Origin: Phyto melanocephala
Lineage: Eukaryota; Arthropoda; Insecta; Diptera; Rhinophoridae
DNA: 64,000 nt
Reading direction: 5' to 3'
NCBI GenBank assembly: GCA_941918925.1
Contig: OW799235.1
Coordinates: 44,112,701 to 44,176,700 of the forward strand
A model generated the notes under the pieces. It saw only the letters and a list, made by a program, of their open reading frames with translations, was not told the DNA's origin and did no database searches. Position numbers and translations under genes: made by a program. Position 1 is the stretch's first letter. Each line of letters starts with the position of its first letter. Below, piece by piece: positions 1 through 64,000 of this stretch.

Positions 1-564
1 TGTTTTAATATCTCGTTTCGTTACGAAATTATATGCGATTTTTACTTTTCAAACGAGCTGGTTGAAATAAGCTGTGAACCACTGTAAGTATGTACGTATT
101 TTATATGAGACGAATGGTGATACAAACTAATGTTATTGCATGACAACACGTTGTGAGGGGTATATAAGATTCGGCACGGCCGAATATAGCACTCTTACTT
201 GTTTGTAAACTATTTATTTTAGCAATTATTTTTTAAAGAGTTGTCCCATGCCTTCTAACTTTTTCAAGCAAATAAATTTAATTTGTCATAATTTTTAATT
301 TGTCTACTGTGGTGAACCTACGGTATCTTTAAATAAAAACACGTTTTATTCTTAGAAAGATATTTCATAAATTGATTTGATTTAATAATTTCTTAAGCTT
401 ATATACTTATTATGAGAAGTTCGCTTTTTCTTTTCATTGAGCGAAACTCATATTTTAAACTCAATTATCATTATGATCTAAAACTTAATTTACATTTACT
501 TAAATTACATTGTATCAGGCTATCAACAAATTTTGAGTATATTTTGACAAATTTATTTTAAGTA
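1..564. other. AT-rich stretch without recognised genes
   Basis: I see no coding signal here. The only recognisable piece is a copy of a dispersed repeat end at about 135-206, listed separately. The rest is AT-rich sequence of unknown origin running up to the start of a LINE remnant. Confidence 0.5.
135..206 (-). repeat. Fragment of dispersed fly repeat with TTCGG-CCGAA stem
   Basis: Read on the minus strand this matches the left end of the copy at 30797: a CAAGTAAGAG start, a near-palindrome built from TTCGGC and GCCGAA, then CTTATATACCC and a match to the downstream CATGCAATAAC stretch. Further pieces lie near 32998 and 40608. Only the end of the element is present here. Confidence 0.6.
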
Positions 565-1803
565 GTAAAGAGAACTACTACAACGACATAGCTGAAAAAA
601 CGGAACGGGCGGCAAATACTGGGAACATGCGCCAAGTATATGCTTCTATTAAGAAACTTCGGAGCTAACAACATATGAAGTACCGCAACAATTAAGGACC
701 GAAATGGAACGCCGCTCACAGCACCGGACAACAACTAAGCCGGTGGTGTGAATTTTGCACAGAAATTTTGCATGAAGCAAGTACAAACTCTATAGTTGAC
801 CAACCTCTGTCTGCCCGACGAAATCATCGTAGAAATATTTCCACATCCCCGCCTTCAGTCCAGGATATACAATTATGACTGTAGAAGCTAAAAAATGGCA
901 AATCTGCAGGCCCTGACACTATTCGGAACTTTTCAAATATGGCGCGTCAATATTAGCAATAAAACTACATCCAATTATAAAAGAGGTGTGGGACACAAAC
1001 CAGATCCGACGTCATGGAAAGAAGGTGTCGTAATTATGATTCCAAAAAAGGGCGATTTAAGTGAATGCAAGAACTGGAGGGGCATTACCCTATTAAACGC
1101 TATCGCCAAACTGATGGCAACGATTCTACTAAAACGCATTCAACCATCAGTATAATCTATACTTCGCAACGAACAAGCAGGTTTCCGAACGGGATCCTGT
1201 GCAGACCATATTAATTCACTTCGTGTCATCGTTGAACAGTCCAGAGAATACAACACACATCTTTACCTTCTTTTCGTAGACTTTGAAAGGATTTTTGACA
1301 CAGTCTCAAGGCTTCACTTGTGGGATACCCTTTTATCTAAAAGTATCCCCAATAAAATTGTTATGCTCATCCGAGAATTATATAACGAGTCCACCAGTAG
1401 AGTACGTTTTAATGGTAATACCAGCCTACCATTTTTTGTCTCTACTGGCGTTAAACAAGGCTGTATTCTATCACCTACATTACTTATCCTACTTCTTGAC
1501 AGTGTACTTGAGCAAACCAATATCGAAGCCCCAAATGGCATACAGTGAAACTTGGCCGATAAACTAAATGACGTAGATTATGCCGACGACATTTGCCTAA
1601 CGGCACACTGCTTCGATGATATAGAAGTTAAACTAAATCAACCTACAGTAAATACGAGAAAGTTCGGTTTGAAAATTAATTTAAAAAAGACAAAGCTTAT
1701 GCGTATAGGCACTGCGTCAATCACGCCACTTAAGCTGGAAAATATAGTAATAGAAGATGTAGAATCATTTAACTAACTAGAAAGCATAATAACAAAAGAT
1801 GGC
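565..1803 (+). pseudogene. RTE-like LINE reverse transcriptase, 5' part
   Basis: Three frames together read as a non-LTR reverse transcriptase with stops and frameshifts. A start region near 565 leads into the entry motif IMIPKKGD at about 1036, then GITLLNAIAKL, NEQAGFR near 1171, a palm region with VDFERIFD, the VKQGCILSPTL motif near 1453 and the catalytic YADDI near 1578. The frame then continues to a KDG motif at about 1800, where a minus-strand LINE interrupts it. The matching downstream half resumes at 6599. The clade (RTE or close to it) is inferred from the motif style and from the C-terminal half. In-frame stops near 1153, 1546 and 1774 show it is dead. Confidence 0.8.
1795..1803. 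repeat. Target-site duplication, left copy
   Basis: The nine bases AAAGATGGC occur here and again at 6590-6598, exactly flanking the minus-strand LOA-like LINE. Removing the insert plus one copy rejoins the RTE-like reading frame at the same motif, which confirms the boundary. Confidence 0.85.
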
Positions 1804-1947
1804 TGTTGGTTGGTTGGTTGTCATTGTAGTTCGCTGCACGCCAACAGTCGTTTTGACAGGACCACATCACTCGTCAGCTCTTAATGTATCTCAGAATAAA
1901 TCCAAGAGTAAGGGTACTAGATCCACCCCGTGGCCGTGAGTTATCAG

Positions 1948-2660
1948 TCAAACTTCAGATATCGCAGAGAGGTCATCCAGTATATGTTCGCCCGGAAATC
2001 TGTGTCTTTTAGCCGCCAGTGCAGAACATTCATAGGGAAGGTGGAAAACCGATTCCTCCTTCTCTCTATCCAGACAGCTGCGACAATGGTCGTTTGATGG
2101 AAGTCCGAGTCGACCTGCATGTTTGCCTAACATCTAGTGACCCGTCAATACCGCCAGCAACATGCCTCCCTGATAGCGAGTATTTCCGCCTGAAATACGC
2201 TGTAGTCATCCGAAAGGCGGAAAGAGAGCTTAATCGCCGGTCCATCAGAAAAGACACCGGATCCAACACCACATTCCATCCTAGAACCGTCAGTATAGAT
2301 CCTAGTGTCAAAGCTCCCCAAAAGGTAACCCCCATTCCACTCTCTCCTGGAAGGAATAAGAACCCTGTATACCCCATCAAAATCCATGTAGGGCGTAACA
2401 TAGTCAGAGGGTTGATTCAAGCCCGAAGGCAGCATGGCCAATAGCCTTGCATGGCCATATGTCCTCGATCTCCAACAACCAGATGCATTAAGCCTCATCG
2501 CACTACTTGCGGATGTGGCTAATATATGAATATCAAGGGGAACGAGATGCAACATAGGGTTCAGTGCCTCTGAAGGACTAGTTCGCATCGCACCCGTCAT
2601 CCCAATGCACGCCGATCTTTGTACTCTATACAGTTGGTCCACAACATATTTACGCCCCAA
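1948..2660 (-). pseudogene. LOA LINE ORF2: RNase H and C-terminal zinc motif
   Basis: This is the last part of ORF2. An RNase H-like segment carries YTDGSRMECG near 2290 and an AEILAIREACCW motif near 2180, the usual acidic positions of retroelement RNase H. Beyond it, in another frame, lies a cysteine/histidine cluster (CRSCLDREKEESVFHLPYEC, near 2020-2080) of the CCHC type seen at the end of LOA/R1/I ORF2 proteins. A frame change near 2140 separates the two parts. Confidence 0.75.
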
Positions 2661-4129
2661 TGTAGTCCACCATACCAGAGATCCATAAGTGAAAATGCCG
2701 TATGCATAATTTTAAGGGTAAGTTCCCATTTCCTACCAAACATCCCACGGCACGTGTAGTAGGCTACCGTAGCCTTCTTCACCCTGTGCTGGACGTTCAG
2801 CTTCCATGACAATCTAGAATCCAGGATAATACCCAGATATTTCGCCCTACCCGATAGGGACCCCAACCTCGGTGGTCTGAAGCTTGGAATCTTGGTCTTT
2901 GTTGTGAACAGTACCAGTTCCGTTTTGCTTGGGTTTACTACTAGACCGCTGTCCGTGGCCCAGTTTCTTAGTAATCTCAAGGCATCGGACATGATATCAC
3001 TAATCACGTCCGCAAACAAGCCCGATACTAGTATCACAACATTGTCCGCATAAGCCACGACCTTTATTAACCTATTTTCCAGTTCAATAAGAATCGAGTT
3101 AACAAAAATAAGCCAAAGCATTGGAGAGATCACACCGCCCTGAGGTATACCTCTTTCCACTAGCCTTGACATAGTGCTGTTACCAAGATTGGCAATAACC
3201 ACTCTTGTGCTCAGCATGGACACTAGCCAGTTGCTGATGTACTCCTCAACCTCCAAACCAGTGAGGGCATGTTGAATTGCAAGAGTGGTTACGTTATTGG
3301 AGGCCCCTTCTATATCCAAGAAAACTGCCATAGTATACTGCCCGAATTCGAGAGACCTCTCTATAGTCCCCACGACCTCATGTAGAGCCGTCTCCGTAGA
3401 GCGTCCCTTTAAATAGGCATGCTAATTGCCCGACAAACGCGTCGTTCCCTCCAGTCGCTGCCTGATATGACAGTCAATGAGTCGTTCCAGTGTTTTAAGC
3501 TGAAAAGATGAAAAACTAATCGGACGAAAGTCTTTCGCACTATCATGACTTCTCCTGCTGATCTTCGGAATAACGACGACCCTGACCCTTCTCCAATTCT
3601 CAGGAATATAATTTAGAGATAGGCAGACCATAAAAATCCTCTGGAGCCAGAGAATAACATATCCCTTGGCACTCTGCAACATACGTGGCAGAATTCCGTC
3701 AGGTCCAGGTGATTTACATGGGGAGAAATTATCAATCGCCCACGAGATTCTCTCGTAAGAGAATATGTTTCCATCGACTACGGAATGGGTCCTATTCGCA
3801 CCCACGATTCCCGTATCAACCTTCCTGCATCCCGGAAAGTGAGTGTTCATAAGGATATCAAGGGATTCAGCCAAAGATTCAGACCAGGAGTCAACCTTCC
3901 TTTTTATAAAGGTCGGAGTTGACTGATCCCTGGCTAGAATCTTACTAAGTCGCGCCGTGTCCCTAGTACTGTCTTTTGATCCGCAGAAGTCTCTCCATGA
4001 ACTTATTTTTGCGGCCGCAATAGCTTTCTTATAAGCTTTCAGTTTATCGTGGTACGGCTGCCACGATTTGCTCTCATAACATTTACTAAAGGCCCCACGT
4101 GTTTCCCTCCGAAGGTTAGAGAGCTCCAC
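2597..4129 (-). pseudogene. LOA LINE ORF2: reverse transcriptase
   Basis: Two open stretches (3422-4129 and 2597-3373) cover the fingers and palm of a LINE reverse transcriptase. Motifs include SPGPDGILPRML near 3705, RVVVIPKI, RPISFSSFQLK near 3520, FLDIEGASNNV near 3315, RGIPQGGVISPML near 3140 and the active-site box YADNVV near 3050. The box has Asn where the second catalytic Asp is expected, and the two halves are out of frame around 3373-3422, so the enzyme is inactive. Confidence 0.8.
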
Positions 4130-4260
4130 GATGGAGGGAAGGTTTTCTTAACCTTCGTTATAGGGCAGGAAATTTCGAAAGCTTTCACCGTAACATTGCT
4201 GAAACATTTCTCCATTTCCGCAAGACCAGATATAGAATCTTTGATGATTGACAGTTTACC

Positions 4261-5015
4261 TTATTTACGCTTTACGACACCATTGAACTTAAACCAGTCA
4301 GTTCTTTGTGGGTTCCGAAAAAGCGGTGTCGTAATCTCGTCACTAAGTCTAATCTCGAAGAGAGTCCATTTATGATCGGAAAATGACCTCTTGCTGGGTA
4401 CCCTCCACCTATTAACTGATATCCTAGACTTTTTATGAGTGTAAGGTCCAGTACCTCCTCCCATCCATTGTAATTAACGAACTCGGAAAAATGAATGTTG
4501 GGGTGTTACCGGAGTTACATATACTTAACTTATTAGTATTAATGAAATCAAGGGTTTACTCACCACGTTCATAAATCGCAGTGCTCCTAGATCGTGTGCC
4601 TTGCATTGGCATTGCAGCTTAGGACCATATCGTCAGATACCCCGATTGAGGCTAGGAGATTACTCACTTCCACTGGCGGAGCAGGCTTCTCATGCGCCAT
4701 GTATCTCGAGGCAATTATAAAGCTTTCCCTGTTTGGCAGCTCGACCCTTGGAACTGTAAGGTCCTCTGAGCTAAGCTGCGTACAAAGAAAAATGTTAATA
4801 TTCTTTTTGACAATAAGACATGACCTAGGCTTACCACAATCTTTTATGTAGAGTTCTTTGTATAATGAGGGCGGGAACCCTTTTACTACCGAGTTGACTA
4901 CCCAGGGTTCCTGCAATAGTCCCATGTTCAGATCCTCTTCAGCTAAGAGCATCCGAAGGTTATCTGTAGCGCATTTCGAGTGCTGCAGATTGATTTGAAC
5001 TATCTTAAGCGCCAT
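4261..5015 (-). pseudogene. LOA LINE ORF2: endonuclease domain
   Basis: The stretch starts with an ATG at 5015. The opening VQINLQHSK and the LLQEPWV motif near 4910 are typical of the N-terminal apurinic-type endonuclease of R1/LOA/I LINEs, which nicks the target DNA. The first frame runs 4587-5015; a second open segment (4261-4464) holds the catalytic SDHKW motif near 4375 that ends this domain. The intervening part is frame-broken. Confidence 0.75.
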
Positions 5016-5019
5016 TTTG

Positions 5020-6180
5020 TTAATTGCTGGACAGTTCTGAGAGATTCATACCAGATAGCAGAGCGTTGGCGGCTTCAACGACATCCGCTTCACCAGAAGC
5101 TGTGGGTCGGAATACCTTCACCTTTGCGTCCCGCATACCAAAAAACAGTTTGGAGCCCGTGTTTTCGAGCTTCGCTGTTGCCGATTTGGTGATGGCGAGG
5201 GTGAGGCATGTGTGGTTATCACCCTTCTCGGCGCGAATGATCAACCAATCATCCATAGGGATACTGGGGTTCTGACGCTTCAAACACTCCATCATCTTTT
5301 GGGCATCGGTTTTCATCTTTGGTCACCAAATTCTTCCACGAGGTCTCATCGGAATCTCTTCAGCAGGGATAAGCTTAAGACTTAAGCCTTCCCAGTCACC
5401 GCTTATCTTAGCAATGCACTTGGTGAGAAAATCCTTTGAGAACTCGTCCAAGCACTTGATTACCCTGTAGCCCAGGTGTATCTCTCCGGAGTCAAAACAG
5501 GGAGCCTGTCCAGTCTTACTCGCGAGCACGTAATCCATAACGAGCTCTGCTAGTTTAGACTCTATGTCACCCCACTCTGTTACTACAGGATTGATGGCAT
5601 CATCCTTTTCGTTTGGCAGGGCTAGAATGAGATAGTCCTTTATCACCTCATTAAAAGGGCGCCTGGCTGATGTCGACGCAGCGCTCGTAGCTAGTCCCGA
5701 AGTGGTCTTGTTATCGGTGACCTTTCTCCTTTTTGGCGATTTAGCTCCCTCTGTCTGAGATCGGTTTCGCTTGGACCTCACAATATCATTAGTTACCGAT
5801 TTTGACGTGCTTGGTAAGGAATCCTTAAACTTCAGGTACTCATCTACCACAGCCTGATAGTTGACGCGATCTTCCTCATCGCGTTCATGGGAGATACCAC
5901 TGGCGGTATTCTTGGCTACAATGTCAAGAATAAAAACCGCCTTGTTGTATTTCGCTTTGAGGATGTCATTCTGACTCCTCTTCCTTTATTTCTTCTTCTT
6001 CAACTTGTCGTCAATCTTGACGTCGAGTTGAGGGGTATTTGATGGGGTATTGGACGGCAGCAGGGTACTATGACTGTTACCCTCTGTGCCTAAAAGGTCG
6101 ACTAACGTCTCTTGGCTAGAGGTCAGAAGGTCGTGTTCGGATGAGGTACCCAACTCAACCGATTTTTTTGTTATATTTTT
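5020..6180 (-). pseudogene. LOA LINE ORF1 (DUF4780-type RNA-binding protein)
   Basis: ORF1 lies just upstream of ORF2. Segments at 5323-5850 and 5020-5316 are adjacent and read as one protein with a basic region KSPKRRK and a C-terminal domain around WEGLSLKLIP and DDWLIIRAEKG. That pattern matches the domain of unknown function DUF4780 of insect LOA-group LINEs. A further open stretch continues the N-terminus to about 6180 with a stop near 5985. ORF1 proteins of this group bind the element RNA; that role is family knowledge. Confidence 0.65.
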
Positions 6181-6589
6181 TCTTTATTTTTATTATTTTT
6201 CTCCATATGCTGATCCCACGAGTGAGCACGTAAGGGAATGGACCATCCACGCAGTGACGGCGTACGCGGACTGGACGAATAATACAACCGGCCCGTGTCA
6301 TAGGCACCGGAGGGGAACTGTTAACGACTAATCCTCTTTTACCACTAATTAGCAATTCAGGTTCTCGGCACTGCTTCCTGCCACCTTAACCTTACAAGTG
6401 GGGGAGAGGAAGGAGAAATGAAAGGAGGTTTCGGAAAGAAAGAGAAGAAAGGAATTGGATAACCTTTTGTTATGACCGCTCTTAGCACATACCTCATTGA
6501 CTGACTCCGAGTAGCGAGGTACGAGTATCCCGTCTACTAAAAATCAGCCCCTGAGATAGGTACCATAGCTGTCGGTGTCCAGGTAGTGG
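6181..6589 (-). other. Probable 5' untranslated region of the LOA LINE
   Basis: This stretch holds no convincing coding frame. It lies between ORF1 and the right target duplication, so by position it is the 5' leader of the minus-strand LINE. A purine-rich block (6401-6460, plus strand) stands out. Confidence 0.5.
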
Positions 6590-7142
6590 AAAGATGGCAG
6601 CACAACTGATGATATTCAGGCGCGAATTAATAAAGCAAGAGTTGCCTTCCAATCACTGCATAAGGTATGGAAAACCAACACCATCGGTAGGAAAACAAAA
6701 CTGCGTCTCTTTGACTGCAGTGTAAAGTTTGTGCTGTTGTATGGCTCAACTACATGGGAAATAACACAGTCCAATTTAAGAAAACTTCAACGATTTATAA
6801 ACCGATGCTTGCGCCGTATGCTTTGCATTTTCTGGCCAAACACCATATCAACGGTAGACCTCTTAAAAGTTAAAAGCAATATTCCAATTGAAAACGAAAT
6901 AAATAAACGTAAATGGACATGGATTGGTCATATTTTGAGAAGACCCGAAAATGATATCATCCGATCAGCACTTCAATGGAACCCTCATGGCCATCGTAGA
7001 CCTGGAAGACCACGCTCTTCGTGGATACGTGCTGTCAAACAAGAATGCAATAGTGATAATAAGTCATGGAATCAAATTAAGTATCGTGCCAGGGATCGAA
7101 GAAAATGAAAGGAAATTGTAAACGCCCTATGTTCACTATGAA
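6590..7142 (+). pseudogene. RTE-like LINE reverse transcriptase, 3' part
   Basis: The second half of the LINE interrupted at 1803. After the target-duplication copy (6590-6598) the frame continues with IQARINKARVAF, then KLQRFINRCLRRML near 6790, WTWIGHILRRP near 6915 and GRPRSSW near 7005. That set is the usual C-terminus of RTE-type reverse transcriptases. One stop lies before the last conserved residues near 7106. Together with 565-1803 it forms one ancient, dead LINE copy. Confidence 0.8.
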
Positions 7143-7161
7143 CTTTTATTCCTATACAAGC

Positions 7162-7694
7162 TAACATAGTTAGCACATATAGATTGCATATTTTTACGGT
7201 TCTGCATTTAATACACTAGTTTTATTTGTTTAAAAAATTGCACAAATTTAACGTGTCAAATATCCAGACGCTACGTTTGCTATTTTTGTGGAAAGCAAAC
7301 CTCATGAGTGCATGGGTCAACGCGATTGGTTGATTCGATGAAAAAGTTATGACGTGTTGTTTGCAAGCTAAGCAAAAAGTTGTTGGTTTCTTTGGGTATT
7401 AAAATGTTAATTGGACAGAAAAATAGTCAGTCAGTATTTAGGACTCGAGTCCACATAGTGGAATAAATTAAGTGAGCCCACGTAATGGGATAAATTAAGT
7501 TGTAATTGTGGAATAAATTAAGTTGTAATTGTGAAATAAATTAAGTTGTAATTGTGAACTAATAAGCTAATAAATTAAAATTTGTGAACTTAAACTAATC
7601 GGAAAGTTGAACCGTGTAATAAGTGAATTAATAAATATATGCTATAAAGAAAGTATAATCGTGTACCATCACTGAAGAAGGGAAAAAGGTAAAC
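7162..7694 (+). repeat. 5' LTR of errantivirus-like element
   Basis: About 533 bp. It starts TAACATAGTTAGC and is repeated from 9611 with an offset of 2449 bases. Over the shared ~400 bases I saw three substitutions plus different copy numbers of an AAATTAAGTTGTAATTGTG unit, so the copies are close in age. It is followed directly by a primer-binding site. Confidence 0.8.
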
Positions 7695-7705
7695 TGGCGC
7701 CCAAC
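7695..7705 (+). promoter_or_regulatory. tRNA-Lys type primer-binding site
   Basis: TGGCGCCCAAC directly follows the 5' LTR. This is the complement of the 3' end of a lysine tRNA, the primer commonly used by gypsy-group errantiviruses. Confidence 0.7.
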
Positions 7706-8034
7706 TAACTGATCGAACCCACGAAAAATTCACATAGTGAATCCTTAAAATTTTTTTTTTTTTAAAGGAAAAATCAGTTCACATAGTGAATCCTTAGACT
7801 CATTCATAAAGCGAACTTTTATAAAAGAAAGAAAAAGAAGAAACATTTTCCGAGAAACCTGTGGGAAATATGCAGTGTGAAAATTTTTTAACAAGACCTT
7901 TAAGTTGCAAAATAAAACATAAAGTAAAAAGCACTCGCTGATAAAACTTTGAACAAGTAAACAAAGACTTAAAAAATTATTTTAAATAAAACCGAACAAG
8001 AGATCTTTTGAAATACTAAAAGCAAACATTTGAA
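7706..8034 (+). other. Errantivirus leader
   Basis: Untranslated leader between primer site and the first small ORF. It holds two copies of a CACATAGTGAATCCTTA motif (about 7731 and 7781), an echo of the CACATAGTGGAATAAAT repeats in the LTR, and long A/T runs. Confidence 0.5.
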
Positions 8035-8262
8035 GTGTATCTCTACACACCAGGAGCAGTAGAAACAACGCTAGAGAAAATTTTAATGGTAATCAAAAAT
8101 CAAGTCATCTTCAACCAGATAAAAACAACTGCAATAAGCTCCAAAATAAAGAAAATTCATCAGCAGCAGCCAAAGGAGGAAAATTCAGAACGAATACTGG
8201 AAGTTCCATCTTCGCCAATAGAACCCGAATATCAGACCACTATTATGATAAGTTTAATGTAA
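8035..8262 (+). CDS. Short leader ORF, possible gag remnant, with a splice-donor-like end
   Basis: 75 codons, lysine- and glutamine-rich, with no domain I recognise and no ATG at the 5' edge of the open frame. Its end overlaps a strong donor-like sequence GTAAGTG at 8259. In errantiviruses env is made from a spliced subgenomic RNA whose donor lies near the start of gag. This could therefore be the leader exon kept when the rest of gag-pol was deleted. That is inference. Confidence 0.35.
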   Translation: MYLYTPGAVETTLEKILMVIKNQVIFNQIKTTAISSKIKKIHQQQPKEENSERILEVPSSPIEPEYQTTIMISLM

Positions 8263-8526
8263 GTGTTTTACAATTAAGATCAAATATGAATAAATTTTTC
8301 GAATAACCCTTTTTAAGTCTTAAGTGAAAAAATTATAATAACAGTAGTTTTATCCCAAAATTTGAATAGAAAAAAAGAGAACAAGTCCAAAATCTTGTGA
8401 AAATTGATTTTGCCTTAAAACTAGAATTTTTCTAAGAATACATTTTTTCTAGAAATAGAATTTCTTCCTACCGAAATTAAGTTTTTTTTTTAAAAGAAAA
8501 AAAAAAGAGAAAAAAAGAAAAAAAGA

Positions 8527-9609
8527 GTGAATAACGGGTTTTTTCTTTTTTTTCTAAATCGAATTCTAATTAATAGATATCTTAGAATAAGTATGAAAAC
8601 AACATTGTGTGTTCCAATTTTGAAATCCTTTTTAAATGAAACTTGTTACAGTCTTGTCAGGTTGATTAGCGTTTTCCCAAGTTTATGTCAAACGAAGAGA
8701 AGGGCAACAATAAGGGAATTAGACAACATAGCCTTATCAATAAGCTTGGGGAAGTTTCAAATAATTAACCCCATATTGTTAGACGGCTCTGAAGTAGGTT
8801 TCATAATGGACGCAGAGGAACACGCTAATGTAAGCATAACTGAGGTCATAGTTAATTCTAAGCCTCAAATTTTGCAAGATAAAAATATAATAACCTTTTT
8901 AATCAAATTTCCAAAAATTAAAATACTATGTAGTAAAAAACAAATCTATCCTGTTGTTCATAACAATAGAATTTTATCTTTGGAAAGTAATGAAGTTGCA
9001 AATTGTAATAATGAATATGTAATGCTAACCAATTGTAAAAAGAAATCCACAATTGCATTTTGCCAAAGACAAAACAGGGTAGGAAATGTTTGTCTTAATA
9101 GCTTGCTAAACAATTACACGGCTACTTGCGATACGCTTTCGGCACACAATGTGCCACCTATTTCAGAAATTGACGATGGAATCATTATTATTAACGATCG
9201 CTCTTTCAAACTTTTTGACAAAAACGAAACTAAACTTGTGGAAAAGTGCACCTTCCTAATGACATTTGAGAGCGAGATATTAATCAACTCCTCGAAGTTT
9301 GAAAACCTCCGTAGGATCGTTTTCCGAAGCCCAGAGACTCCCATAGCCCACTCCATAAGCCTTGCTGATCATACAGCCATTCTATCACTCCCATATTTGC
9401 ACGAACTAAACATTGAAAATAGAGAACATATTTCCCACTTATACTTCAAAGTTAGAGGAACTTGCTACGTCTCCGCCTCTCTTTTTACTCTAATTTTAGT
9501 AACTTGCGCCACATATTATTGCATAAAAAAGCGGCGTACATTGGAAATTCGAAACGTTCTTCAAAATTACGATCAGACGGGGACGTCTGCATCTAAAAGG
9601 GGGGAGTAG
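8527..9609 (+). CDS. env: Errantivirus envelope-like protein, truncated at its N-terminus
   Basis: 360 codons, uninterrupted, ending 5 bases before the polypurine tract. It shows a basic KRR cleavage-like site near residue 57, a DNIALSISLGKF motif, many cysteines and potential N-glycosylation sites, a single hydrophobic segment near residues 312-333 and a short basic cytoplasmic tail. This is the layout of the transmembrane half of insect errantivirus Env. Full-length proteins of this type are longer and begin with a signal peptide. The first 25 residues here are hydrophobic but look like translated flanking sequence, so I think the surface half is mostly missing. Whether it is expressed cannot be judged. 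It could also be a captured env of a related element. Confidence 0.7.
   Translation: MNNGFFLFFLNRILINRYLRISMKTTLCVPILKSFLNETCYSLVRLISVFPSLCQTKRRATIRELDNIALSISLGKFQIINPILLDGSEVGFIMDAEEHANVSITEVIVNSKPQILQDKNIITFLIKFPKIKILCSKKQIYPVVHNNRILSLESNEVANCNNEYVMLTNCKKKSTIAFCQRQNRVGNVCLNSLLNNYTATCDTLSAHNVPPISEIDDGIIIINDRSFKLFDKNETKLVEKCTFLMTFESEILINSSKFENLRRIVFRSPETPIAHSISLADHTAILSLPYLHELNIENREHISHLYFKVRGTCYVSASLFTLILVTCATYYCIKKRRTLEIRNVLQNYDQTGTSASKRGE
9595..9606 (+). promoter_or_regulatory. Polypurine tract of the errantivirus
   Basis: AAAAGGGGGGAG lies just before the 3' LTR and after the env stop, the normal place for the plus-strand primer. Confidence 0.7.
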
Positions 9610-9610
9610 T

Positions 9611-10035
9611 TAACATAGTTAGCACATATAGATTGCATATTTTTACGGTTCTGCATTTAATACACTAGTTTTATTTGTTTAAAAAATTGCACAACTTTAA
9701 CGTGTCAAATATCCAGACGCTACGTTTGCTATTTTTGTGGAAAGCAAACCTCATGAGTGCATGGCTCAACGCGATTGGTTGATTCGATGAAAAAGTTATG
9801 ATGTGTTGTTTGCAAGCTAAGCAAAAAGTTGTTGGTTTCTTTGGGTATTAAAATGTTAATTGGACAGAAAAATAGTCAGTCAGTATTTAGGACTCGAGTC
9901 CACATAGTGGAATAAATTAAGTGAGCCCACGTAATGGGATAAATTAAGTTGTAATTGTGGAATAAATTAAGTTGTAATTGTGAAATAAATTAAGTTGTAA
10001 TTATGAACTAAATTAAGTTGTTATTGTGAACTAAT
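9611..10035 (+). repeat. 3' LTR of errantivirus, truncated
   Basis: It matches the 5' LTR from its first base to about 10035, then stops abruptly, with roughly 130 bases of the LTR end missing. It carries one additional AAATTAAGTTG repeat unit. The sequence after 10035 is LINE coding sequence on the other strand. Confidence 0.8.
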
Positions 10036-11316
10036 CTTCCGCTCGCCAACGACGGATATTCGCACACTACATGCGCTGCTGTTTTGGCATCCTCCAGGCA
10101 CATTCTACAAATATCATCATCCACGATCTGCATCCTCTTCACATGATATTTGAAGTTACCATGTCCTGTAATCAACGCAGTGATCCAGCTCATCATACTC
10201 CGATTAAAATCAAATGTCTTCACTGCACCCCTGGCAAGTGGCTCCCTGTGCAGTATACGAGCCTGTCTACACGTGGTTCCCTCCACTTATCTTCGCAAGT
10301 TCATAGAGTTCACCCATTGAAAGTTCTTCGCCCGCACTAACCCATTGCCCAGAGCAGTTCCGGGTTCCGGTCCGCAGAATGCAGCCTCAGACCCCTTCTT
10401 CGCAAGTTCGTCAGCAGCCTCATTCCCAGTTATGCCCACGTGTCCCTTAACCCACATCAGCGTTACCTCATTTGTAGAGGCCCACCTATTGAGCTTTAGA
10501 ACACACTTAAGCACCAAAGAGGAGTTCACATCTATCCGCTGCATACGATTTATAACCGACTGGTCGTCAAGTGCAATAAGAATTCTTTTCCCATACATTC
10601 GACATTCCAACAGGTGGTCTAACGCGTGCAGCAAACCAAGCATTTCTGCCTGATAGACTGGCTCGTACTCCCCCAGATTCAGGGTGCAGGATAAGTTCAA
10701 CTCAGATTAGTACATACCAGCACCTGCCCTTCCATAAAGGACCCATCAGTAAAGATACTGATGTCATTCTCCATGCACTTATCGTGCATGAATCCTTCCG
10801 CTATGAGCGTGTGATGTAGCCTTTCGACCACTTTATCCACAAGGTCCAGGATTCTTCTATGCCCCAAAACCGATCCAAAGCGATACCACATGCCATCGCT
10901 TCGCATCTGAATCGCCGATATTGCCGCCGTCTCTCTTACAAATAAGTTCAACGGCAGCGATCCCAGCATTGCCTCCATCGCTTGCGTTGATGTGGTACGT
11001 ATCGCGCCACATATACTAATACAAGAATCCTTTGAACCCCGTCCAACTTCCGCCTCACTGTCGCCTGAGAGGCCTTCGGCCACCAGACAACATATGCGTA
11101 AGTGATCGTCGGTCTCACCACCACTGTGTAAATCCAGTGTGTAGCCTTAGGTGAGATTCCCCACTTCTGACCGCAAACACGTTTACACTGATGCAGAATC
11201 CTCTTTGCCTTCTGTACTCTTGTCTCAACATGATCATTCCAGGTTAGTTTCATATCCAGCGTTAACCCCAGATATTTCACCTTTCTGGACACGTTGATCT
11301 CGGTTCCAAAAAGCAT
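10036..11316 (-). pseudogene. LOA LINE ORF2: RT end, RNase H and zinc motif
   Basis: Three overlapping frames give the end of the reverse transcriptase (VKYLGLTLDMKLTWNDHV near 11270), the thumb region, RNase H (IFTDGSFMEG near 10750, YQAEMLGLLHALDHLL near 10650 and WVKGHVGITGNEAADELAKKG near 10450) and a C-terminal CCHC cluster (CRMCLEDAKTAAHVVC, near 10100). Frame changes near 11000, 10697 and 10286 show decay. The protein ends where the errantivirus LTR begins. Confidence 0.8.
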
Positions 11317-11341
11317 TAAGGATTCAACCTCTATGCCCTCT

Positions 11342-11707
11342 CTATCCCGAACCCGCGCCTATCATCACTACCGTAAGATCCGGTGAACAGAGATGCGTCA
11401 TCGGCACACCGTGACGCACCAGGATACATGTCCTCAACCTCCCCCCCGTCTGTGAGTGAAATAGACTGGCGGTCTGACGAGACAGGCCCATGATGTTATC
11501 CCTAACAATCCATGGTTCCTGTAGCAAGGCTATATCCAACCCATCCTCCACAAAACATTGCATCATCACCGCCGAAGCCGCTCTGCTATAATGCAGATTA
11601 AGTTGATATACACTCAGAGTTTCCCAGTATGAGCCCACCACCTTCCCTGATAGACTCCTAGAGGCATCTACCCCCGCACCAGGTAGGACATCCTGCTCAC
11701 AATCCAT
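11342..11707 (-). pseudogene. LOA LINE ORF2: N-terminus of the endonuclease
   Basis: The open frame contains VYQLNLHYSRAASA and LLQEPWIV, the start of the apurinic-type endonuclease, matching the equivalent region at 4910-5015. It stops at 11342, where the frame runs into the end of the reverse transcriptase. The catalytic core and most of the RT are absent, so a deletion of well over 1 kb is inferred. Confidence 0.75.
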
Positions 11708-12789
11708 CTCCTTGGAATATTACAACAACCTGATCAAGACCGCAGTTGAGTCGCCTCCCTGCTTTCTTGATCGCCATCGCATCCTCATTCGGACAGCAGA
11801 TGGTAAGCACCACGCCCACTTCCTCTGCAACTGCAAATTTTTCAACGTGAGTGACCCTCCATTTAGAAGTGTCCTTCACGCATCCATTTTGCCTTTGCAG
11901 TCTTTTCGAAATGATGTCCTTGCCCTCGGTAGCACCATGAGCAATGCCAACCATTTTGCTTTCATTTCGAAGCACGCCTTGACTTTCGATTCTTAGCCTC
12001 GCCCCTTCCAATAAATTGGTCAGGGATTTTGCTAATTCGATTGTCCAGCTTCTCGTCAACTGATTCTTGCTCGTAAGTACAATGAATCCATCAAAGAGTT
12101 TGGCGTTTCCTACGAAACCTATATCGCCCTCATCCTCCGAGAGGTTGTCTAGAGCACACAACAGAGATGTTTTAAACACCCTCAGACGTAATTCATCCAG
12201 AGGTCCCTCTAGTGATAGGTCGGTGATACCTAATGTGAGTCCACCTTCCGCCACTCGGGCGTAGGTTTTTCCCGCCTTACCGCCAGCCTTCGGCCTTGCA
12301 TTAGTCCTAGAACTACTCGGCTTCTAGTCAGCATCTTTCACGGCCACTTTCCGTAGTTGGTTCGGGTCCAAGTTCCTGGGTTTATCACCCTTAAACTCTG
12401 TCCCTGTTCCATCTACTTCAGGTGTCGTCTCCTCATCCATAAGGCTATCGATCCGATTTGATATCTTCCTGCTCCTCCGACGTTTCCTCTTTAGTCTTTG
12501 CTTCTCGGTTTCATCCAAGGGCATAGACTCAGAGTTCGCGCCGTGGTCCGAGATCTGGACAGATGCCTCCACTCCTGCTGGGGCGGATACATCAATGTCC
12601 TTCACCGTTAACTTTCTACCCACTGGAGTATCTTCAGACATGAACCTCTCCGCCTCTTGCGAGGCTTCAATGTCCATCTCAATCCGATCTCTCCATTGGC
12701 CACGTCTAATCAGAGTATCCTCAGAGACTAACCTCTCCACCTTTTGCAAGGCTTCACTGTCCGTCCTTTTCGAAGTTCCCCGATTATCA
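11697..12789 (-). pseudogene. LOA LINE ORF1
   Basis: Two open segments separated by one stop near 12324. The N-terminal segment is acidic and has a basic block KRKRRRSRK near 12480, a likely nuclear-localisation or RNA-binding patch. The C-terminal segment contains LEGARLRIESQG, compatible with the DUF4780-type domain. It overlaps the start of ORF2 by a few bases. The coding frame is cut at 12789 by the gypsy LTR and stays open on the other side at 32910-32985. Confidence 0.65.
12786..12789. repeat. Target-site duplication ATCA, left copy
   Basis: ATCA precedes the 5' LTR and recurs at 32906-32909 after the 3' LTR, 20 kb away, linking the two LTRs as one insertion. Confidence 0.8.
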
Positions 12790-13219
12790 TGTAGTGCATG
12801 TGATATCATACATGCATACACAAGCATATATATACATATATATATAAGACAAACCAAAATTAAAATATAAACAGAACAAATATGAATAAAGAAAAAAAGT
12901 ATGACTTGCATTTCAGGTGACTGGTGTCAATTGGTATGGGTCACTAGAATGCATGGTAATTAAATATATGATATTGATGCCATAGTAAGTGGAATATAAG
13001 TAAGTTTGTAAACAAATAATTTTAAGTAGGACAATTATTTAACATAGAATAGGAGAAATAGAATAAGAAAACACAAAAATAAAATAGTATATAAGTTGGC
13101 AAGATTTAAATAAAAATAATTAGTGATAAGACCAACTTAAAATTAAGAGTTTGAATTATCAAAACACAATTGAAACCTAAAGGGCAAAGTTATCACATTT
13201 ACTACACATTTATATTACA
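12790..13219 (+). repeat. 5' LTR of the 12.8-kb gypsy element
   Basis: 430 bp, TGTAGTGC to TTACA. The 3' copy is 464 bp without its Helitron. Differences include loss of about 30 bases near the middle of the 3' copy and an extra block of about 65 bases near its end. This copy holds the unfilled Helitron site at 12840/12841. Confidence 0.85.
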
Positions 13220-13237
13220 TGGCGATCCTGCCAGGAG
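13220..13237 (+). promoter_or_regulatory. Putative primer-binding site
   Basis: TGGCGATCCTGCCAGG follows the LTR end directly, and the TGGCG start is typical of retroelement primer sites. I could not assign the tRNA. Confidence 0.5.
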
Positions 13238-13408
13238 AAGAAACAGAAAAGTAATACATCGACCAGCTGTTTAAGAAATATGAGCAGTTGCTTGTAGAAG
13301 AATACGTACCTCAACCGATAGAAGCCACTCTACAGGCCCCTAAAAAAAACATACAATATTAGTAATTAATTAATTAGAATTTTTACACAAGGTTATGTAG
13401 ACAAAACT

Positions 13409-14410
13409 TTGAAAGATATTGAAAACTTGACACTTTTTGCTATAAAATTTGAGGGTTACTCACTACAGGATATAAAAGAAATCGAAGGTAAAATCTTACA
13501 GTATTTAAAAACAAGCAACATGACATCGTGTGGCATTTGTGATGCATCAAAAATAATACCTGAGTTTAATGGTGACCTTAGTCAACTCAATAATTTTATA
13601 GGAACAATTGATTTCTATGCCGAAACACTTAAGGACGCTACAGAAATTAACAAATTAATTAAATTCGTTCTGGCCACTAAATTGTCAGACAGTGTAAGAA
13701 ATAAACTGGTCTCAGAGGAGACACCAAGTACGTTGGAGTCATTTAAACGCATATTTAGAAAAGCTTTTACTGCAAGGAAGTCTCTTTCTTCCATTCATAA
13801 TGAGTTGGAAAAACAGTTACAGATTAATGGTTCAGTGGTACAATTCGCCAACAAAATTGAATCTCTCGTAGCAAGTCCGAATGAATTACAGATAGCAGAA
13901 TTAGGTATCCAAAATAGGGAAACGATTGTTAGGGTAAATGAACAGATAGCGCTAAGTACTTTCAAAGACGGTTTAAATGAACCACAGAGAACAGCGGTAA
14001 TGGCTGCTAGACCTACAAGCTTAAACGAGGCGATTCAAATAGCAGCAAAAGTAAGGCCACAATCCAAACCTATAATGCATTACAGAAGACAATTTGATAA
14101 CAATAGACAACGTAACATGAGCAATATAAATACTTACAACAATAGAGGTAGAAATAACAATCAGGGTTATTGTAACAATAGAAGTAGAAATAACAATCAG
14201 GGTTATTACAACAATAGAGGTAGTAATAGCAGTCAAGGTTATTACAGCATAAACTCTCAAGGAAACAGTTATCAAAGTCCAACCCACTCAAAAACTACCA
14301 ACAACCACAGAAATAACAGATTTAGAAATAATAGAAATAGAAATCAAGGAAGAATATATATTACTCAGGAGCAGGGAAACGAGATAGGCCCCTGCAATCC
14401 TCAACAGTAG
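13409..14410 (+). CDS. gag: Gag of the 12.8-kb gypsy element
   Basis: An open frame of 333 codons. The first ATG in frame is at 13520, so the true start is uncertain; the open frame before it begins after a stop near 13377. The middle is a helical capsid-like region; the C-terminal 100 residues are rich in Asn, Arg, Gln and Tyr with three 36-nt repeats (14138-14245) coding NNRGRNNNQGYC-like units. No zinc knuckle is visible. The basic low-complexity tail may take its RNA-binding role, as in some insect gypsy lineages. It is followed by the protease frame. Confidence 0.7.
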   Translation: MKDIENLTLFAIKFEGYSLQDIKEIEGKILQYLKTSNMTSCGICDASKIIPEFNGDLSQLNNFIGTIDFYAETLKDATEINKLIKFVLATKLSDSVRNKLVSEETPSTLESFKRIFRKAFTARKSLSSIHNELEKQLQINGSVVQFANKIESLVASPNELQIAELGIQNRETIVRVNEQIALSTFKDGLNEPQRTAVMAARPTSLNEAIQIAAKVRPQSKPIMHYRRQFDNNRQRNMSNINTYNNRGRNNNQGYCNNRSRNNNQGYYNNRGSNSSQGYYSINSQGNSYQSPTHSKTTNNHRNNRFRNNRNRNQGRIYITQEQGNEIGPCNPQQ

Positions 14411-14445
14411 ATTTCACCGAAGATGTAGGGGATCTCAAATATGAA

Positions 14446-14870
14446 ATGGAATATACTTTGAAAACTTACAGCTCACATATGAATGCACCACATTTTGTGA
14501 TATTTAGAACTGATGAAGGGAATTTTGTAAAATTTTTGATAGACACGGGTGCGGATATTTCTATATGTAAGGAAGATTTTATAGGAAGTAGAGAAATAAA
14601 AGAACATAATGCTTGCAAAAATACGGGTATTGAGAATAAAGCTATACAAACAATGGGAACCGCAATGTTGAGACTAGTATTTCCAGAAGACAAAATAAGC
14701 TTTGAGTATCAACTAGTAAGACAGGGGTTTCCTATAGCAACAGACGGTATTCTGGGAAGAGATTTTCTTACTAAATATTTGGCAAAAATAGATTATGGAA
14801 CTTACTCTTTAGCCATTATAATAAACGAGATTGAATACGTTTTACCGTTAAGAACAGATGGTGTGACACA
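14446..14870 (+). pseudogene. Retroviral-type aspartic protease of the gypsy element
   Basis: The frame contains LIDTGADISIC near 14536, the catalytic Asp-Thr-Gly triad of retroviral proteases, and a GRDFL motif near 14755 matching the flap-end G-R/L-D consensus. The frame breaks after about 14870 where a LINE is inserted, so the linker to the RT is displaced to 18930. Confidence 0.75.
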
Positions 14871-15112
14871 GTGTCTATTTTTTAATTTTTTCACTTCTTT
14901 AAAGTGTTTTAAAACATAATTTTATGTGCGTTTAATAACAAAAACAACAATCAACATCGAGTTTATTGTTTTTTGTTTGTATTTATACATATGTTTTTCT
15001 GTTTGCTGCTGGTAATACTGGGATTGCATTAGTTTGTGTATTTGATAACAAAATAATTTTGGAACATTGCCATACATAAATATATACCTGTCTGTCCAAC
15101 CATTTTCACAAT

Positions 15113-16006
15113 GGAGTGCTCAAGTGCCAATTGTATAAATACTGGTGGTGATCGTATGGTATCATGCTGGTTGTGTCTTAATTTGTATCATTTAAAATGC
15201 AGTAGTCTTAAAGCACGTGATGCTGATGCGCTGGGTGATCCTTTAAAATCCCTAAATTGGACTTGTCCAATATAGAATTTTATAAGCTATTTAAAAATTT
15301 TAAAGATGAGTTTAATTCAATTACCAAGGAATTTCTGTTGCTACAAGATAAACTGGATAAATTTGGAGAACTATTTAATAATTTCCCCAATTTAGAAAAT
15401 GTCGTTAATATGCAACAAAATCTATCTCCTAAACGCAAAAAAGCGCATTTAAGGTCTGAGTCATCACAAAACTCGCGCAAAATAACTTCTGATTCTATTA
15501 GCTCATCTGCTCCTGTAGTCGAAATTAGTTCACAACCCTGATACACCTAACTCTTTGGAGCCTTTACCTGCCACATCTGGAATTTCACCCATAGCCAATA
15601 ACTCATTAATCGCTCCTGAACGAAATCTAAATTATGCTCAAGTTTTGACTTCTTCGTCTACTGTTTCTAACAATATTCAAATTGCACCTAAGCCGTTAAA
15701 AGCTATACCCCCTAATAAAAATATTTTTTATCACGCTTGGCTGCGGAAACTACTGCTGAGGATGTTGAATATTACATTCGATCGAAACTTCAATCAAATT
15801 GTGAAATCTCTGTGTACAAATATATGTACTCCCAACCGAGAACAATAACATCGTTTAAAATTGCTGTACCTGAAGATATCTTTAAACATCTAATTGATCC
15901 TAGCTTTTGGCCTGTAAGTAAATTTGTGCGCGAATATGTTTGCAAAGAAAACCGCAGGACTGCTGCACGTCTCCCAATACGTGTCTCAACGACTCCAAAA
16001 AACTAA
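15113..16006 (+). pseudogene. LINE ORF1 with PHD-like zinc finger
   Basis: The start ATG at 15113 opens a cysteine-rich domain (CSSANC, CWLCLNLYHLKC near 15165) of the PHD type found in ORF1 of several CR1/Jockey-group LINEs. The frame then shifts near 15255, 15540 and 15740: a helical region with leucine-rich pieces, a Ser/Pro-rich linker, and a C-terminal part with TAEDVEYYIRSKL. The last frame overlaps the start of ORF2. The product would bind the element RNA; that is inferred from family knowledge. Confidence 0.6.
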
Positions 16007-17091
16007 ATTGTTCTACTGATATTTCAATAATTTATCAAAACGTTCGTGGCTTAAATACAAAATTATCTGCCCTGTTCAATAGTAGCTTCGCTTTTACTTA
16101 CAGCGTTATTGTTTTTACTGAAATATGGGTGGTAGAAAATGTTTTAAATACTGAAATATTCTGTGATAATTATCAAATTTATAGACGTGACCGTGGTTGC
16201 AATATCAGAGGTGGTGGAGTTCTGATTGCAGTTTCTAGTCGTCTTTCTTCTGAGGCGTTAATAAACGAATACCCCTTAAGTATAGAATTCATTGGTGTTG
16301 TTATCAAATTAAATCGTAAGAAAATGTTTATCACTTCTTTGTATATTTCTTCAAATTCACCGGAGATAGTTTATCAGAGTCATGCTGAAGCCATTATAAA
16401 TACTGCTAACGCTGCTAACCAAAATGATTCTATAATTGTTTTTGGAGACTTTAATATGCCTTTGTTATCATGGACTTTCTCACCTGATGATGGCTATTTT
16501 ATTCCGTCAACGACAAATATGTATTATAGTGAATTCGTAAACACTCTAATGGATCTAAATCTTTATCAGCTAAATGGTATTTACAACACAAATTTTAGAC
16601 TACTAGATTTAGTTTTTGTAAACGAATGTGCTGATATAACAATTAAACGTTCTGATGCAATTTCTCTGCCGGAAGATTGTCACCATCCCACAATAGAAAC
16701 CAATATATCTGTTCCATCAACTTCTTTATCAAATATTTTTAATGTGAATGAAAAAACTTTTCGTTTCAAAAAAACTAACTATAACATATTTACCGAGCTT
16801 TTAAATAACACAAACTGGGCGGATTTGCTTTGTCAAACAAATTTAATTAATAATCCGAAAAATATCGACAACATAGTTAATAAGTTTTATGAAAAATTTT
16901 ATTTATATATCAATCAATGGACTCCAAAAAGCTTTTATTTAAAACATACTGGCCCACCGTGGAACTCTAAGCATCTCTCTACTGTTAAAAATAGAAAGAA
17001 CAAGCTTTGTAAAAAATACAAAAAGTCTGGATCTTCTATTGACTATGCCAAATATTCTGTGATTCGTGCTCAATACAATTCGATACTCTAG
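15940..17091 (+). CDS. LINE ORF2: endonuclease
   Basis: The apurinic-type endonuclease of the LINE. Visible motifs are IIYQNVRGLNTK near 16030 (opening Asn), FTEIWV near 16115 (catalytic Glu), GGGVLIAV, IIVFGDFNMPLLSW near 16435 and a CHHP motif near 16680 where S/C-D-H is usual. It is open to 17091; a one-base shift near 17080 moves the protein into the next frame. The start at 15940 is the start of the open frame; the conserved protein begins nearer 16010. Confidence 0.8.
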   Translation: MQRKPQDCCTSPNTCLNDSKKLNCSTDISIIYQNVRGLNTKLSALFNSSFAFTYSVIVFTEIWVVENVLNTEIFCDNYQIYRRDRGCNIRGGGVLIAVSSRLSSEALINEYPLSIEFIGVVIKLNRKKMFITSLYISSNSPEIVYQSHAEAIINTANAANQNDSIIVFGDFNMPLLSWTFSPDDGYFIPSTTNMYYSEFVNTLMDLNLYQLNGIYNTNFRLLDLVFVNECADITIKRSDAISLPEDCHHPTIETNISVPSTSLSNIFNVNEKTFRFKKTNYNIFTELLNNTNWADLLCQTNLINNPKNIDNIVNKFYEKFYLYINQWTPKSFYLKHTGPPWNSKHLSTVKNRKNKLCKKYKKSGSSIDYAKYSVIRAQYNSIL

Positions 17092-18862
17092 TTACCTAAA
17101 TAAAATTCGAAAAAATTTTAAATCTGATCCAAAAAGCTTCTATAAGTTTGTAAATTCCAAAAGAAATACAATTGCATTTCCATCTGTTATGAAGTACCAA
17201 AATCTTGAATCCGTTGATGACTTAACAATAAGCAATATGTTCGCTGATTTCTTTTCTACCACTTATTCCCATGCGAATTTTGATGAATCAAATAATTATC
17301 CGCTAACAGAATGCTTAAATACAGCTATATCAATTCCATCTCTTGATGAATCAACAGTTCTAACCAGTTTAAAAAACTTTAAATTTTCTTATAAATACGG
17401 ACCTGATGGAATTCCCAGCTGCATTCTTATTAATTGTGCTGAGGCTTTCGCTGCCCCTCTTACTTTAATTTTCAACATTTCAATAAAGTGTGGTTATTTT
17501 CCTCTTTCATGGAAAGACTCCTTTATTATTCCATTATATAAATCTGGCTGCAGAAATAACATTGCTAACTATAGAGGTATTGCTTAACTTAGTATCATAC
17601 CCAAAATGTTTGAGAAAATCATAACAGACCACCTTTGTCATCAAGTGTCATCTATCTTGTCTCCTTTACAACATGGTTTTCGAAAGGGTTGTTCAACTGT
17701 AACTAATCTGCTGCACTTTACTATGCTACTAAATCGTGGTTTTGTTGAACAGAAGCAAACTGATGCAATTTACACTGACTTTAGTAAAGCTTTTGATAAA
17801 GTCAATCACAAACTTCTAATAATAAATAAACTTGATCTGATGGGATTTACGGAAAGCTGTCTTAACTGGATTTATTCGTATTTGACGAAGAGAAAGCAGA
17901 ATGTTCGTTTTAAAAATATAACTTCTGAGCCTATTGCTGTTATTTTTGGTGTACCACAGGGAAGTCATCTTGGCCCATTGCTTTTTCCCCTATTTATTAA
18001 CGATCTGCCAAATTCGATTAAATTCTCGGATGTTCTAATGTATGCTGACGACGTAAAAATATTCCTTAGTTATAATCATCATGCTGATCATATCCTCCTT
18101 CAAAAGGACATAGATGCTTTTTGTTCTTGGTGTAATCTTAACCTAATGGAGCTGAATTCTGAAAAATGCAAATACATGTGTTTCTTTCGTAGATGCCATA
18201 TTAACGTAAATGTCTTAAACGGTCATACCTTGGACAGACTCAAAACTGTCTCCGACCTTGGAATTTTACTAGATCCTAAACTAAATTTTATTCAACATAT
18301 CTCTGTTACTGTTAACAAATCACGTGCAGTACTTGGATTTATAAAACGCTGGTCGAAGGAGTTTAAAGACCCATACATAACAAAACAATTATATACTTCC
18401 CTGGTCAGGCCTATTCTTGAGTATGGTTCAATAATTTGGGATCCAACGTATAATGTTTACAACAATAGCATTGAATCTGTACAAAAACAATTCCTGTTAT
18501 TTTGTCTTCGAGGCCAAAACTGGAATCCGTTAAACATGCCGCCTTACACAAGTAGACTTGCTCTTATAAAGCTGCCAACGCTAAAAAGTCGAAAAACGAT
18601 GCTAAATGTCACGTTTGTTCTCAACTTAATAAAGGGAAATGTATGCTCTGATTTCTTGATTTCCAATATCACTTTTAATGTACCATCTCGTTCTACAAGT
18701 TATTTTTATCCACTATCTGTCAAAGTCTTCAGAAGAAATTATGCTAACTCTGATCCGTTTTTAAAAATCTGTACTGAATTTAATAAATTTTATCAAAATG
18801 TTGATTTTTCTTTTAATGTTAATATTGTAAAGTGTAAATTAATTTTTATCTTTAATAACTGA
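17066..18862 (+). pseudogene. LINE ORF2: reverse transcriptase
   Basis: Two segments (17066-17587 and 17606-18862) divided by one TAA after YRGIA. Motifs include YGPDGIPSCILIN near 17395, QHGFRKGCSTVTNLL near 17670, AIYTDFSKAFDKVNHKLL near 17765, GVPQGSHLGPLLF near 17950 and the catalytic MYADDVKIF near 18040. The thumb and C-terminal region run to a stop at 18862 and a short 3' UTR. The single stop and one frameshift are the only lesions I see. Confidence 0.85.
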
Positions 18863-18935
18863 AATTATGTAACTATTTTTACTGTCGAAAAGTCTGTAAG
18901 GATCTTAAATCCATAGACCTAAATAAATAAATAAA

Positions 18936-20640
18936 AATCAATAAAATTACAATACCACCAAGAACAGAAATAATACAGGCAATAAATGTACAGCTAGGGG
19001 AGGACAGCGTTATATGCGCGAAACAAATATGTAACGACGTTTTTGTCAGTAACACAATAATTCCGAAACAAGGAACAAAACACGTTAGAATTTTAAATGC
19101 ATCGAATGAGGAAGTATCAATAACGCAATTGGATTTGCAAATCAAACCTTTATCTAATTATAAAATTCTTTATGGAAAGAAGGAACTTACAAAAGATAAA
19201 CAAGAAGCTAGATGGGAAAAACTGAGTGTAGATACAATTGATTTCACAGCTGGAAAGACCATAGAGGGTGCATGTAAAGAATTCCAAGATGTATTTCATC
19301 TAGAAGGAGAAAATCTAACAGCAAATAATTTCTATCAACAAAGATTACAAACTGTGGACAATACCCCAGTTTACACCCGGCACTGTAGATTACCACAATC
19401 ACAACAGGAGGAAAGTCAGGTTAATAAACTGATAAAGGAAGATTTGGTTGAACCATCCGTCAGTCCTTACAATTCTGCATTACTTTTAGTCCCAAAAAAA
19501 AGGAATACTGATAAAAAGAGTTGGAGATTAGTTGTCGATTATCGTCAGTTAAATAAGAAATTAGTTAATGACAAGTTTCCATTAACACAGTTAGACGATG
19601 TGTTGGATACGACAGGAAGAGCAAAATACTTTTCAACTTTAGATATGACAAGCTCATTTCACCAAATAGAACTGGACCCACATCTAGACCACTTACGGCA
19701 TTTTTGACAAAAAAATGGACACTATCAATTTAAAAGATTGCCTTTTGGTCTTAAAATATCCTCTAAAAGCTTTCAGAGAATGTTGACCATAGCATTAACA
19801 GGTTCAGATTCCAATGCATTTATATACGTAGATGATATAAGTGTTTTTGGATGTTCCTTACAACACCATAACGACAATTTAAGAAAAGTTTTTCAAAAAC
19901 TAAAAAGCCGCAACCTTAAATTAAATCCAAGTAAATATAGTTTCTTGAAACCAGAGGTAGTTTATTTAGGCTACCTTATAACAGATAAAGGAATAATGAC
20001 AGACCCAAATAAGAGTAGGGTTCTTGAAACCTACCCAATCCCATAGAATGCAGATGAAACACGAAGATTCGTAGCTTTTTGCAACTATTATGGACGTTTC
20101 GTCAAAGATTTTGCACAAATAGCTAAGAGGTTTAGCTTACTAACTTACTAATTTGTTTGGACAGAACATTGCCAAAAGTCTTTTGAAAAATTAAAATCTA
20201 TCGTAACGAATCCACCAATATTACAATACCCCGATTTCGAAAAGGAATTTATCCTTACCACTGACGCATCGGACTACGCGTTAGGAGCGATTCTTTCACA
20301 AGGCGAGATAAACAGCGAGTTACCAATCTCTTATGCGAGCCGTTCTCTTATTAAATATGAAATTAATAAACCTGTGATAGAGAAAGAACATTAAGCTATT
20401 CATTGGGGAATTACTCATTTTCGACCATATTTATACGGTAGAAAATTCAAGGTCGTGACTGATCACAGACCATTAGTATCATTGTTTACCCACAAAAACC
20501 CTTCCTTATGATTAACACGGATTATGTTAGATCTCATGGACTATGATTTTGAGATCGTATACAAACAAGGAAAAATAATAAAATAAATACCATTGCAGAT
20601 GCCTTATCGAGAATTAAAATAGATTCCGATAATTTAAAAG
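18936..20640 (+). pseudogene. Gypsy reverse transcriptase and RNase H (resumed)
   Basis: The gypsy pol continues after the LINE with ITIPPRTEI. RT motifs are KSWRLVVDYRQLNKK near 19520, FSTLDMTSSFHQI near 19635, RLPFGLKISSKSF near 19735 and the YVDD box at 19825. RNase H follows with TTDASDYALGAIL near 20255 and VVTDHRPLVSLF near 20455. In-frame stops lie near 19707, 20044, 20150, 20392 and 20508, so the enzyme is dead. It is displaced from its protease by the LINE. Confidence 0.8.
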
Positions 20641-20666
20641 AACTGATACCAAAATCTATAAACGTA

Positions 20667-21140
20667 ATGACTAGGAAAATTACTGAAAAGTTAAGGAAAA
20701 GAAAAGGAGATAAAAATGAGGAAAATGAGATTAATAAGGAAAGAAACAGTGACAGAGAGACTGATCATATTTACATATTGAATAGCATTTCGTTTTCACA
20801 AGTAAAAGGCTATCCGAGATTACAATTTGTTGTAGTTAAGATAAATAGAGGCATGCCGAAGATTGAAATTTTAGGAAATCGCGTAATAATATCTGGTAAT
20901 GAAAATGCATACTCGATTTTTGGTGAAGTCTTGCAGAAGTTAACTAAGATTTTACGGGATAACCAAATATTCACAGTAGCGCTAGCGAAAGATGATGAAA
21001 TATTTAAATATGTGCACGAAAGGAGATTTATAGAAATATATAATAGCATGCAGAATAAATGTAAGCATAGGCAGAAACCTATAGAAATTATATTGTTTAG
21101 ACAGCCTGAAAAGATATTGGAAAAAGAAAGACAAAAATAA
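20667..21140 (+). CDS. Gypsy pol linker between RNase H and integrase
   Basis: 157 codons open. It begins with a highly charged Lys/Glu stretch and continues with a compact region (SFSQVKGYPRLQFVVVKI) of unknown fold. By position it joins RNase H to the integrase zinc domain of the same polyprotein, and the preceding frame runs into it after a stop near 20640. It is not an independent gene. Confidence 0.55.
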   Translation: MTRKITEKLRKRKGDKNEENEINKERNSDRETDHIYILNSISFSQVKGYPRLQFVVVKINRGMPKIEILGNRVIISGNENAYSIFGEVLQKLTKILRDNQIFTVALAKDDEIFKYVHERRFIEIYNSMQNKCKHRQKPIEIILFRQPEKILEKERQK

Positions 21141-21302
21141 ATTATAAAGGAATAGCATGAGACTCCACATGGCGGACACGTGAACAGTCATTAGAATAAA
21201 ACAGAAGTACATATGGAAAAATATGTACAAGATGATTAAGAATTTTATCAGTCAATGCGAATCTTGTAAAAGAAATAAAATTATTAAACATATAAAGGCG
21301 CC
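21141..21302 (+). pseudogene. Gypsy integrase, N-terminal zinc-binding part
   Basis: Read across frames, this stretch encodes TPHGGHV (His pair) and, near 21255, CESCKRNK (Cys pair), the HHCC zinc motif of retroviral integrases. Several stops are present. The frame is cut at 21302 by the BEL element and continues at 27896. Confidence 0.65.
21298..21302. repeat. Target-site duplication GCGCC of the BEL element, left copy
   Basis: GCGCC lies immediately before the LTR start and again at 27896-27900 after the other LTR. Five bases is the usual BEL/Pao duplication length. Confidence 0.9.
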
Positions 21303-21719
21303 TGTTAACAATAGTAGTGCGTGATGGTCTGACGAGATTTACAACACAGGTTAGGTTTGATGAAATCCAATTATTTCTTTATTGTCAACTTGTGACCAAC
21401 CTTATGTTTTAATTCCTTAAAATTAAATAGTATTTGAAATTTATAAAATTTAATTAAATAAGTAATATATATTTTATAACATACTTTTTGGTTTCAAACC
21501 ACCACCTTTTCAGTAATAGAAAATGTGGACACTTTGAATGTGTAACTACTAATAAAGTTAGCGGATGTTAAGATAATATGTCAACCTCTATGTATTGCAA
21601 ATACATAAGTAGAAAATTCTAGAATATTATATTATGTATAATTGTATGAAATAAAATGTAAATTTCGATAACTTATCAGGGATGTATTTTTAGGTAGGCA
21701 AAATGCAGTGGCGGTAACA
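21303..21719 (-). repeat. BEL element LTR (3' LTR in element orientation)
   Basis: 417 bp, TGTTAACAATAG to GCGGTAACA. It is the same as 27479-27895 as far as I can see by eye. A C-run (21720-21725, GGGGGG on the coding strand) beside it is the polypurine tract. Confidence 0.9.
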
Positions 21720-21759
21720 CCCCCCTGCAGTATGACAAGAAGCTTTCGACGTCATACTC

Positions 21760-24700
21760 CTAATTTGAGGTAACATCGATTACTGCCAATCTCGCCGCCG
21801 GTCGAATAATTATTCCGCTTGACGTAAGAACCTTTGCCTTGCGTACTTGTCCGTCCTTTGCCACGGTTATTTCTACAATTTTTCCCCTTGGCCACACGTT
21901 TCTTGGACTTGACGGATCAACCACTATAACTAGGTCGCCAATTTGCAACGATTTCGTCTTTTCGTGCCACTTTGATCTAAAAGTTAAAGATGGTAAATAC
22001 TCCTTTACCCATTTACGCCAGAAGTTGTCCGCATACTGTTGCGAGCTGAGCCAGTTATGTTTCAGTGTTATGCCGCTATCATCATATGTGGCCAAAGGTT
22101 TCATGCCATTAGATGAAAATAATAGTAGATGATTTGGTGTTAGAGCTTCAGCGTTTACGTGTTCGATCGGGACATAAACTAGAGGTCGGGAATTAATTAT
22201 ATTTTCTACTTCGGCTAACATTGCGCGAAGGAGCTCTTCACTTGGAATGCGTGTGGGTGAAATATGATAAAGAACTGTTTTAATTGATCTTACAAGCCTC
22301 TCCCAGGCCCCTCCCATATGTGGTGATGATGGTGGGATGAAGTTCCACTTTGTAGTTGCTGTAGTAAATTTACGTATGAGTTCATTTTTGTCCACTGCTT
22401 TTACGGCCTCTCGTATTTCTTTTTCCGCACTTACGAAATTTGTTGCGTTGTCGCTAAAAAATTCTTTTGGTGTCCCGCGACGACATATAAAGTTTCTAAT
22501 CGCTATTATACATGATGAAGTGTTTAGAGTGTTAACGAGCTCTATATGGACAGCCCTGACTGTAAGACAGGTAAATAAAGCGCCATACCTCTTCTCAGAA
22601 CGTCGACCAACGGTCACCATCATAGGGCCAAAATAGTCCACTCCCGTGTACGTAAATGGTGGACAGAACGCTGCAACTCTGGCTTCTGGTAACCTTGCCA
22701 TTTGTGGGTAGTTTGGAACAGCTTTTTTTATTTTGCATGTTTGACACTGCTTTAATATGCTTTTAAGCACAGCCCTTAAACGTGGAATATAATAACGTTG
22801 CCTTATTTCATTAACAACAGTTTCGTTATTAAGATGTTTATACTTTATGTGAAAATTCATGATCAAAAGATATGTAATACGACTCCCTTTGGGTAGAATA
22901 ATTGGAAATTTGGTATCATGTGGGACAGGTGCGTTTTCTAGTCGTCCTTCTACACGAAGAACTTGATTTTCATCCAATATTGGTGTGGTCTTATACAATG
23001 TACTAGATTTATTTAACCTTTTGTTTGCTTTTACAATGTTAATTTCCTCTGAATAGAACTCCTTTTGTGCAAATTGGAACAAAAAGTTTTCCGCTTTGAG
23101 AAGCTCATTAGAGGTAAATTCACCTTTCGAACTAGCCTTTTTTTGGATAATACTGCTAAAACGTAGTACATATGCAGTAGTTCTTAGAAGTCTATTCCAG
23201 TTAGAAAAACGATTCGCATCGATGACAATTTCATTAGTGTTATGTACTTGGACATACTCAACTGTTTCTGCATCGTATGATTCCAAAGGGCTGTCATAAT
23301 TAGGCCACTCACTTACAGGTTTTAAAATAAAGTCTGGTCCATTAAACCAGCGACTATTGAAGGAAATATCTGGCCTTTTTGCCCACTTTGTCGCTTCGTC
23401 AGCAACATTCTGTTTCCCGGGTATCCAGTGCCACTCTTGTAGGTCCGTTGTTTCGAGAATTTCGCTAATGCGTAGCGAAACAAATTGCTGATATTTTTTA
23501 TTATTATATGTTAACCAGCTGACTACCGTTTTCGAGTCAGACCAGAAATATTTCCTTTTTATTGAAATAGAATGACTCTTAATAATACTATTTGCAAATC
23601 GGGAGCCAATTAAAGCGGCCATTAGCTCTAAACGTGGTATTGAGGTCATTCTCAGTGGAGCCACACGAGTTTTAGAGCCCACTAGAGAGCAAACGATATC
23701 TTCGTTACGAACTATGCGAAGATATGCCACCGCTGCATAACCACTTTCGCTTGCATCTACAAATGTATGCAGTTCTGTGTATGCATCGGTATAATCAGCG
23801 AGTGGTTTTAGATAGCAGCGCTGGATACTTATTTTTTCTAAGTCAGGTAAATATTTCAGCCATTTGTTCCACTTGACAAATTGCTCGTCTTTTATTGGGT
23901 CATCCCAGCTGATACCGCTTTTCCATATTTCCTGTAGAATAATTTTCAAGTACATAACGAAATTACCTACTAGTCCCAGGGGATCATATATGGTCATTAA
24001 AATTTTCAAAATTTGTCTTTTAGTCGGACGCTTATTAAAACGAACGATGTCGTTGCTCAATATGTGAGGTGAAATTTTAAATATAATTGTGTCGTCTGTT
24101 GGGTTCCAAAAAACGCCTAACACTTTTTCCAGGTCTTTAGTTGAACCCATATTTATTTGCTTTTCATCTGCTTGTTGTGGTCTATCTAGTTTGTGAACTA
24201 CTACGGCTTCATTTGAGACCCAGTTTCTGAGGTTGAAGCCAGCTTGACATTGAATATATTTTACCTCCCTTGCTATATTAACGGCTTGTTCAGCTGTATC
24301 TGTAGAGAGGAGAAAATCGTCTACATAGTGGTTGTTTTTTACAGCAGCAGCTGCCTCTGGGAACTGAGTTTCGTACTTTGACGCATTTATATTTTTTACG
24401 TATTGTGAGGTAGACGGGGAACATGAAGCTCCAAATATCATTACATTCATGATGTAAACATCTGGCTCCCTGTTAGTTTCACAATTTCGCCACAGAAAAC
24501 GCTGAACATGTCGGTCTTCTTCGCGTATATAAACTTGGTGAAACATCTGTTCGATGTCACCACACATAGCCACTGATCTTTCTCTAAACTGAAAAAGTAT
24601 TGTTTGAAGGGAAGCTAAAAAATCCGGGCCTTTGTAAAGTATAGAGTTTAGAGATATTCCGTTAAATTTTGCGGCAGCGTCCCATACAATACGGCATTTA

Positions 24701-27363
24701 CCTTGTTTATTTTTGTTAAAAACTGGAAATGTAGGGAGGTACCAAATCCTTTTGGCTTTTGTCGCTATATCAATTTTGCTGATATAACCTTTGTTGGTAT
24801 AGTCTTCAATTATTTTTTTATAAACTTCCAAAAGTTCATTATTTTTTAATAATTTTTTCTCGAGGCACGAGAGTCTATTTTTTGCCATTTCGTAATTATT
24901 AGGCAGTATAATTTCGTCGCATTGCCACAGCAAACATGTTTCGTAGTGTCCATCTTCACGTTGTATGGTAAAATTATTTAAAAGTTGCAGTGACCTTTCT
25001 TCCTCTTTACTTGTCTTTAAATTTTGATAATTAATGCCTAAACTTTCAATGTTAAAAAAGTCTTTTACAAGCTGTTGAGTTTTACTGTCGTTATCGCTAC
25101 ACTCACATATATGCATACTATATTGCGCAGATTTATTACTGCCGCAAGGTCCAAAAATTGTCCAGCCTAGTGCTGTTTTTAGAGCAACTGGTTCGTTTTT
25201 GTCTCCTTCCTTAAATCTGTTTGAAATTGTAACATTTATATTATTAAGGCCAATAAGAATTTTAGGTGTAGCTGCGACATAACTTTCGATTGGCAGCCCT
25301 TTTAAATAGTTAAATTTTTTACATAGGTATTCGTAATCAAGTGTTTGTTTAGGCAGCAAGAGCTCTTTTACAGTGCGGACATCTATACCAAATTGATTGT
25401 TATTTTTTCCAGACACCTGTATTGTTAAACGCTGTGAATTATTTTCAATTCTTTCAACATTTGCGGTCCATTTTAGGCACAGCTGTTCTGTTTCTCCCTT
25501 TAAATCTAGTTGGTTTACAATATCTTCTTCAATTAAGCTTATTGACGAACCATCGTCTAAAAACGCATACGTTGACATTACTTTATTGTTTTTTCCGTAT
25601 ATTCTTATTGGAATAACTTTAAAGAGAATTTTTTGTTTTTCAATGTCATGTATATTTAGATTTCTTTCTCTAGTGCCTGCCTTCTTTTTCTCATTGTCTT
25701 CTATATTTATTTCTTTTGTTGAATTGTGTTGTTTTTTTATACCATCTTCATACTTATGAAGAAGATAATGATGTTTCAGCTGACAGCCTTCTACCTTGCA
25801 GATTTTGTCTTTGTTGTAACAAACACCAGTGTGTTTTCTTAAACAGTGTTTGCAGAGCTCGAGTTTGTTTACGAAGTACCATCTCTCTTTACGATCGGCT
25901 GCCACAAATTTTCTGCAACTTGAAATATTTTTGCAATCTGCGCTGCAAACATGACATTTCTTTTTATTTGTTGCTTCATACGTGTGTACAAAAACGTTTT
26001 TTTGTTTACGATGGCAAGCAGATTCAGCAACCATATGGTTTTCAACGTCTACTATGCTAGCTGACAGACCGATGTCAAAAATCCAATTGGAAAATTCAAC
26101 TAGATTTGCCTTTTTATTATTTTGTTGAAGACTTAGTTTATTTGATCCCCAAATTATTTGATAATAAGGGGGCAGTTTGGATACAAGTTCCTGGAGCAAA
26201 GAAGAATTGTTTAGTTCGTCCGTAAGTCCACAGGCTTCGATAGTTGAATGCAGGCCTTTAACTTGAATAGCAAAATTGGTAATTGTTTCCATTTTATTGG
26301 GATTTATTTGTGGTAATGTTTTTATTTTGTTTTTTAAAGAAAATAGTATTTTGTCTGGCTGGCCATATAATAACTTTAGAGTTGAAAAAGCGTGTGGTAC
26401 GCATGACGGGTGAACAAGAATTCTTTCGACTGCCTCTAGAGCTTCACCGCGAAGAGCTCGCTGGAGCCTTATTAAATTTTCAGCATCGGTTAATCCGCAA
26501 ACAGAAGTGGACCATTCGTAGGTCGAACTAAACAGTGGCCATTCCTCTGGGCTACCGGAAAAGTGGGGCAAATCTCTAGGCACAGTTTGACGAGCATGTA
26601 ATTGGTTAGATGTAAGTCTGCTTCCTGAAGGTATTGGCTGCTGAAAATTTGTCTGTTCTGCGTTTGTATATGACTGTGGCTGCTGTGACGTATTTATATT
26701 TTGTGTTTGGCCGGGACGCGTTTGAGTTTGGTTATGACTTGTAGAGTGAAGTGAAAAGCTTGGAAAAATAAATTGTGAAGGTTGAAATTCTGTGATATTT
26801 TGTGCATTATAAATGTGGTTTAAAGTGGGGTAAGTTGCTGACGTCGTAAAGGGAATGTTGTTTGTCGTAGTTGGCATGGGCATTGATGTGTTCAGTGAGG
26901 TTAAGTTAGGCAATGTAACTGCATTACATGTTGCTTCAGTTATTTGATTTGGTGCGTTGGCCGCTTGATTTTCTGTACCTTCTTCTTCCAGTTGACGGAG
27001 GATTTGATATTTTTTACACAAATATTCTTGATCACGTCGCGCCGCAAGTTCACGTGCTTCTTCCAATTTTTTAAGCTCTAGGGCTGTTTTTCTACTTACT
27101 GAATTTGTTGATACAATCGACGAGTGTGTACTAGAAGCAGAGTGTGATGAGTGTGCTGAATTAGGGTGACATGCCGGGCACAACCATGGGTCTTTTGAGC
27201 CTGAGATTTTGGCACAGTTTATGTGGTATGGCTTTTCGCATTTGTTGCAGTTTATAATGGTGCCATCAAGTTGTTCATGACAAAGTTGACATATTTGTTG
27301 TACGTTTTGTGCTAGGGCGACGCCTGTGTTATGTGGTTGACCGTGCTGTATAGGAGAGTCCAT
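21760..27363 (-). CDS. gag-pol: BEL/Pao Gag-Pol polyprotein
   Basis: 1867 codons from ATG at 27363. Domains in order: a PHD/RING-like zinc finger at residues 25-63; a Gln/Thr-rich linker; a DUF1759-type Gag region (about 260-430); Cys/His clusters of nucleocapsid type (about 470-540); an aspartic protease with LDDGSS, catalytic Asp near residue 603; a reverse transcriptase with YVDD at 1013-1016; RNase H with FVDASESG and a WIPGKQNVADEATK motif; an integrase with an HHCC-like zinc part and catalytic residues D1576, D1638 and E1688; and a C-terminal DUF5641-type domain. No envelope gene follows. The polyprotein would be cleaved by its own protease, copy the element RNA in cytoplasmic particles and integrate the cDNA. 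No stop or frameshift was seen. Confidence 0.92.
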   Translation of the reverse strand: MDSPIQHGQPHNTGVALAQNVQQICQLCHEQLDGTIINCNKCEKPYHINCAKISGSKDPWLCPACHPNSAHSSHSASSTHSSIVSTNSVSRKTALELKKLEEARELAARRDQEYLCKKYQILRQLEEEGTENQAANAPNQITEATCNAVTLPNLTSLNTSMPMPTTTNNIPFTTSATYPTLNHIYNAQNITEFQPSQFIFPSFSLHSTSHNQTQTRPGQTQNINTSQQPQSYTNAEQTNFQQPIPSGSRLTSNQLHARQTVPRDLPHFSGSPEEWPLFSSTYEWSTSVCGLTDAENLIRLQRALRGEALEAVERILVHPSCVPHAFSTLKLLYGQPDKILFSLKNKIKTLPQINPNKMETITNFAIQVKGLHSTIEACGLTDELNNSSLLQELVSKLPPYYQIIWGSNKLSLQQNNKKANLVEFSNWIFDIGLSASIVDVENHMVAESACHRKQKNVFVHTYEATNKKKCHVCSADCKNISSCRKFVAADRKERWYFVNKLELCKHCLRKHTGVCYNKDKICKVEGCQLKHHYLLHKYEDGIKKQHNSTKEINIEDNEKKKAGTRERNLNIHDIEKQKILFKVIPIRIYGKNNKVMSTYAFLDDGSSISLIEEDIVNQLDLKGETEQLCLKWTANVERIENNSQRLTIQVSGKNNNQFGIDVRTVKELLLPKQTLDYEYLCKKFNYLKGLPIESYVAATPKILIGLNNINVTISNRFKEGDKNEPVALKTALGWTIFGPCGSNKSAQYSMHICECSDNDSKTQQLVKDFFNIESLGINYQNLKTSKEEERSLQLLNNFTIQREDGHYETCLLWQCDEIILPNNYEMAKNRLSCLEKKLLKNNELLEVYKKIIEDYTNKGYISKIDIATKAKRIWYLPTFPVFNKNKQGKCRIVWDAAAKFNGISLNSILYKGPDFLASLQTILFQFRERSVAMCGDIEQMFHQVYIREEDRHVQRFLWRNCETNREPDVYIMNVMIFGASCSPSTSQYVKNINASKYETQFPEAAAAVKNNHYVDDFLLSTDTAEQAVNIAREVKYIQCQAGFNLRNWVSNEAVVVHKLDRPQQADEKQINMGSTKDLEKVLGVFWNPTDDTIIFKISPHILSNDIVRFNKRPTKRQILKILMTIYDPLGLVGNFVMYLKIILQEIWKSGISWDDPIKDEQFVKWNKWLKYLPDLEKISIQRCYLKPLADYTDAYTELHTFVDASESGYAAVAYLRIVRNEDIVCSLVGSKTRVAPLRMTSIPRLELMAALIGSRFANSIIKSHSISIKRKYFWSDSKTVVSWLTYNNKKYQQFVSLRISEILETTDLQEWHWIPGKQNVADEATKWAKRPDISFNSRWFNGPDFILKPVSEWPNYDSPLESYDAETVEYVQVHNTNEIVIDANRFSNWNRLLRTTAYVLRFSSIIQKKASSKGEFTSNELLKAENFLFQFAQKEFYSEEINIVKANKRLNKSSTLYKTTPILDENQVLRVEGRLENAPVPHDTKFPIILPKGSRITYLLIMNFHIKYKHLNNETVVNEIRQRYYIPRLRAVLKSILKQCQTCKIKKAVPNYPQMARLPEARVAAFCPPFTYTGVDYFGPMMVTVGRRSEKRYGALFTCLTVRAVHIELVNTLNTSSCIIAIRNFICRRGTPKEFFSDNATNFVSAEKEIREAVKAVDKNELIRKFTTATTKWNFIPPSSPHMGGAWERLVRSIKTVLYHISPTRIPSEELLRAMLAEVENIINSRPLVYVPIEHVNAEALTPNHLLLFSSNGMKPLATYDDSGITLKHNWLSSQQYADNFWRKWVKEYLPSLTFRSKWHEKTKSLQIGDLVIVVDPSSPRNVWPRGKIVEITVAKDGQVRKAKVLTSSGIIIRPAARLAVIDVTSN

Positions 27364-27478
27364 ATCAATACTTACGTGCGATTGAGGTTATGCTGAGTTT
27401 GGTAGGTTCAGAAACAGAAGACTTCAGTACCGGTTAAATCAATTAGGCAAATTCTTACCACAAAAAGAATTAAAAATT

Positions 27479-27895
27479 TGTTAACAATAGTAGTGCGTGA
27501 TGGTCTGACGAGATTTACAACACAGGTTAGGTTTGATGAAATCCAATTATTTCTTTATTGTCAACTTGTGACCAACCTTATGTTTTAATTCCTTAAAATT
27601 AAATAGTATTTGAAATTTATAAAATTTAATTAAATAAGTAATATATATTTTATAACATACTTTTTGGTTTCAAACCACCACCTTTTCAGTAATAGAAAAT
27701 GTGGACACTTTGAATGTGTAACTACTAATAAAGTTAGCGGATGTTAAGATAATATGTCAACCTCTATGTATTGCAAATACATAAGTAGAAAATTCTAGAA
27801 TATTATATTATGTATAATTGTATGAAATAAAATGTAAATTTCGATAACTTATCAGGGATGTATTTTTAGGTAGGCAAAATGCAGTGGCGGTAACA
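27479..27895 (-). repeat. BEL element LTR (5' LTR in element orientation)
   Basis: 417 bp and the same sequence as the left LTR. The region 27364-27478 between it and the ATG is the leader with the primer site; I could not name the tRNA primer with confidence. Confidence 0.9.
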
Positions 27896-28171
27896 GCGCC
27901 ATTCCAGATTACTAATACACCTACAAAACCTTTTCAAGTTATACAACTTGACACGGTAGGTCCATTGAGAGTATCAAATGGATACAGATATATATTGACA
28001 GCGCAATGTGAGCTAACTAAATACATTGACTCATACCCAATAGAAACTAAAGAAGCATCTGAGATAGGAAGGATTTTGGTAGAAAAGTTTATATTGAAAT
28101 ATGGATGTTTTGATACGGTCAAAACAGGTAGAGGAACTGAATTTATAAATGAATTAAAAGAATATGTACAC
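27896..28171 (+). pseudogene. Gypsy integrase catalytic core, first part
   Basis: The older gypsy element resumes after the BEL insertion. QVIQLDTVGPL near 27935 holds the first catalytic Asp. TGRGTEFINEL near 28125 is the second motif, where the usual Asp is replaced by Gly. The frame then runs into foreign sequence at about 28172; the E-containing part is at 30362. Confidence 0.75.
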
Positions 28172-30361
28172 TTGTAACGTCACTGAATTCAAGACTATAC
28201 AAATATTCTTCTCTTATTAAGCATGGGTTCTGATCAGTGAGTTGCTTTAGATTTCTTTTATTTAATGTGAATATTTGATGGGGTCAGGATGTAAACTACC
28301 CCAAAGTTATCCCACCCTCTTGGTATATATATATATATATACCACCATGATTATATTTTGTAAAATTATTAATATAATCCCTAAGACAATCTATGTTGCT
28401 ATAAATCTATTCCATTTATCTAGGGTTGCCATCCGTCCTCTTTTCCCCGGACACCGTCCTCTTTTTTAGGACATCCGGGGCAGTCCTACTTCTTTTTTAG
28501 CAAATGTCCGGGGTTGTCCGGCTTTTTGCACCTTCTCTGAAGTTTTTTTCTTACATTTAAACTTTAAATCACTGGTCACAAAATGTATAAAAAAAAGATT
28601 TAGGTGCTCGTACAATTAGTTTTGAAAAAGTACAATTTTAAAACTTCTCTTTGTACAAAATTTTTTTTATTATCCTTAATTGTCGCTATTTATCGAAGTG
28701 GCCTATTTTAACTTGTCTTTTATTTTAAAAAAGTTCGGCAAAGGCGTCTGCTTATCAGCTGTTTTTTTTTTTCATAAAGTTTGTTTTTTAGATATAAAAG
28801 AAAGTCTTGAACAAAAAATATAGTAAGGGTATATAATTTTGATATGGATTGCCTAGAGTTTTACAAATATTTGAAGAGATGCGATGGTAATATATTGGCT
28901 CAATTGGAAGTGTTGAAAAATATATGTAAAATTTTTAAAAGTTTACGTTCCCAATAATGAATGCAATGAATTTTTGTTATTTTTTTTTTTTTTTTGGTTT
29001 TTTGTTTTTATTTTCAACCATTAAATCAGAATGATATGTTCAGTTTGTATTTTTGTAAATAAAGTTTTTTCGTAAAAACGAATTTTGTTTTTGTATTTTA
29101 AATGGCGTCGTAATTTATTAATTTTTTTAAATGTGTCCTCTTTTTTTTGGGCAAATGTCCTACATTTTTTATTCTGGCGTCCTCTTTTTTTAAAATAGAA
29201 ATGGCAACCCTAATTTATCTAACTGTAATTCCACAACTCAAAACAAAAAGAAATTAACAATACATATTGTTTTTAGTATTAAATTAAAATTTAACAAAAG
29301 TTATTTATTTACTATATAAGAATCTAACAAAAATCAAATAACAAAATTTCAATATTGTGTTCATATTACGATTGATTTTTACATAAATGATTAAAATAAC
29401 AAAATTATAAAATTTTTTTAAAAATAACGTTTTTATAAAATGACTTACATAAATTCCACCGATGATATGTACATATCAGCGTTGTAAATGGGTACTTTGT
29501 TTTATTTTCTTGCACTAAATCTAATAATGATGATTTAAAGCTACAATTAACAATAGTTTACAACAAATAAAGCAATGTTGTATGTAAATAAACAAAACAC
29601 AGTTTATAAAGTTGATATTTAGCAAAATTTAACACAAATGATAATTATTATTTAATAGTTTGCACAATGCATATTTAAAAGTTAATACGACGTTTTTGCA
29701 TTATTTCATTATTCATTTCATCATGTTAATAATCTTCGCAAAGCATTTCTTTAATAATTTCACGGCATCCTTCTTCCTCACAAGTAAATCATTTTTTTTT
29801 AAAGGTTCTTTTATTATTAGATTTTTCTTATTTTCTTATTATTCTTTTTGATTTCATTTCAACAAATAATTTTTATTTTCTATTTAAAATCCGAAAATTT
29901 TCAAATCTAATTGATAATTTTTATTCGACATTTCTTTCTGTTATTTTTTTTCCTTTCAAAATCACCAGTTTATTTCCATATCTTCTTTATCAATTTTTAT
30001 ATGTTATTATTAATTACTTATAAGAATATTTTCTCAACGTAACTTGTTTTTTTCCGGACACATTAATATTCTTTTGTTTCAAAATTCAAAACTAAAAACT
30101 TTTTCAATTCATAAAATTTTCTTTCAAAAAAAAAAAAAAAAAACAAAAAAAAAGTTGGTTACTAGATACGAAAATTTTTCTACTCCAAGTTAATTTAAAA
30201 CATATTCACTATTTTTGAAGCTTAAAATCAATATACCCAAACAAAAATTTGTCCAATAATTCTTCCAAAAACAATAGGTAACTAAATCAAAATAAAAAAA
30301 TAGTTTTAAACAAAATCTAACAGGTAGACGACAAGTAGCTATGTAAATGAAAATCAACCCT
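28172..30361. mobile_element. Unidentified 2.2-kb insertion in the gypsy integrase
   Basis: The integrase coding sequence stops near 28171 and continues near 30362, so these 2.2 kb were inserted. TACAC occurs at both edges (28167-28171 and 30362-30366) and may be a target duplication. Apart from an hAT-type repeat inside it, the insert is very AT-rich and holds no convincing gene. I could not identify terminal repeats of the outer insert, so its class is unknown. Confidence 0.5.
28422..29212. mobile_element. hAT-like non-autonomous element with AGGGTTGCC ends
   Basis: 791 bp. The left end reads AGGGTTGCCAT and the right end is its reverse complement ATGGCAACCCT plus one A. ATTTATCT flanks both sides (28414-28421, 29213-29220), an 8-bp duplication as expected for hAT. 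Near each end there are several GTCCTCTTTT and CCGGACA-like short repeats. A 38-codon frame at 28844-28960 might be a transposase remnant; I cannot assign it. Confidence 0.75.
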
Positions 30362-30796
30362 TACACACTCATGAAAATTAAACACATAACTTCGACAGCA
30401 TATCACCATGAAACTTTAGGTAGTATTGAGAGAAATCACAAAGTTCTAAATAAATACATGCGTTCTTTCACATTCGCATATAATACTACTCCACATACAT
30501 CCACACATTTCACCCCATTTGAACTGATATATGGTAGATTAGCATCAATGCCAACCGAACCTATGTCAGATGATATATTTTACAATTATGAAGATTATGT
30601 AACAGAATTGAAAATAAAATTGAAACATGCACATGATATGGCAAACAAAAATTTGTTGAAATACAAAATAAAACAAAAAGTTGCTAAAGATAAGAATACT
30701 AATAATATTAATATAAAAATAGGAGATAGGGTATTTTTAAGAAAGGAAAACGCAAGGAAAAGCGAAAACCAATACATTGGTCCATTTTAAGTAATA
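30362..30796 (+). pseudogene. Gypsy integrase, catalytic Glu and C-terminal part
   Basis: STAYHHETLGSIERNHKVL near 30395 carries the third catalytic residue (Glu of the DDE triad). FTPFELIYGR follows near 30520, then a Lys-rich linker and IKIGDRVFLRKENARKSE near 30715, the usual integrase C-terminal fold. It ends at 30790 just before a dispersed repeat. This completes the scattered pol gene of the 12.8-kb gypsy element. Confidence 0.8.
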
Positions 30797-31528
30797 ACAA
30801 GTAAGAGCGCTATATTCGTCGTGCCGAATCTTATATACCCTTCACAAAGTGTAGTCATGCAATAACAGTGGTTTGTGTCACCATTCATCCCATATGAAAT
30901 ACGTACATACATATAAAAACATACATATATAAAAACGTCCCATTGTAAAATTATAAATTCACGTATGTATGTTAAAAAAACAAAAAAAAAAAAAAAATTT
31001 TATAAAAAATTAAAAAAAAAAAATTATTATGTATATAATAATATAATATATATAAAACAAAAAAAAAAAAAAAATTAAAAAAAAAAATAAAAATATAAAT
31101 AATATATTAAAAAAAAATAAAAAAAATTTTTTTGGCTCAGCTGGGATTCGATGTCACGTTTTCTCTAACCAGTGTACACGTTTGTATGTATGTATGTTGT
31201 TGTTGTAATGTTGTTTTTGTGAAAAAAATCGAGGTGGTCGTGGGTTTTTGCTCATATCTTAGTTGTTTATGTACCGATGTTTCTGATTTTCAATACCGAT
31301 CTACTCCCGAATATTTCTGATATTTTAATACCTTACCCGGGTCCAACCTATGTCGGGGGGCTTCAAAAAGTTGATTTCAACATACACACGGACAGACTGA
31401 CAGAGCTTAATCGACTCCCCTATTCATAAGCTTTATATACTTTATGGGGTCGGAAATGAAAATTGTAGAAATTTCACACGGAATGACAAACCTATATATA
31501 CCCTTTTTCACTGTGTGAAGGGTATAAA
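30797..31528 (+). repeat. Dispersed fly repeat, near-complete copy
   Basis: It begins CAAGTAAGAGCGC with the TTCG/CGAA near-palindrome and CTTATATACCC, and ends with a TATACCC and GGGTATA inverted pair near 31500-31525. It includes a microsatellite-like A-rich block (30973-31132). It has no coding capacity. Partial copies lie at 135-206, 32998-33045 and 40608-40700. It resembles the non-coding dispersed repeats that are abundant in higher flies; the exact class is not determined. Confidence 0.6.
30973..31132. repeat. A/T-only low-complexity block
   Basis: About 160 bases almost without G or C, made of long A runs broken by TATA and ATT. It lies inside the dispersed repeat, and such runs are prone to length errors in assembly. 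Confidence 0.8.
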
Positions 31529-31679
31529 AATAGAAAATGTGAATACATATCACAATTTTAAAAGATAATAAACCAGTGACCATACATAAGAACAGATTAA
31601 AATTTTAAGCATTTTTTTTGAGTAGTTTGTAAAAGAAGAAAAAAAAAATATATTGCATATTATATATTTTTTTTTCTTT

Positions 31680-31693
31680 TTAAACGGTAGGGG
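31680..31693 (+). promoter_or_regulatory. Polypurine tract of the 12.8-kb gypsy element
   Basis: TTAAACGGTAGGGG lies directly before the 3' LTR start, in the position of the plus-strand primer. It is less pure than a typical tract. Confidence 0.5.
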
Positions 31694-31734
31694 TGTAGTG
31701 CATGTGATATCATACATGCATACACAAGCATATA

Positions 31735-32482
31735 TCTATATATATAAAAGTGAATCTCTGTGTGTGTGTGTGTGTGTGTTAGCTATAGACTCCGAAATTG
31801 TAAAACCGATCGGACTCAAACTTTGGCAAGTTGTTAGACACATACCAGGGAGTGTTTATGGGTGGAAAAAAGTGGGCGGGGCCACGCCCATAAAAATTAG
31901 TTATCAGTTTTAGCTACTTGCACTAGACCGATTTTTCTGAAACTTTGCACACATATCGAGCTGTCATGACTAAATAATTGCGTGATAATAAAAGTGGGCG
32001 GGGCCACGCCCCTATAAAAGTTTTAATTTTGAGGTACTTGCACTGGACCGATTTTTCTGAAACCTTGCACACATACTAAGCTGTCATAACCATATAATTT
32101 CGTGATTAAAAAAGTGGGCAGGGTCACGCCCATAAAAAAATGTTATAATTTTGAGGTACTTGCACATGACCGATTTTTCTGAAACTTTGCACACATATTG
32201 AGCTGTCATGACTAAATAATTTCGTAATAAGAAAAGTGGGCAGTGCCACGCCCATAAAAAAAATGTATCATTTTGAGGTACTTGCACTGGACCAAATATT
32301 CTGAAACTTTGCACACATATGGAGCTGTTATGACTTTACAATTTCGTGATTAGAAAAGTGGGCTGGGCCATGCCCATAAAAAAAATTATAATTTTTAGGT
32401 TTTTGCAGTTGATATTCAATTAAAATTAAGAATGCATTTCGATTCATTAAGGGGCGTAGCAACGCGCGCCGGGTTTGGCTAG
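31735..32482 (+). mobile_element. Non-autonomous Helitron in the gypsy 3' LTR
   Basis: 748 bp starting TCTATATATATAAAAGTG and ending GCGCCGGGTTTGGCTAG, i.e. TC at the 5' end and CTAG at the 3' end with a GC-rich segment just before it. The unfilled 5' LTR shows the target: CAAGCATATA directly followed by TATACATATA (12831-12850). The insertion is thus exactly between A and T without duplication, the hallmark of Helitrons. Inside are a TG microsatellite and tandem 120-122-bp units. No Rep/helicase gene is present, so it depends on an autonomous relative. Confidence 0.92.
31871..32402 (+). repeat. Tandem 120-122-bp units inside the Helitron
   Basis: AGTGGGC-type units start at 31871, 31993, 32113, 32235 and 32357. 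Each starts with a near-palindrome (GTGGGCGGGGCCACGCCC in the best copy) followed by a CTTGCAC-GACCGATTTTTCTG segment. The last unit is incomplete. Confidence 0.85.
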
Positions 32483-32905
32483 TATACATATATATATAAG
32501 ACAAACCAAAATTAAAATATAAACAGAACAAATATGAATAAAGAAAAAAAGTATGACTTGCATTTCAGGTGACTGGTGTCAATTGATATGGGTCACTAGA
32601 ATGCATGGTAATTAAATATATGATATTGATGTCATAGTATATAATTTTAAGTAGGGCAATTATTTAACATAGAATAGGAGAAATAGAATAAGAAAACACA
32701 AAAGTAAAATAGTATATAAGTTGTCAAGATTTAAATAAAAATAATTAGTGATAAGACCAACTTAAAAGTAAGAGTTTGAATTATTAAAACACTTCGGCAA
32801 TTGACTTTGCCATCACTATAGAGCCAACTACGTTTCTAAGGCTCTCTAATAAATTAAGAAACCTTTAGGGCAAAGTTATCACATTTACTACACACTTTTA
32901 TTACA

Positions 32906-32985
32906 ATCACAATTTTCATCTAAAATTTTTGTTAAATCAATTTTGTTCCCACGAGTATTGGGGAAAGAAATACACTACACTACAG
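32906..32985 (-). pseudogene. Continuation of LOA LINE ORF1 beyond the gypsy insertion
   Basis: On the minus strand this stretch is open for about 25 codons and joins in frame to the ORF1 at 12789 once the gypsy element and one ATCA copy are removed. A stop lies just upstream near 32985. This supports the reading that the gypsy element landed inside the LINE. Confidence 0.5.
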
Positions 32986-32997
32986 ATTTTTTTTATG

Positions 32998-33045
32998 TTT
33001 TTATACCCTTCACGAGTTGGTGCACAAGGGTATATATAGCTTTGT
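32998..33045. repeat. Fragment of the dispersed fly repeat
   Basis: TATACCCTTCAC, a short loop, then GGGTATATATAGC, the inverted pair seen at the ends of the copies at 30797 and 40608. Confidence 0.55.
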
Positions 33046-33173
33046 TTTTTTTAATTTAATCACAAACAAAGCGTTTTTATTTTCTATACTTATATTTTGT
33101 GAAGCATTATTTTTATCAATACCTAATTCTACACCACATGTGATGCATAAACGTTTTTTTTTCCAATTTTAAG

Positions 33174-33354
33174 GTTTGGCTGATTTGTTATGGAGATTTC
33201 GAACAAAATTATCGGCCTCAATATCAAGAATGAGAATAAAATATGGAGCTCTTCAACTTTCTCAATTACTTCCGATACACCTACAGAACGAAAAAGTTTC
33301 TATGGTTGCCAAAAACCCAGTTGTAACAGGCTGGATAAATCCTTTTTTAATAAG
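33174..33354 (+). CDS. Candidate host exon, unrecognised
   Basis: 181 bases open in one frame, preceded by a pyrimidine run and AAG (acceptor at 33171-33173) and followed by GGTAACA (donor GT at 33355). The encoded 60 residues are mixed hydrophobic/basic without low complexity (LADLLWRFRTKLSASISRM, then VVTGWINPFLI), which is unusual for this AT-rich surrounding. I recognise no domain. It may be an exon of an unknown host gene or a piece of another transposon; other exons are not visible nearby. Confidence 0.3.
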
Positions 33355-33445
33355 GTAACATAGAATAAATTTAATAAAAACAATTTTAATTGTTTCCTCT
33401 TATTAATCTCAAATATGTACAAACTAATATAAATGCAAGGGGAGT

Positions 33446-33655
33446 ACCAAAGCATATTTATTCATCAGGTAATTGCAGTTCGGAGAGATTTTTTTTGTTT
33501 ATATTTTTTATATATAAAGTTCGACATTTGAAATAAATTAGAAAAAAAGAAAATAATTTCTTTTATGCATTTTGACAGCCGAAATTTAAAATAAGTGTTG
33601 AAAAAAATAATCAGCTGACGAATCAAGAGTACCTGACGAATAAATATGCCTTGGT
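33446..33655. mobile_element. Small MITE with 26-bp imperfect terminal inverted repeats
   Basis: Left end 33446-33471 (ACCAAAGCATATTTATTCAT then CAGGTA) and right end 33630-33655 are reverse complements with two mismatches. Length is 210 bp with no coding capacity. Target duplication was not resolved. Confidence 0.6.
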
Positions 33656-33659
33656 GATA

Positions 33660-34999
33660 ACGTTAAGAAAATGTAAATAAAATTGTATTTATGCAAAATA
33701 TGAAAGTATGTAAAAAGATTTAAAATAATTTATGTATGTACATACAGATGTACATACTTATGTATGTACTTTTTCGCATTAACATAAAAAGGCGACATTA
33801 AAATATCATGAAAACGGAATATTGTAATCTGAAATAAACTAAAACAGTTAAACCAATGGCAAAAACATGCCTGAAAATAAAATTTTATAGCAAAACTTCA
33901 AATGAACTAGAAGAAAAAATTGAATGAAGCAAATAATAAAGTATGAAATAAGAACAAAACTAAGACTAAGAAAAAAACAATACGTATATGTCCTGGCGTC
34001 AGGCGGCAATACTTGCCCACAAATTGTATGAAATCTATGACGGCAGCTCCACATATTACACTATGCAACAAATGAAAAATTTTTTTCCCCAGAATAACCA
34101 CTATATTTTTTTTTTGATCCCCTTTAGTCACCTAACTGCAAAAATCATCCTAATTTTAAATTTTATGGTAAGGTTTTTTTTTTAATTTTTTTATAAAATT
34201 TGAGATTTTTGAAGAGGCTGCTCCATACATCTTGTCGTAACTTTGGAACGACTTACTCGATTTTGTTAAACAATCCGTCTGAAAACTTTAAATTATGCCA
34301 GCTTTAAGTTTTTCAAAAATCATTTTCTGATCTAGACATCAGTTTTGGAGTTATCGAGGAACAAGTCGGAAAATTTTTTTTTTTCGTAAAATTATAAAAT
34401 TTTTGAAATTAACAAATTTATAAAAAAAAAAAAATTTAAAGCAACCAGTTTTGGTACTTAATTTAAAAACTGCATTAATAAGAAATAAAATAAATTTTAT
34501 TACATAAAAATCCGATAAACTGAAAGTACTTAGTTTTGATATTTTTTATCACAAATTAGTGTAAAGCTAAAAATTACGTGACGTATTTATTTTGTTTTTT
34601 TTTTTTAAATAAAAAATTAATTTCAAATTATTTTTCAACGTTATTAAGTCAAGAAGCTGGATTAGATCTTAAAATGTACCAAAGTTAAAGTTTTTACCGG
34701 TCTTTGTCCCTTAGCCTTTCGATATTAAAAAAAAGTACCAGACACCTGTCCGCTTATTTTATTTCTGCTTTTTTAAGAACTCATCTTTCTATTCAATTGA
34801 AACATGCGTTTAAGTAGTTAGTCTTAAAGCTGCATGTATTAAAAATAACATAAATTTGACTGCATTAAAATCCATCGATATATGTATTCGAGTTTTATTC
34901 CCGATAAAGTGAAAGTATAAACAGAGGTAACAAGTAGTTATATTTTAATCAACAAGATTAACGAAGAATAATCTAAAAATAATTTCGAATTTTGTTTTG
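33660..34999. other. AT-rich stretch without recognised features
   Basis: I find no credible gene here, only short open frames of biased composition. Long T and A runs, and a few GC-poorer blocks near 34205-34380 that could be decayed repeats, are all that stands out. Confidence 0.5.
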
Positions 35000-36368
35000 T
35001 CTACTATAATTTTCTGAGTTTGATTCTCTTATAAGGAACCAAATAAAATCGCCCATCATATTTTCATTCTATAGTCCCTGATAACGTTGGTCGATGGTCT
35101 TAAGTTGTTAATGAAATCGGTTACCATGCTCGTCGTTTACGGAACAAAGGTTTTCCGGAAAAATCCAAATGCGTATGCAATAAATTATTTTTGTGACATT
35201 TTTACACCTAAAATTAGAAGAAATGCAAGAAATGTATTTCATTGAAACTTTTGCCCCTAAAATTAGAAATTTTGAAAAACAAAGGAACATTAGAAAATTC
35301 ATTTAAATAATATTTACCGATTTTTGAATAGTTTTTAAGCAAATCATGGACGATGTATTTGTTATTTGAACTCCTGATGTTCCCTAGAAAATTGGAAACA
35401 ATTTGTCGAATTTCTCATCTAGTAATAAAAAATCTTAAAAGGTAGTGCTTAGAAGCAATTTTCGAATTTGAGGACCATCCAAAACTCCTTGAACAATTTT
35501 CGCTGGTGAAAGATATGAAAATATTGTTTTTAAATAAGCAAAGGCTCTACTCTCTTTGTCTAGTGCTTTAACAAAATTTTTAACTAAGCCCAGATTTATA
35601 AGAAGTGGTCGTAAGATAACATTGTCCTTTTTAATCAATGCAGGATACTTCACATTATGTAGACCTAGGGTCATTTCGGATATTGTTTTTCAATTCTTTT
35701 TTATGTAGTGATTTTCACGATCTCTGCTATCCCAGAGGAATAGGAAACAACAATACTTTGTGTAGCCAACTTGAAGGCCGGTTAATATAGCAACGACTTT
35801 TAAGTCGCAATATACTTTCCAAATGTGCTTTTCATAGTTAAAATTTATTAATAAAGTGACCATAGTTTTATTTGTTTCTTTTAAATTCACGGCATATGCA
35901 ATAGGTATAGATGGCTACTCGTTGAAAATATGTAGTAAAACGGCGTTGAGGCTTTCTTTGCTACTATCAATAAATTGCTGCCACTCACTTGGTACATATT
36001 TATGTCATAACAAAAGCCCACATTATCTTTTACTTGTATAAAAATTGTCAAATGGCTTATGTCGATTCCAGTATTTCGTTGACATCATTTTGTCAGAAAT
36101 TTTGCGCCCTTAAGCGAAATGCTAAAAGCTCCGATTTCTCTTTTGTTAGCTCGACGTCTCTTATGAGATCTTTTAGATCAAGTTGATTGTAAAGCTTTGG
36201 TCTTAGATCATTTGATGTACTACACATGCTCGAACACGACGGTTGGGGTGATGAAAAAACGTTACTACATGGAATATCACACGTACTTTCAAGGAGGGAC
36301 TTTCTATCTTGATTTAAAACCTGAAGTTCAAATCTACCGGCTGAAATGTTGGGGTAGGACAATTGCAT
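35000..36368 (-). pseudogene. Transposon-like protein common in arthropods, copy B
   Basis: Several adjacent minus-strand frames read as one decayed protein. From the right: KEKSELLAFRLRAQNF near 36110, LKETNKTMVTLLINF near 35860, VGYTKYCCFLFLWDSRDREN near 35735, LGLVKNFVKALDKESRAF near 35560, VLDGPQIRKLL near 35460, FPENLCSVNDEHGNRFH near 35130 and a RYQGL-NENMM stretch near 35070. The same protein family is at 44163-45513. I know it as a widespread, uncharacterised repeat-borne protein of arthropods and other animals; its function is unknown. At least five frame breaks show it is dead. Confidence 0.6.
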
Positions 36369-36528
36369 ATATTTTCAAAGATAATTTTCAGTACATAAAA
36401 AATAGCATCTGGCATCTCTACCTAAACACGTAAACATCGTGTTATTTTTTGCTCTAAATTAATTAATTAATTTTATTTATAAAAAAGTCGATAGTAATAC
36501 TATTTTGTGTTTGTGAGAATTTCTGACA

Positions 36529-37515
36529 ATGCTGTCGCAAAAGAGAAAGAAGCATTGGGGTAATTGCCCAAAATTTAAAGTGCCTAAAACATCAGAAGAA
36601 CAAAGCAGTAATGCAAATAGATTTCATCTACTTTCAAATGAAGAAGAAGATCATGATACTCACAAGGAGAATATACCACCAATTGTAGTGGACTCTGTCC
36701 ATAGTTTCTCATCAGTTTTTGGACTAATCGGAGACAGGTATATGTTCAAAAGAATGTCCATTTGAACAAAAATAATATCAAGCTCAAGGATACTGTATAA
36801 CGAGGCCTTAAATGTACTAAGAACTAAGAAGTACCAATTTTACACACATGAAATAAAAGATGCAAAAACGTTTAAATTAGTGTTGTTTGGTCTTATTCAA
36901 ATTGATACTAAGATAATTTGTGATGAATTTAACAATTCACACAGTATAAATCCGGTAAGTGTAAAGGAAATCACCACGAAAAGATCAACCGCAGATGATA
37001 CGCTATATCTAATTGAATTCGATTGTCAAAAAGTGTCGAAGAGGGATATACTTAAAATAAGATATTTAAGTAATATTGCCGTTTAGTGGAGAAGACCACT
37101 TAAGGGTAGCAAAGGCCCTACTCAATGCACCAAATGCTCTATGTATGGTCACGGAGCCAGGAACTGTAACAGAGTAGTAGTGTGTGCAGCCTGTGCGGGT
37201 AATCACGAATTTGCAGATTGTCAATTGAACCAGGCTGCTAATAGTGGGAACATTATCTACAAATGTTACAACTGTGCTAGGAGGAATTTTAAGAATGTAA
37301 AGCACAGAGCTGACGACCCGAAATGCCCGTGTATTCAGGAATACCTGGAGATTCGTCAACGCACCACAGCCAGAAATAAAGTACCACATAATACTAATAT
37401 GCAGAACTTCAACTCCGATGAAGTTAATTTTCCCCAACTGCCTGGTAAGGAACACCAAAATTATACACGTGACTCTGGTGCTAAAAGTAATGTACTGTAC
37501 TGTACTCTGATATAA
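36529..37515 (+). pseudogene. Jockey LINE ORF1 (Gag-like)
   Basis: ATG at 36529. Three segments (36529-36765, 36880-37086, 37141-37515) make one protein: a polar N-terminus, a PRE_C2HC-type domain ending RYLSNIAV, and zinc knuckles beginning CTKCSMYGHGARNC near 37125 and CAACAGNHEFADC near 37180, then CYNCARRNFKNVKH. This is the Gag-like ORF1 of Jockey-clade LINEs, which binds element RNA. Frames break near 36765 and 37086. Confidence 0.7.
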
Positions 37516-37679
37516 CAAGAAGTAAGACCCTTGTTAACAGAAATGAAGATGATATTTCTAATCAGAAATTGATGCAAATATTTTTTGATGCTGTCGATGG
37601 ACTTCAAAGGTACCAAAATAAGTACGACAAGCTACGAGTGCTGGGGATGATGCTTCAACATGCAACAGTTAGTCACAAT

Positions 37680-38300
37680 GTTCATGTTATGCACTGAAAT
37701 GCTCAAGGCATAACGACTGAGTCAGCAGCTTCACAGCTGGAAAAATTTTTATTTGACAAGAAAGTTGATATTCTCCTTATCAATGAGACATTTTTGAAAC
37801 CCCACCATAAATTTAAACTTGGAGGCTACAAAATTTATAAAGAGGATCGACCAACTCATAGTGGCAGTGTACTCATCGCAGTAAAATACAATGTTGAATA
37901 TGAAATATTACCAACTATAAATACGAGTGTGGCTGGAAATATTTCGGTTCGAGTAATAATAAATAGGCGCCCTGTGATTTTTACATCTGCTTACAATCCG
38001 GTTCATACCATAAATTTTATAACTGATATGGATGCTTTAACTAGACGGTCAAATGTCTTCTTTTTACTTTTTTATTAAACGCTCAACATACGCATTGGAA
38101 TTGTTTTTCAAACAATATTGCTGGTAATGAGCTTTATAGCCATAGCCTTCAATCAAACTACTACATTTATTACTCAAATGCATTTACTCGCTTTGGAAAA
38201 AATATTAATCCAGTACAGCCGTCTACAGTAGACATCCTTTAAACTAACTCTTGTCTTCCTTTTTCAACCTTGGAGACATATCCAAGTATGTTGCAGTCGG
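37680..38300 (+). pseudogene. Jockey LINE ORF2: endonuclease
   Basis: NAQGI near 37700 and ILLINETFLKP near 37770 are the first motifs of the LINE endonuclease, followed by SGSVLIAVKY near 37860. The catalytic C-terminal motifs are scrambled after 38078. An in-frame TGA lies directly before the conserved opening at 37696. Confidence 0.65.
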
Positions 38301-38625
38301 TCCACGTACCACTATCTTGCGTCATTTATGGAGAGGTACAAAATAGCATTTTGATGCTACCCTTGTATAATCGAGCCGATTGGTCATCAATAAAAAACTG
38401 GGTGGAAAGTGAATTAATATTACAAGAGATTGATCAAAATATTTCAAACACAGGTTTTAGCATTAAGTAAACTAATATCCATTGTAAAAGAAGCTACTAA
38501 TAAAATACCAGTTGATCATAGAAACCCCTTCCAACGTAAAATTTCAGAAATTAGTAAAATGCTAATTTTTCAAAAAAAACAAATATAGACGTAAATTTCA
38601 AAGATGTAGGGATAGTAATTTTAAA

Positions 38626-40198
38626 ATGCAATTAAACTGTATCTTGAAGCAGTTAAGTAGGCTTATTCACTTTCACCTGAATAAAGACAGGAATGAGTCT
38701 TGGTCGAAATTTATTTCAAATCTGCCTACCGGTTCCAAAAAGTTTTGGAAATTAACTAAAACTTTAAAAGGCAAGAATCCTACATATTCTAAACTTCATG
38801 TAGATGGATCAATTCTAAATTCTGACGTCGAAAAGTCAAATGCAATAGCTGACGTATTTGCTAATTCACATACCATTACTATTAACAATCCATCACCCAT
38901 GGACTCGGTTGTATCAAGATACATTAATGACCTTAATCAAACTCTTACCGATGATACAAGTATTGAACTTACAAATTTGTCTGAAGTCAAATCGTTTGTC
39001 CATTTGTTAAAAAATAATAAATCCCCTGATTTAGATGGGGTTAACAGCATAGTACTTAAAAATATGCCCGATTACTTTTTTCAATTCTTAAGTAAACTAT
39101 TTAACTTTTGTTAAAGCAATGGGTACCTCCCACTTGTTTTTAAAATGGCTAGGGTAATTCCAATCCACAAATCTGGAAAAGATCCTAAATTACCCTCCAG
39201 CTATAGGCCAATTAGTATCCTAAGCCTATTAGATAAGGTGTTCGAGAAAATTATTCACACCAGAATTTTAGATTTTTCAAATTGCAATAATATCATAAAT
39301 CAAGAACAAGTGCTCGAAAAGAGCACTCCACTGTACATCAACTTAAAAGAGTTGTAAACTGCCTTGAATGTAATAAAAGTAATCGAAAAGAAAAGTCGTT
39401 TTTCTTGATATCGAAAAAGCTTTTGATTCAATCTGGCACGATGGACTAGTGTATAAATTAAATACGTTGCATTTTCCAAATTATCTACAAAAACTTATCA
39501 AAAGTTTTTTAGATAAACGTACGTTTGTTGTATATGTCAATAACAAATTTTCTAGTGAAAGGCAGATACCTGCGGGCTTGCCACAAATATCAGTATTATC
39601 CCCTACACTATACTCGATATATACATCCGATGTTACTCTAAGAAGAGACCATGATGCAAGTTTTTATGCACATGACAGCGCCTTTATTTGTTGCGGTAAA
39701 GTGTCAAATGCGATACTTAGGAGAATGGAAAATAATCTTAAATTAATTCGTAAATACTATGACAAATGGAAAATAAAAGTCAATGACGATAAATCTCAAG
39801 CAATTATATTTCCATTCAGTAAATCGCGAAAACGCTTTCCTACTAGATATTTATCGTCTGGGGGAACAATTATTCCATTGAAGGACGAAATTAAATATTT
39901 AGGAGTTATCTTTGACAAAAAACTTTTATTTAAACAGCATGTTAATTACATTTGTGAGAAGGCAATTAAGTGTAGCCGTGCCGTATACCCCTTAATTAGC
40001 CGAAGATCTAAACTTAATATAAAGAACAAGGTACTTATTTACAAAATGTGTATTCGACCGATGATGACCTATGGCTGTCAAATCTGGTCCCAGAAGGCTG
40101 CTAAAACGCATACAAAAAAATGGCAAATCATTCAAAATAAAAACGTGAAAATAATACGAAATCTACCTTTTAGATATTCAACTTATCTTCTACATTGA
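38626..40198 (+). pseudogene. Jockey LINE ORF2: reverse transcriptase
   Basis: Segments 38626-39114, 39145-39357 and 39449-40198. Motifs: NNKSPDLDGVNSIVLKNMP near 39010, ARVIPIHKSGKDPKLPSSYR near 39145, FLDIEKAFDSIWHDGL near 39405, AGLPQISVLSPTLYSIY near 39570 and FYAHDSAF near 39660 where YADD is expected. The changed active-site box and the frame breaks mark it as inactive. A 3' UTR runs to the A-rich tail near 40540. Confidence 0.75.
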
Positions 40199-40607
40199 AA
40201 CTTTAACTTTAAAATGTTTAATTCATTGAAAAGGGAACTGACGCTGTCATTTAATGAAAAATGCAGAAGGTAAAATTTTGAAATAATAAGACATTTTCTG
40301 AACAACCACTGAGGGTCTTTTGTTTAAAAGACACATTTCAGTGATTGTTTTAAAATCTTTTATGACTTTTAAGTTGATACGAGGTTTTTCATGAACAACT
40401 TTTCCTTTAAACTGTGATATTAGTAGTTTATTTATTTATTTAATCAGATGTTAATTGTTGTAATACTTTATGTAAATTCTCATAACTCTGTTAACGATAT
40501 TGATAAAATTGATGTTTTAATAAATAAATATAAAAAAAAACATAAAAAAATAGCAATCAGACATGGCTCGATGTTTTTCTCCAAAGCATAGGTTGTACAA
40601 TTTTCTT

Positions 40608-40700
40608 GCGTGTTCTGTAAGTAGAACAAATAGCAGTGCTTTATTGGGCCGTGCCGAATCTTATAACCCTTGTGCACCACAGGTGAAGGGTATAAAAGGG
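40608..40700 (-). repeat. Fragment of the dispersed fly repeat
   Basis: GGGCCGTGCCGAATCTTATA and then a CACCTGTGGTG-like hairpin flanked by ACCCTT and AAGGGT. It matches the end of the copy at 30797. Confidence 0.55.
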
Positions 40701-40843
40701 TTGCATTGAGAAAAAGGATACATATGTATATTTCAATATATTTTATATTGTGTTGAATATTTAAATTTAATAAAATATGTATCTAAAAAACAATTTATAA
40801 ACAGTTTAAAAAGGGAAAGCTGCTTTTTAAATATGTATTGAAA

Positions 40844-42590
40844 TCAAGTTTCTTTAAAACTATCAAGTGTTGCCAAATCATTTTCGTTAACTCTGTACAT
40901 ATTATCGTTACTAAAAAGTTTGATCATTTTTTGTTGGATTAAAGTTGTGGCATGTATTATTTGGCAAAACTTCATCCTTAAAATGCTTTTAACAGTTGAA
41001 ATATTCACTCTATTTCTTAATTTATTTTCTACAACGCTAAACATTGAGAAGGCGTTTTCAACTGATACATTTGAATAAGGAAGTGCCAATAAAGATAATA
41101 CTGATCCTATGAAAACTTGGATTGTCAGAACAAATTTTCTTAAGATAATAAATCATTCCACGATATAAAATGCAAATTATTCCACTCGGTAAACGTTTCA
41201 TCGATATCCTCACAAATGGCTTTAAAATGCACTATGACTCTGGTAATGTCTGGTTTCATTGCTTTTTATGCATTTTCGGAGGAGAACAGTGATATTTTCT
41301 CCATTACATCAATATTATCTGGAAGTTGTTTTTTAATTTGACTACACATTTCTACCGAAAATTATTTGCAGTTTCTTTAGTGATCATAATATTTTCATTG
41401 GCACAAATGAGGCAAATTTGGTAAAGCTGTAACAAAATGTTAGATAGACATTCTGTTGTCTTTAAATATTTCTCAAAGTCATATTCTGTTCTATTCTCTT
41501 TATCCTCATTTGCTAATATATCCGGGTGAACAATTTTTTGCAATAGGGTCAAGAAACATTCTTTCATTAGTTTATATATAGTTTAGTCTTTATATACTAC
41601 ATAGTTAAAAAGTATTAAAATTTTCACTTTGAAGTAGTCTGTTTAATTTTTTAACAGATTTTTAAATGTCCTTCAAAAAAAAAGTATAGTTTATTTGGCG
41701 TAAATGCCAATTTGAAGTGAAGCTTCAATGCCTCCCACTGTTCTTGTGCCGCTTAGTTTACCAATTTTTGCAGGGTTTCTTTCAGATACTAATCGATAAA
41801 TTTGAGAATATTCAATTTGTCTCTTTGAGCTATGACAAAACCACATATTTGTTACACGGATTATGTACTCAATTTCGGAAGGTAACGTTTTCATAGAATC
41901 TTCGCATGCCAGATGCAACAAATTGCAAATGCACTTACATAACTGTTACCAAGTGTGGCACAATATCTTGCAATTTACTACTTACTGAATTGTGCTTTCC
42001 TACCATTACGTTTGCACCATCTACTTCTATACCCAGTAATTTTTGTATATCAATACCGTCTGCTTTCAACATATTTTTTATTGTTTTAGTAATTGCTTCC
42101 GCTGTACCACTTTCTATTTCCACAATTCTTTGCAAAGTTGTAACTACTGAGACTTTTTCTATATTAAAATATTTTATTATAATACAAAGCAATTTTCTAT
42201 TATCAATTTACTTTCGTCAATAACAAAAGTTTAGTGGCTGTTTCCTAAATCCTGCAAGAGTTTAATAAAAATGCTGGAGCCAAAACGTTTTTTATTAACG
42301 CAGTACATTTTGTTCGATGGAATTGAATATCCTTCAGTTTTAGATTTTTCCTAGATTTTTTTTATTAAATCCAAGGTGGTCATTGTAACTGAATGGAAGA
42401 ATGTTCAGAAATAAATGCGGCAATTTTATTTTTTTTTTCTTTTGCAAATCAAGGTTGTGCAAGAAAATTTCTAACGGGCACAAGTGCCTCATTTTTTTTG
42501 AAAAACAAATACAATATGTTTATTGGTGTTTCGGTAAATTCATGTTGAATCCATTCGTTCAAAAGCTAAAAAAAAGAAAAATAAGAGTTT
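40844..42590 (-). pseudogene. Decayed hAT transposase
   Basis: From the N-terminal side: FVIDES-like residues near 42225, VEIESGTAEAITKTIKNML near 42120 and GIEVDGANVMVGKHNSVSS near 42020 (the central DDE-fold region with its Asp), LHLACEDSMKTLPSEIEYII near 41900, RNPAKIGKLSGTR, and at the C-terminus LPYSNVSVENAFSMFSVVEN near 41080, the hAT dimerisation domain. Stops and shifts occur between each block. A DNA-cutting transposase in life, dead here. I did not find its terminal repeats. Confidence 0.75.
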
Positions 42591-43085
42591 TTTGAAAGTG
42601 AGGTTAGCATCTCTACGAATTATGCTTGATACCACAATAAAATTTGGAATCTCTTATTTTAGAAACAAAAATAAAAATTTGCGCAAGCTTGCGCCATTAT
42701 TTTTGACGATTTTTTTAAATTTTCACATTTCTTATATTTTTGCTCATCAGGCACTTCTTCTTGTACACTTATATCGTCATAAACTTTTATGTATTTTGAA
42801 TTATTGATTTCAACTGTTATTCACATCACTTTTAACACTTCACAATGTTAATAACTGCCTGTAATTATAAATTTGAAAAATTCTTTATTATCGATAATAG
42901 TTATAAGAGAATGTCCCACACCTCCCCATAAAAGATATTTTTATATACCTGCTTTACAAAACAGTATATGTTAAAAAAATAAATATACGTGCCTAATAAG
43001 AATAACTATTAAAAGCATTAATCACAAAAATAAGTTTACAAACAATAAATACAGGTAGATAACAAATACATGGGCATCCAGGTAT
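42591..43085. other. AT-rich stretch, possible hAT N-terminal remains
   Basis: Minus-strand frames just upstream of the transposase may hold a decayed DNA-binding region, but I cannot align it. Nothing else is recognised. Confidence 0.35.
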
Positions 43086-43349
43086 CAGGCTACCATCCAA
43101 TTGTCAGAAGAAGCTGCCGAGGACAGAAATAAGCACTTACGATTATATCGTACGAATTATTCGAGGAAATTCAGCAGAAGCGATAGAAATCGAGATGTCT
43201 TGAATAGGTTATTTCTGAGCAGTGACCCTTTTTTAAGCTGCAGTACGCAAAGAGAACAGATTAATAAAAAAGCTTTTTCATCAGAAACCATCACACTTCT
43301 TCTTTCTGACACCGATGATGCAGCTAATGAGGACATACATACGACATAA
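43086..43349 (+). pseudogene. C-terminal fragment of another arthropod repeat-borne protein
   Basis: The open frame without a proper start reads QLSEEAAEDRNKHLRLYRTN and RKFSRSDRNRDVLNRLFLSS, then a Ser/Asp-rich tail to a stop at 43349. I recognise this as the end of a repeat-borne uncharacterised protein frequent in arthropod genomes. Its upstream part is missing. A transposon with TIRs starts 6 bases after the stop. Confidence 0.45.
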
Positions 43350-43355
43350 TAATTA

Positions 43356-43870
43356 CACTGCTCTGCAAAAAATAATTTTTTGTCTTCCCATTTAATAAAA
43401 CTATGTGGACTATATGGATTTTGACGCGCTGAACTCAAATCCGTTGTCGGTTTTTTTGCATCAGATCGGGATTTTTTTTTATGGGCGTGGCAAATTTTTC
43501 CCCCTAAATTAGTCAGGTGCGGAGACTTATTTCCTCCTAACTCGAGAACCAGTCATCCGATTTTCAAAAGTAAAACACCAAAAAATGTGTAACTAAATTA
43601 GTTTTATTTTATTGGAATAAAATTTTTCTCTATCTCTTAATGGTTTGGGGTTTTTTAGAAATTAATTGAGAAAAACAAATTTTTTCGTGCAAAATTCGTA
43701 ATATTTTTCAATTTAAAAATAGAATTTAAAAAAATATAAGGCATATATTCAACATTTTAAACTTTTTTCTGAGAGCTACTTATCTTGAAAATAAAAAAAG
43801 CCATAAACCATAAAAGTCGGTTAAAAAATGTAGATTTTATTATCAATTTACCGCAGGTACCCAATATTGA
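43356..43870. repeat. Left terminal inverted repeat
   Basis: About 515 bases matching the right arm in inverse orientation. Both arms contain GGGCGTGGCAAA and GATCGGGA segments (complemented on the right) at equal distances from their ends. Confidence 0.8.
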
Positions 43871-44162
43871 CCAAATATGTGTAATGCAGCAAACAACGTT
43901 AGAGTGGGCGCACTAAAGCGACTTGTAGCAACAATGAATGCAACTATTTAATTCTATCTACTTTCGTACAACAAAAACAAATACAAGCAAAAAAAAAATT
44001 TGCTAGATTGTAATTTTGTAGCATCGCCTCGCTTAAAGCACCCACCCTGTCGTCACCCGTAGATAACTTCAAATAACAATAAAGAATTAAAATATTTACA
44101 GGCTATTTTACTTAAAATAACACAAAACTTTTGTTAATAATTATTAATTTTTATTTAGGAAA

Positions 44163-45513
44163 CATTGTTAAAATAAAAAAGTAGCTTAAGCTCCCATGCC
44201 CTTTTGTCCACATCATTCAATTTCGTTCTGAAGACCTCGTCCTTCATAATTTGTCGTATTTGTGGACCTACAAATATGCCTTCTTTTACTGTAGCATCTC
44301 TGATTCTAGGAAATTTGCTCTTAATGTATAGAAAGGCTTCACCATCCTTGTTCATTGCTTTGACAAAATTTTTCATTAGGCCTAGCTTTATATGAAAAGA
44401 AGTTTGTTCCTTTTGTTTTAAAGGCTCTTCTGGTACATTTTTTTTCTTGGAATAAAATTTACCCTTTTCGGTCAAATTTTAACATTGTAGTGTTTTTTTG
44501 CGCGGCTATCCCATTTTCATAAGAAGCAATAAAACTTAGTATATCCACTTTGCAATCCATTTAACATTGCTACGACTTTGAAATCTGCAGATTGCATGAG
44601 TAATGTGAATATTTAATTTTTTGTAGTATCATCTTCATGCTACAATAGTTTTCTTTCATATTTCTTGCATACGCGAGTGGGACCAATGGAAATTTGTTCC
44701 CATTGTGAAGTAAAACCGCTTTCAAACTTGTGTTGGATGAATTAATAACAAGCCGCCAATCCTGAGATTTATGACTGAAAGACAGTTGTCGCAAAACTCC
44801 ATCAGCATTATCGCAAAATATCAAACCTTCCTCTTTGCTGAAATATATCAAAAAAGGTTGTTCTTTATTTCGAAAGTAAGAGACGTTAACGTCAGTTTGC
44901 ACCAAACTCCATTCTTTTCATTGGGATGCAAGAAGCTCAGACTTGGTTTTTTTAAAGCCTTGATTTACAAACTAAGTTATTCATATCAGTTTAATTCGGA
45001 AAATAAGGTGTACTCGTTGGACTTCCAAATGAATGCGAAGAAGCACCCATGTTGGCGTAAGTGGATTCAGTTGCTGCAGAAAGCCCATCTTCTTCATCGT
45101 CTGTAGGAGGCAATGGAGGTAAAAATTTACTTGTAAACTGGAAAACTGGTCATTTGACGCATGAAGTATTTGGATAAGTAACTTTATTTTTGGTTTTTTT
45201 CGTAAGCCCGCGTGTTTAGTATGGCAAAAGAAGCAATCATTTTGATGATTTTGTGGTTCACTCCAAATCGCTGGCTTCATAAACGGCAAAGACTTATGAT
45301 TTCCTTTTAACCAACCTCTTAAAGACTTACCACAGCTACTACAACATATTTTCGGCAGCCAATTTTTATCTCTATCATCGGTAGGAAACCCAAAATAACG
45401 GCGATAAGCATCTTTAACCTTGGAAGATATTATCTCCCGTTGAGAACTTTAAGTTAGATCGCCACATACGTAACAAAATAAATTTGGAGATTTGTTACAA
45501 ATCCTTGACATTT
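44163..45513 (-). pseudogene. Transposon-like protein common in arthropods, copy A
   Basis: Minus-strand frames read as one protein. The N-terminus has paired cysteines: SRICNKSPNLFCYVCGD near 45510, CCSSCGKSLRGW near 45335 and CFFCHTKH near 45230, likely zinc-binding. The middle has VSYFRNKEQPFLIYFS near 44880, DWRLVINSSNTSLKAVLLHN near 44760. The C-terminal part has LGLMKNFVKAMNKDGEAF near 44380 and FVGPQIRQIM near 44275, ending at 44155. The later FPENLG-like region found in copy B is missing. Stops and shifts separate the segments. No catalytic motif is evident; function unknown. Confidence 0.65.
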
Positions 45514-45839
45514 TGTAATATGAAAGCGTTTGTGGATTCTTTAATTGCTTTATTTCATTACACAATAACAAAGTACACTATAAGATCTATTGACTGTTGC
45601 CGATTTTAACCGCACGATATTCAAATTAAAAGTGACTAACTTATTGCCCATTAGCTTCTATATATACAATAAATACCAGAATATACCCTAATGTTCTTAA
45701 TTTGAAATCACAGGTAATTGAAAAATACTGTTATAAATATAAATTCCAAGAACTATGTAAAATACCGTTGTACTTTAGTTCCATTACCTGCTCACTCAAC
45801 GAAATGTTACATATATCATATGTAAGGCTGGTTGCATAA

Positions 45840-46343
45840 CAATATTGGGTACATGCGGTAACTTGACAATAAAATCTAAATTTCTTAACCGACTTTTACA
45901 GTTTATGACTTTTTTTATTGCCAAGATAAGTACCCTTTAGAAAAAAGTTTAAAATGTTGAATATTTGCCTTATATTTTTTTTAATTCCATTTTTAAATTG
46001 AAAAATATTACGAATTTTGCAGGAAAAAAAAATTTTTCTCCATTAATTTTTAAATAACTCCAAAACGATAAGAGATAGAGAAAAATTGAATTCCACTGAA
46101 ATAAAAACAATTTTGTTACACATTTTTTGGTGTTTTATTTTTGAAAATCGGATAACTGGTTCTTAAGTTAGAATAAAATATGTCTCCGTACCTGACTAAT
46201 TTAGGGGAAAAAATTTGCCACGCCCATTAAAAAAAAATCCCGATCTGATGGAGAAAAACCGACAACGGATTTGAGTTTAGCGCGTCAAAATCCATATAGT
46301 CCACATAGTTTTATTAAATGGAGGACTTTGTTGCAGAGCAGTG
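45840..46343. repeat. Right terminal inverted repeat
   Basis: About 504 bases, inverse copy of the left arm, ending CAGTG at 46343. The 46-base stretch at the very end is the best conserved part. Confidence 0.8.
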
Positions 46344-46669
46344 TTATTAAGGAATTTTTATTTTTTCCGTATATTAAGTATTAAATAATATAACATAAAT
46401 ATAATAAAGCCTTTTTTCATAAAAAATACTGTTTTATAAGAGCCTTACAATTTTCAATTTTTTTTTTAATTAGACCGTAAATCATATGTTTGCATGTACA
46501 TACAGTCTGTCAAAAATGAGTTTAAACCTTTAAAATCAACATTTATTAATTGAGTTTTACTATTTATACCGACTTTTATTCCTTAGGAATGCGGCTTTTG
46601 GAAAAATCTTAAAAATTAAAACTTTTTTATCAAAAATATTTCCTAAAATATAAGCTAGTCCAGCCTAAA
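46344..46669. other. AT-rich stretch without recognised features
   Basis: No gene or known repeat is evident between the TIR transposon and the Penelope-like fragment. ACAGTCTGTCAAAAATGAG at about 46501 could be a transposon end, but I found no partner for it. Confidence 0.4.
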
Positions 46670-47590
46670 TTTATTCATGTAAATAAAAATCAATTTTATT
46701 ACATTTATCCCGACGTTTCGTCAATATTTGTTGACTTTTTCAAGGGAATCTATTAAAAAACTTTATTTAACAAAATTTTTCTATTACAAAAACATATAAC
46801 AATTAAGACTTACAGTAAATAAACAAGGAATTTTTATAACATTACAAATTTAACATTTAGCCGGAACGTTTAAGTTTTTATTTATTTAAATATAAAATTA
46901 TTCTATTTGTTTACTATATTGCAACTCTATAACTGTCATTAATATTGTCCGTGTCTTGTTTTAAATTCATTGTCTTTTCTCTTTTCTGTTGTATTCTTAA
47001 GCTCTCAATAGTGTACCTTTTCCTTTCAATATTTTCTTTATCTAGTATTTTTACACCTTCTAAATCAACTATATGACCTGTATCAAATACATGTTGTGCC
47101 AGTGCTGTGGTTTGTTTATGTTTCTCTATGTCTTGTTTATGTTCTTTAATTCTGGTTTCCAAACTTCTTTTTGTTGTGCCAATATAAAATAAGTCACAGT
47201 TGTTGTTGTTGTTTCCTTTACATTTGATTTCATATACAACGTTGTTTTGTTGTTGTTTTTCAATTGGCGCTTTAACTTTAGTAAATATTGTATTTAGTGT
47301 AATGTTTGGTTTGTAGGCGAAATTTAGATTTTTATTTTCAAATATTCTTTTGATGTTTTTATTGTCAGTTAAACCAGGGATGAACCGTACACTGTAAAAA
47401 TGTTTATCTGCTTCGTTGTTTGAAGAGTTATTTGTGTTATTTAATTTTCTGGATGTTGTTTCTATTAATATGTTTATTAATTTTAAAGGAAAGCTATTTT
47501 CCTCTAATGTCTTAATTATGTGATTAATATTTTTATTATGAAATTGTTTATTGCCGATTTGTAAAATATTACGAATAAAGTTTTTGTTCT
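46670..47590 (-). pseudogene. Penelope-like element, GIY-YIG end and 3' region
   Basis: On the minus strand a frame runs open from about 47590 to a stop at 46914, around 225 codons, though without an early start codon. It ends with DLFYIGTTKRSLETRIKEH, the GIY-YIG endonuclease core (Tyr, Gly, Arg and downstream Glu-rich helix), preceded by a CKG-N5-C Cys pair and VVYEIKC. The non-coding part to the left contains GACGAAACGTCGGGATAAA (46702-46720, minus strand), a hallmark of Penelope element ends. The reverse transcriptase is missing, so this is a 5'-truncated copy, open in frame and therefore not very old. Confidence 0.75.
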
Positions 47591-47599
47591 TTAATTTTT

Positions 47600-47705
47600 T
47601 TTATTGCATTTTGAAAACAAAAAATTTGACGAATTTTGCAGGAAAAATTTTTTCGCCATTAAATTTTTAATAACTCCGAAATAGTAATAGATAAGTAGAT
47701 ATAAT
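47600..47705. repeat. Fragment related to the TIR transposon arm
   Basis: A stretch with GACGAATTTTGCAGGAAAAA and TTTTTAATAACTCCGAAA matches the inner part of the right arm near 46005-46080, in the same orientation. It abuts the truncated Penelope fragment. Confidence 0.55.
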
Positions 47706-47849
47706 ATAAGCGTTCTGGCTAAATAAACAAATAAATTCATCCTTATGGAGATTCAATGAGGATGAATTTTCTTGACCGTTTTGGGTTTGATAAAAATTTT
47801 TTTTGTTTTTTAACAAAAAAAATTTATTTGTAAACAAATTGAATACATG

Positions 47850-48110
47850 CATGTAGGTTCACAGACGGACAGACAGATAGATTAAAATACAGACACACAA
47901 ACGGACAGATGTACATAAATTCTTGCCCTTTTCCGTTTTTTTGTTATTTAAAGTTTGGTTTGAATTTGTGATCGTCTAATTCTGTAAGTGTTTACATTAA
48001 AATTCTCACTATAAAATTTCAAGTACGAAAATGTGTGTGTGTATGTTTGTGTGTGTTTATTATATACATATGTATGTCACAGACGGACAGGCAGATAGAT
48101 TGAAATAAAG
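47850..48110. repeat. CAGA/GACAG microsatellite and left direct repeat
   Basis: Contains GACGGACAGACAGATAGA-like simple repeats and a 106-bp segment (47986-48091) that recurs in direct orientation at 59537-59646 with a few differences. TG runs occur within it. Confidence 0.7.
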
Positions 48111-48391
48111 GCAGATATGCGTACAAACAAAATTATGTTTACGTTATTTTTTAATAATGTTGTTCTGATACAATTTTAAAGCTCGCTTACTTGTGTGTGT
48201 GTGTTTAAAAGTGTTACCATTGTTTTACGCTAATTAAAAAGTGTTACCATTGTTTTACGATTGAGATATTCCTCTAATGATGCGTTTTTATAGTTCATTA
48301 TATAAGTATTTCTATACGTGAAGTGAAGTCAAGATTCACATTAAATTTTTTATAAAAGTAGAAAAATATTGAAAATTCATTAATATAAGAG

Positions 48392-48739
48392 ATGAATTCT
48401 AAGGAATTTGAAGTAACAGAAAGCCCCATTATTATTTTCATCGATGAGGAGGATGAAAATTGTGTGCGTCAAGGTTCCCTGATCAGTCCAATACTATTTT
48501 CATTGGACGAAGAGGACAACAATATTAATAATAGTTTAGAAAATATATTATTAAATTATATTAATAATAATACTAATAATAATAATATAAGTAACTTTAA
48601 TGCAAGTTTAGAAGATAGCGTAGAAAATGAAATTCCAAATAATCAGTTAGGATATTATACTAATAAAGTCTTAGAATTTTTGTATGATGAGGAAGGTGAT
48701 AAAATATCATCAGACTATAAAGATGAATTTTTGGTTTGA
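48392..48739 (+). CDS. Acidic, Asn-rich small protein of unknown function
   Basis: 115 codons from ATG at 48392 to TGA at 48737-48739. It is strongly acidic (runs of Asp/Glu) with an Asn-rich middle (about residues 48-70) that looks like repeat expansion of AAT codons. No domain recognised. It lies just left of the small viral-type gene at 49054 and may belong to the viral element, but nothing in the sequence proves it. Confidence 0.45.
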   Translation: MNSKEFEVTESPIIIFIDEEDENCVRQGSLISPILFSLDEEDNNINNSLENILLNYINNNTNNNNISNFNASLEDSVENEIPNNQLGYYTNKVLEFLYDEEGDKISSDYKDEFLV

Positions 48740-49053
48740 TTCTGTCGGGGATTAAGCCATTTTAGATATAAGTATTGAATAATAATAATAATATATATAA
48801 TAATATTAAGAAGAAAATAAATACATTTTTTAGTTTAATTATATCCTTTTTCTCTCGCTGTTTTAAATTTTCTCTTAGAGACATAGAAACAGTTTTTAGT
48901 AAGAGTTTTAAATGAGTATTATTTTGTCAAAATGAGTAATTTTTTTACTATTATTATTAGATTAATTTAAATTTTAATAAATTACTAAAACAATTTTCTA
49001 TAAATAGCAGTTAAAGACAATTTTCTCTACATTAAATAAATAAAATTGCAACG
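48740..49053. other. AT-rich spacer
   Basis: No gene is seen. It separates the acidic ORF from the next small gene and ends with a short region before ATG at 49054. Confidence 0.5.
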
Positions 49054-49400
49054 ATGAGCACTAACACGGACTTAATAACCACATTCAATCAGCTAAATAC
49101 GAAGCAAATGTTAAGAATATGATAGCTAGGGAAAATTATCTTATTACTGGAGCTGAGAGAACAACCACAAAGTATGGAGACGTTATTATGTTGGAACTGG
49201 GACCAAGTATATTCTACTTACCTAGAAAATGTAATGCACTGACTGATAAAGATGTGGAATACTTATCTACTGGGATGTATTTAATTTCCAAAATTCCTGT
49301 TAATAGTGATGGACACAATACATTCTATAGACTGGAGATTAAGACTGCGCCTACCATGAAAGATTATTATAATTTTAATCACTTTACCGCTTATAAATAA
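49054..49400 (+). pseudogene. Small viral-type gene with one frameshift
   Basis: An ATG at 49054 opens a frame for 22 codons; the conserved part is in the next frame, continuing to a stop at 49400. Coding quality is good in the second frame back to about 49086, so a one-base change near 49080 has split the gene. The visible product (YLITGAERTTTKYGDVIMLE, then SIFYLPRKCNALTDKD) looks like a compact beta-rich protein of about 110 residues. A nucleic-acid-binding role is conceivable but unproven. I recall similar small proteins beside insect Polinton-like genes. Its stop lies 8 bases before the gypsy LTR. Confidence 0.5.
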
Positions 49401-49404
49401 ATAA

Positions 49405-49408
49405 AAAT
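49405..49408. repeat. Target-site duplication AAAT of the young gypsy element, left copy
   Basis: AAAT precedes the 5' LTR and recurs at 55865-55868 after the 3' LTR. Confidence 0.75.
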
Positions 49409-50010
49409 TGTAACAGAGTGAATAATATATTTATATTTTATTATTATTTCTTATTATATAATTATTACCTGTTTTATGAATTGTAATATTTTCATTTACA
49501 TTATTGCTTAAATGTTTGAATTGTTTATTTGTTTATGTACTGGTCACCTTAATGATGTAGCAAAATATAATTATTATCAATAATCAATTTCGTATAAAAA
49601 AAATAAAGAGAGAGTATAAAATATCATAAGTATAATTTCTCACTATCTCCGTTATTTATGTATATTTGTTTTTGTATTATTTTCCTTGTTTTGTACTAGA
49701 CGACTTTTGTAATTTTACTAAATCTAAGTAAGCTAAGTGCATCAGTAATTTTTGTTCATTCCTAACGCAACTTTTGATCAATAAACATCATTTTAAAGTA
49801 GATGCGCATTCTTTTCATTTTTTAATAAAAAACCCAAAATATAAATATTAATTGCTCAGACACAGGAAGACCTTTATGGACTACTGTGAATAGCAAAACT
49901 GAGGTCGAACACTGGCGACATTGCCTTGTTTGAACCAGTTATAACTAAATAACATATTTTTAAACACAAATCCCAACTCCTTCTTAATAAAGTGGAAACA
50001 CTTTATTACA
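49409..50010 (+). repeat. 5' LTR of the young gypsy element
   Basis: 602 bp, offset 5854 from the 3' copy. A promoter would be inside; AATAAA at about 49601 and TCAATAAACATC at 49779 are candidate RNA-end signals. Confidence 0.92.
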
Positions 50011-50011
50011 A

Positions 50012-50024
50012 CTGGCGCCCAACG
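50012..50024 (+). promoter_or_regulatory. tRNA-Lys primer-binding site
   Basis: CTGGCGCCCAACG begins one base after the LTR end. TGGCGCCCAACG is complementary to the 3' end of a lysine tRNA (the Lys1,2 type of retroelements). Confidence 0.8.
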
Positions 50025-50439
50025 TAAAATTAAAAAAAAAAGAAAAAAAAAAACAAATATTAAACATATTTGCTGCAAAATAATATAAATTTTTTGCGAA
50101 ATTCACACAAAATTGAAGAATTCAATAAAAACAGTTTTGCTGCATTACTTGTTGTTGTTCGGCTGAATATCATCTGCAAGCAGTATATTGTTGTTGTTCG
50201 GTTGAAATCAATTTGCCTGCAATATTATTGTTGTTGTTTTTCAATTTTATTTTAAACTGCTATCGTTTGGTTTATTGCTCTAAAACGGTAATAACTCTTG
50301 AAGTATATGCGTTGTTGTTGCAGTTGCTGTTTTAATTTTTACGTAAAATAGAATTGCACATTTGATCTTATATATACAAATATTTACATAAATCGAAAGG
50401 TCTTGAAGTAAAGATAGGGTTTTCGGAAAATTTTTAAAA
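50025..50439 (+). other. Leader of the young gypsy element
   Basis: 415 bases between primer site and the Gag-Pol ATG. It includes three TTGTTGTTG runs and an imperfectly repeated TGTTGTTCGG(C/T)TGAA motif (50152 and 50190). No gene. Confidence 0.6.
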
Positions 50440-53400
50440 ATGCCAAGATTAACCATGAATTCCCAGAGTACTGAAATGCAAAATTCAAACGTAATTTCAA
50501 CACCCGTTGTACCTACAAATTCTACTATTAAAAGCAGCAATGTTAATAACAAGCAATCGTGCTCTGCTTCAAGTGGAAGTAACCAAACACAAAATTCAAA
50601 CATCAGTGCTCCTGTTAATATTAATTTAACAGAACGCCAATTCTCTGAACTTTTAGGTTCGCTGAATGTTCGCCAAGATATTAGAGCAACATTTAGTTCC
50701 TGTAGTGCTCGTTTTAATGGGGGACGTAGTACATCGAAGGTAGAAGATTTTATAGCCACAATCTTAGTTTTTAAAGAGGCTGAACATATTTCCGATTCAA
50801 TGGCATTAACTAGTTTACCTTTATTGCTTGAAGGTTATGCATCGACATGGTGGCAAGGTGTTAAGCATGAGGCTAAAAGTTTTGAAGAAGCTATAGAACT
50901 TCTGCGCAGCGCATTCGCTCCTCCTAAACCAGATTGGAGAATATATGCAGAAATTTTTCAAGATAAACAAAAATTGTTTGAGACCACAGACAGTTTTGTT
51001 TGCAGAAAACGGCGTCTCTTTGCGCAACTCAAAGAAAGACTCCCAGAGAGCACGAAAATAAATATGATATTTTCTTTAATAAATATTCAAATTCGTGAAA
51101 AAATTCCTCGAGAAAGCCTAGAAACTTTCCAAGATTTGCTTTCGAAGGCTCGCGATATTGAATTGTTAAATAATGAGAATAATCCGCAATCTTCAAGAAA
51201 AGCGTTAGAGATAAGAGAAAATTCTCAGGCCAAATGCTCTTTTTGTAGAAAGAAAAATCACACTGCTGATGTGTGTTATAAACGTCTAGAGATTGAGAAA
51301 AAGAAAAAACCAGAAGAAGTTAAGCTAAATTGTTATGGTTGTGGAGCTGTAGGTTTTTATAGATCTAACTGCCCTACATGCAACTACAAAACGGTGTTAG
51401 AAAGTCCAAAAGAAATGGATTTTCATAGCATTCAAACCAATATTGTTGGTCGTAATGTGCCTACTGTAGAAATAAATGTGAATGGGTTAAACGGTGAAGC
51501 GTATCTTGATACAGCGGCCAGAACTAACATAGCTGGTTATTCTTTGTACAGAAAGCTTTTAGAAAAGCAAGTCAAGTTCCAGTCAGTTTTTGCAGAAATA
51601 ACTCTAGCTGATGGAGTATCTCGAAAAGAGAACGTATATTCAACCATAGTTGATATAATGATTGGTAACCGCTTAAAGCGAATTCGTTTTATTTGTCTAC
51701 CCAAGGCTAAAGATAACAGAACGCTACTCGGCATTGACTTTTTAGAGCAAGCTGGTATAGTAATGGATCTAGCCCAAAGAACGTGGTATTACAAAGATGA
51801 CCCTAAAAAAGTCTTTGAGTTTAAGTCCAAAGCATCCAAGGTCATAAATAACGTAAATATTAATCAAACAAATTTAACAGAATGTATGGAAAGTTTGTCT
51901 AAACAAAGCCATGTTAATGAATTTATGTCATGGTTTGAATCTAACAACAAAAATAATTCAGAAAATGTGCCAACTCTTAAAACTATTTATTCTTCTCAAA
52001 TAGATTACTCTCCTAGAGGAATTTTTAAAATTTTCGAAGATTCTTTACCTCAAAATTTTGAAATGCCAAAGGAAAACGATGTCAATTTATTTCCTCCGTT
52101 AAAGAAAAAGAAAATGGATTCAGATTCTCCTATTACAAAAGCGTTTGCACTTAACGCAATCGATTTTAATATATGTGAAGACGAAAATTATCATTTAAAT
52201 GAAATGCAAAAGAAAGATTTAATAAAACTTTTAAGCTCCTATGAAGATATTTTTGAAAATATTTCCTCACCTATAGAGGGAATCGAACACAAAATTGATA
52301 CTGGAAGTCATGCACCCATAGCTAATACACCCTATAGAATTTCATTGGCAATGAAAGTAAAATTAAAACACGAACTAGAGAAAATGCTACAAGAGGGAAT
52401 TATAGAAGAAAAAGAATCTCCTTGGGCTTTTCCGGTCGTGTTAATACCAAAAAAAGATAACTCTATACGACTTTGCGTAGACTATCGAAAACTTAATTCT
52501 ATAACAGTAACCGATACATACCCATTACCTAGGATGGAAGATCTTTTGCATGCTGCAAAATCTACGCCTTATATGTCTACAATTGATTTGAAATCAGGAT
52601 ACTGGCAAATAAAAGTTAATGATAAAGATAAGTTGAAAACGGCGTTTACAACACCTTTCGGAATATACGTTTTTAATAGAATGCCATTTGGGCTTAAGAA
52701 TGCCCCAGCAACTTTCCAAAGGGTAATAGATAAGATTAAATCCAGTCTACCAAATATTCTTATTTTAGCATATATTGATGACATTATCATATGTTCTAAA
52801 GATTTTAATACTCACTTAAATGATCTCAACATTACTTTTAACAAACTAAGAACAATTGGTTTTCATTTAAACAAAGATAAATGCTATTTCTGTAGACCTA
52901 AGGTAAAATACTTAGGACATATCTTAACAAAAGACGGAATACAAATTGATCCTGAGAAAACTTCAGCAATTGTAAAAAGGCCAGCTCCCAAAAACATCAA
53001 GCAACTTATGTCATTTTTACAGACTTGTTCTTGGTTTAGAAGATTTATTCCAAATTTTGCGGAAATATCAAAACCTCTTTCTAATTTGACCAAAAAGAAT
53101 GCTGTATGGAAATGGTCAGTTAATGAGCAAAATGCATTTTTAAAACTAAAAAAAAAATTAACAACTCCACCAATTTTGCAACAGGTTAAAGAAGATGAAC
53201 CATTTTTAATAAGAACCGATGCAAGCAATTATGCTATCGGAGCTGTGTTATTGCAGGGGGAGAAAAACTCCGAACACCCTATAGAGTATGCAAGCCGACT
53301 TCTGATACAAGCAGAAAGAAACTACTCTACCACTGAGAGAGAGGCTTTAGCTGTTGTATGGGCTGTTCAAAAATTTAGAGGATATATTGAAGGCTCTAAA

Positions 53401-55215
53401 GTAACTATTTTTACAGATCATCAACCACTTAGATGGCTATTTACGTTAAAATCTCCAACCGGAAGATTGGCAAGATGGTCGCTGTTATTACAAAGTTATA
53501 ATTTATCATTCAATTATACTCCTGGAAAACAAAATATTATTGCCGATACTCTTTCTCGACCACCATGTATGAGTGAACTATGTACTGAATCTTGTGAGTG
53601 CAATGCGGTAGAAATTGATTTTCCCCGTGAAGGCTTAGAAGAATTCCGTAAGGCTCAACTTGAAGATGAGCAAATAAAAAATATTATATCTTCCTTCGAA
53701 AATAATGACGAAAATGTCACTAGACACACAAATCGTGGTTTTATTATGATTGATGGAATACTATATAAGTACAACTCCGATCAGGATTCCGAAAATGGTC
53801 AATTAGTAGTACCAAAATTACATCGTCAACAAATTTTAAATAAATATCATAATGACCCATTATCTGGACATTATGGTATAGATAAAACCACAAGTCGTAT
53901 AACACCACTATATTATTGGTCAGGTATAAGAAATGATATTGCAAATTATGTTAAAGCATGTGAAGAATGTAAAAAATACAAACCAACAAATCATAAGCCA
54001 TGTGGATTATTGCAAACACTTAGCAGCAATAAAAGATTTGAAATTGTTGCAGTAGACTTGTTTGGTCCTTTGCCTAAAACTATAGATGGATATCATTGGA
54101 TTCTAATAGTAGAAGATATTTGTAGCAGATGGGTAGAACTTTTTGCATTAAAGGAAGCAACTGCCGAAAACTGTGCTTTAACACTTCTAAATGAAGTTAT
54201 TCTGAGATATGGGGTACCAAGAAGATTACACACAGATAATGGTACACAATTTATTTCTGCTCTAATGCAAAAACTTACGTATTGTTTAGGCATTAAGCAA
54301 TCTTTCACAGCGATATATCATCCTCAAGCTAATCCTGTGGAAAGAAAAAATCGTGATCTGAAAACCCAACTCTCAATTTGTGTCGGTAAAGACCATACAA
54401 AATGGAATGTAATGCTACCAGCAATAAGATTTGCTATGAATACAGCAAAATGCGATAGTACCGGATTTTCTGCTGCCTTTTTGACATTTGGTCGTGAGCT
54501 TAGAACTCCAACAGAAGTAAACTATGATTTCAAAGCTATAATACAAGCAGAAAATTTCATTCCACAAATTACTCCTTATTTGTTAAAAATGGCTGATACA
54601 TTAGAAATTGCTAACGAACTTCAATATAAATTGCAAGACCGAAATAAAGCTGTTGCAGACCTTAAGAGAAAACCTTCAAACAACATAAAAATTGGAGATA
54701 AGGTGTTAGTCGCAACGCATACACTAAGTAAAGCTAAAGATGGAATTACGTCAAAATTTGCTCCTCGTAGAGATGGCCCATATATAGTTACTGGAACCAA
54801 GGGCTCATCATGTTTTATAATTTCTGCACTAAATTCACCACATTTACCACTTGCAACAGTGCACACATCCGCTATATCACCATATGAGGGCACTTCTGAA
54901 GCTCCAATATATCCAATTCGTAAACGAGGCCGTCCGAGCAATAATCCAAGTAAAATCCAACAACAAGAAAACAACAACCAACAACAGAAAAACAACAGCC
55001 AACAACAAGACAATAACCAACAACCAGAAAGCAACAAACAACAAGTTAGCAACAGAAAGCAACATTTTAACCAACAAAAATATAATAATCAGCAAAACTA
55101 CAACTCAACGTTATATGTAAACAATAAAACCGAAGAAATATATAAGCCAAGAAATAACAATCCAACAAATGCCTTGAGAAGATCAGCGCGACTAAAGGAT
55201 AATCCAAGAACATGA
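50440..55215 (+). CDS. gag-pol: Gag-Pol polyprotein of the young gypsy element
   Basis: 1591 codons without a stop. Gag has a capsid region (about residues 90-250) and two zinc knuckles at 266 (CSFCRKKNHTADVC) and 298 (CYGCGAVGFYRSNC; one His position is replaced). The protease has LDTAARTNIAG with Asp 357, so the usual Gly after Asp-Thr is Ala. The reverse transcriptase has YIDD at 778. RNase H has RTDASNYAIGAVL (Asp near 927) and FTDHQPLRWL near 993. Integrase has a HHCC zinc domain (about 1128-1175) and catalytic D1206, D1266 and E1301 (D,D-35-E spacing). The C-terminus (about 1500-1580) is Gln/Asn-rich. Gag and Pol in one frame implies no frameshift step. Apart from the odd protease triad everything looks functional. 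Confidence 0.93.
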   Translation: MPRLTMNSQSTEMQNSNVISTPVVPTNSTIKSSNVNNKQSCSASSGSNQTQNSNISAPVNINLTERQFSELLGSLNVRQDIRATFSSCSARFNGGRSTSKVEDFIATILVFKEAEHISDSMALTSLPLLLEGYASTWWQGVKHEAKSFEEAIELLRSAFAPPKPDWRIYAEIFQDKQKLFETTDSFVCRKRRLFAQLKERLPESTKINMIFSLINIQIREKIPRESLETFQDLLSKARDIELLNNENNPQSSRKALEIRENSQAKCSFCRKKNHTADVCYKRLEIEKKKKPEEVKLNCYGCGAVGFYRSNCPTCNYKTVLESPKEMDFHSIQTNIVGRNVPTVEINVNGLNGEAYLDTAARTNIAGYSLYRKLLEKQVKFQSVFAEITLADGVSRKENVYSTIVDIMIGNRLKRIRFICLPKAKDNRTLLGIDFLEQAGIVMDLAQRTWYYKDDPKKVFEFKSKASKVINNVNINQTNLTECMESLSKQSHVNEFMSWFESNNKNNSENVPTLKTIYSSQIDYSPRGIFKIFEDSLPQNFEMPKENDVNLFPPLKKKKMDSDSPITKAFALNAIDFNICEDENYHLNEMQKKDLIKLLSSYEDIFENISSPIEGIEHKIDTGSHAPIANTPYRISLAMKVKLKHELEKMLQEGIIEEKESPWAFPVVLIPKKDNSIRLCVDYRKLNSITVTDTYPLPRMEDLLHAAKSTPYMSTIDLKSGYWQIKVNDKDKLKTAFTTPFGIYVFNRMPFGLKNAPATFQRVIDKIKSSLPNILILAYIDDIIICSKDFNTHLNDLNITFNKLRTIGFHLNKDKCYFCRPKVKYLGHILTKDGIQIDPEKTSAIVKRPAPKNIKQLMSFLQTCSWFRRFIPNFAEISKPLSNLTKKNAVWKWSVNEQNAFLKLKKKLTTPPILQQVKEDEPFLIRTDASNYAIGAVLLQGEKNSEHPIEYASRLLIQAERNYSTTEREALAVVWAVQKFRGYIEGSKVTIFTDHQPLRWLFTLKSPTGRLARWSLLLQSYNLSFNYTPGKQNIIADTLSRPPCMSELCTESCECNAVEIDFPREGLEEFRKAQLEDEQIKNIISSFENNDENVTRHTNRGFIMIDGILYKYNSDQDSENGQLVVPKLHRQQILNKYHNDPLSGHYGIDKTTSRITPLYYWSGIRNDIANYVKACEECKKYKPTNHKPCGLLQTLSSNKRFEIVAVDLFGPLPKTIDGYHWILIVEDICSRWVELFALKEATAENCALTLLNEVILRYGVPRRLHTDNGTQFISALMQKLTYCLGIKQSFTAIYHPQANPVERKNRDLKTQLSICVGKDHTKWNVMLPAIRFAMNTAKCDSTGFSAAFLTFGRELRTPTEVNYDFKAIIQAENFIPQITPYLLKMADTLEIANELQYKLQDRNKAVADLKRKPSNNIKIGDKVLVATHTLSKAKDGITSKFAPRRDGPYIVTGTKGSSCFIISALNSPHLPLATVHTSAISPYEGTSEAPIYPIRKRGRPSNNPSKIQQQENNNQQQKNNSQQQDNNQQPESNKQQVSNRKQHFNQQKYNNQQNYNSTLYVNNKTEEIYKPRNNNPTNALRRSARLKDNPRT

Positions 55216-55245
55216 AAGCCTGGTTGCATCATCGGGACGATTAAT

Positions 55246-55262
55246 GCACCAGAGGGGGAGGT
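55246..55262 (+). promoter_or_regulatory. Polypurine tract of the young gypsy element
   Basis: CCAGAGGGGGAGGT immediately precedes the 3' LTR. Confidence 0.85.
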
Positions 55263-55864
55263 TGTAACAGAGTGAATAATATATTTATATTTTATTATTA
55301 TTTCTTATTATATAATTATTACCTGTTTTATGAATTGTAATATTTTCATTTACATTATTGCTTAAATGTTTGAATTGTTTATTTGTTTATGTACTGGTCA
55401 CCTTAATGATGTAGCAAAATATAATTATTATCAATAATCAATTTCGTATAAAAAAAATAAAGAGAGAGTATAAAATATCATAAGTATAATTTCTCACTAT
55501 CTCCGTTATTTATGTATATTTGTTTTTGTATTATTTTCCTTGTTTTGTACTAGACGACTTTTGTAATTTTACTAAATCTAAGTAAGCTAAGTGCATCAGT
55601 AATTTTTGTTCATTCCTAACGCAACTTTTGATCAATAAACATCATTTTAAAGTAGATGCGCATTCTTTTCATTTTTTAATAAAAAACCCAAAATATAAAT
55701 ATTAATTGCTCAGACACAGGAAGACCTTTATGGACTACTGTGAATAGCAAAACTGAGGTCGAACACTGGCGACATTGCCTTGTTTGAACCAGTTATAACT
55801 AAATAACATATTTTTAAACACAAATCCCAACTCCTTCTTAATAAAGTGGAAACACTTTATTACA
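55263..55864 (+). repeat. 3' LTR of the young gypsy element
   Basis: 602 bp, indistinguishable by eye from the 5' LTR, followed by AAAT. Confidence 0.92.
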
Positions 55865-55941
55865 AAATAAAATAAAAACTATATAAAACATGAGTAAAAT
55901 TGATATTTATTTAGTCTTTAACAACATATTGATTTAGAAAG

Positions 55942-56199
55942 ATGGATATTATTGATGATTTTCTGAATAAATTTGAAAATGTAATCTTTGAAGAAGATTT
56001 AGATTTGTTACGTACATTTAAGAAACAATATTCCAATACTGAAGCATTCAATAAACCTTGCCCTCACAATGATTCCGATGGAGACGTAGTTGGTAGTTGT
56101 GGCTGTTACTTTTTCCAAATGAGAACGGAAAAAGTTATGAAGATAATAGAAACATATCAAAAACTAATTAAGAGATTGAAAAATAATATCAAAATTTAA
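55942..56199 (+). CDS. Small protein of the viral element, unknown
   Basis: 85 codons from ATG at 55942. A charged helical N-terminus is followed by a Cys/His cluster (CPHNDSDGDVVGSCGC) that may bind a metal, and a basic helical C-terminus. No known domain. It lies directly downstream of the gypsy insertion and upstream of the next viral gene on the same strand, with the same AT-rich codon use. Confidence 0.5.
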   Translation: MDIIDDFLNKFENVIFEEDLDLLRTFKKQYSNTEAFNKPCPHNDSDGDVVGSCGCYFFQMRTEKVMKIIETYQKLIKRLKNNIKI

Positions 56200-56326
56200 T
56201 TGAACTTGAAAGTGCTATTAATCTTATAGAAAACACATTAGCTTACTATATCCTTATACACACAATCTCATAGTTGAGTACTTATTCTTAAAATCATAAT
56301 TTAGAAAATTTTAGAAATTGCTCAAT

Positions 56327-56803
56327 ATGCATCGCAGTATTGTCTTCATCGACTTGCAAGGCTTTAAATCTAATTCAAATAATTTTATTGCAAAAGAAAT
56401 TGCAGTTGTGTTCAATAAAATTGAATATTTTAATTTTATTATAAAACCTCCATACGACTTTAATTGTTTGTCAGCAAATAAACAAAAAGAAGCACATTGG
56501 CTAATGAAAAATTATCACCACTTGAATTGGAATGATGAAATACTGACTTTTGATAGTGTATATAAATTTTTAAAAGCAAATACTAAATACTCTAATATAT
56601 ATGTCAAAGGTGATGAAAAAAGGAAATGGTTAGAGAAAATTCTACAGCAAACGGTTTTTAATATTGAAGATCATGCTTGTGCTAACTTTAAACAAATGGA
56701 ACTGAAGTACTCTGACCACATCAATTGTCATCACTACAGTTATGGAATTTGTTCATTAAAAAATGCTCTTTTACTAGAAAGGGAAAATTTAGTTTTAACA
56801 TGA
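56327..56803 (+). CDS. Conserved viral-element protein, possibly nuclease-fold, unknown
   Basis: 158 codons from ATG at 56327 (the open frame extends 3 codons further without ATG). It opens with SIVFIDLQGFKSNSNNFIAK, where an Asp sits after a hydrophobic strand as in DEDD-type RNase-H-fold exonucleases. It has WLMKNYHHLNWND in the middle, IYVKGDEKRKWLEKIL, an Asp-His pair, and a C-terminal C-HHYSYGIC cluster. I recall similar proteins beside Polinton-like genes in arthropods, where they are uncharacterised. A nuclease role is only a guess, since no full acidic set is evident. Confidence 0.55.
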   Translation: MHRSIVFIDLQGFKSNSNNFIAKEIAVVFNKIEYFNFIIKPPYDFNCLSANKQKEAHWLMKNYHHLNWNDEILTFDSVYKFLKANTKYSNIYVKGDEKRKWLEKILQQTVFNIEDHACANFKQMELKYSDHINCHHYSYGICSLKNALLLERENLVLT

Positions 56804-56889
56804 AAAAAAAATACTATTACTTATTTTAATAATTAAAATATAAAATAAACAAAATTATGTGTGTTTTTTATTATTTCTTTATTTGAAAA

Positions 56890-57172
56890 TTAGTTAAAAA
56901 TCTTAAGCATAAATGGCCACAATTAAAAGCATTAGTTTTTTGATATCTTTTATAGTTGTATTTAGTATTAGTTCCTAAATATTCTACCCAATGTGGTCTA
57001 CCCAATGTGTGCCTTGTCCTTTATTATTGTCCAAATTGATAATTCCCCACTCTTTTCGTCGTGGACATCTAGGAAGTTTATCTCTCATATATACTCCTCT
57101 AAAATTGGGAATATAATTCTTTCCAAATACTTTTAAATCTATGTCTGTGAGAGGTCTGTTGGGTAGCTGTTT
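56890..57172 (-). pseudogene. Adenain-type cysteine protease, frame-broken
   Basis: No long frame exists here, but minus-strand pieces read as the virion-maturation protease of adenovirus-like and Polinton-like viruses. After LTDIDLKVFGK (about 57130) the frame shifts, then FRGVYMRDKLPR (near 57100) and GIINLDNNKGQGTHWV (near 57045-57000) with the catalytic His. A 14-base tandem duplication at about 56990-57003 then breaks the frame, and the catalytic-Cys motif NCGHLCLRFL follows near 56920. The region between His and Cys is shorter than I would expect. It cleaves capsid precursors in related viruses; here it is inactive. It lies just downstream of the minor virion gene on the same strand. 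Confidence 0.7.
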
Positions 57173-57174
57173 TA

Positions 57175-57598
57175 TTAGTTTTTTGATACATTATTATAAA
57201 AAATTCCATATCCATTTTTATGTGGTTTCAGATATAAGCCTTTGCCCATTGCTATTGCCTCTAATGTTCTGTTATGACGCTTGCTCTCTTCAAGTTGCTG
57301 TCTACCATTTTTAGCTGTTCTTATGGCTTTAACAATTGATGATCCACCAGAAGCTAATGCACCCAATGTTCCGAGTGCAGCAAGTATTGGAACAATAGGT
57401 AGGAAGCCGCCAACTTTTGGTACTTTAATGATTCTTGGAATTTTAATTTCTGATTTCCTTCCACGAAATGAATTTTTAATTATTTTTCGCGCAGTTTTAA
57501 TAGCATTTTTAACATCTTGAGGTTTTTGTTTTTTTAAGACAACATTTGCTGCTTTAATTGCACTATTGAAAATATTTCGCTTATAGGGGCTTTTCTTG
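57175..57598 (-). pseudogene. Minor virion protein, C-terminal core-like part (downstream of SINE)
   Basis: The open frame runs from the SINE junction to a stop at 57175. It is first very basic (IKTARKIIKNSFRGRKSEIK), then a hydrophobic Gly/Ala/Pro segment (VGGFLPIVPILAALGTLGAL), then a charged helix and GKGLYLKPHKNGYGIFY. That layout resembles the adenovirus core/minor-capsid-like proteins (pX or VI type) reported with adintoviruses. It has lost its N-terminal part to a SINE; the other part is at 57825-58221 in the same phase. Confidence 0.7.
57585..57598. repeat. SINE target-site duplication, left copy
   Basis: AGGGGCTTTTCTTG; the right copy at 57825-57838 is AGGGGCGTTTCTTG, one mismatch. 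Confidence 0.85.
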
Positions 57599-57824
57599 AG
57601 TGCCCCTGTTGACTAGTCAGTAAAGGACAAGTCAGTTGTTTGGGGGTTGCGGGTTCGATTCCCGCCGGAGACTCTGGAATTGTCTGCTTCTCTTTCTCTT
57701 CTATCCTAAATATTTCTATTCTTATTCTATTCTTCTCTCTATTAAGGCGTCACAATGGACCGTAATGGTCTCCGAGTGAAGGTGTGAGGGTAACTTTGCA
57801 CCAGCCTTACCTACCTTCCTACCT
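57599..57824 (+). mobile_element. tRNA-derived SINE
   Basis: 226 bp. The head ends with GCGGGTTCGATTCCCGCC, a perfect tRNA T-arm with the RNA polymerase III box B (GGTTCGATTCC). A weaker box-A-like region lies about 40 bases upstream. The body is tRNA-unrelated and CT-rich. 14-bp duplications flank it, and it interrupts the minor virion gene. It is not a functional tRNA because no cloverleaf forms on the 5' side. Confidence 0.85.
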
Positions 57825-58221
57825 AGGGGCGTTTCTTGTTGCATTTAACACCCATACCAAATTTTACTTTAGCTTTCATTGCGTTACTAACAAATAATGC
57901 GTTTAGTTTTTCTCCAACTGTACTATCTCTAGCTTTAACTCTTTCCCAAGCTTTATCTGCTAGTTCTTTATCTGCTTGATGTCTTTTATTAATATCAGTA
58001 TTCTGAGAATAAGCAATATCATGAACTCGGCAAGCTACATCCAGGGGATTAATTCCCTTATCTCCTCTTTCTAAACGCTTTTCCAGTTTTGTTCCAGGTC
58101 CACTGTACTGATAACCGGGTAGATGAAGTTCTACTGATAGTGAATTAATTAATTTATTAACTAGTCCTTTTCCGTGCACGGAAGTTTTTCCACTAAATTT
58201 ATTATTTACATATACAATCAT
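57823..58221 (-). pseudogene. Minor virion protein, phospholipase A2 part (upstream of SINE)
   Basis: 133 codons from ATG at 58221, ending at a chance stop just past the SINE junction. A calcium-loop motif YSGPGT is at residues 39-44 and the catalytic His-Asp pair at 67-68 (ACRVHDIAY), with an ADKELADKAW helix after it. This is the parvovirus VP1-type phospholipase A2, used by such viruses to breach the endosomal membrane on entry. Adintoviruses are known to carry such a domain. The reading phase matches the frame at 57175-57598, so one gene was split by the SINE. Confidence 0.8.
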
Positions 58222-58329
58222 TTATAAACTGCAATAATGGTTTGTACATAGAAAAAATACATATAAAAAAATTTATAAATTAATTACATATTCGTGTGTA
58301 CACTTATATATGTACACTCAGTCATAAAA

Positions 58330-58689
58330 ATGCGTTTAATAAGACAACATAAAAATATTATAGTAAAAAATTTAGATTTCCAAGAAAGTAAAAACGGAAC
58401 TAAACACAGCTGTTTGTTGCCAAACTCAATAAGAGCACTTATAGTTGGACCGTCTAATTGTGGAAAAACAAATGTAATGCTTAGTTTAATTGAAAACCCT
58501 AATGGATTAAAATTTAAAAATATATTTTTATACTCAAAATCCCTACATCAACCAAAATATCAATATCTTAGAAAATTAATTTCATCTGTAAAGGGTATGG
58601 GACATTATACTTTTTCAGAAAATGAATATGTCGTGCCACCTCAAGAAGCTAAGTCAAATTCAATAATGATATTTGATGATGTTGCTTGA
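58330..58689 (+). pseudogene. FtsK/HerA-type packaging ATPase, truncated
   Basis: The open frame begins at 58294 but the first ATG is at 58330. Walker A is GPSNCGKT (near 58447) and Walker B is IMIFDDV (near 58670). It is the N-terminal half of the A32-like genome-packaging ATPase of Polinton and adintovirus genomes. The protein stops at 58689, directly after Walker B, where foreign sequence starts. The usual sensor and arginine-finger regions are missing, so the ATPase is dead. Confidence 0.8.
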
Positions 58690-59093
58690 GTAGTGTGTTT
58701 ATGCCGGTACCAGCGCACTTTTTTCCATACAAAGTGCACACATGCCATTAGGGGTGTTCATGAAAAGTTTTTTAGAATAATGTTTCTAGTATGAAAATGG
58801 GATATGTTTGTACTAATCGTGAATACCCTAATGTTAGATCGTCGATATTTATACAAATGTGCACATCATACATGGGCGTAGTCTTGGTTTAGTTTTGTGG
58901 GGGTTGGAAGCTTATACATTTTTGATAGTATATGGCAGCAAAAGAGTTACTTACCAAAAGAAACACATATAATATAAATCGTTTTTGGGGGGAGAAATGT
59001 CCCTTTTTCCCTCTTCATGTATACGCGCTTGCATACATATTGTAAGTGTATGTATGTATGTATGTATGTATATATGTAGGTGTGAAAATTGAG
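58690..59093. other. Inserted or unrelated stretch after the ATPase
   Basis: The ATPase frame ends abruptly and no known gene follows. GCGCACTTTTTTCC and AAAGTGCACAC form a short inverted pair near 58713-58737. A (TATG)n run lies near 59041-59070. Confidence 0.4.
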
Positions 59094-59525
59094 TGAAGAA
59101 GTATGTGTTTATTATATATAACGTAAACAAACAAACGGACTAGCAAAAGACAGACGGACTGACAAAAAGATAGACAGAAGGGTAGAGAGATGGAATAATT
59201 GATTATTAAGATTTCTTGTTGTTGTTAGGGTATATTTTGGTCATTTGTTTGTTTATTTTAATGATCGTCTTACACAAGCACTTATATATTTTTAAGTCTT
59301 ACAAGTACGTGTGTATTACGTAGGCAAACAGACGGACTAAAAGAAAGACAGATGGACTGACAGAAAGACAGACGGACTAACAGATAGACAGAAGGGTAGA
59401 TGGATGTATTGACCACTATGATTCCTTGTGTTAATATATTTCTGCTTATTTATTGTTTAGTAAAATGATCGACTTATTCTACCATTTATTTTTTTTTAAG
59501 TCTTACAAGTGCGTGTGTTTATTTT
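59094..59525. repeat. Two diverged tandem ~215-bp units with GACAGACGGACT repeats
   Basis: Units of about 59094-59305 and 59306-59525 share GTGT(G)TATTA, a block of GACAGACGGACTGACA-type repeats, GACAGAAGGGTAGA, and an end TTTTAAGTCTTACAAGT. Similar simple repeats lie at 47850-48110. Confidence 0.6.
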
Positions 59526-59536
59526 CTAAGTCAATC

Positions 59537-59646
59537 AAGTGTTTACATTAAAAATCTCACTATAAAATTTCAAGTACGAAAATGTGTATGTGTGTATGTT
59601 TGTGTGTGTTTATTATATACATATATGTATGTCACAGACAAACAGG
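59537..59646. repeat. Right direct repeat
   Basis: AAGTGTTTACATTAAAA through GTCACAGACAAACAGG, the direct-orientation counterpart of 47986-48091, about 11.5 kb apart. Confidence 0.7.
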
Positions 59647-60036
59647 AGATTTCGTTCTTAATTTCATCATAGTAAGAGCATTTTAAACTGATATCATATT
59701 GATTAGTGAACTTATATTGAAATAGACTATAAAAAAACTGACCTGAGAAAGGAATAGAAAGAAGGAGATAGAAAAAAACCTGTTTGAAAGATGTATGTAT
59801 GTAAATGTATATGTATGTTTAATATAAAAAAATACATTTTTATTGTGTTCTTAAAAATTTTTCAGTAATTAAATTTCTATTTCTGTAAATTTTTGGTTGT
59901 GGTTTGAGATTATTTTTTAATGTTCCTTCTTTTTATAATTCTCATTTAGTTTACAATAATTTATTAATAAATATAGAGAATAGTAAAGGTTATATTTCAT
60001 TATTAAATATAATTTTGTATCACTAACATCGCTAAA
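59647..60036. other. Region upstream of the polymerase gene
   Basis: AT-rich, no gene seen. It would contain the promoter of the polymerase gene, but no clear motif stands out. Confidence 0.4.
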
Positions 60037-61160
60037 ATGGGAATTTTTAATTGCGAATTTTGTGGAAGTGTATTCAGTCGTAACTTTTGTTTAAAACGGC
60101 ATATACGAATAGTTCATCGAGAAAATTCAATAGAATGTAAGATTTGTAAAATAAAATTTTCAAATCGTAAGGACTTTTTAAACCATCGTCATTTAATAGA
60201 ACATAAAAAGGAGATGGAAAATACTTGCATATATTGTGATATTTGTAAATCATATATTAATAAAAAATTATGGTCATATCATATACGTACAAACAAACAT
60301 AAAGATAAGTGCGTTGGCCAATTAAATAACATTAAATGCACTACTTCAGTTTTTAAAAATCGTATTGCAACGTTTAGAATTGAAAACGATGATATCAATA
60401 ATTTGATTCCTGAAACATTTTTGTTTAACATTGAGGAAAAAGTTATAAGCATTTTAAAAGAAATGCTACAAAAACATATCAATATCAAATTTAATTGTGA
60501 ACTATTTTGTAAATATATGTTAATAAAACAAGAAGAAACATATACAATCGATTTGATGTCACATCAAACAAAAATGATTATCGTTAGTTCATCGACAACA
60601 ACAGATGATATTCTACAACTTTACTCTACTCAATGTAATATTCTAGTAAAAAAGATGAGTGAATTTCAAGAACGTGATAGTGGATGGACCTTAATAGAAA
60701 TCGCTTATCTTGAAGTAAATATCAATGAGTATAGATGTATAAAAGGTTCTCAATATATATGCTTACCGCCAGCAATTAAAAGAAAAACAGCATGCATAAA
60801 TGTTCAAAATACGGATGAATATTGTTTTAAATGGGCCATAGTATCGGCATTATATCCAGTCGCTAAGGATTCAAACAGATGTTCATCATATAAAATTCAA
60901 GACATTAAAGCTGATATTATAGCATTGCAAAATAATATAACTTTAAAATTTAAAAATTTAAATTTTCCTTTGGCCGTTAACAAAATTAAGGACTTTGAAT
61001 CAAATAATCCGGATATAAGTATTAATGTTTTCGGTTTGGAGGATGATAAAATAGTTGGTCCATATTATTTCACTCAAAAGGAAAAATTAAATCACATTAA
61101 TTTGCTATTGTTGGAGGACGAAGAAAGATTGCACTACGTATGGATTAAAAATATATCAAG
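60037..61160 (+). CDS. polB: DNA polymerase B of the viral element, exon 1
   Basis: ATG at 60037, 375 codons. Three C2H2 zinc fingers at the start (CEFCGSVFSRNFCLKRHIRI near residue 7, CKICKIKFSNRKDFLNHRHL, and a third ending YHIRTNKH). A long middle region follows, then the segment CINVQNTDEYCFKWAIVSAL near residue 260, common in insect Polinton-like polymerase proteins before the catalytic part. The frame ends in a stop that overlaps a GTAAGC donor; splicing of 61161-61232 joins it in phase to the catalytic half. Product: the N-terminal DNA-binding region of a protein-primed type family-B polymerase that copies the viral genome. Confidence 0.8.
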
Positions 61161-61232
61161 GTAAGCTAAATTACATAAAGAAAAACAATTTGTATACAGC
61201 TTAAAAATATTTATTATCTTATTTAATTACAG
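61161..61232 (+). other. 72-nt intron in polB
   Basis: GTAAGC at 61161 and TTAATTACAG ending at 61232. AT-rich with a pyrimidine-poor but typical fly-size short intron. Removing it keeps the frame (phase 2, the split Arg codon AG|G) and makes the conserved block continuous; without splicing the protein stops at 61162. Confidence 0.85.
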
Positions 61233-63582
61233 GTTGATTAGCAGTCAAGTAACAAGTCATAATCATTATATATATGTATGCAATACTTGTTTAATTTATT
61301 TTCACAATGAAGCAACCTTAAGAAAACATAAGGAGGAATGCATCAAAATGATAACAAGAATGCCTAATAGAGATGATAATAAACTTAGTTTTAAAAATCT
61401 AAAAAAGCAAATGGATATACCTTTTGTAGTTTATGCTGATTTCGAATGTATTCTTGAATCAGTTAATATTCACAATTCAACTAACGTTACATCAGTACAA
61501 AAACATATTCCATTTGCTTACAGTTATTATATTAAGTGTTCGTTTGATACAAATTTAGATATTTTTAGAACATATAGTGGTGAAGATTCGACAAAACATT
61601 TTTTTCAAAATTTAGTTAAGGATGTAATATATATTTATAATAATTATTTAAGTATAGTAAAACCAATGAATTTCTTATCACCACTTCAGCAGATAAAACA
61701 AAATGAGGACCCAATTTGTCACATTTGCAATAAATTGTTATCTCTTGATGATAGAGTAGCTGACCATTGTCATTTAACTGGAGAATATAGAGGTCCCGCA
61801 CATAATAAATGTAATTTACAATATAAAATTGCGAACTTCATTCCAGTATTTTTTCATAATTTTTCGGCATATGATTGTCATTTGTTCGTGAGAGAACTTT
61901 CATCTGTTGAAGGTGATATAAATATCATTCCATTAAATAAAGAATTGTATGTGTCCATATCAAAAAAAATTTCAGTCGATAATAAAAATACAATTGAACT
62001 GAGATTTTTAGATTCATTTCGGTTTATGTCATCAAGTTTAGAAAAATTAGCAGGTTATTTATCTAATGAAGATTTAAGAACTATAAGATCAGTCTATCAA
62101 AATGATAATGAATTCGAATTAGTAAAACGGAAAGGTGTATTTCCATATGATTATCTAGATTCTGTGAATCGTCTTCAAGAAGTTCAATTACCAGCACGTT
62201 CATTATTTTTTAATAAATTAACTAATCAAATGTGTAGTGAGGATGACTATAAACATGCAGAAGAAGTGTGGAGTATGTTTCATTGTAAAACTATATCTGA
62301 CTATTTACTTTTATACTTGAAGGTAGATGTATTATTATTATGTGACATCTTTGAAAATTTTCGAAGAGTTTGCAAGAATATTTACAATTTAGATCCCTGT
62401 CAATATTATACAGCACCTGGTTTGTCTTGGGATGCAATGTTGAAAACAACAGAAATAGAGTTGGAATTGTTAACAGACATTAATATGTATAATTTTGTTG
62501 TACGAGGTATTAGGGGTGGTATTGTTCAGTGTAGTAAACGACACTCAATAGCTAATAATAAATATGTTAACGATTATGATTATACAAAAGAATCGAATTA
62601 TATAATATATTTAGATATAAATAACTTATATGGTTATGCTATGTCGCAATACCTTCCTTATAAAAATTTTGAATGGATTGAAAATATTGAAGATTTTAAT
62701 ATTAATGATGTTAAAAATGATTCACCTATAGGATATATATTGGAAGTAGATTTAGAATATCCAGCTGTATTACATGATTATCATAATGACTTACCATTTT
62801 GTGCAGAAAATAAGAAGATTGAAATTATGAATCAATCTAAATTAATTACAGATTTAAATAAAAAATCAAATTATGTAATACATTATATTAATCTTCAACA
62901 ATGTATTAGTCATGGATTAGTTTTAAAAAAAATACATAGAATTCTTAAATTTAATCAATCGAATTGGTTAAAAAAGTATATTGATTTAAATAATCATCAT
63001 AGAACTTTAGCTAAAAATTCATTTGAACAAAACTTTTTTAAATTGTTAAATAATTCAGTATATGGCAAGACTATGGAAAATGTAGATAAAAGAAAAGACA
63101 TAAAAATTGTGTGTGAATGGGAAAGTAGAGGTAAGAGGTTAGGAGCTAGAGCTCTTATAGCTAAACCTAACTTTCATAGTTCTCTCAAAATTCATGATGA
63201 AATGATAGCAATTCAAATGAATAGAGCACGAACTGAATATAATAAACCTATTTATATTGGCTTCACAGTTTTGGAACTATCAAAATGGCAAATGTATAGT
63301 TTCCATTATGACTATATGAAACCTAAGTATCGTGAAAATATTAATCTAAACTATATGGATACTGATTCTTTTATTTATGACATTAAAACAGCTGATCTGT
63401 ATGAAGACATTCGAAATGATATTAACACACATTTCGATACGTCTGCATATCCAGTTCAAAATAAGTTTAATTTTCCCCTAACAAACAAAAAAGTTTTAGG
63501 AATGATGAAAGACGAATGTAATGGTAAAATAATTAAGGAATTCATTGGTTTAAGAGCTAAAATGAGTAGATATAATATTGGA
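61233..63582 (+). CDS. polB: DNA polymerase B of the viral element, exon 2 (3' truncated)
   Basis: About 783 codons to the truncation. A further C2H2 finger starts the exon. Exonuclease motifs are YADFECI (Exo I, Asp/Glu about codon 69), HNFSAYDCH (Exo II) and YLKVDVLLLCD (Exo III). Between Exo I and II is a Cys/His cluster, CHICNKLL ... DHCHLTGEYRGPAHNKCN, like the zinc/HNH segment of endonuclease VII. Polymerase motifs follow: YLDINNLYGYAM (A), LNNSVYGKTMEN (B) and YMDTDSF (C, near codon 709). All catalytic residues are intact. The C-terminus is lost at about 63582, where a 121-bp tandem repeat starts and adds GVLGHSGG before a stop at 63606. Confidence 0.88.
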
Positions 63583-63863
63583 GTTCTGGGCCACAGTGGA
63601 GGATAAAATTATAGATACACTAAAAATTATTTGAAAATATATTTTTTTTATCTATGCCACTATGTCGTTAATTATGTAGCATACTTTTAGGATGTATGTA
63701 ACAGTTCTGGGCCACAGTGGAGGATAAAATTATAGATACACTAAAAATTATTTGAAAATATATTTTTTTTATCTATGCCACTATGTCGTTAATTATGTAG
63801 CATACTTTTAGGATGTATGTAACAGTTCTGGGCCACAGTGGAGGATAAAATTATAGATACACT
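63583..63863. repeat. 121-bp tandem repeat, 2.3 copies
   Basis: GTTCTGGGCCACAGTGGAGG starts at 63583, 63704 and 63825. The first two units seem the same throughout; the third stops after about 39 bases. It truncates polB. Confidence 0.9.
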
Positions 63864-63936
63864 TTTTATTTTGGTTGATATAAATTTTGTTATTGGTTTT
63901 TTTGTCTCAAGTTAAATTTTTTATTGTCTATGCAAT

Positions 63937-63968
63937 AAAAAAATCATCCGTATGAGGATGATTTTTTT
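63937..63968. other. 13-bp perfect hairpin
   Basis: AAAAAAATCATCC, loop GTATGA, GGATGATTTTTTT. It could be an element end or simply a terminator-like hairpin; no partner repeat is visible before the window ends. Confidence 0.6.
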
Positions 63969-64000
63969 TTTGTTAAAATTTTTTTTATTTTAACTAAAAT

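What the first reader, a model, noticed from the sequence alone, without database searches (positions are those of the whole stretch)
48392..63582. Endogenous adintovirus/Polinton-like virus with PolB, ATPase, PLA2 virion protein and adenain remnants
Directly seen: PolB catalytic motifs, Walker A/B ATPase, a PLA2 His-Asp pair with a calcium loop, and adenain-like GTHW and NCGHLC motifs, all within 7 kb. Known: this combination is characteristic of adintoviruses and related Mavericks. Inferred: one integrated viral genome, now broken by a SINE, a gypsy element and other sequence. The species-level virus may be undescribed in flies.
Basis: partly seen in the sequence, partly recalled or inferred. 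Interest (0 to 1): 0.88.

Follow-up and report, generated by a model that had tools for sequence, protein, structure and literature searches.

The report
Nested and palindromic fly Maverick viruses
The stretch holds remains of virus-like Maverick DNA elements nested inside one another in a fly chromosome, and the middle one is a mirror-image element with two polymerase genes, a form repeated around the genome that may reveal how these elements copy their DNA.

Summary
They are insect Maverick/adintovirus genes, a known kind, but not one viral genome. Flanking DNA and sister copies in the same assembly show three nested elements. A (left end about 47694) carries the PLA2, protease and ATPase genes; its ATPase is split by B (from 58689), which carries the polymerase; B's polymerase is split by C (from 63565). 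B and C have exact 6-bp target duplications, and the missing ATPase and polymerase parts lie 31.7 and 19 kb further on. A gypsy element and a SINE also sit in A. The polymerase 'break' at 61161 is a 72-bp intron. B is a palindrome: two inverted polymerase arms, 99.8% identical over 4,880 columns. In this genome 26 of 27 close polymerase copies form 13 such convergent pairs; of 8 further palindromes tested, 6 show AGTAG tips and exact 6-bp duplications. I read them as integrated snap-back genomes of a protein-primed virus-like element: a new variant of a known kind. The replication mechanism is inferred.

The parts
47694..58688 (+). Element A, left part of an old Maverick; candidate left tip AGTAGATATAATAT at 47694 (its right end was not located)
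   Evidence: 28-nt tip region 86% like C's tip; terminal region 47769-48359 matches end regions of other copies; 56.6-58.69 kb matches seven sister copies at 92-98%. The tip motif alone is not above chance.
48392..48739 (+). Acidic small ORF (115 aa) next to the end region of A; the matching stretch is also at the corresponding end of C
   Evidence: L022 988-2491 matches 49406-47986 at 90%; not in the C5 copy, whose match stops at 48841
49054..49400 (+). Small unknown gene, frameshifted near its start; shared by sister copies
   Evidence: no homologue found; L018 579-1156 matches 49406-48841, 93%
49408..55865 (+). Gypsy LTR retrotransposon inserted in A (repeats matched at 49408-50011 and 55262-55865; ORF 50407-55215; 4-bp duplication AAAT)
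   Evidence: absent from the C5 copy, from C and from L024
55942..56199 (+). Small unknown ORF (about 85 aa)
   Evidence: stretch shared with the C5 copy
56327..56803 (+). DnaQ/RNase H-fold protein; its relatives carry a Maelstrom-like E...C-x2-H-x4-C pattern (H is Y in this copy)
56874..57190 (-). Adenain-like protease remnant: frameshifted, with a 14-bp tandem duplication (56983-57009) and without a stretch that sister copies have
57175..58221 (-). PLA2-bearing virion protein (CAP), one ORF in sister copy L007, split here by a SINE
57598..57824 (+). tRNA-like SINE, absent from 7 of 7 sister copies compared, flanked by 14-base repeats that match at 13
   Evidence: tRNA-like boxes read by eye
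58330..58688 (+). A32-like packaging ATPase of A, N-terminal part, cut by element B; rest at G000:C3:44203120
58683..58688 (.). 6-bp target duplication of B (TGCTTG), repeated at its far end
58689..63564 (+). Element B, outer left arm of a palindromic Maverick (tip AGTAGTGTG); inverted partner at G000:C3:44198242-44203121
   Evidence: (99.816% over 4880 columns)
60037..63562 (+). PolB of element B (N-terminal C2H2, endonuclease VII-like domain, polymerase motifs); C-terminal part lies beyond C at G000:C3:44195233-44195517
61161..61232 (+). 72-bp GT-AG intron in PolB; same 72 bp in the inverted arm; donor string at the corresponding place in C's PolB
63559..63564 (.). 6-bp target duplication of C (AAAATG)
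63565..64000 (+). Start of element C (tip AGTAGATATAATAT, 121-bp tandem repeats 63582-63863), a 19-kb Maverick running to about G000:C3:44195233

Best explanation
The finding is a nest of three Maverick/adintovirus elements in a calyptrate-fly chromosome. Element A (virion-protein, protease and ATPase genes) was hit in its ATPase gene by element B, and B was hit in its polymerase gene by element C; both insertions are integrase-type, with a 6-bp duplication and AGTAG tips (shown). B is a palindrome of two inverted polymerase arms and belongs to a family of palindromic elements in this genome (shown). Mechanism (inferred): Mavericks replicate as linear DNA by protein-primed strand displacement. 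Now and then the growing strand folds back part-way and copies itself, giving a roughly unit-length snap-back molecule with the same end twice and without the genes of the other half. Such molecules keep valid terminal repeats, so an integrase, presumably supplied in trans by full elements, inserts them. Palindromes carrying PolB in both arms then persist and multiply.
For: A's ATPase stops at 58688 and resumes at G000:C3:44203120 (96.6% identity to sister copy L007) with TGCTTG on both sides. B's PolB tail was predicted beyond C and found at 44195233-44195517, with AAAATG on both sides. B's arms: 5 mismatches and 4 gap bases in 4880 columns, plus 2 mismatches and one 49-base gap in 931 inner columns. 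Of 27 PolB copies at >=86% identity, 26 form 13 convergent pairs; 3 copies at 79% form none; of 25 copies at 60-62%, none pair within 6 kb and one pair lies within 25 kb. Besides the window's own pair, 8 of the other 12 were read: inverted arms 99.0-99.97% identical in the stretches fetched, 3 loci self-complementary across all of about 6.3 kb. An ATPase-side palindrome exists at C3:91.296-91.311 Mb. Of 8 palindromes tested for ends (7 PolB-side, 1 ATPase-side), 6 have AGTAG tips and exact 6-bp duplications. No hit to integrase, capsid, penton-like or ATPase proteins in the 8 PolB cores at E 1e-3. No tip motif at up to 2 mismatches inside 6 of 9 loci. Six palindromes measure 12.6-15.4 kb, near the published complete 14,567-base adintovirus (PMC8363768).
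Against: No free palindrome or replication was seen. Groups of palindromes share one structure at different loci (L028/L029; L030/L033/L034), so multiplication of ready-made palindromes explains much, and fresh fold-back events may be few. Arm identity within an element does not always exceed identity between elements: between elements it ranges from 84.2 to 99.8%, and L030 and L031 agree at 99.8% over 1588 columns while L030's own arms agree at 99.4%. Gene conversion could also keep arms alike. One of 27 copies is unpaired, and three of the paired copies are partial matches. Two of 8 end tests gave no answer (L040/L041 ran off the fetched end; L044/L045 no inverted match). In L028 and L029 a two-mismatch tip motif lies in the central loop, and L035 has one too. 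Two of the 13 pairs lie 19-22 kb apart: the window's own, with C inside, and C4:110.27 Mb, which has an ATPase copy between its arms and which I did not read. Raw reads were not available.
Confidence: 0.7

Rival explanations
1. One decayed adintovirus genome: PLA2, protease, ATPase and PolB belong together and repeats broke them up.
For: The same gene types sit together in single elements elsewhere: L003 has PLA2-integrase, adenain and PolB on one contig, and L007/L013 have CAP, protease, ATPase, integrase, capsid and PolB in one stretch.
Against: That sister copy, close to A in CAP and ATPase, has its PolB on the other strand and only 62% identical to the window's; A's ATPase resumes on the far side of B with a target duplication.
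Confidence: 0.03
2. The palindromes are chromosomal inverted duplications, or head-to-head double insertions, of ordinary Mavericks.
For: Long inverted repeats can arise by chromosomal fold-back repair (recalled); the region is dense in nested elements; a weak tip motif lies in the central loop of L028 and L029.
Against: Unique flanks with an exact 6-bp duplication right at the outer tips in 6 of 8 tested palindromes and in B; no tip motif inside 6 of 9 loci.
Confidence: 0.1
3. Assembly artefact, for example missed-adapter chimeric reads that mirror a sequence.
For: Such reads make near-perfect inverted copies (recalled).
Against: An artefact would mirror the flanks too; here flanks differ and carry target duplications, the arms carry differences of their own, and element C sits in one arm of B only.
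Confidence: 0.04
4. A transposon subfamily with giant terminal inverted repeats kept alike by gene conversion after insertion, without snap-back replication.
For: Several loci share the same structure and centre (L028/L029; L030/L033/L034), and arm identity is not always above between-element identity.
Against: Different centres occur with nearly the same arm (L030 and L031, 99.8% over 1588 columns, loops 0 and 135 bp), and a palindrome was formed from the opposite half too, which points to repeated fold-back.
Confidence: 0.2

Closest known systems
Sf Maverick 1 and 2 of Spodoptera frugiperda cells (PMC5803895; passages and the Maverick section read)
   Same: A32-like ATPase, integrase with chromodomain, PLA2-bearing CAP, adenain-like protease, PolB with endonuclease VII domain
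   Different: Not described as palindromic or nested in the section read; its 8 small ORFs are in tandem on one strand, whereas CAP and protease oppose the ATPase here
Drosophila-associated adintoviruses 1-3 (PMC8363768; passages read)
   Same: PolB, integrase, capsid, protease and FtsK-like ATPase (given for adintovirus 1); 13.3-14.6 kb; a protein of adintovirus 2 matches the model of the 56327-56803 ORF (Foldseek E 7e-8, 21% identity)
   Different: Metagenomic contigs; no palindromic form in the passages read
Adenovirus snap-back (defective, palindromic) genomes (recalled; no call)
   Same: Palindromes with one end duplicated, from protein-primed strand-displacement replication
   Different: Extrachromosomal; here integrated with target duplications, and multiplied
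Maelstrom MAEL domain (PMC4408791, PMC2628886; passages read)
   Same: For the 56327-56803 ORF: DnaQ fold, first D kept while the catalytic E is changed, and a metal-site-like E...C-x2-H...C pattern in relatives
   Different: No sequence-level match; DinG and DnaQ entries score higher than Maelstrom in fold

Membership tests
[quoted passage not shown]
   7312 homologues, many named insect proteins among the best 120, some with the PolB Pfam domain PF03175; Pfam on the window's own ORF gave only the endonuclease VII part above cut-off
Maverick/Polinton (insect adintovirus type) | Retrovirus-like integrase (with chromodomain) | tested here: met
   In sister copy L013: rve 9.4e-13; Chromo 0.0017, below cut-off; A's own integrase part outside the window, 95.6%. 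Not in the window; no hit in the 8 palindrome cores
Maverick/Polinton (insect adintovirus type) | Double jelly-roll major capsid protein | tested here: met
   L013 3431-4294: PF21738 3.2e-104; C has it (91%). No match in the window or the 8 cores
Maverick/Polinton (insect adintovirus type) | Adenain-like protease | tested here: met
   L007: His, Asp and Cys motifs in one frame; Pfam Peptidase_C48 0.0014 and Peptidase_C5 0.0039, both below cut-off; broken in the window
Maverick/Polinton (insect adintovirus type) | Terminal inverted repeats and 6-bp target duplication | tested here: met
   B and C and 6 of 8 further elements. For A only one candidate end was located
Adintoviridae | OTU-like N-terminal domain of PolB and hexon recognisable by BLASTP (PMC11071296, passages) | not tested
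   No reference adintovirus hexon was compared
Snap-back (palindromic defective) genome | Two inverted near-identical arms with the same terminus, the genes of the other half lost | tested here: met
Snap-back (palindromic defective) genome | Free replicating molecule arising from strand-displacement replication | not testable with these tools
   Only an assembled genome was available
Maelstrom (56327-56803 ORF) | MAEL-domain sequence family | tested here: inconclusive
   Pfam Maelstrom not among matches of the 15 members; PF13017 matched only one gene region of the genome, C2:13.562 Mb; hhalign with one exon of that gene gave probability 0.7 on a scale of 100; fold and motif agree

The most novel reading that the evidence does not exclude
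Palindromic Mavericks are a multiplying class of virus-like satellite in flies: they carry two convergent polymerase genes and valid ends, lack integrase and capsid genes, and spread by using those of full Mavericks in the same genome, regenerating their arms through fold-back replication.
Probability: 0.5. Interest if true: 0.9.

Novelty: new variant of a known kind. Interest (0 to 1): 0.8.

Why it matters
How Mavericks replicate and whether they behave as viruses is an open question. Integrated palindromes with clean target duplications are what a protein-primed, strand-displacing, linear genome could leave behind, so they turn that question into something checkable in DNA. Elements with polymerase but apparently without capsid and integrase would also point to a helper-satellite relation inside one genome. 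The PolB intron warns annotators not to call this gene broken.

Tried and rejected
Viral-contig scans with the single PolB, PLA2 and ATPase pieces and with the alignment of the 56327-56803 protein gave no relative; the PolB alignment gave one distant contig, L001, and three contigs in bacterial MAG records, L002-L004. The phage collection and PDB sequences gave no PolB match. The 49065-49397 piece had no homologue. The single-genome reading and a PolB damaged at 61164 were dropped and 78/80. Kinship with Maelstrom at sequence level was not supported. A genome-wide count of the DnaQ-fold gene was asked for four times and never answered. In print, my searches were: Maverick with Maelstrom (10 papers), ichnovirus or polydnavirus with Maelstrom (none), Maelstrom-domain/virus-encoded/piRNA terms (20 of 80 listed), a Polinton/PLA2/insect set (9 papers), and palindromic, snap-back, head-to-head or inverted-duplication terms with Maverick/Polinton (12 of 52 listed; 130, 12 of 78 listed). 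I saw titles and abstract starts only, and no palindromic Maverick among them; the unlisted papers were not seen. The founding adintovirus paper was not held.
Full report
What is there. The window lies at G000:C3:44112701-44176700 of a 740-Mb, 9-contig genome. Each was searched as its own piece.

Known kind. Insect Mavericks with ATPase, integrase with chromodomain, PLA2-bearing CAP, adenain-like protease and PolB with an endonuclease VII domain were described from Spodoptera cells and compared with other insects (PMC5803895). Drosophila-associated adintoviruses are in print (PMC8363768). A contig in a MAG record, L003, has PLA2-integrase, adenain, a small protein like the C-terminal part of our CAP (41% over 44 residues, E 1e-5), and PolB on one stretch. 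In the same genome, one sister copy (L007/L013) holds what the window lacks: integrase (rve 9.4e-13), double jelly-roll capsid protein (PF21738 3.2e-104) and its own PolB. The ATPase piece has 92 matches, fragments included, 18 of them with one and the same score; two copies differ by 0.12% over 3399 bases. So part of the family multiplied recently. No rate calibration was made.

How each gene of A is broken. CAP is split by a SINE at 57598-57824 that 7 of 7 sister copies compared lack, flanked by 14-base repeats that match at 13. The protease has a 14-bp tandem duplication and lacks a stretch that the sister copies have. The small gene at 49054 is frameshifted (read by eye). A gypsy element with identical 604-base repeats lies between 49408 and 55865; the C5 copy, C and L024 lack it. 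The ATPase stops at 58688.

Three elements, not one. The sister copy L007/L013 matches A at 92-98% from the DnaQ-fold gene to the ATPase but has PolB on the opposite strand, and that PolB is only 62% identical to the window's. I therefore looked at the flanking DNA. Copies at C5 and C1 show how elements of this kind end. The sequence at 63565 is such a tip, inside the PolB gene. This predicts that the rest of that PolB lies beyond a whole further element. It does: residues matching the tail of the Lucilia homologue (75%) lie at G000:C3:44195233-44195517, with AAAATG on both sides of the inserted element C, which is about 19 kb long and has its own PolB, capsid gene, ATPase and DnaQ-fold gene. 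In the same way the ATPase of A resumes at 44203120 with TGCTTG on both sides of element B. Further genes of A, with a 95.6%-identical integrase part, follow. The order of events is A, then B into A, then C into B.

PolB is not frameshifted at 61164. Of 120 listed homologues, 76 match both the N-terminal and the C-terminal piece, and in 65 of these 76 the two matches meet at the very same residue; 44 have no match to the N-terminal piece. The DNA between is 72 bp with AAG|GTAAGC and TTACAG|G ends; the inverted arm has the same 72 bp, and C's PolB has a donor string where its first reading frame ends. This is a spliceosomal-type intron; splicing itself was not observed, and some homologues are gene models that may have been spliced by the predictor.

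B is a palindrome. Window 58689-63564 recurs inverted at 44198242-44203121 with 5 mismatches and 4 gap bases in 4880 columns; the inner arms differ by 2 mismatches and one 49-base gap in 931 columns; about 1.2 kb lies between the arms. Without C, B measures about 12.76 kb.

It is a family. A genome search with the PolB piece gave 56 rows, with 55 of 460 candidates scored, so counts are lower bounds. I merged two rows of one broken copy. Of the 27 copies at 86% identity or more, three of them partial, 26 form 13 convergent pairs and one (C1:144.24 Mb) is single; 3 copies at 79% form none; of 25 copies at 60-62%, none pair within 6 kb and one pair lies within 25 kb. By my own arithmetic, random placement of 27 copies in 740 Mb gives about 0.02 pairs within 25 kb. 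Besides the window's pair I read 8 of the other 12. Inverted arms, within the stretches fetched: 4 mismatches in 3310, 1 in 3166, 3 (plus 3 gaps) in 2131, 6 (plus 3 gaps) in 2866, 1 in 716, and three loci self-complementary over about 6.3 kb at 99.0-99.4%. Between elements identity ranged from 84.2% to 99.8%, so within-element identity is often but not always the higher: L030 and L031 agree at 99.8% over 1588 columns. The cores give no hit to integrase, capsid, penton-like or ATPase proteins at E 1e-3; they hold pieces of a small ORF (2 of 8) and short CAP bits (4 of 8). An ATPase-side palindrome lies at C3:91296257-91310623, with arms carrying the DnaQ-fold gene, protease, CAP, ATPase and a 272-aa ORF; it is the only opposite-strand ATPase pair within 6 kb among the 48 rows that I compared (the other 44 rows, mostly fragments or less similar copies, were left out).

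Inserted as units. Of 8 palindromes whose ends I fetched (7 PolB-side, 1 ATPase-side), 6 have AGTAG tips on both sides and an exact 6-bp duplication (GGTAGG, TAGACT, AATTAA, TAGAAC, AACATT, TACCTT); one ran off the fetched stretch and one gave no inverted match. B makes a seventh. The six measure 12.6 to 15.4 kb. Inside the palindrome stretches I found no tip motif with up to two mismatches in 6 of 9 loci; L028, L029 and L035 have one two-mismatch match each to the shortest motif, in L028 and L029 within the central loop. I take these for chance but did not test it.

Mechanism. Adenoviruses replicate by protein-primed strand displacement and throw off palindromic snap-back genomes (recalled). 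Mavericks have the same polymerase class. A fold-back part-way along the growing strand yields a molecule with one end twice, as seen here from both halves of the genome. Such molecules have proper ends for the integrase. Two groups of loci with one structure each show that palindromes also multiply as such. The fold-back step, trans supply of integrase and any packaging are inferred.

Noticed in passing
window 56327-56803: DnaQ-fold protein with a Maelstrom-like metal motif in its relatives; Foldseek also matches ichnovirus ORFs and a protein of Drosophila-associated adintovirus 2.
   Followed up: partly
G000:C3:91296257-91310623 (L024-L026): Palindrome made from the ATPase/virion-gene half instead of the PolB half.
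   Followed up: partly
L013 and L017: Capsid proteins of two copies are 91% identical while their PolBs are about 61% identical over the aligned part: polymerase modules may be exchanged between Maverick lineages.
   Followed up: no
window 30796-31537: Dispersed repeat that also occurs in L013 and L017 beside the capsid gene and in the L020 stretch of the C5 copy.
   Followed up: no
L008-L012 (downstream of the ATPase): Internal short tandem repeats give many overlapping self-matches and make close copies differ in this stretch.
   Followed up: no
L003 912-2120: PLA2 and integrase-like domains in one ORF in a contig filed under a Muriicola MAG; probably eukaryotic or viral contamination (integrase part read by eye).
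   Followed up: no
window 46914-47600, 8494-9609, 21760-27387: GIY-YIG ORF (PF01541; Penelope-like by eye), gypsy envelope (PF07253 1.4e-56) and a long BEL/Pao-like ORF (by eye): the region is dense in mobile elements.
   Followed up: no
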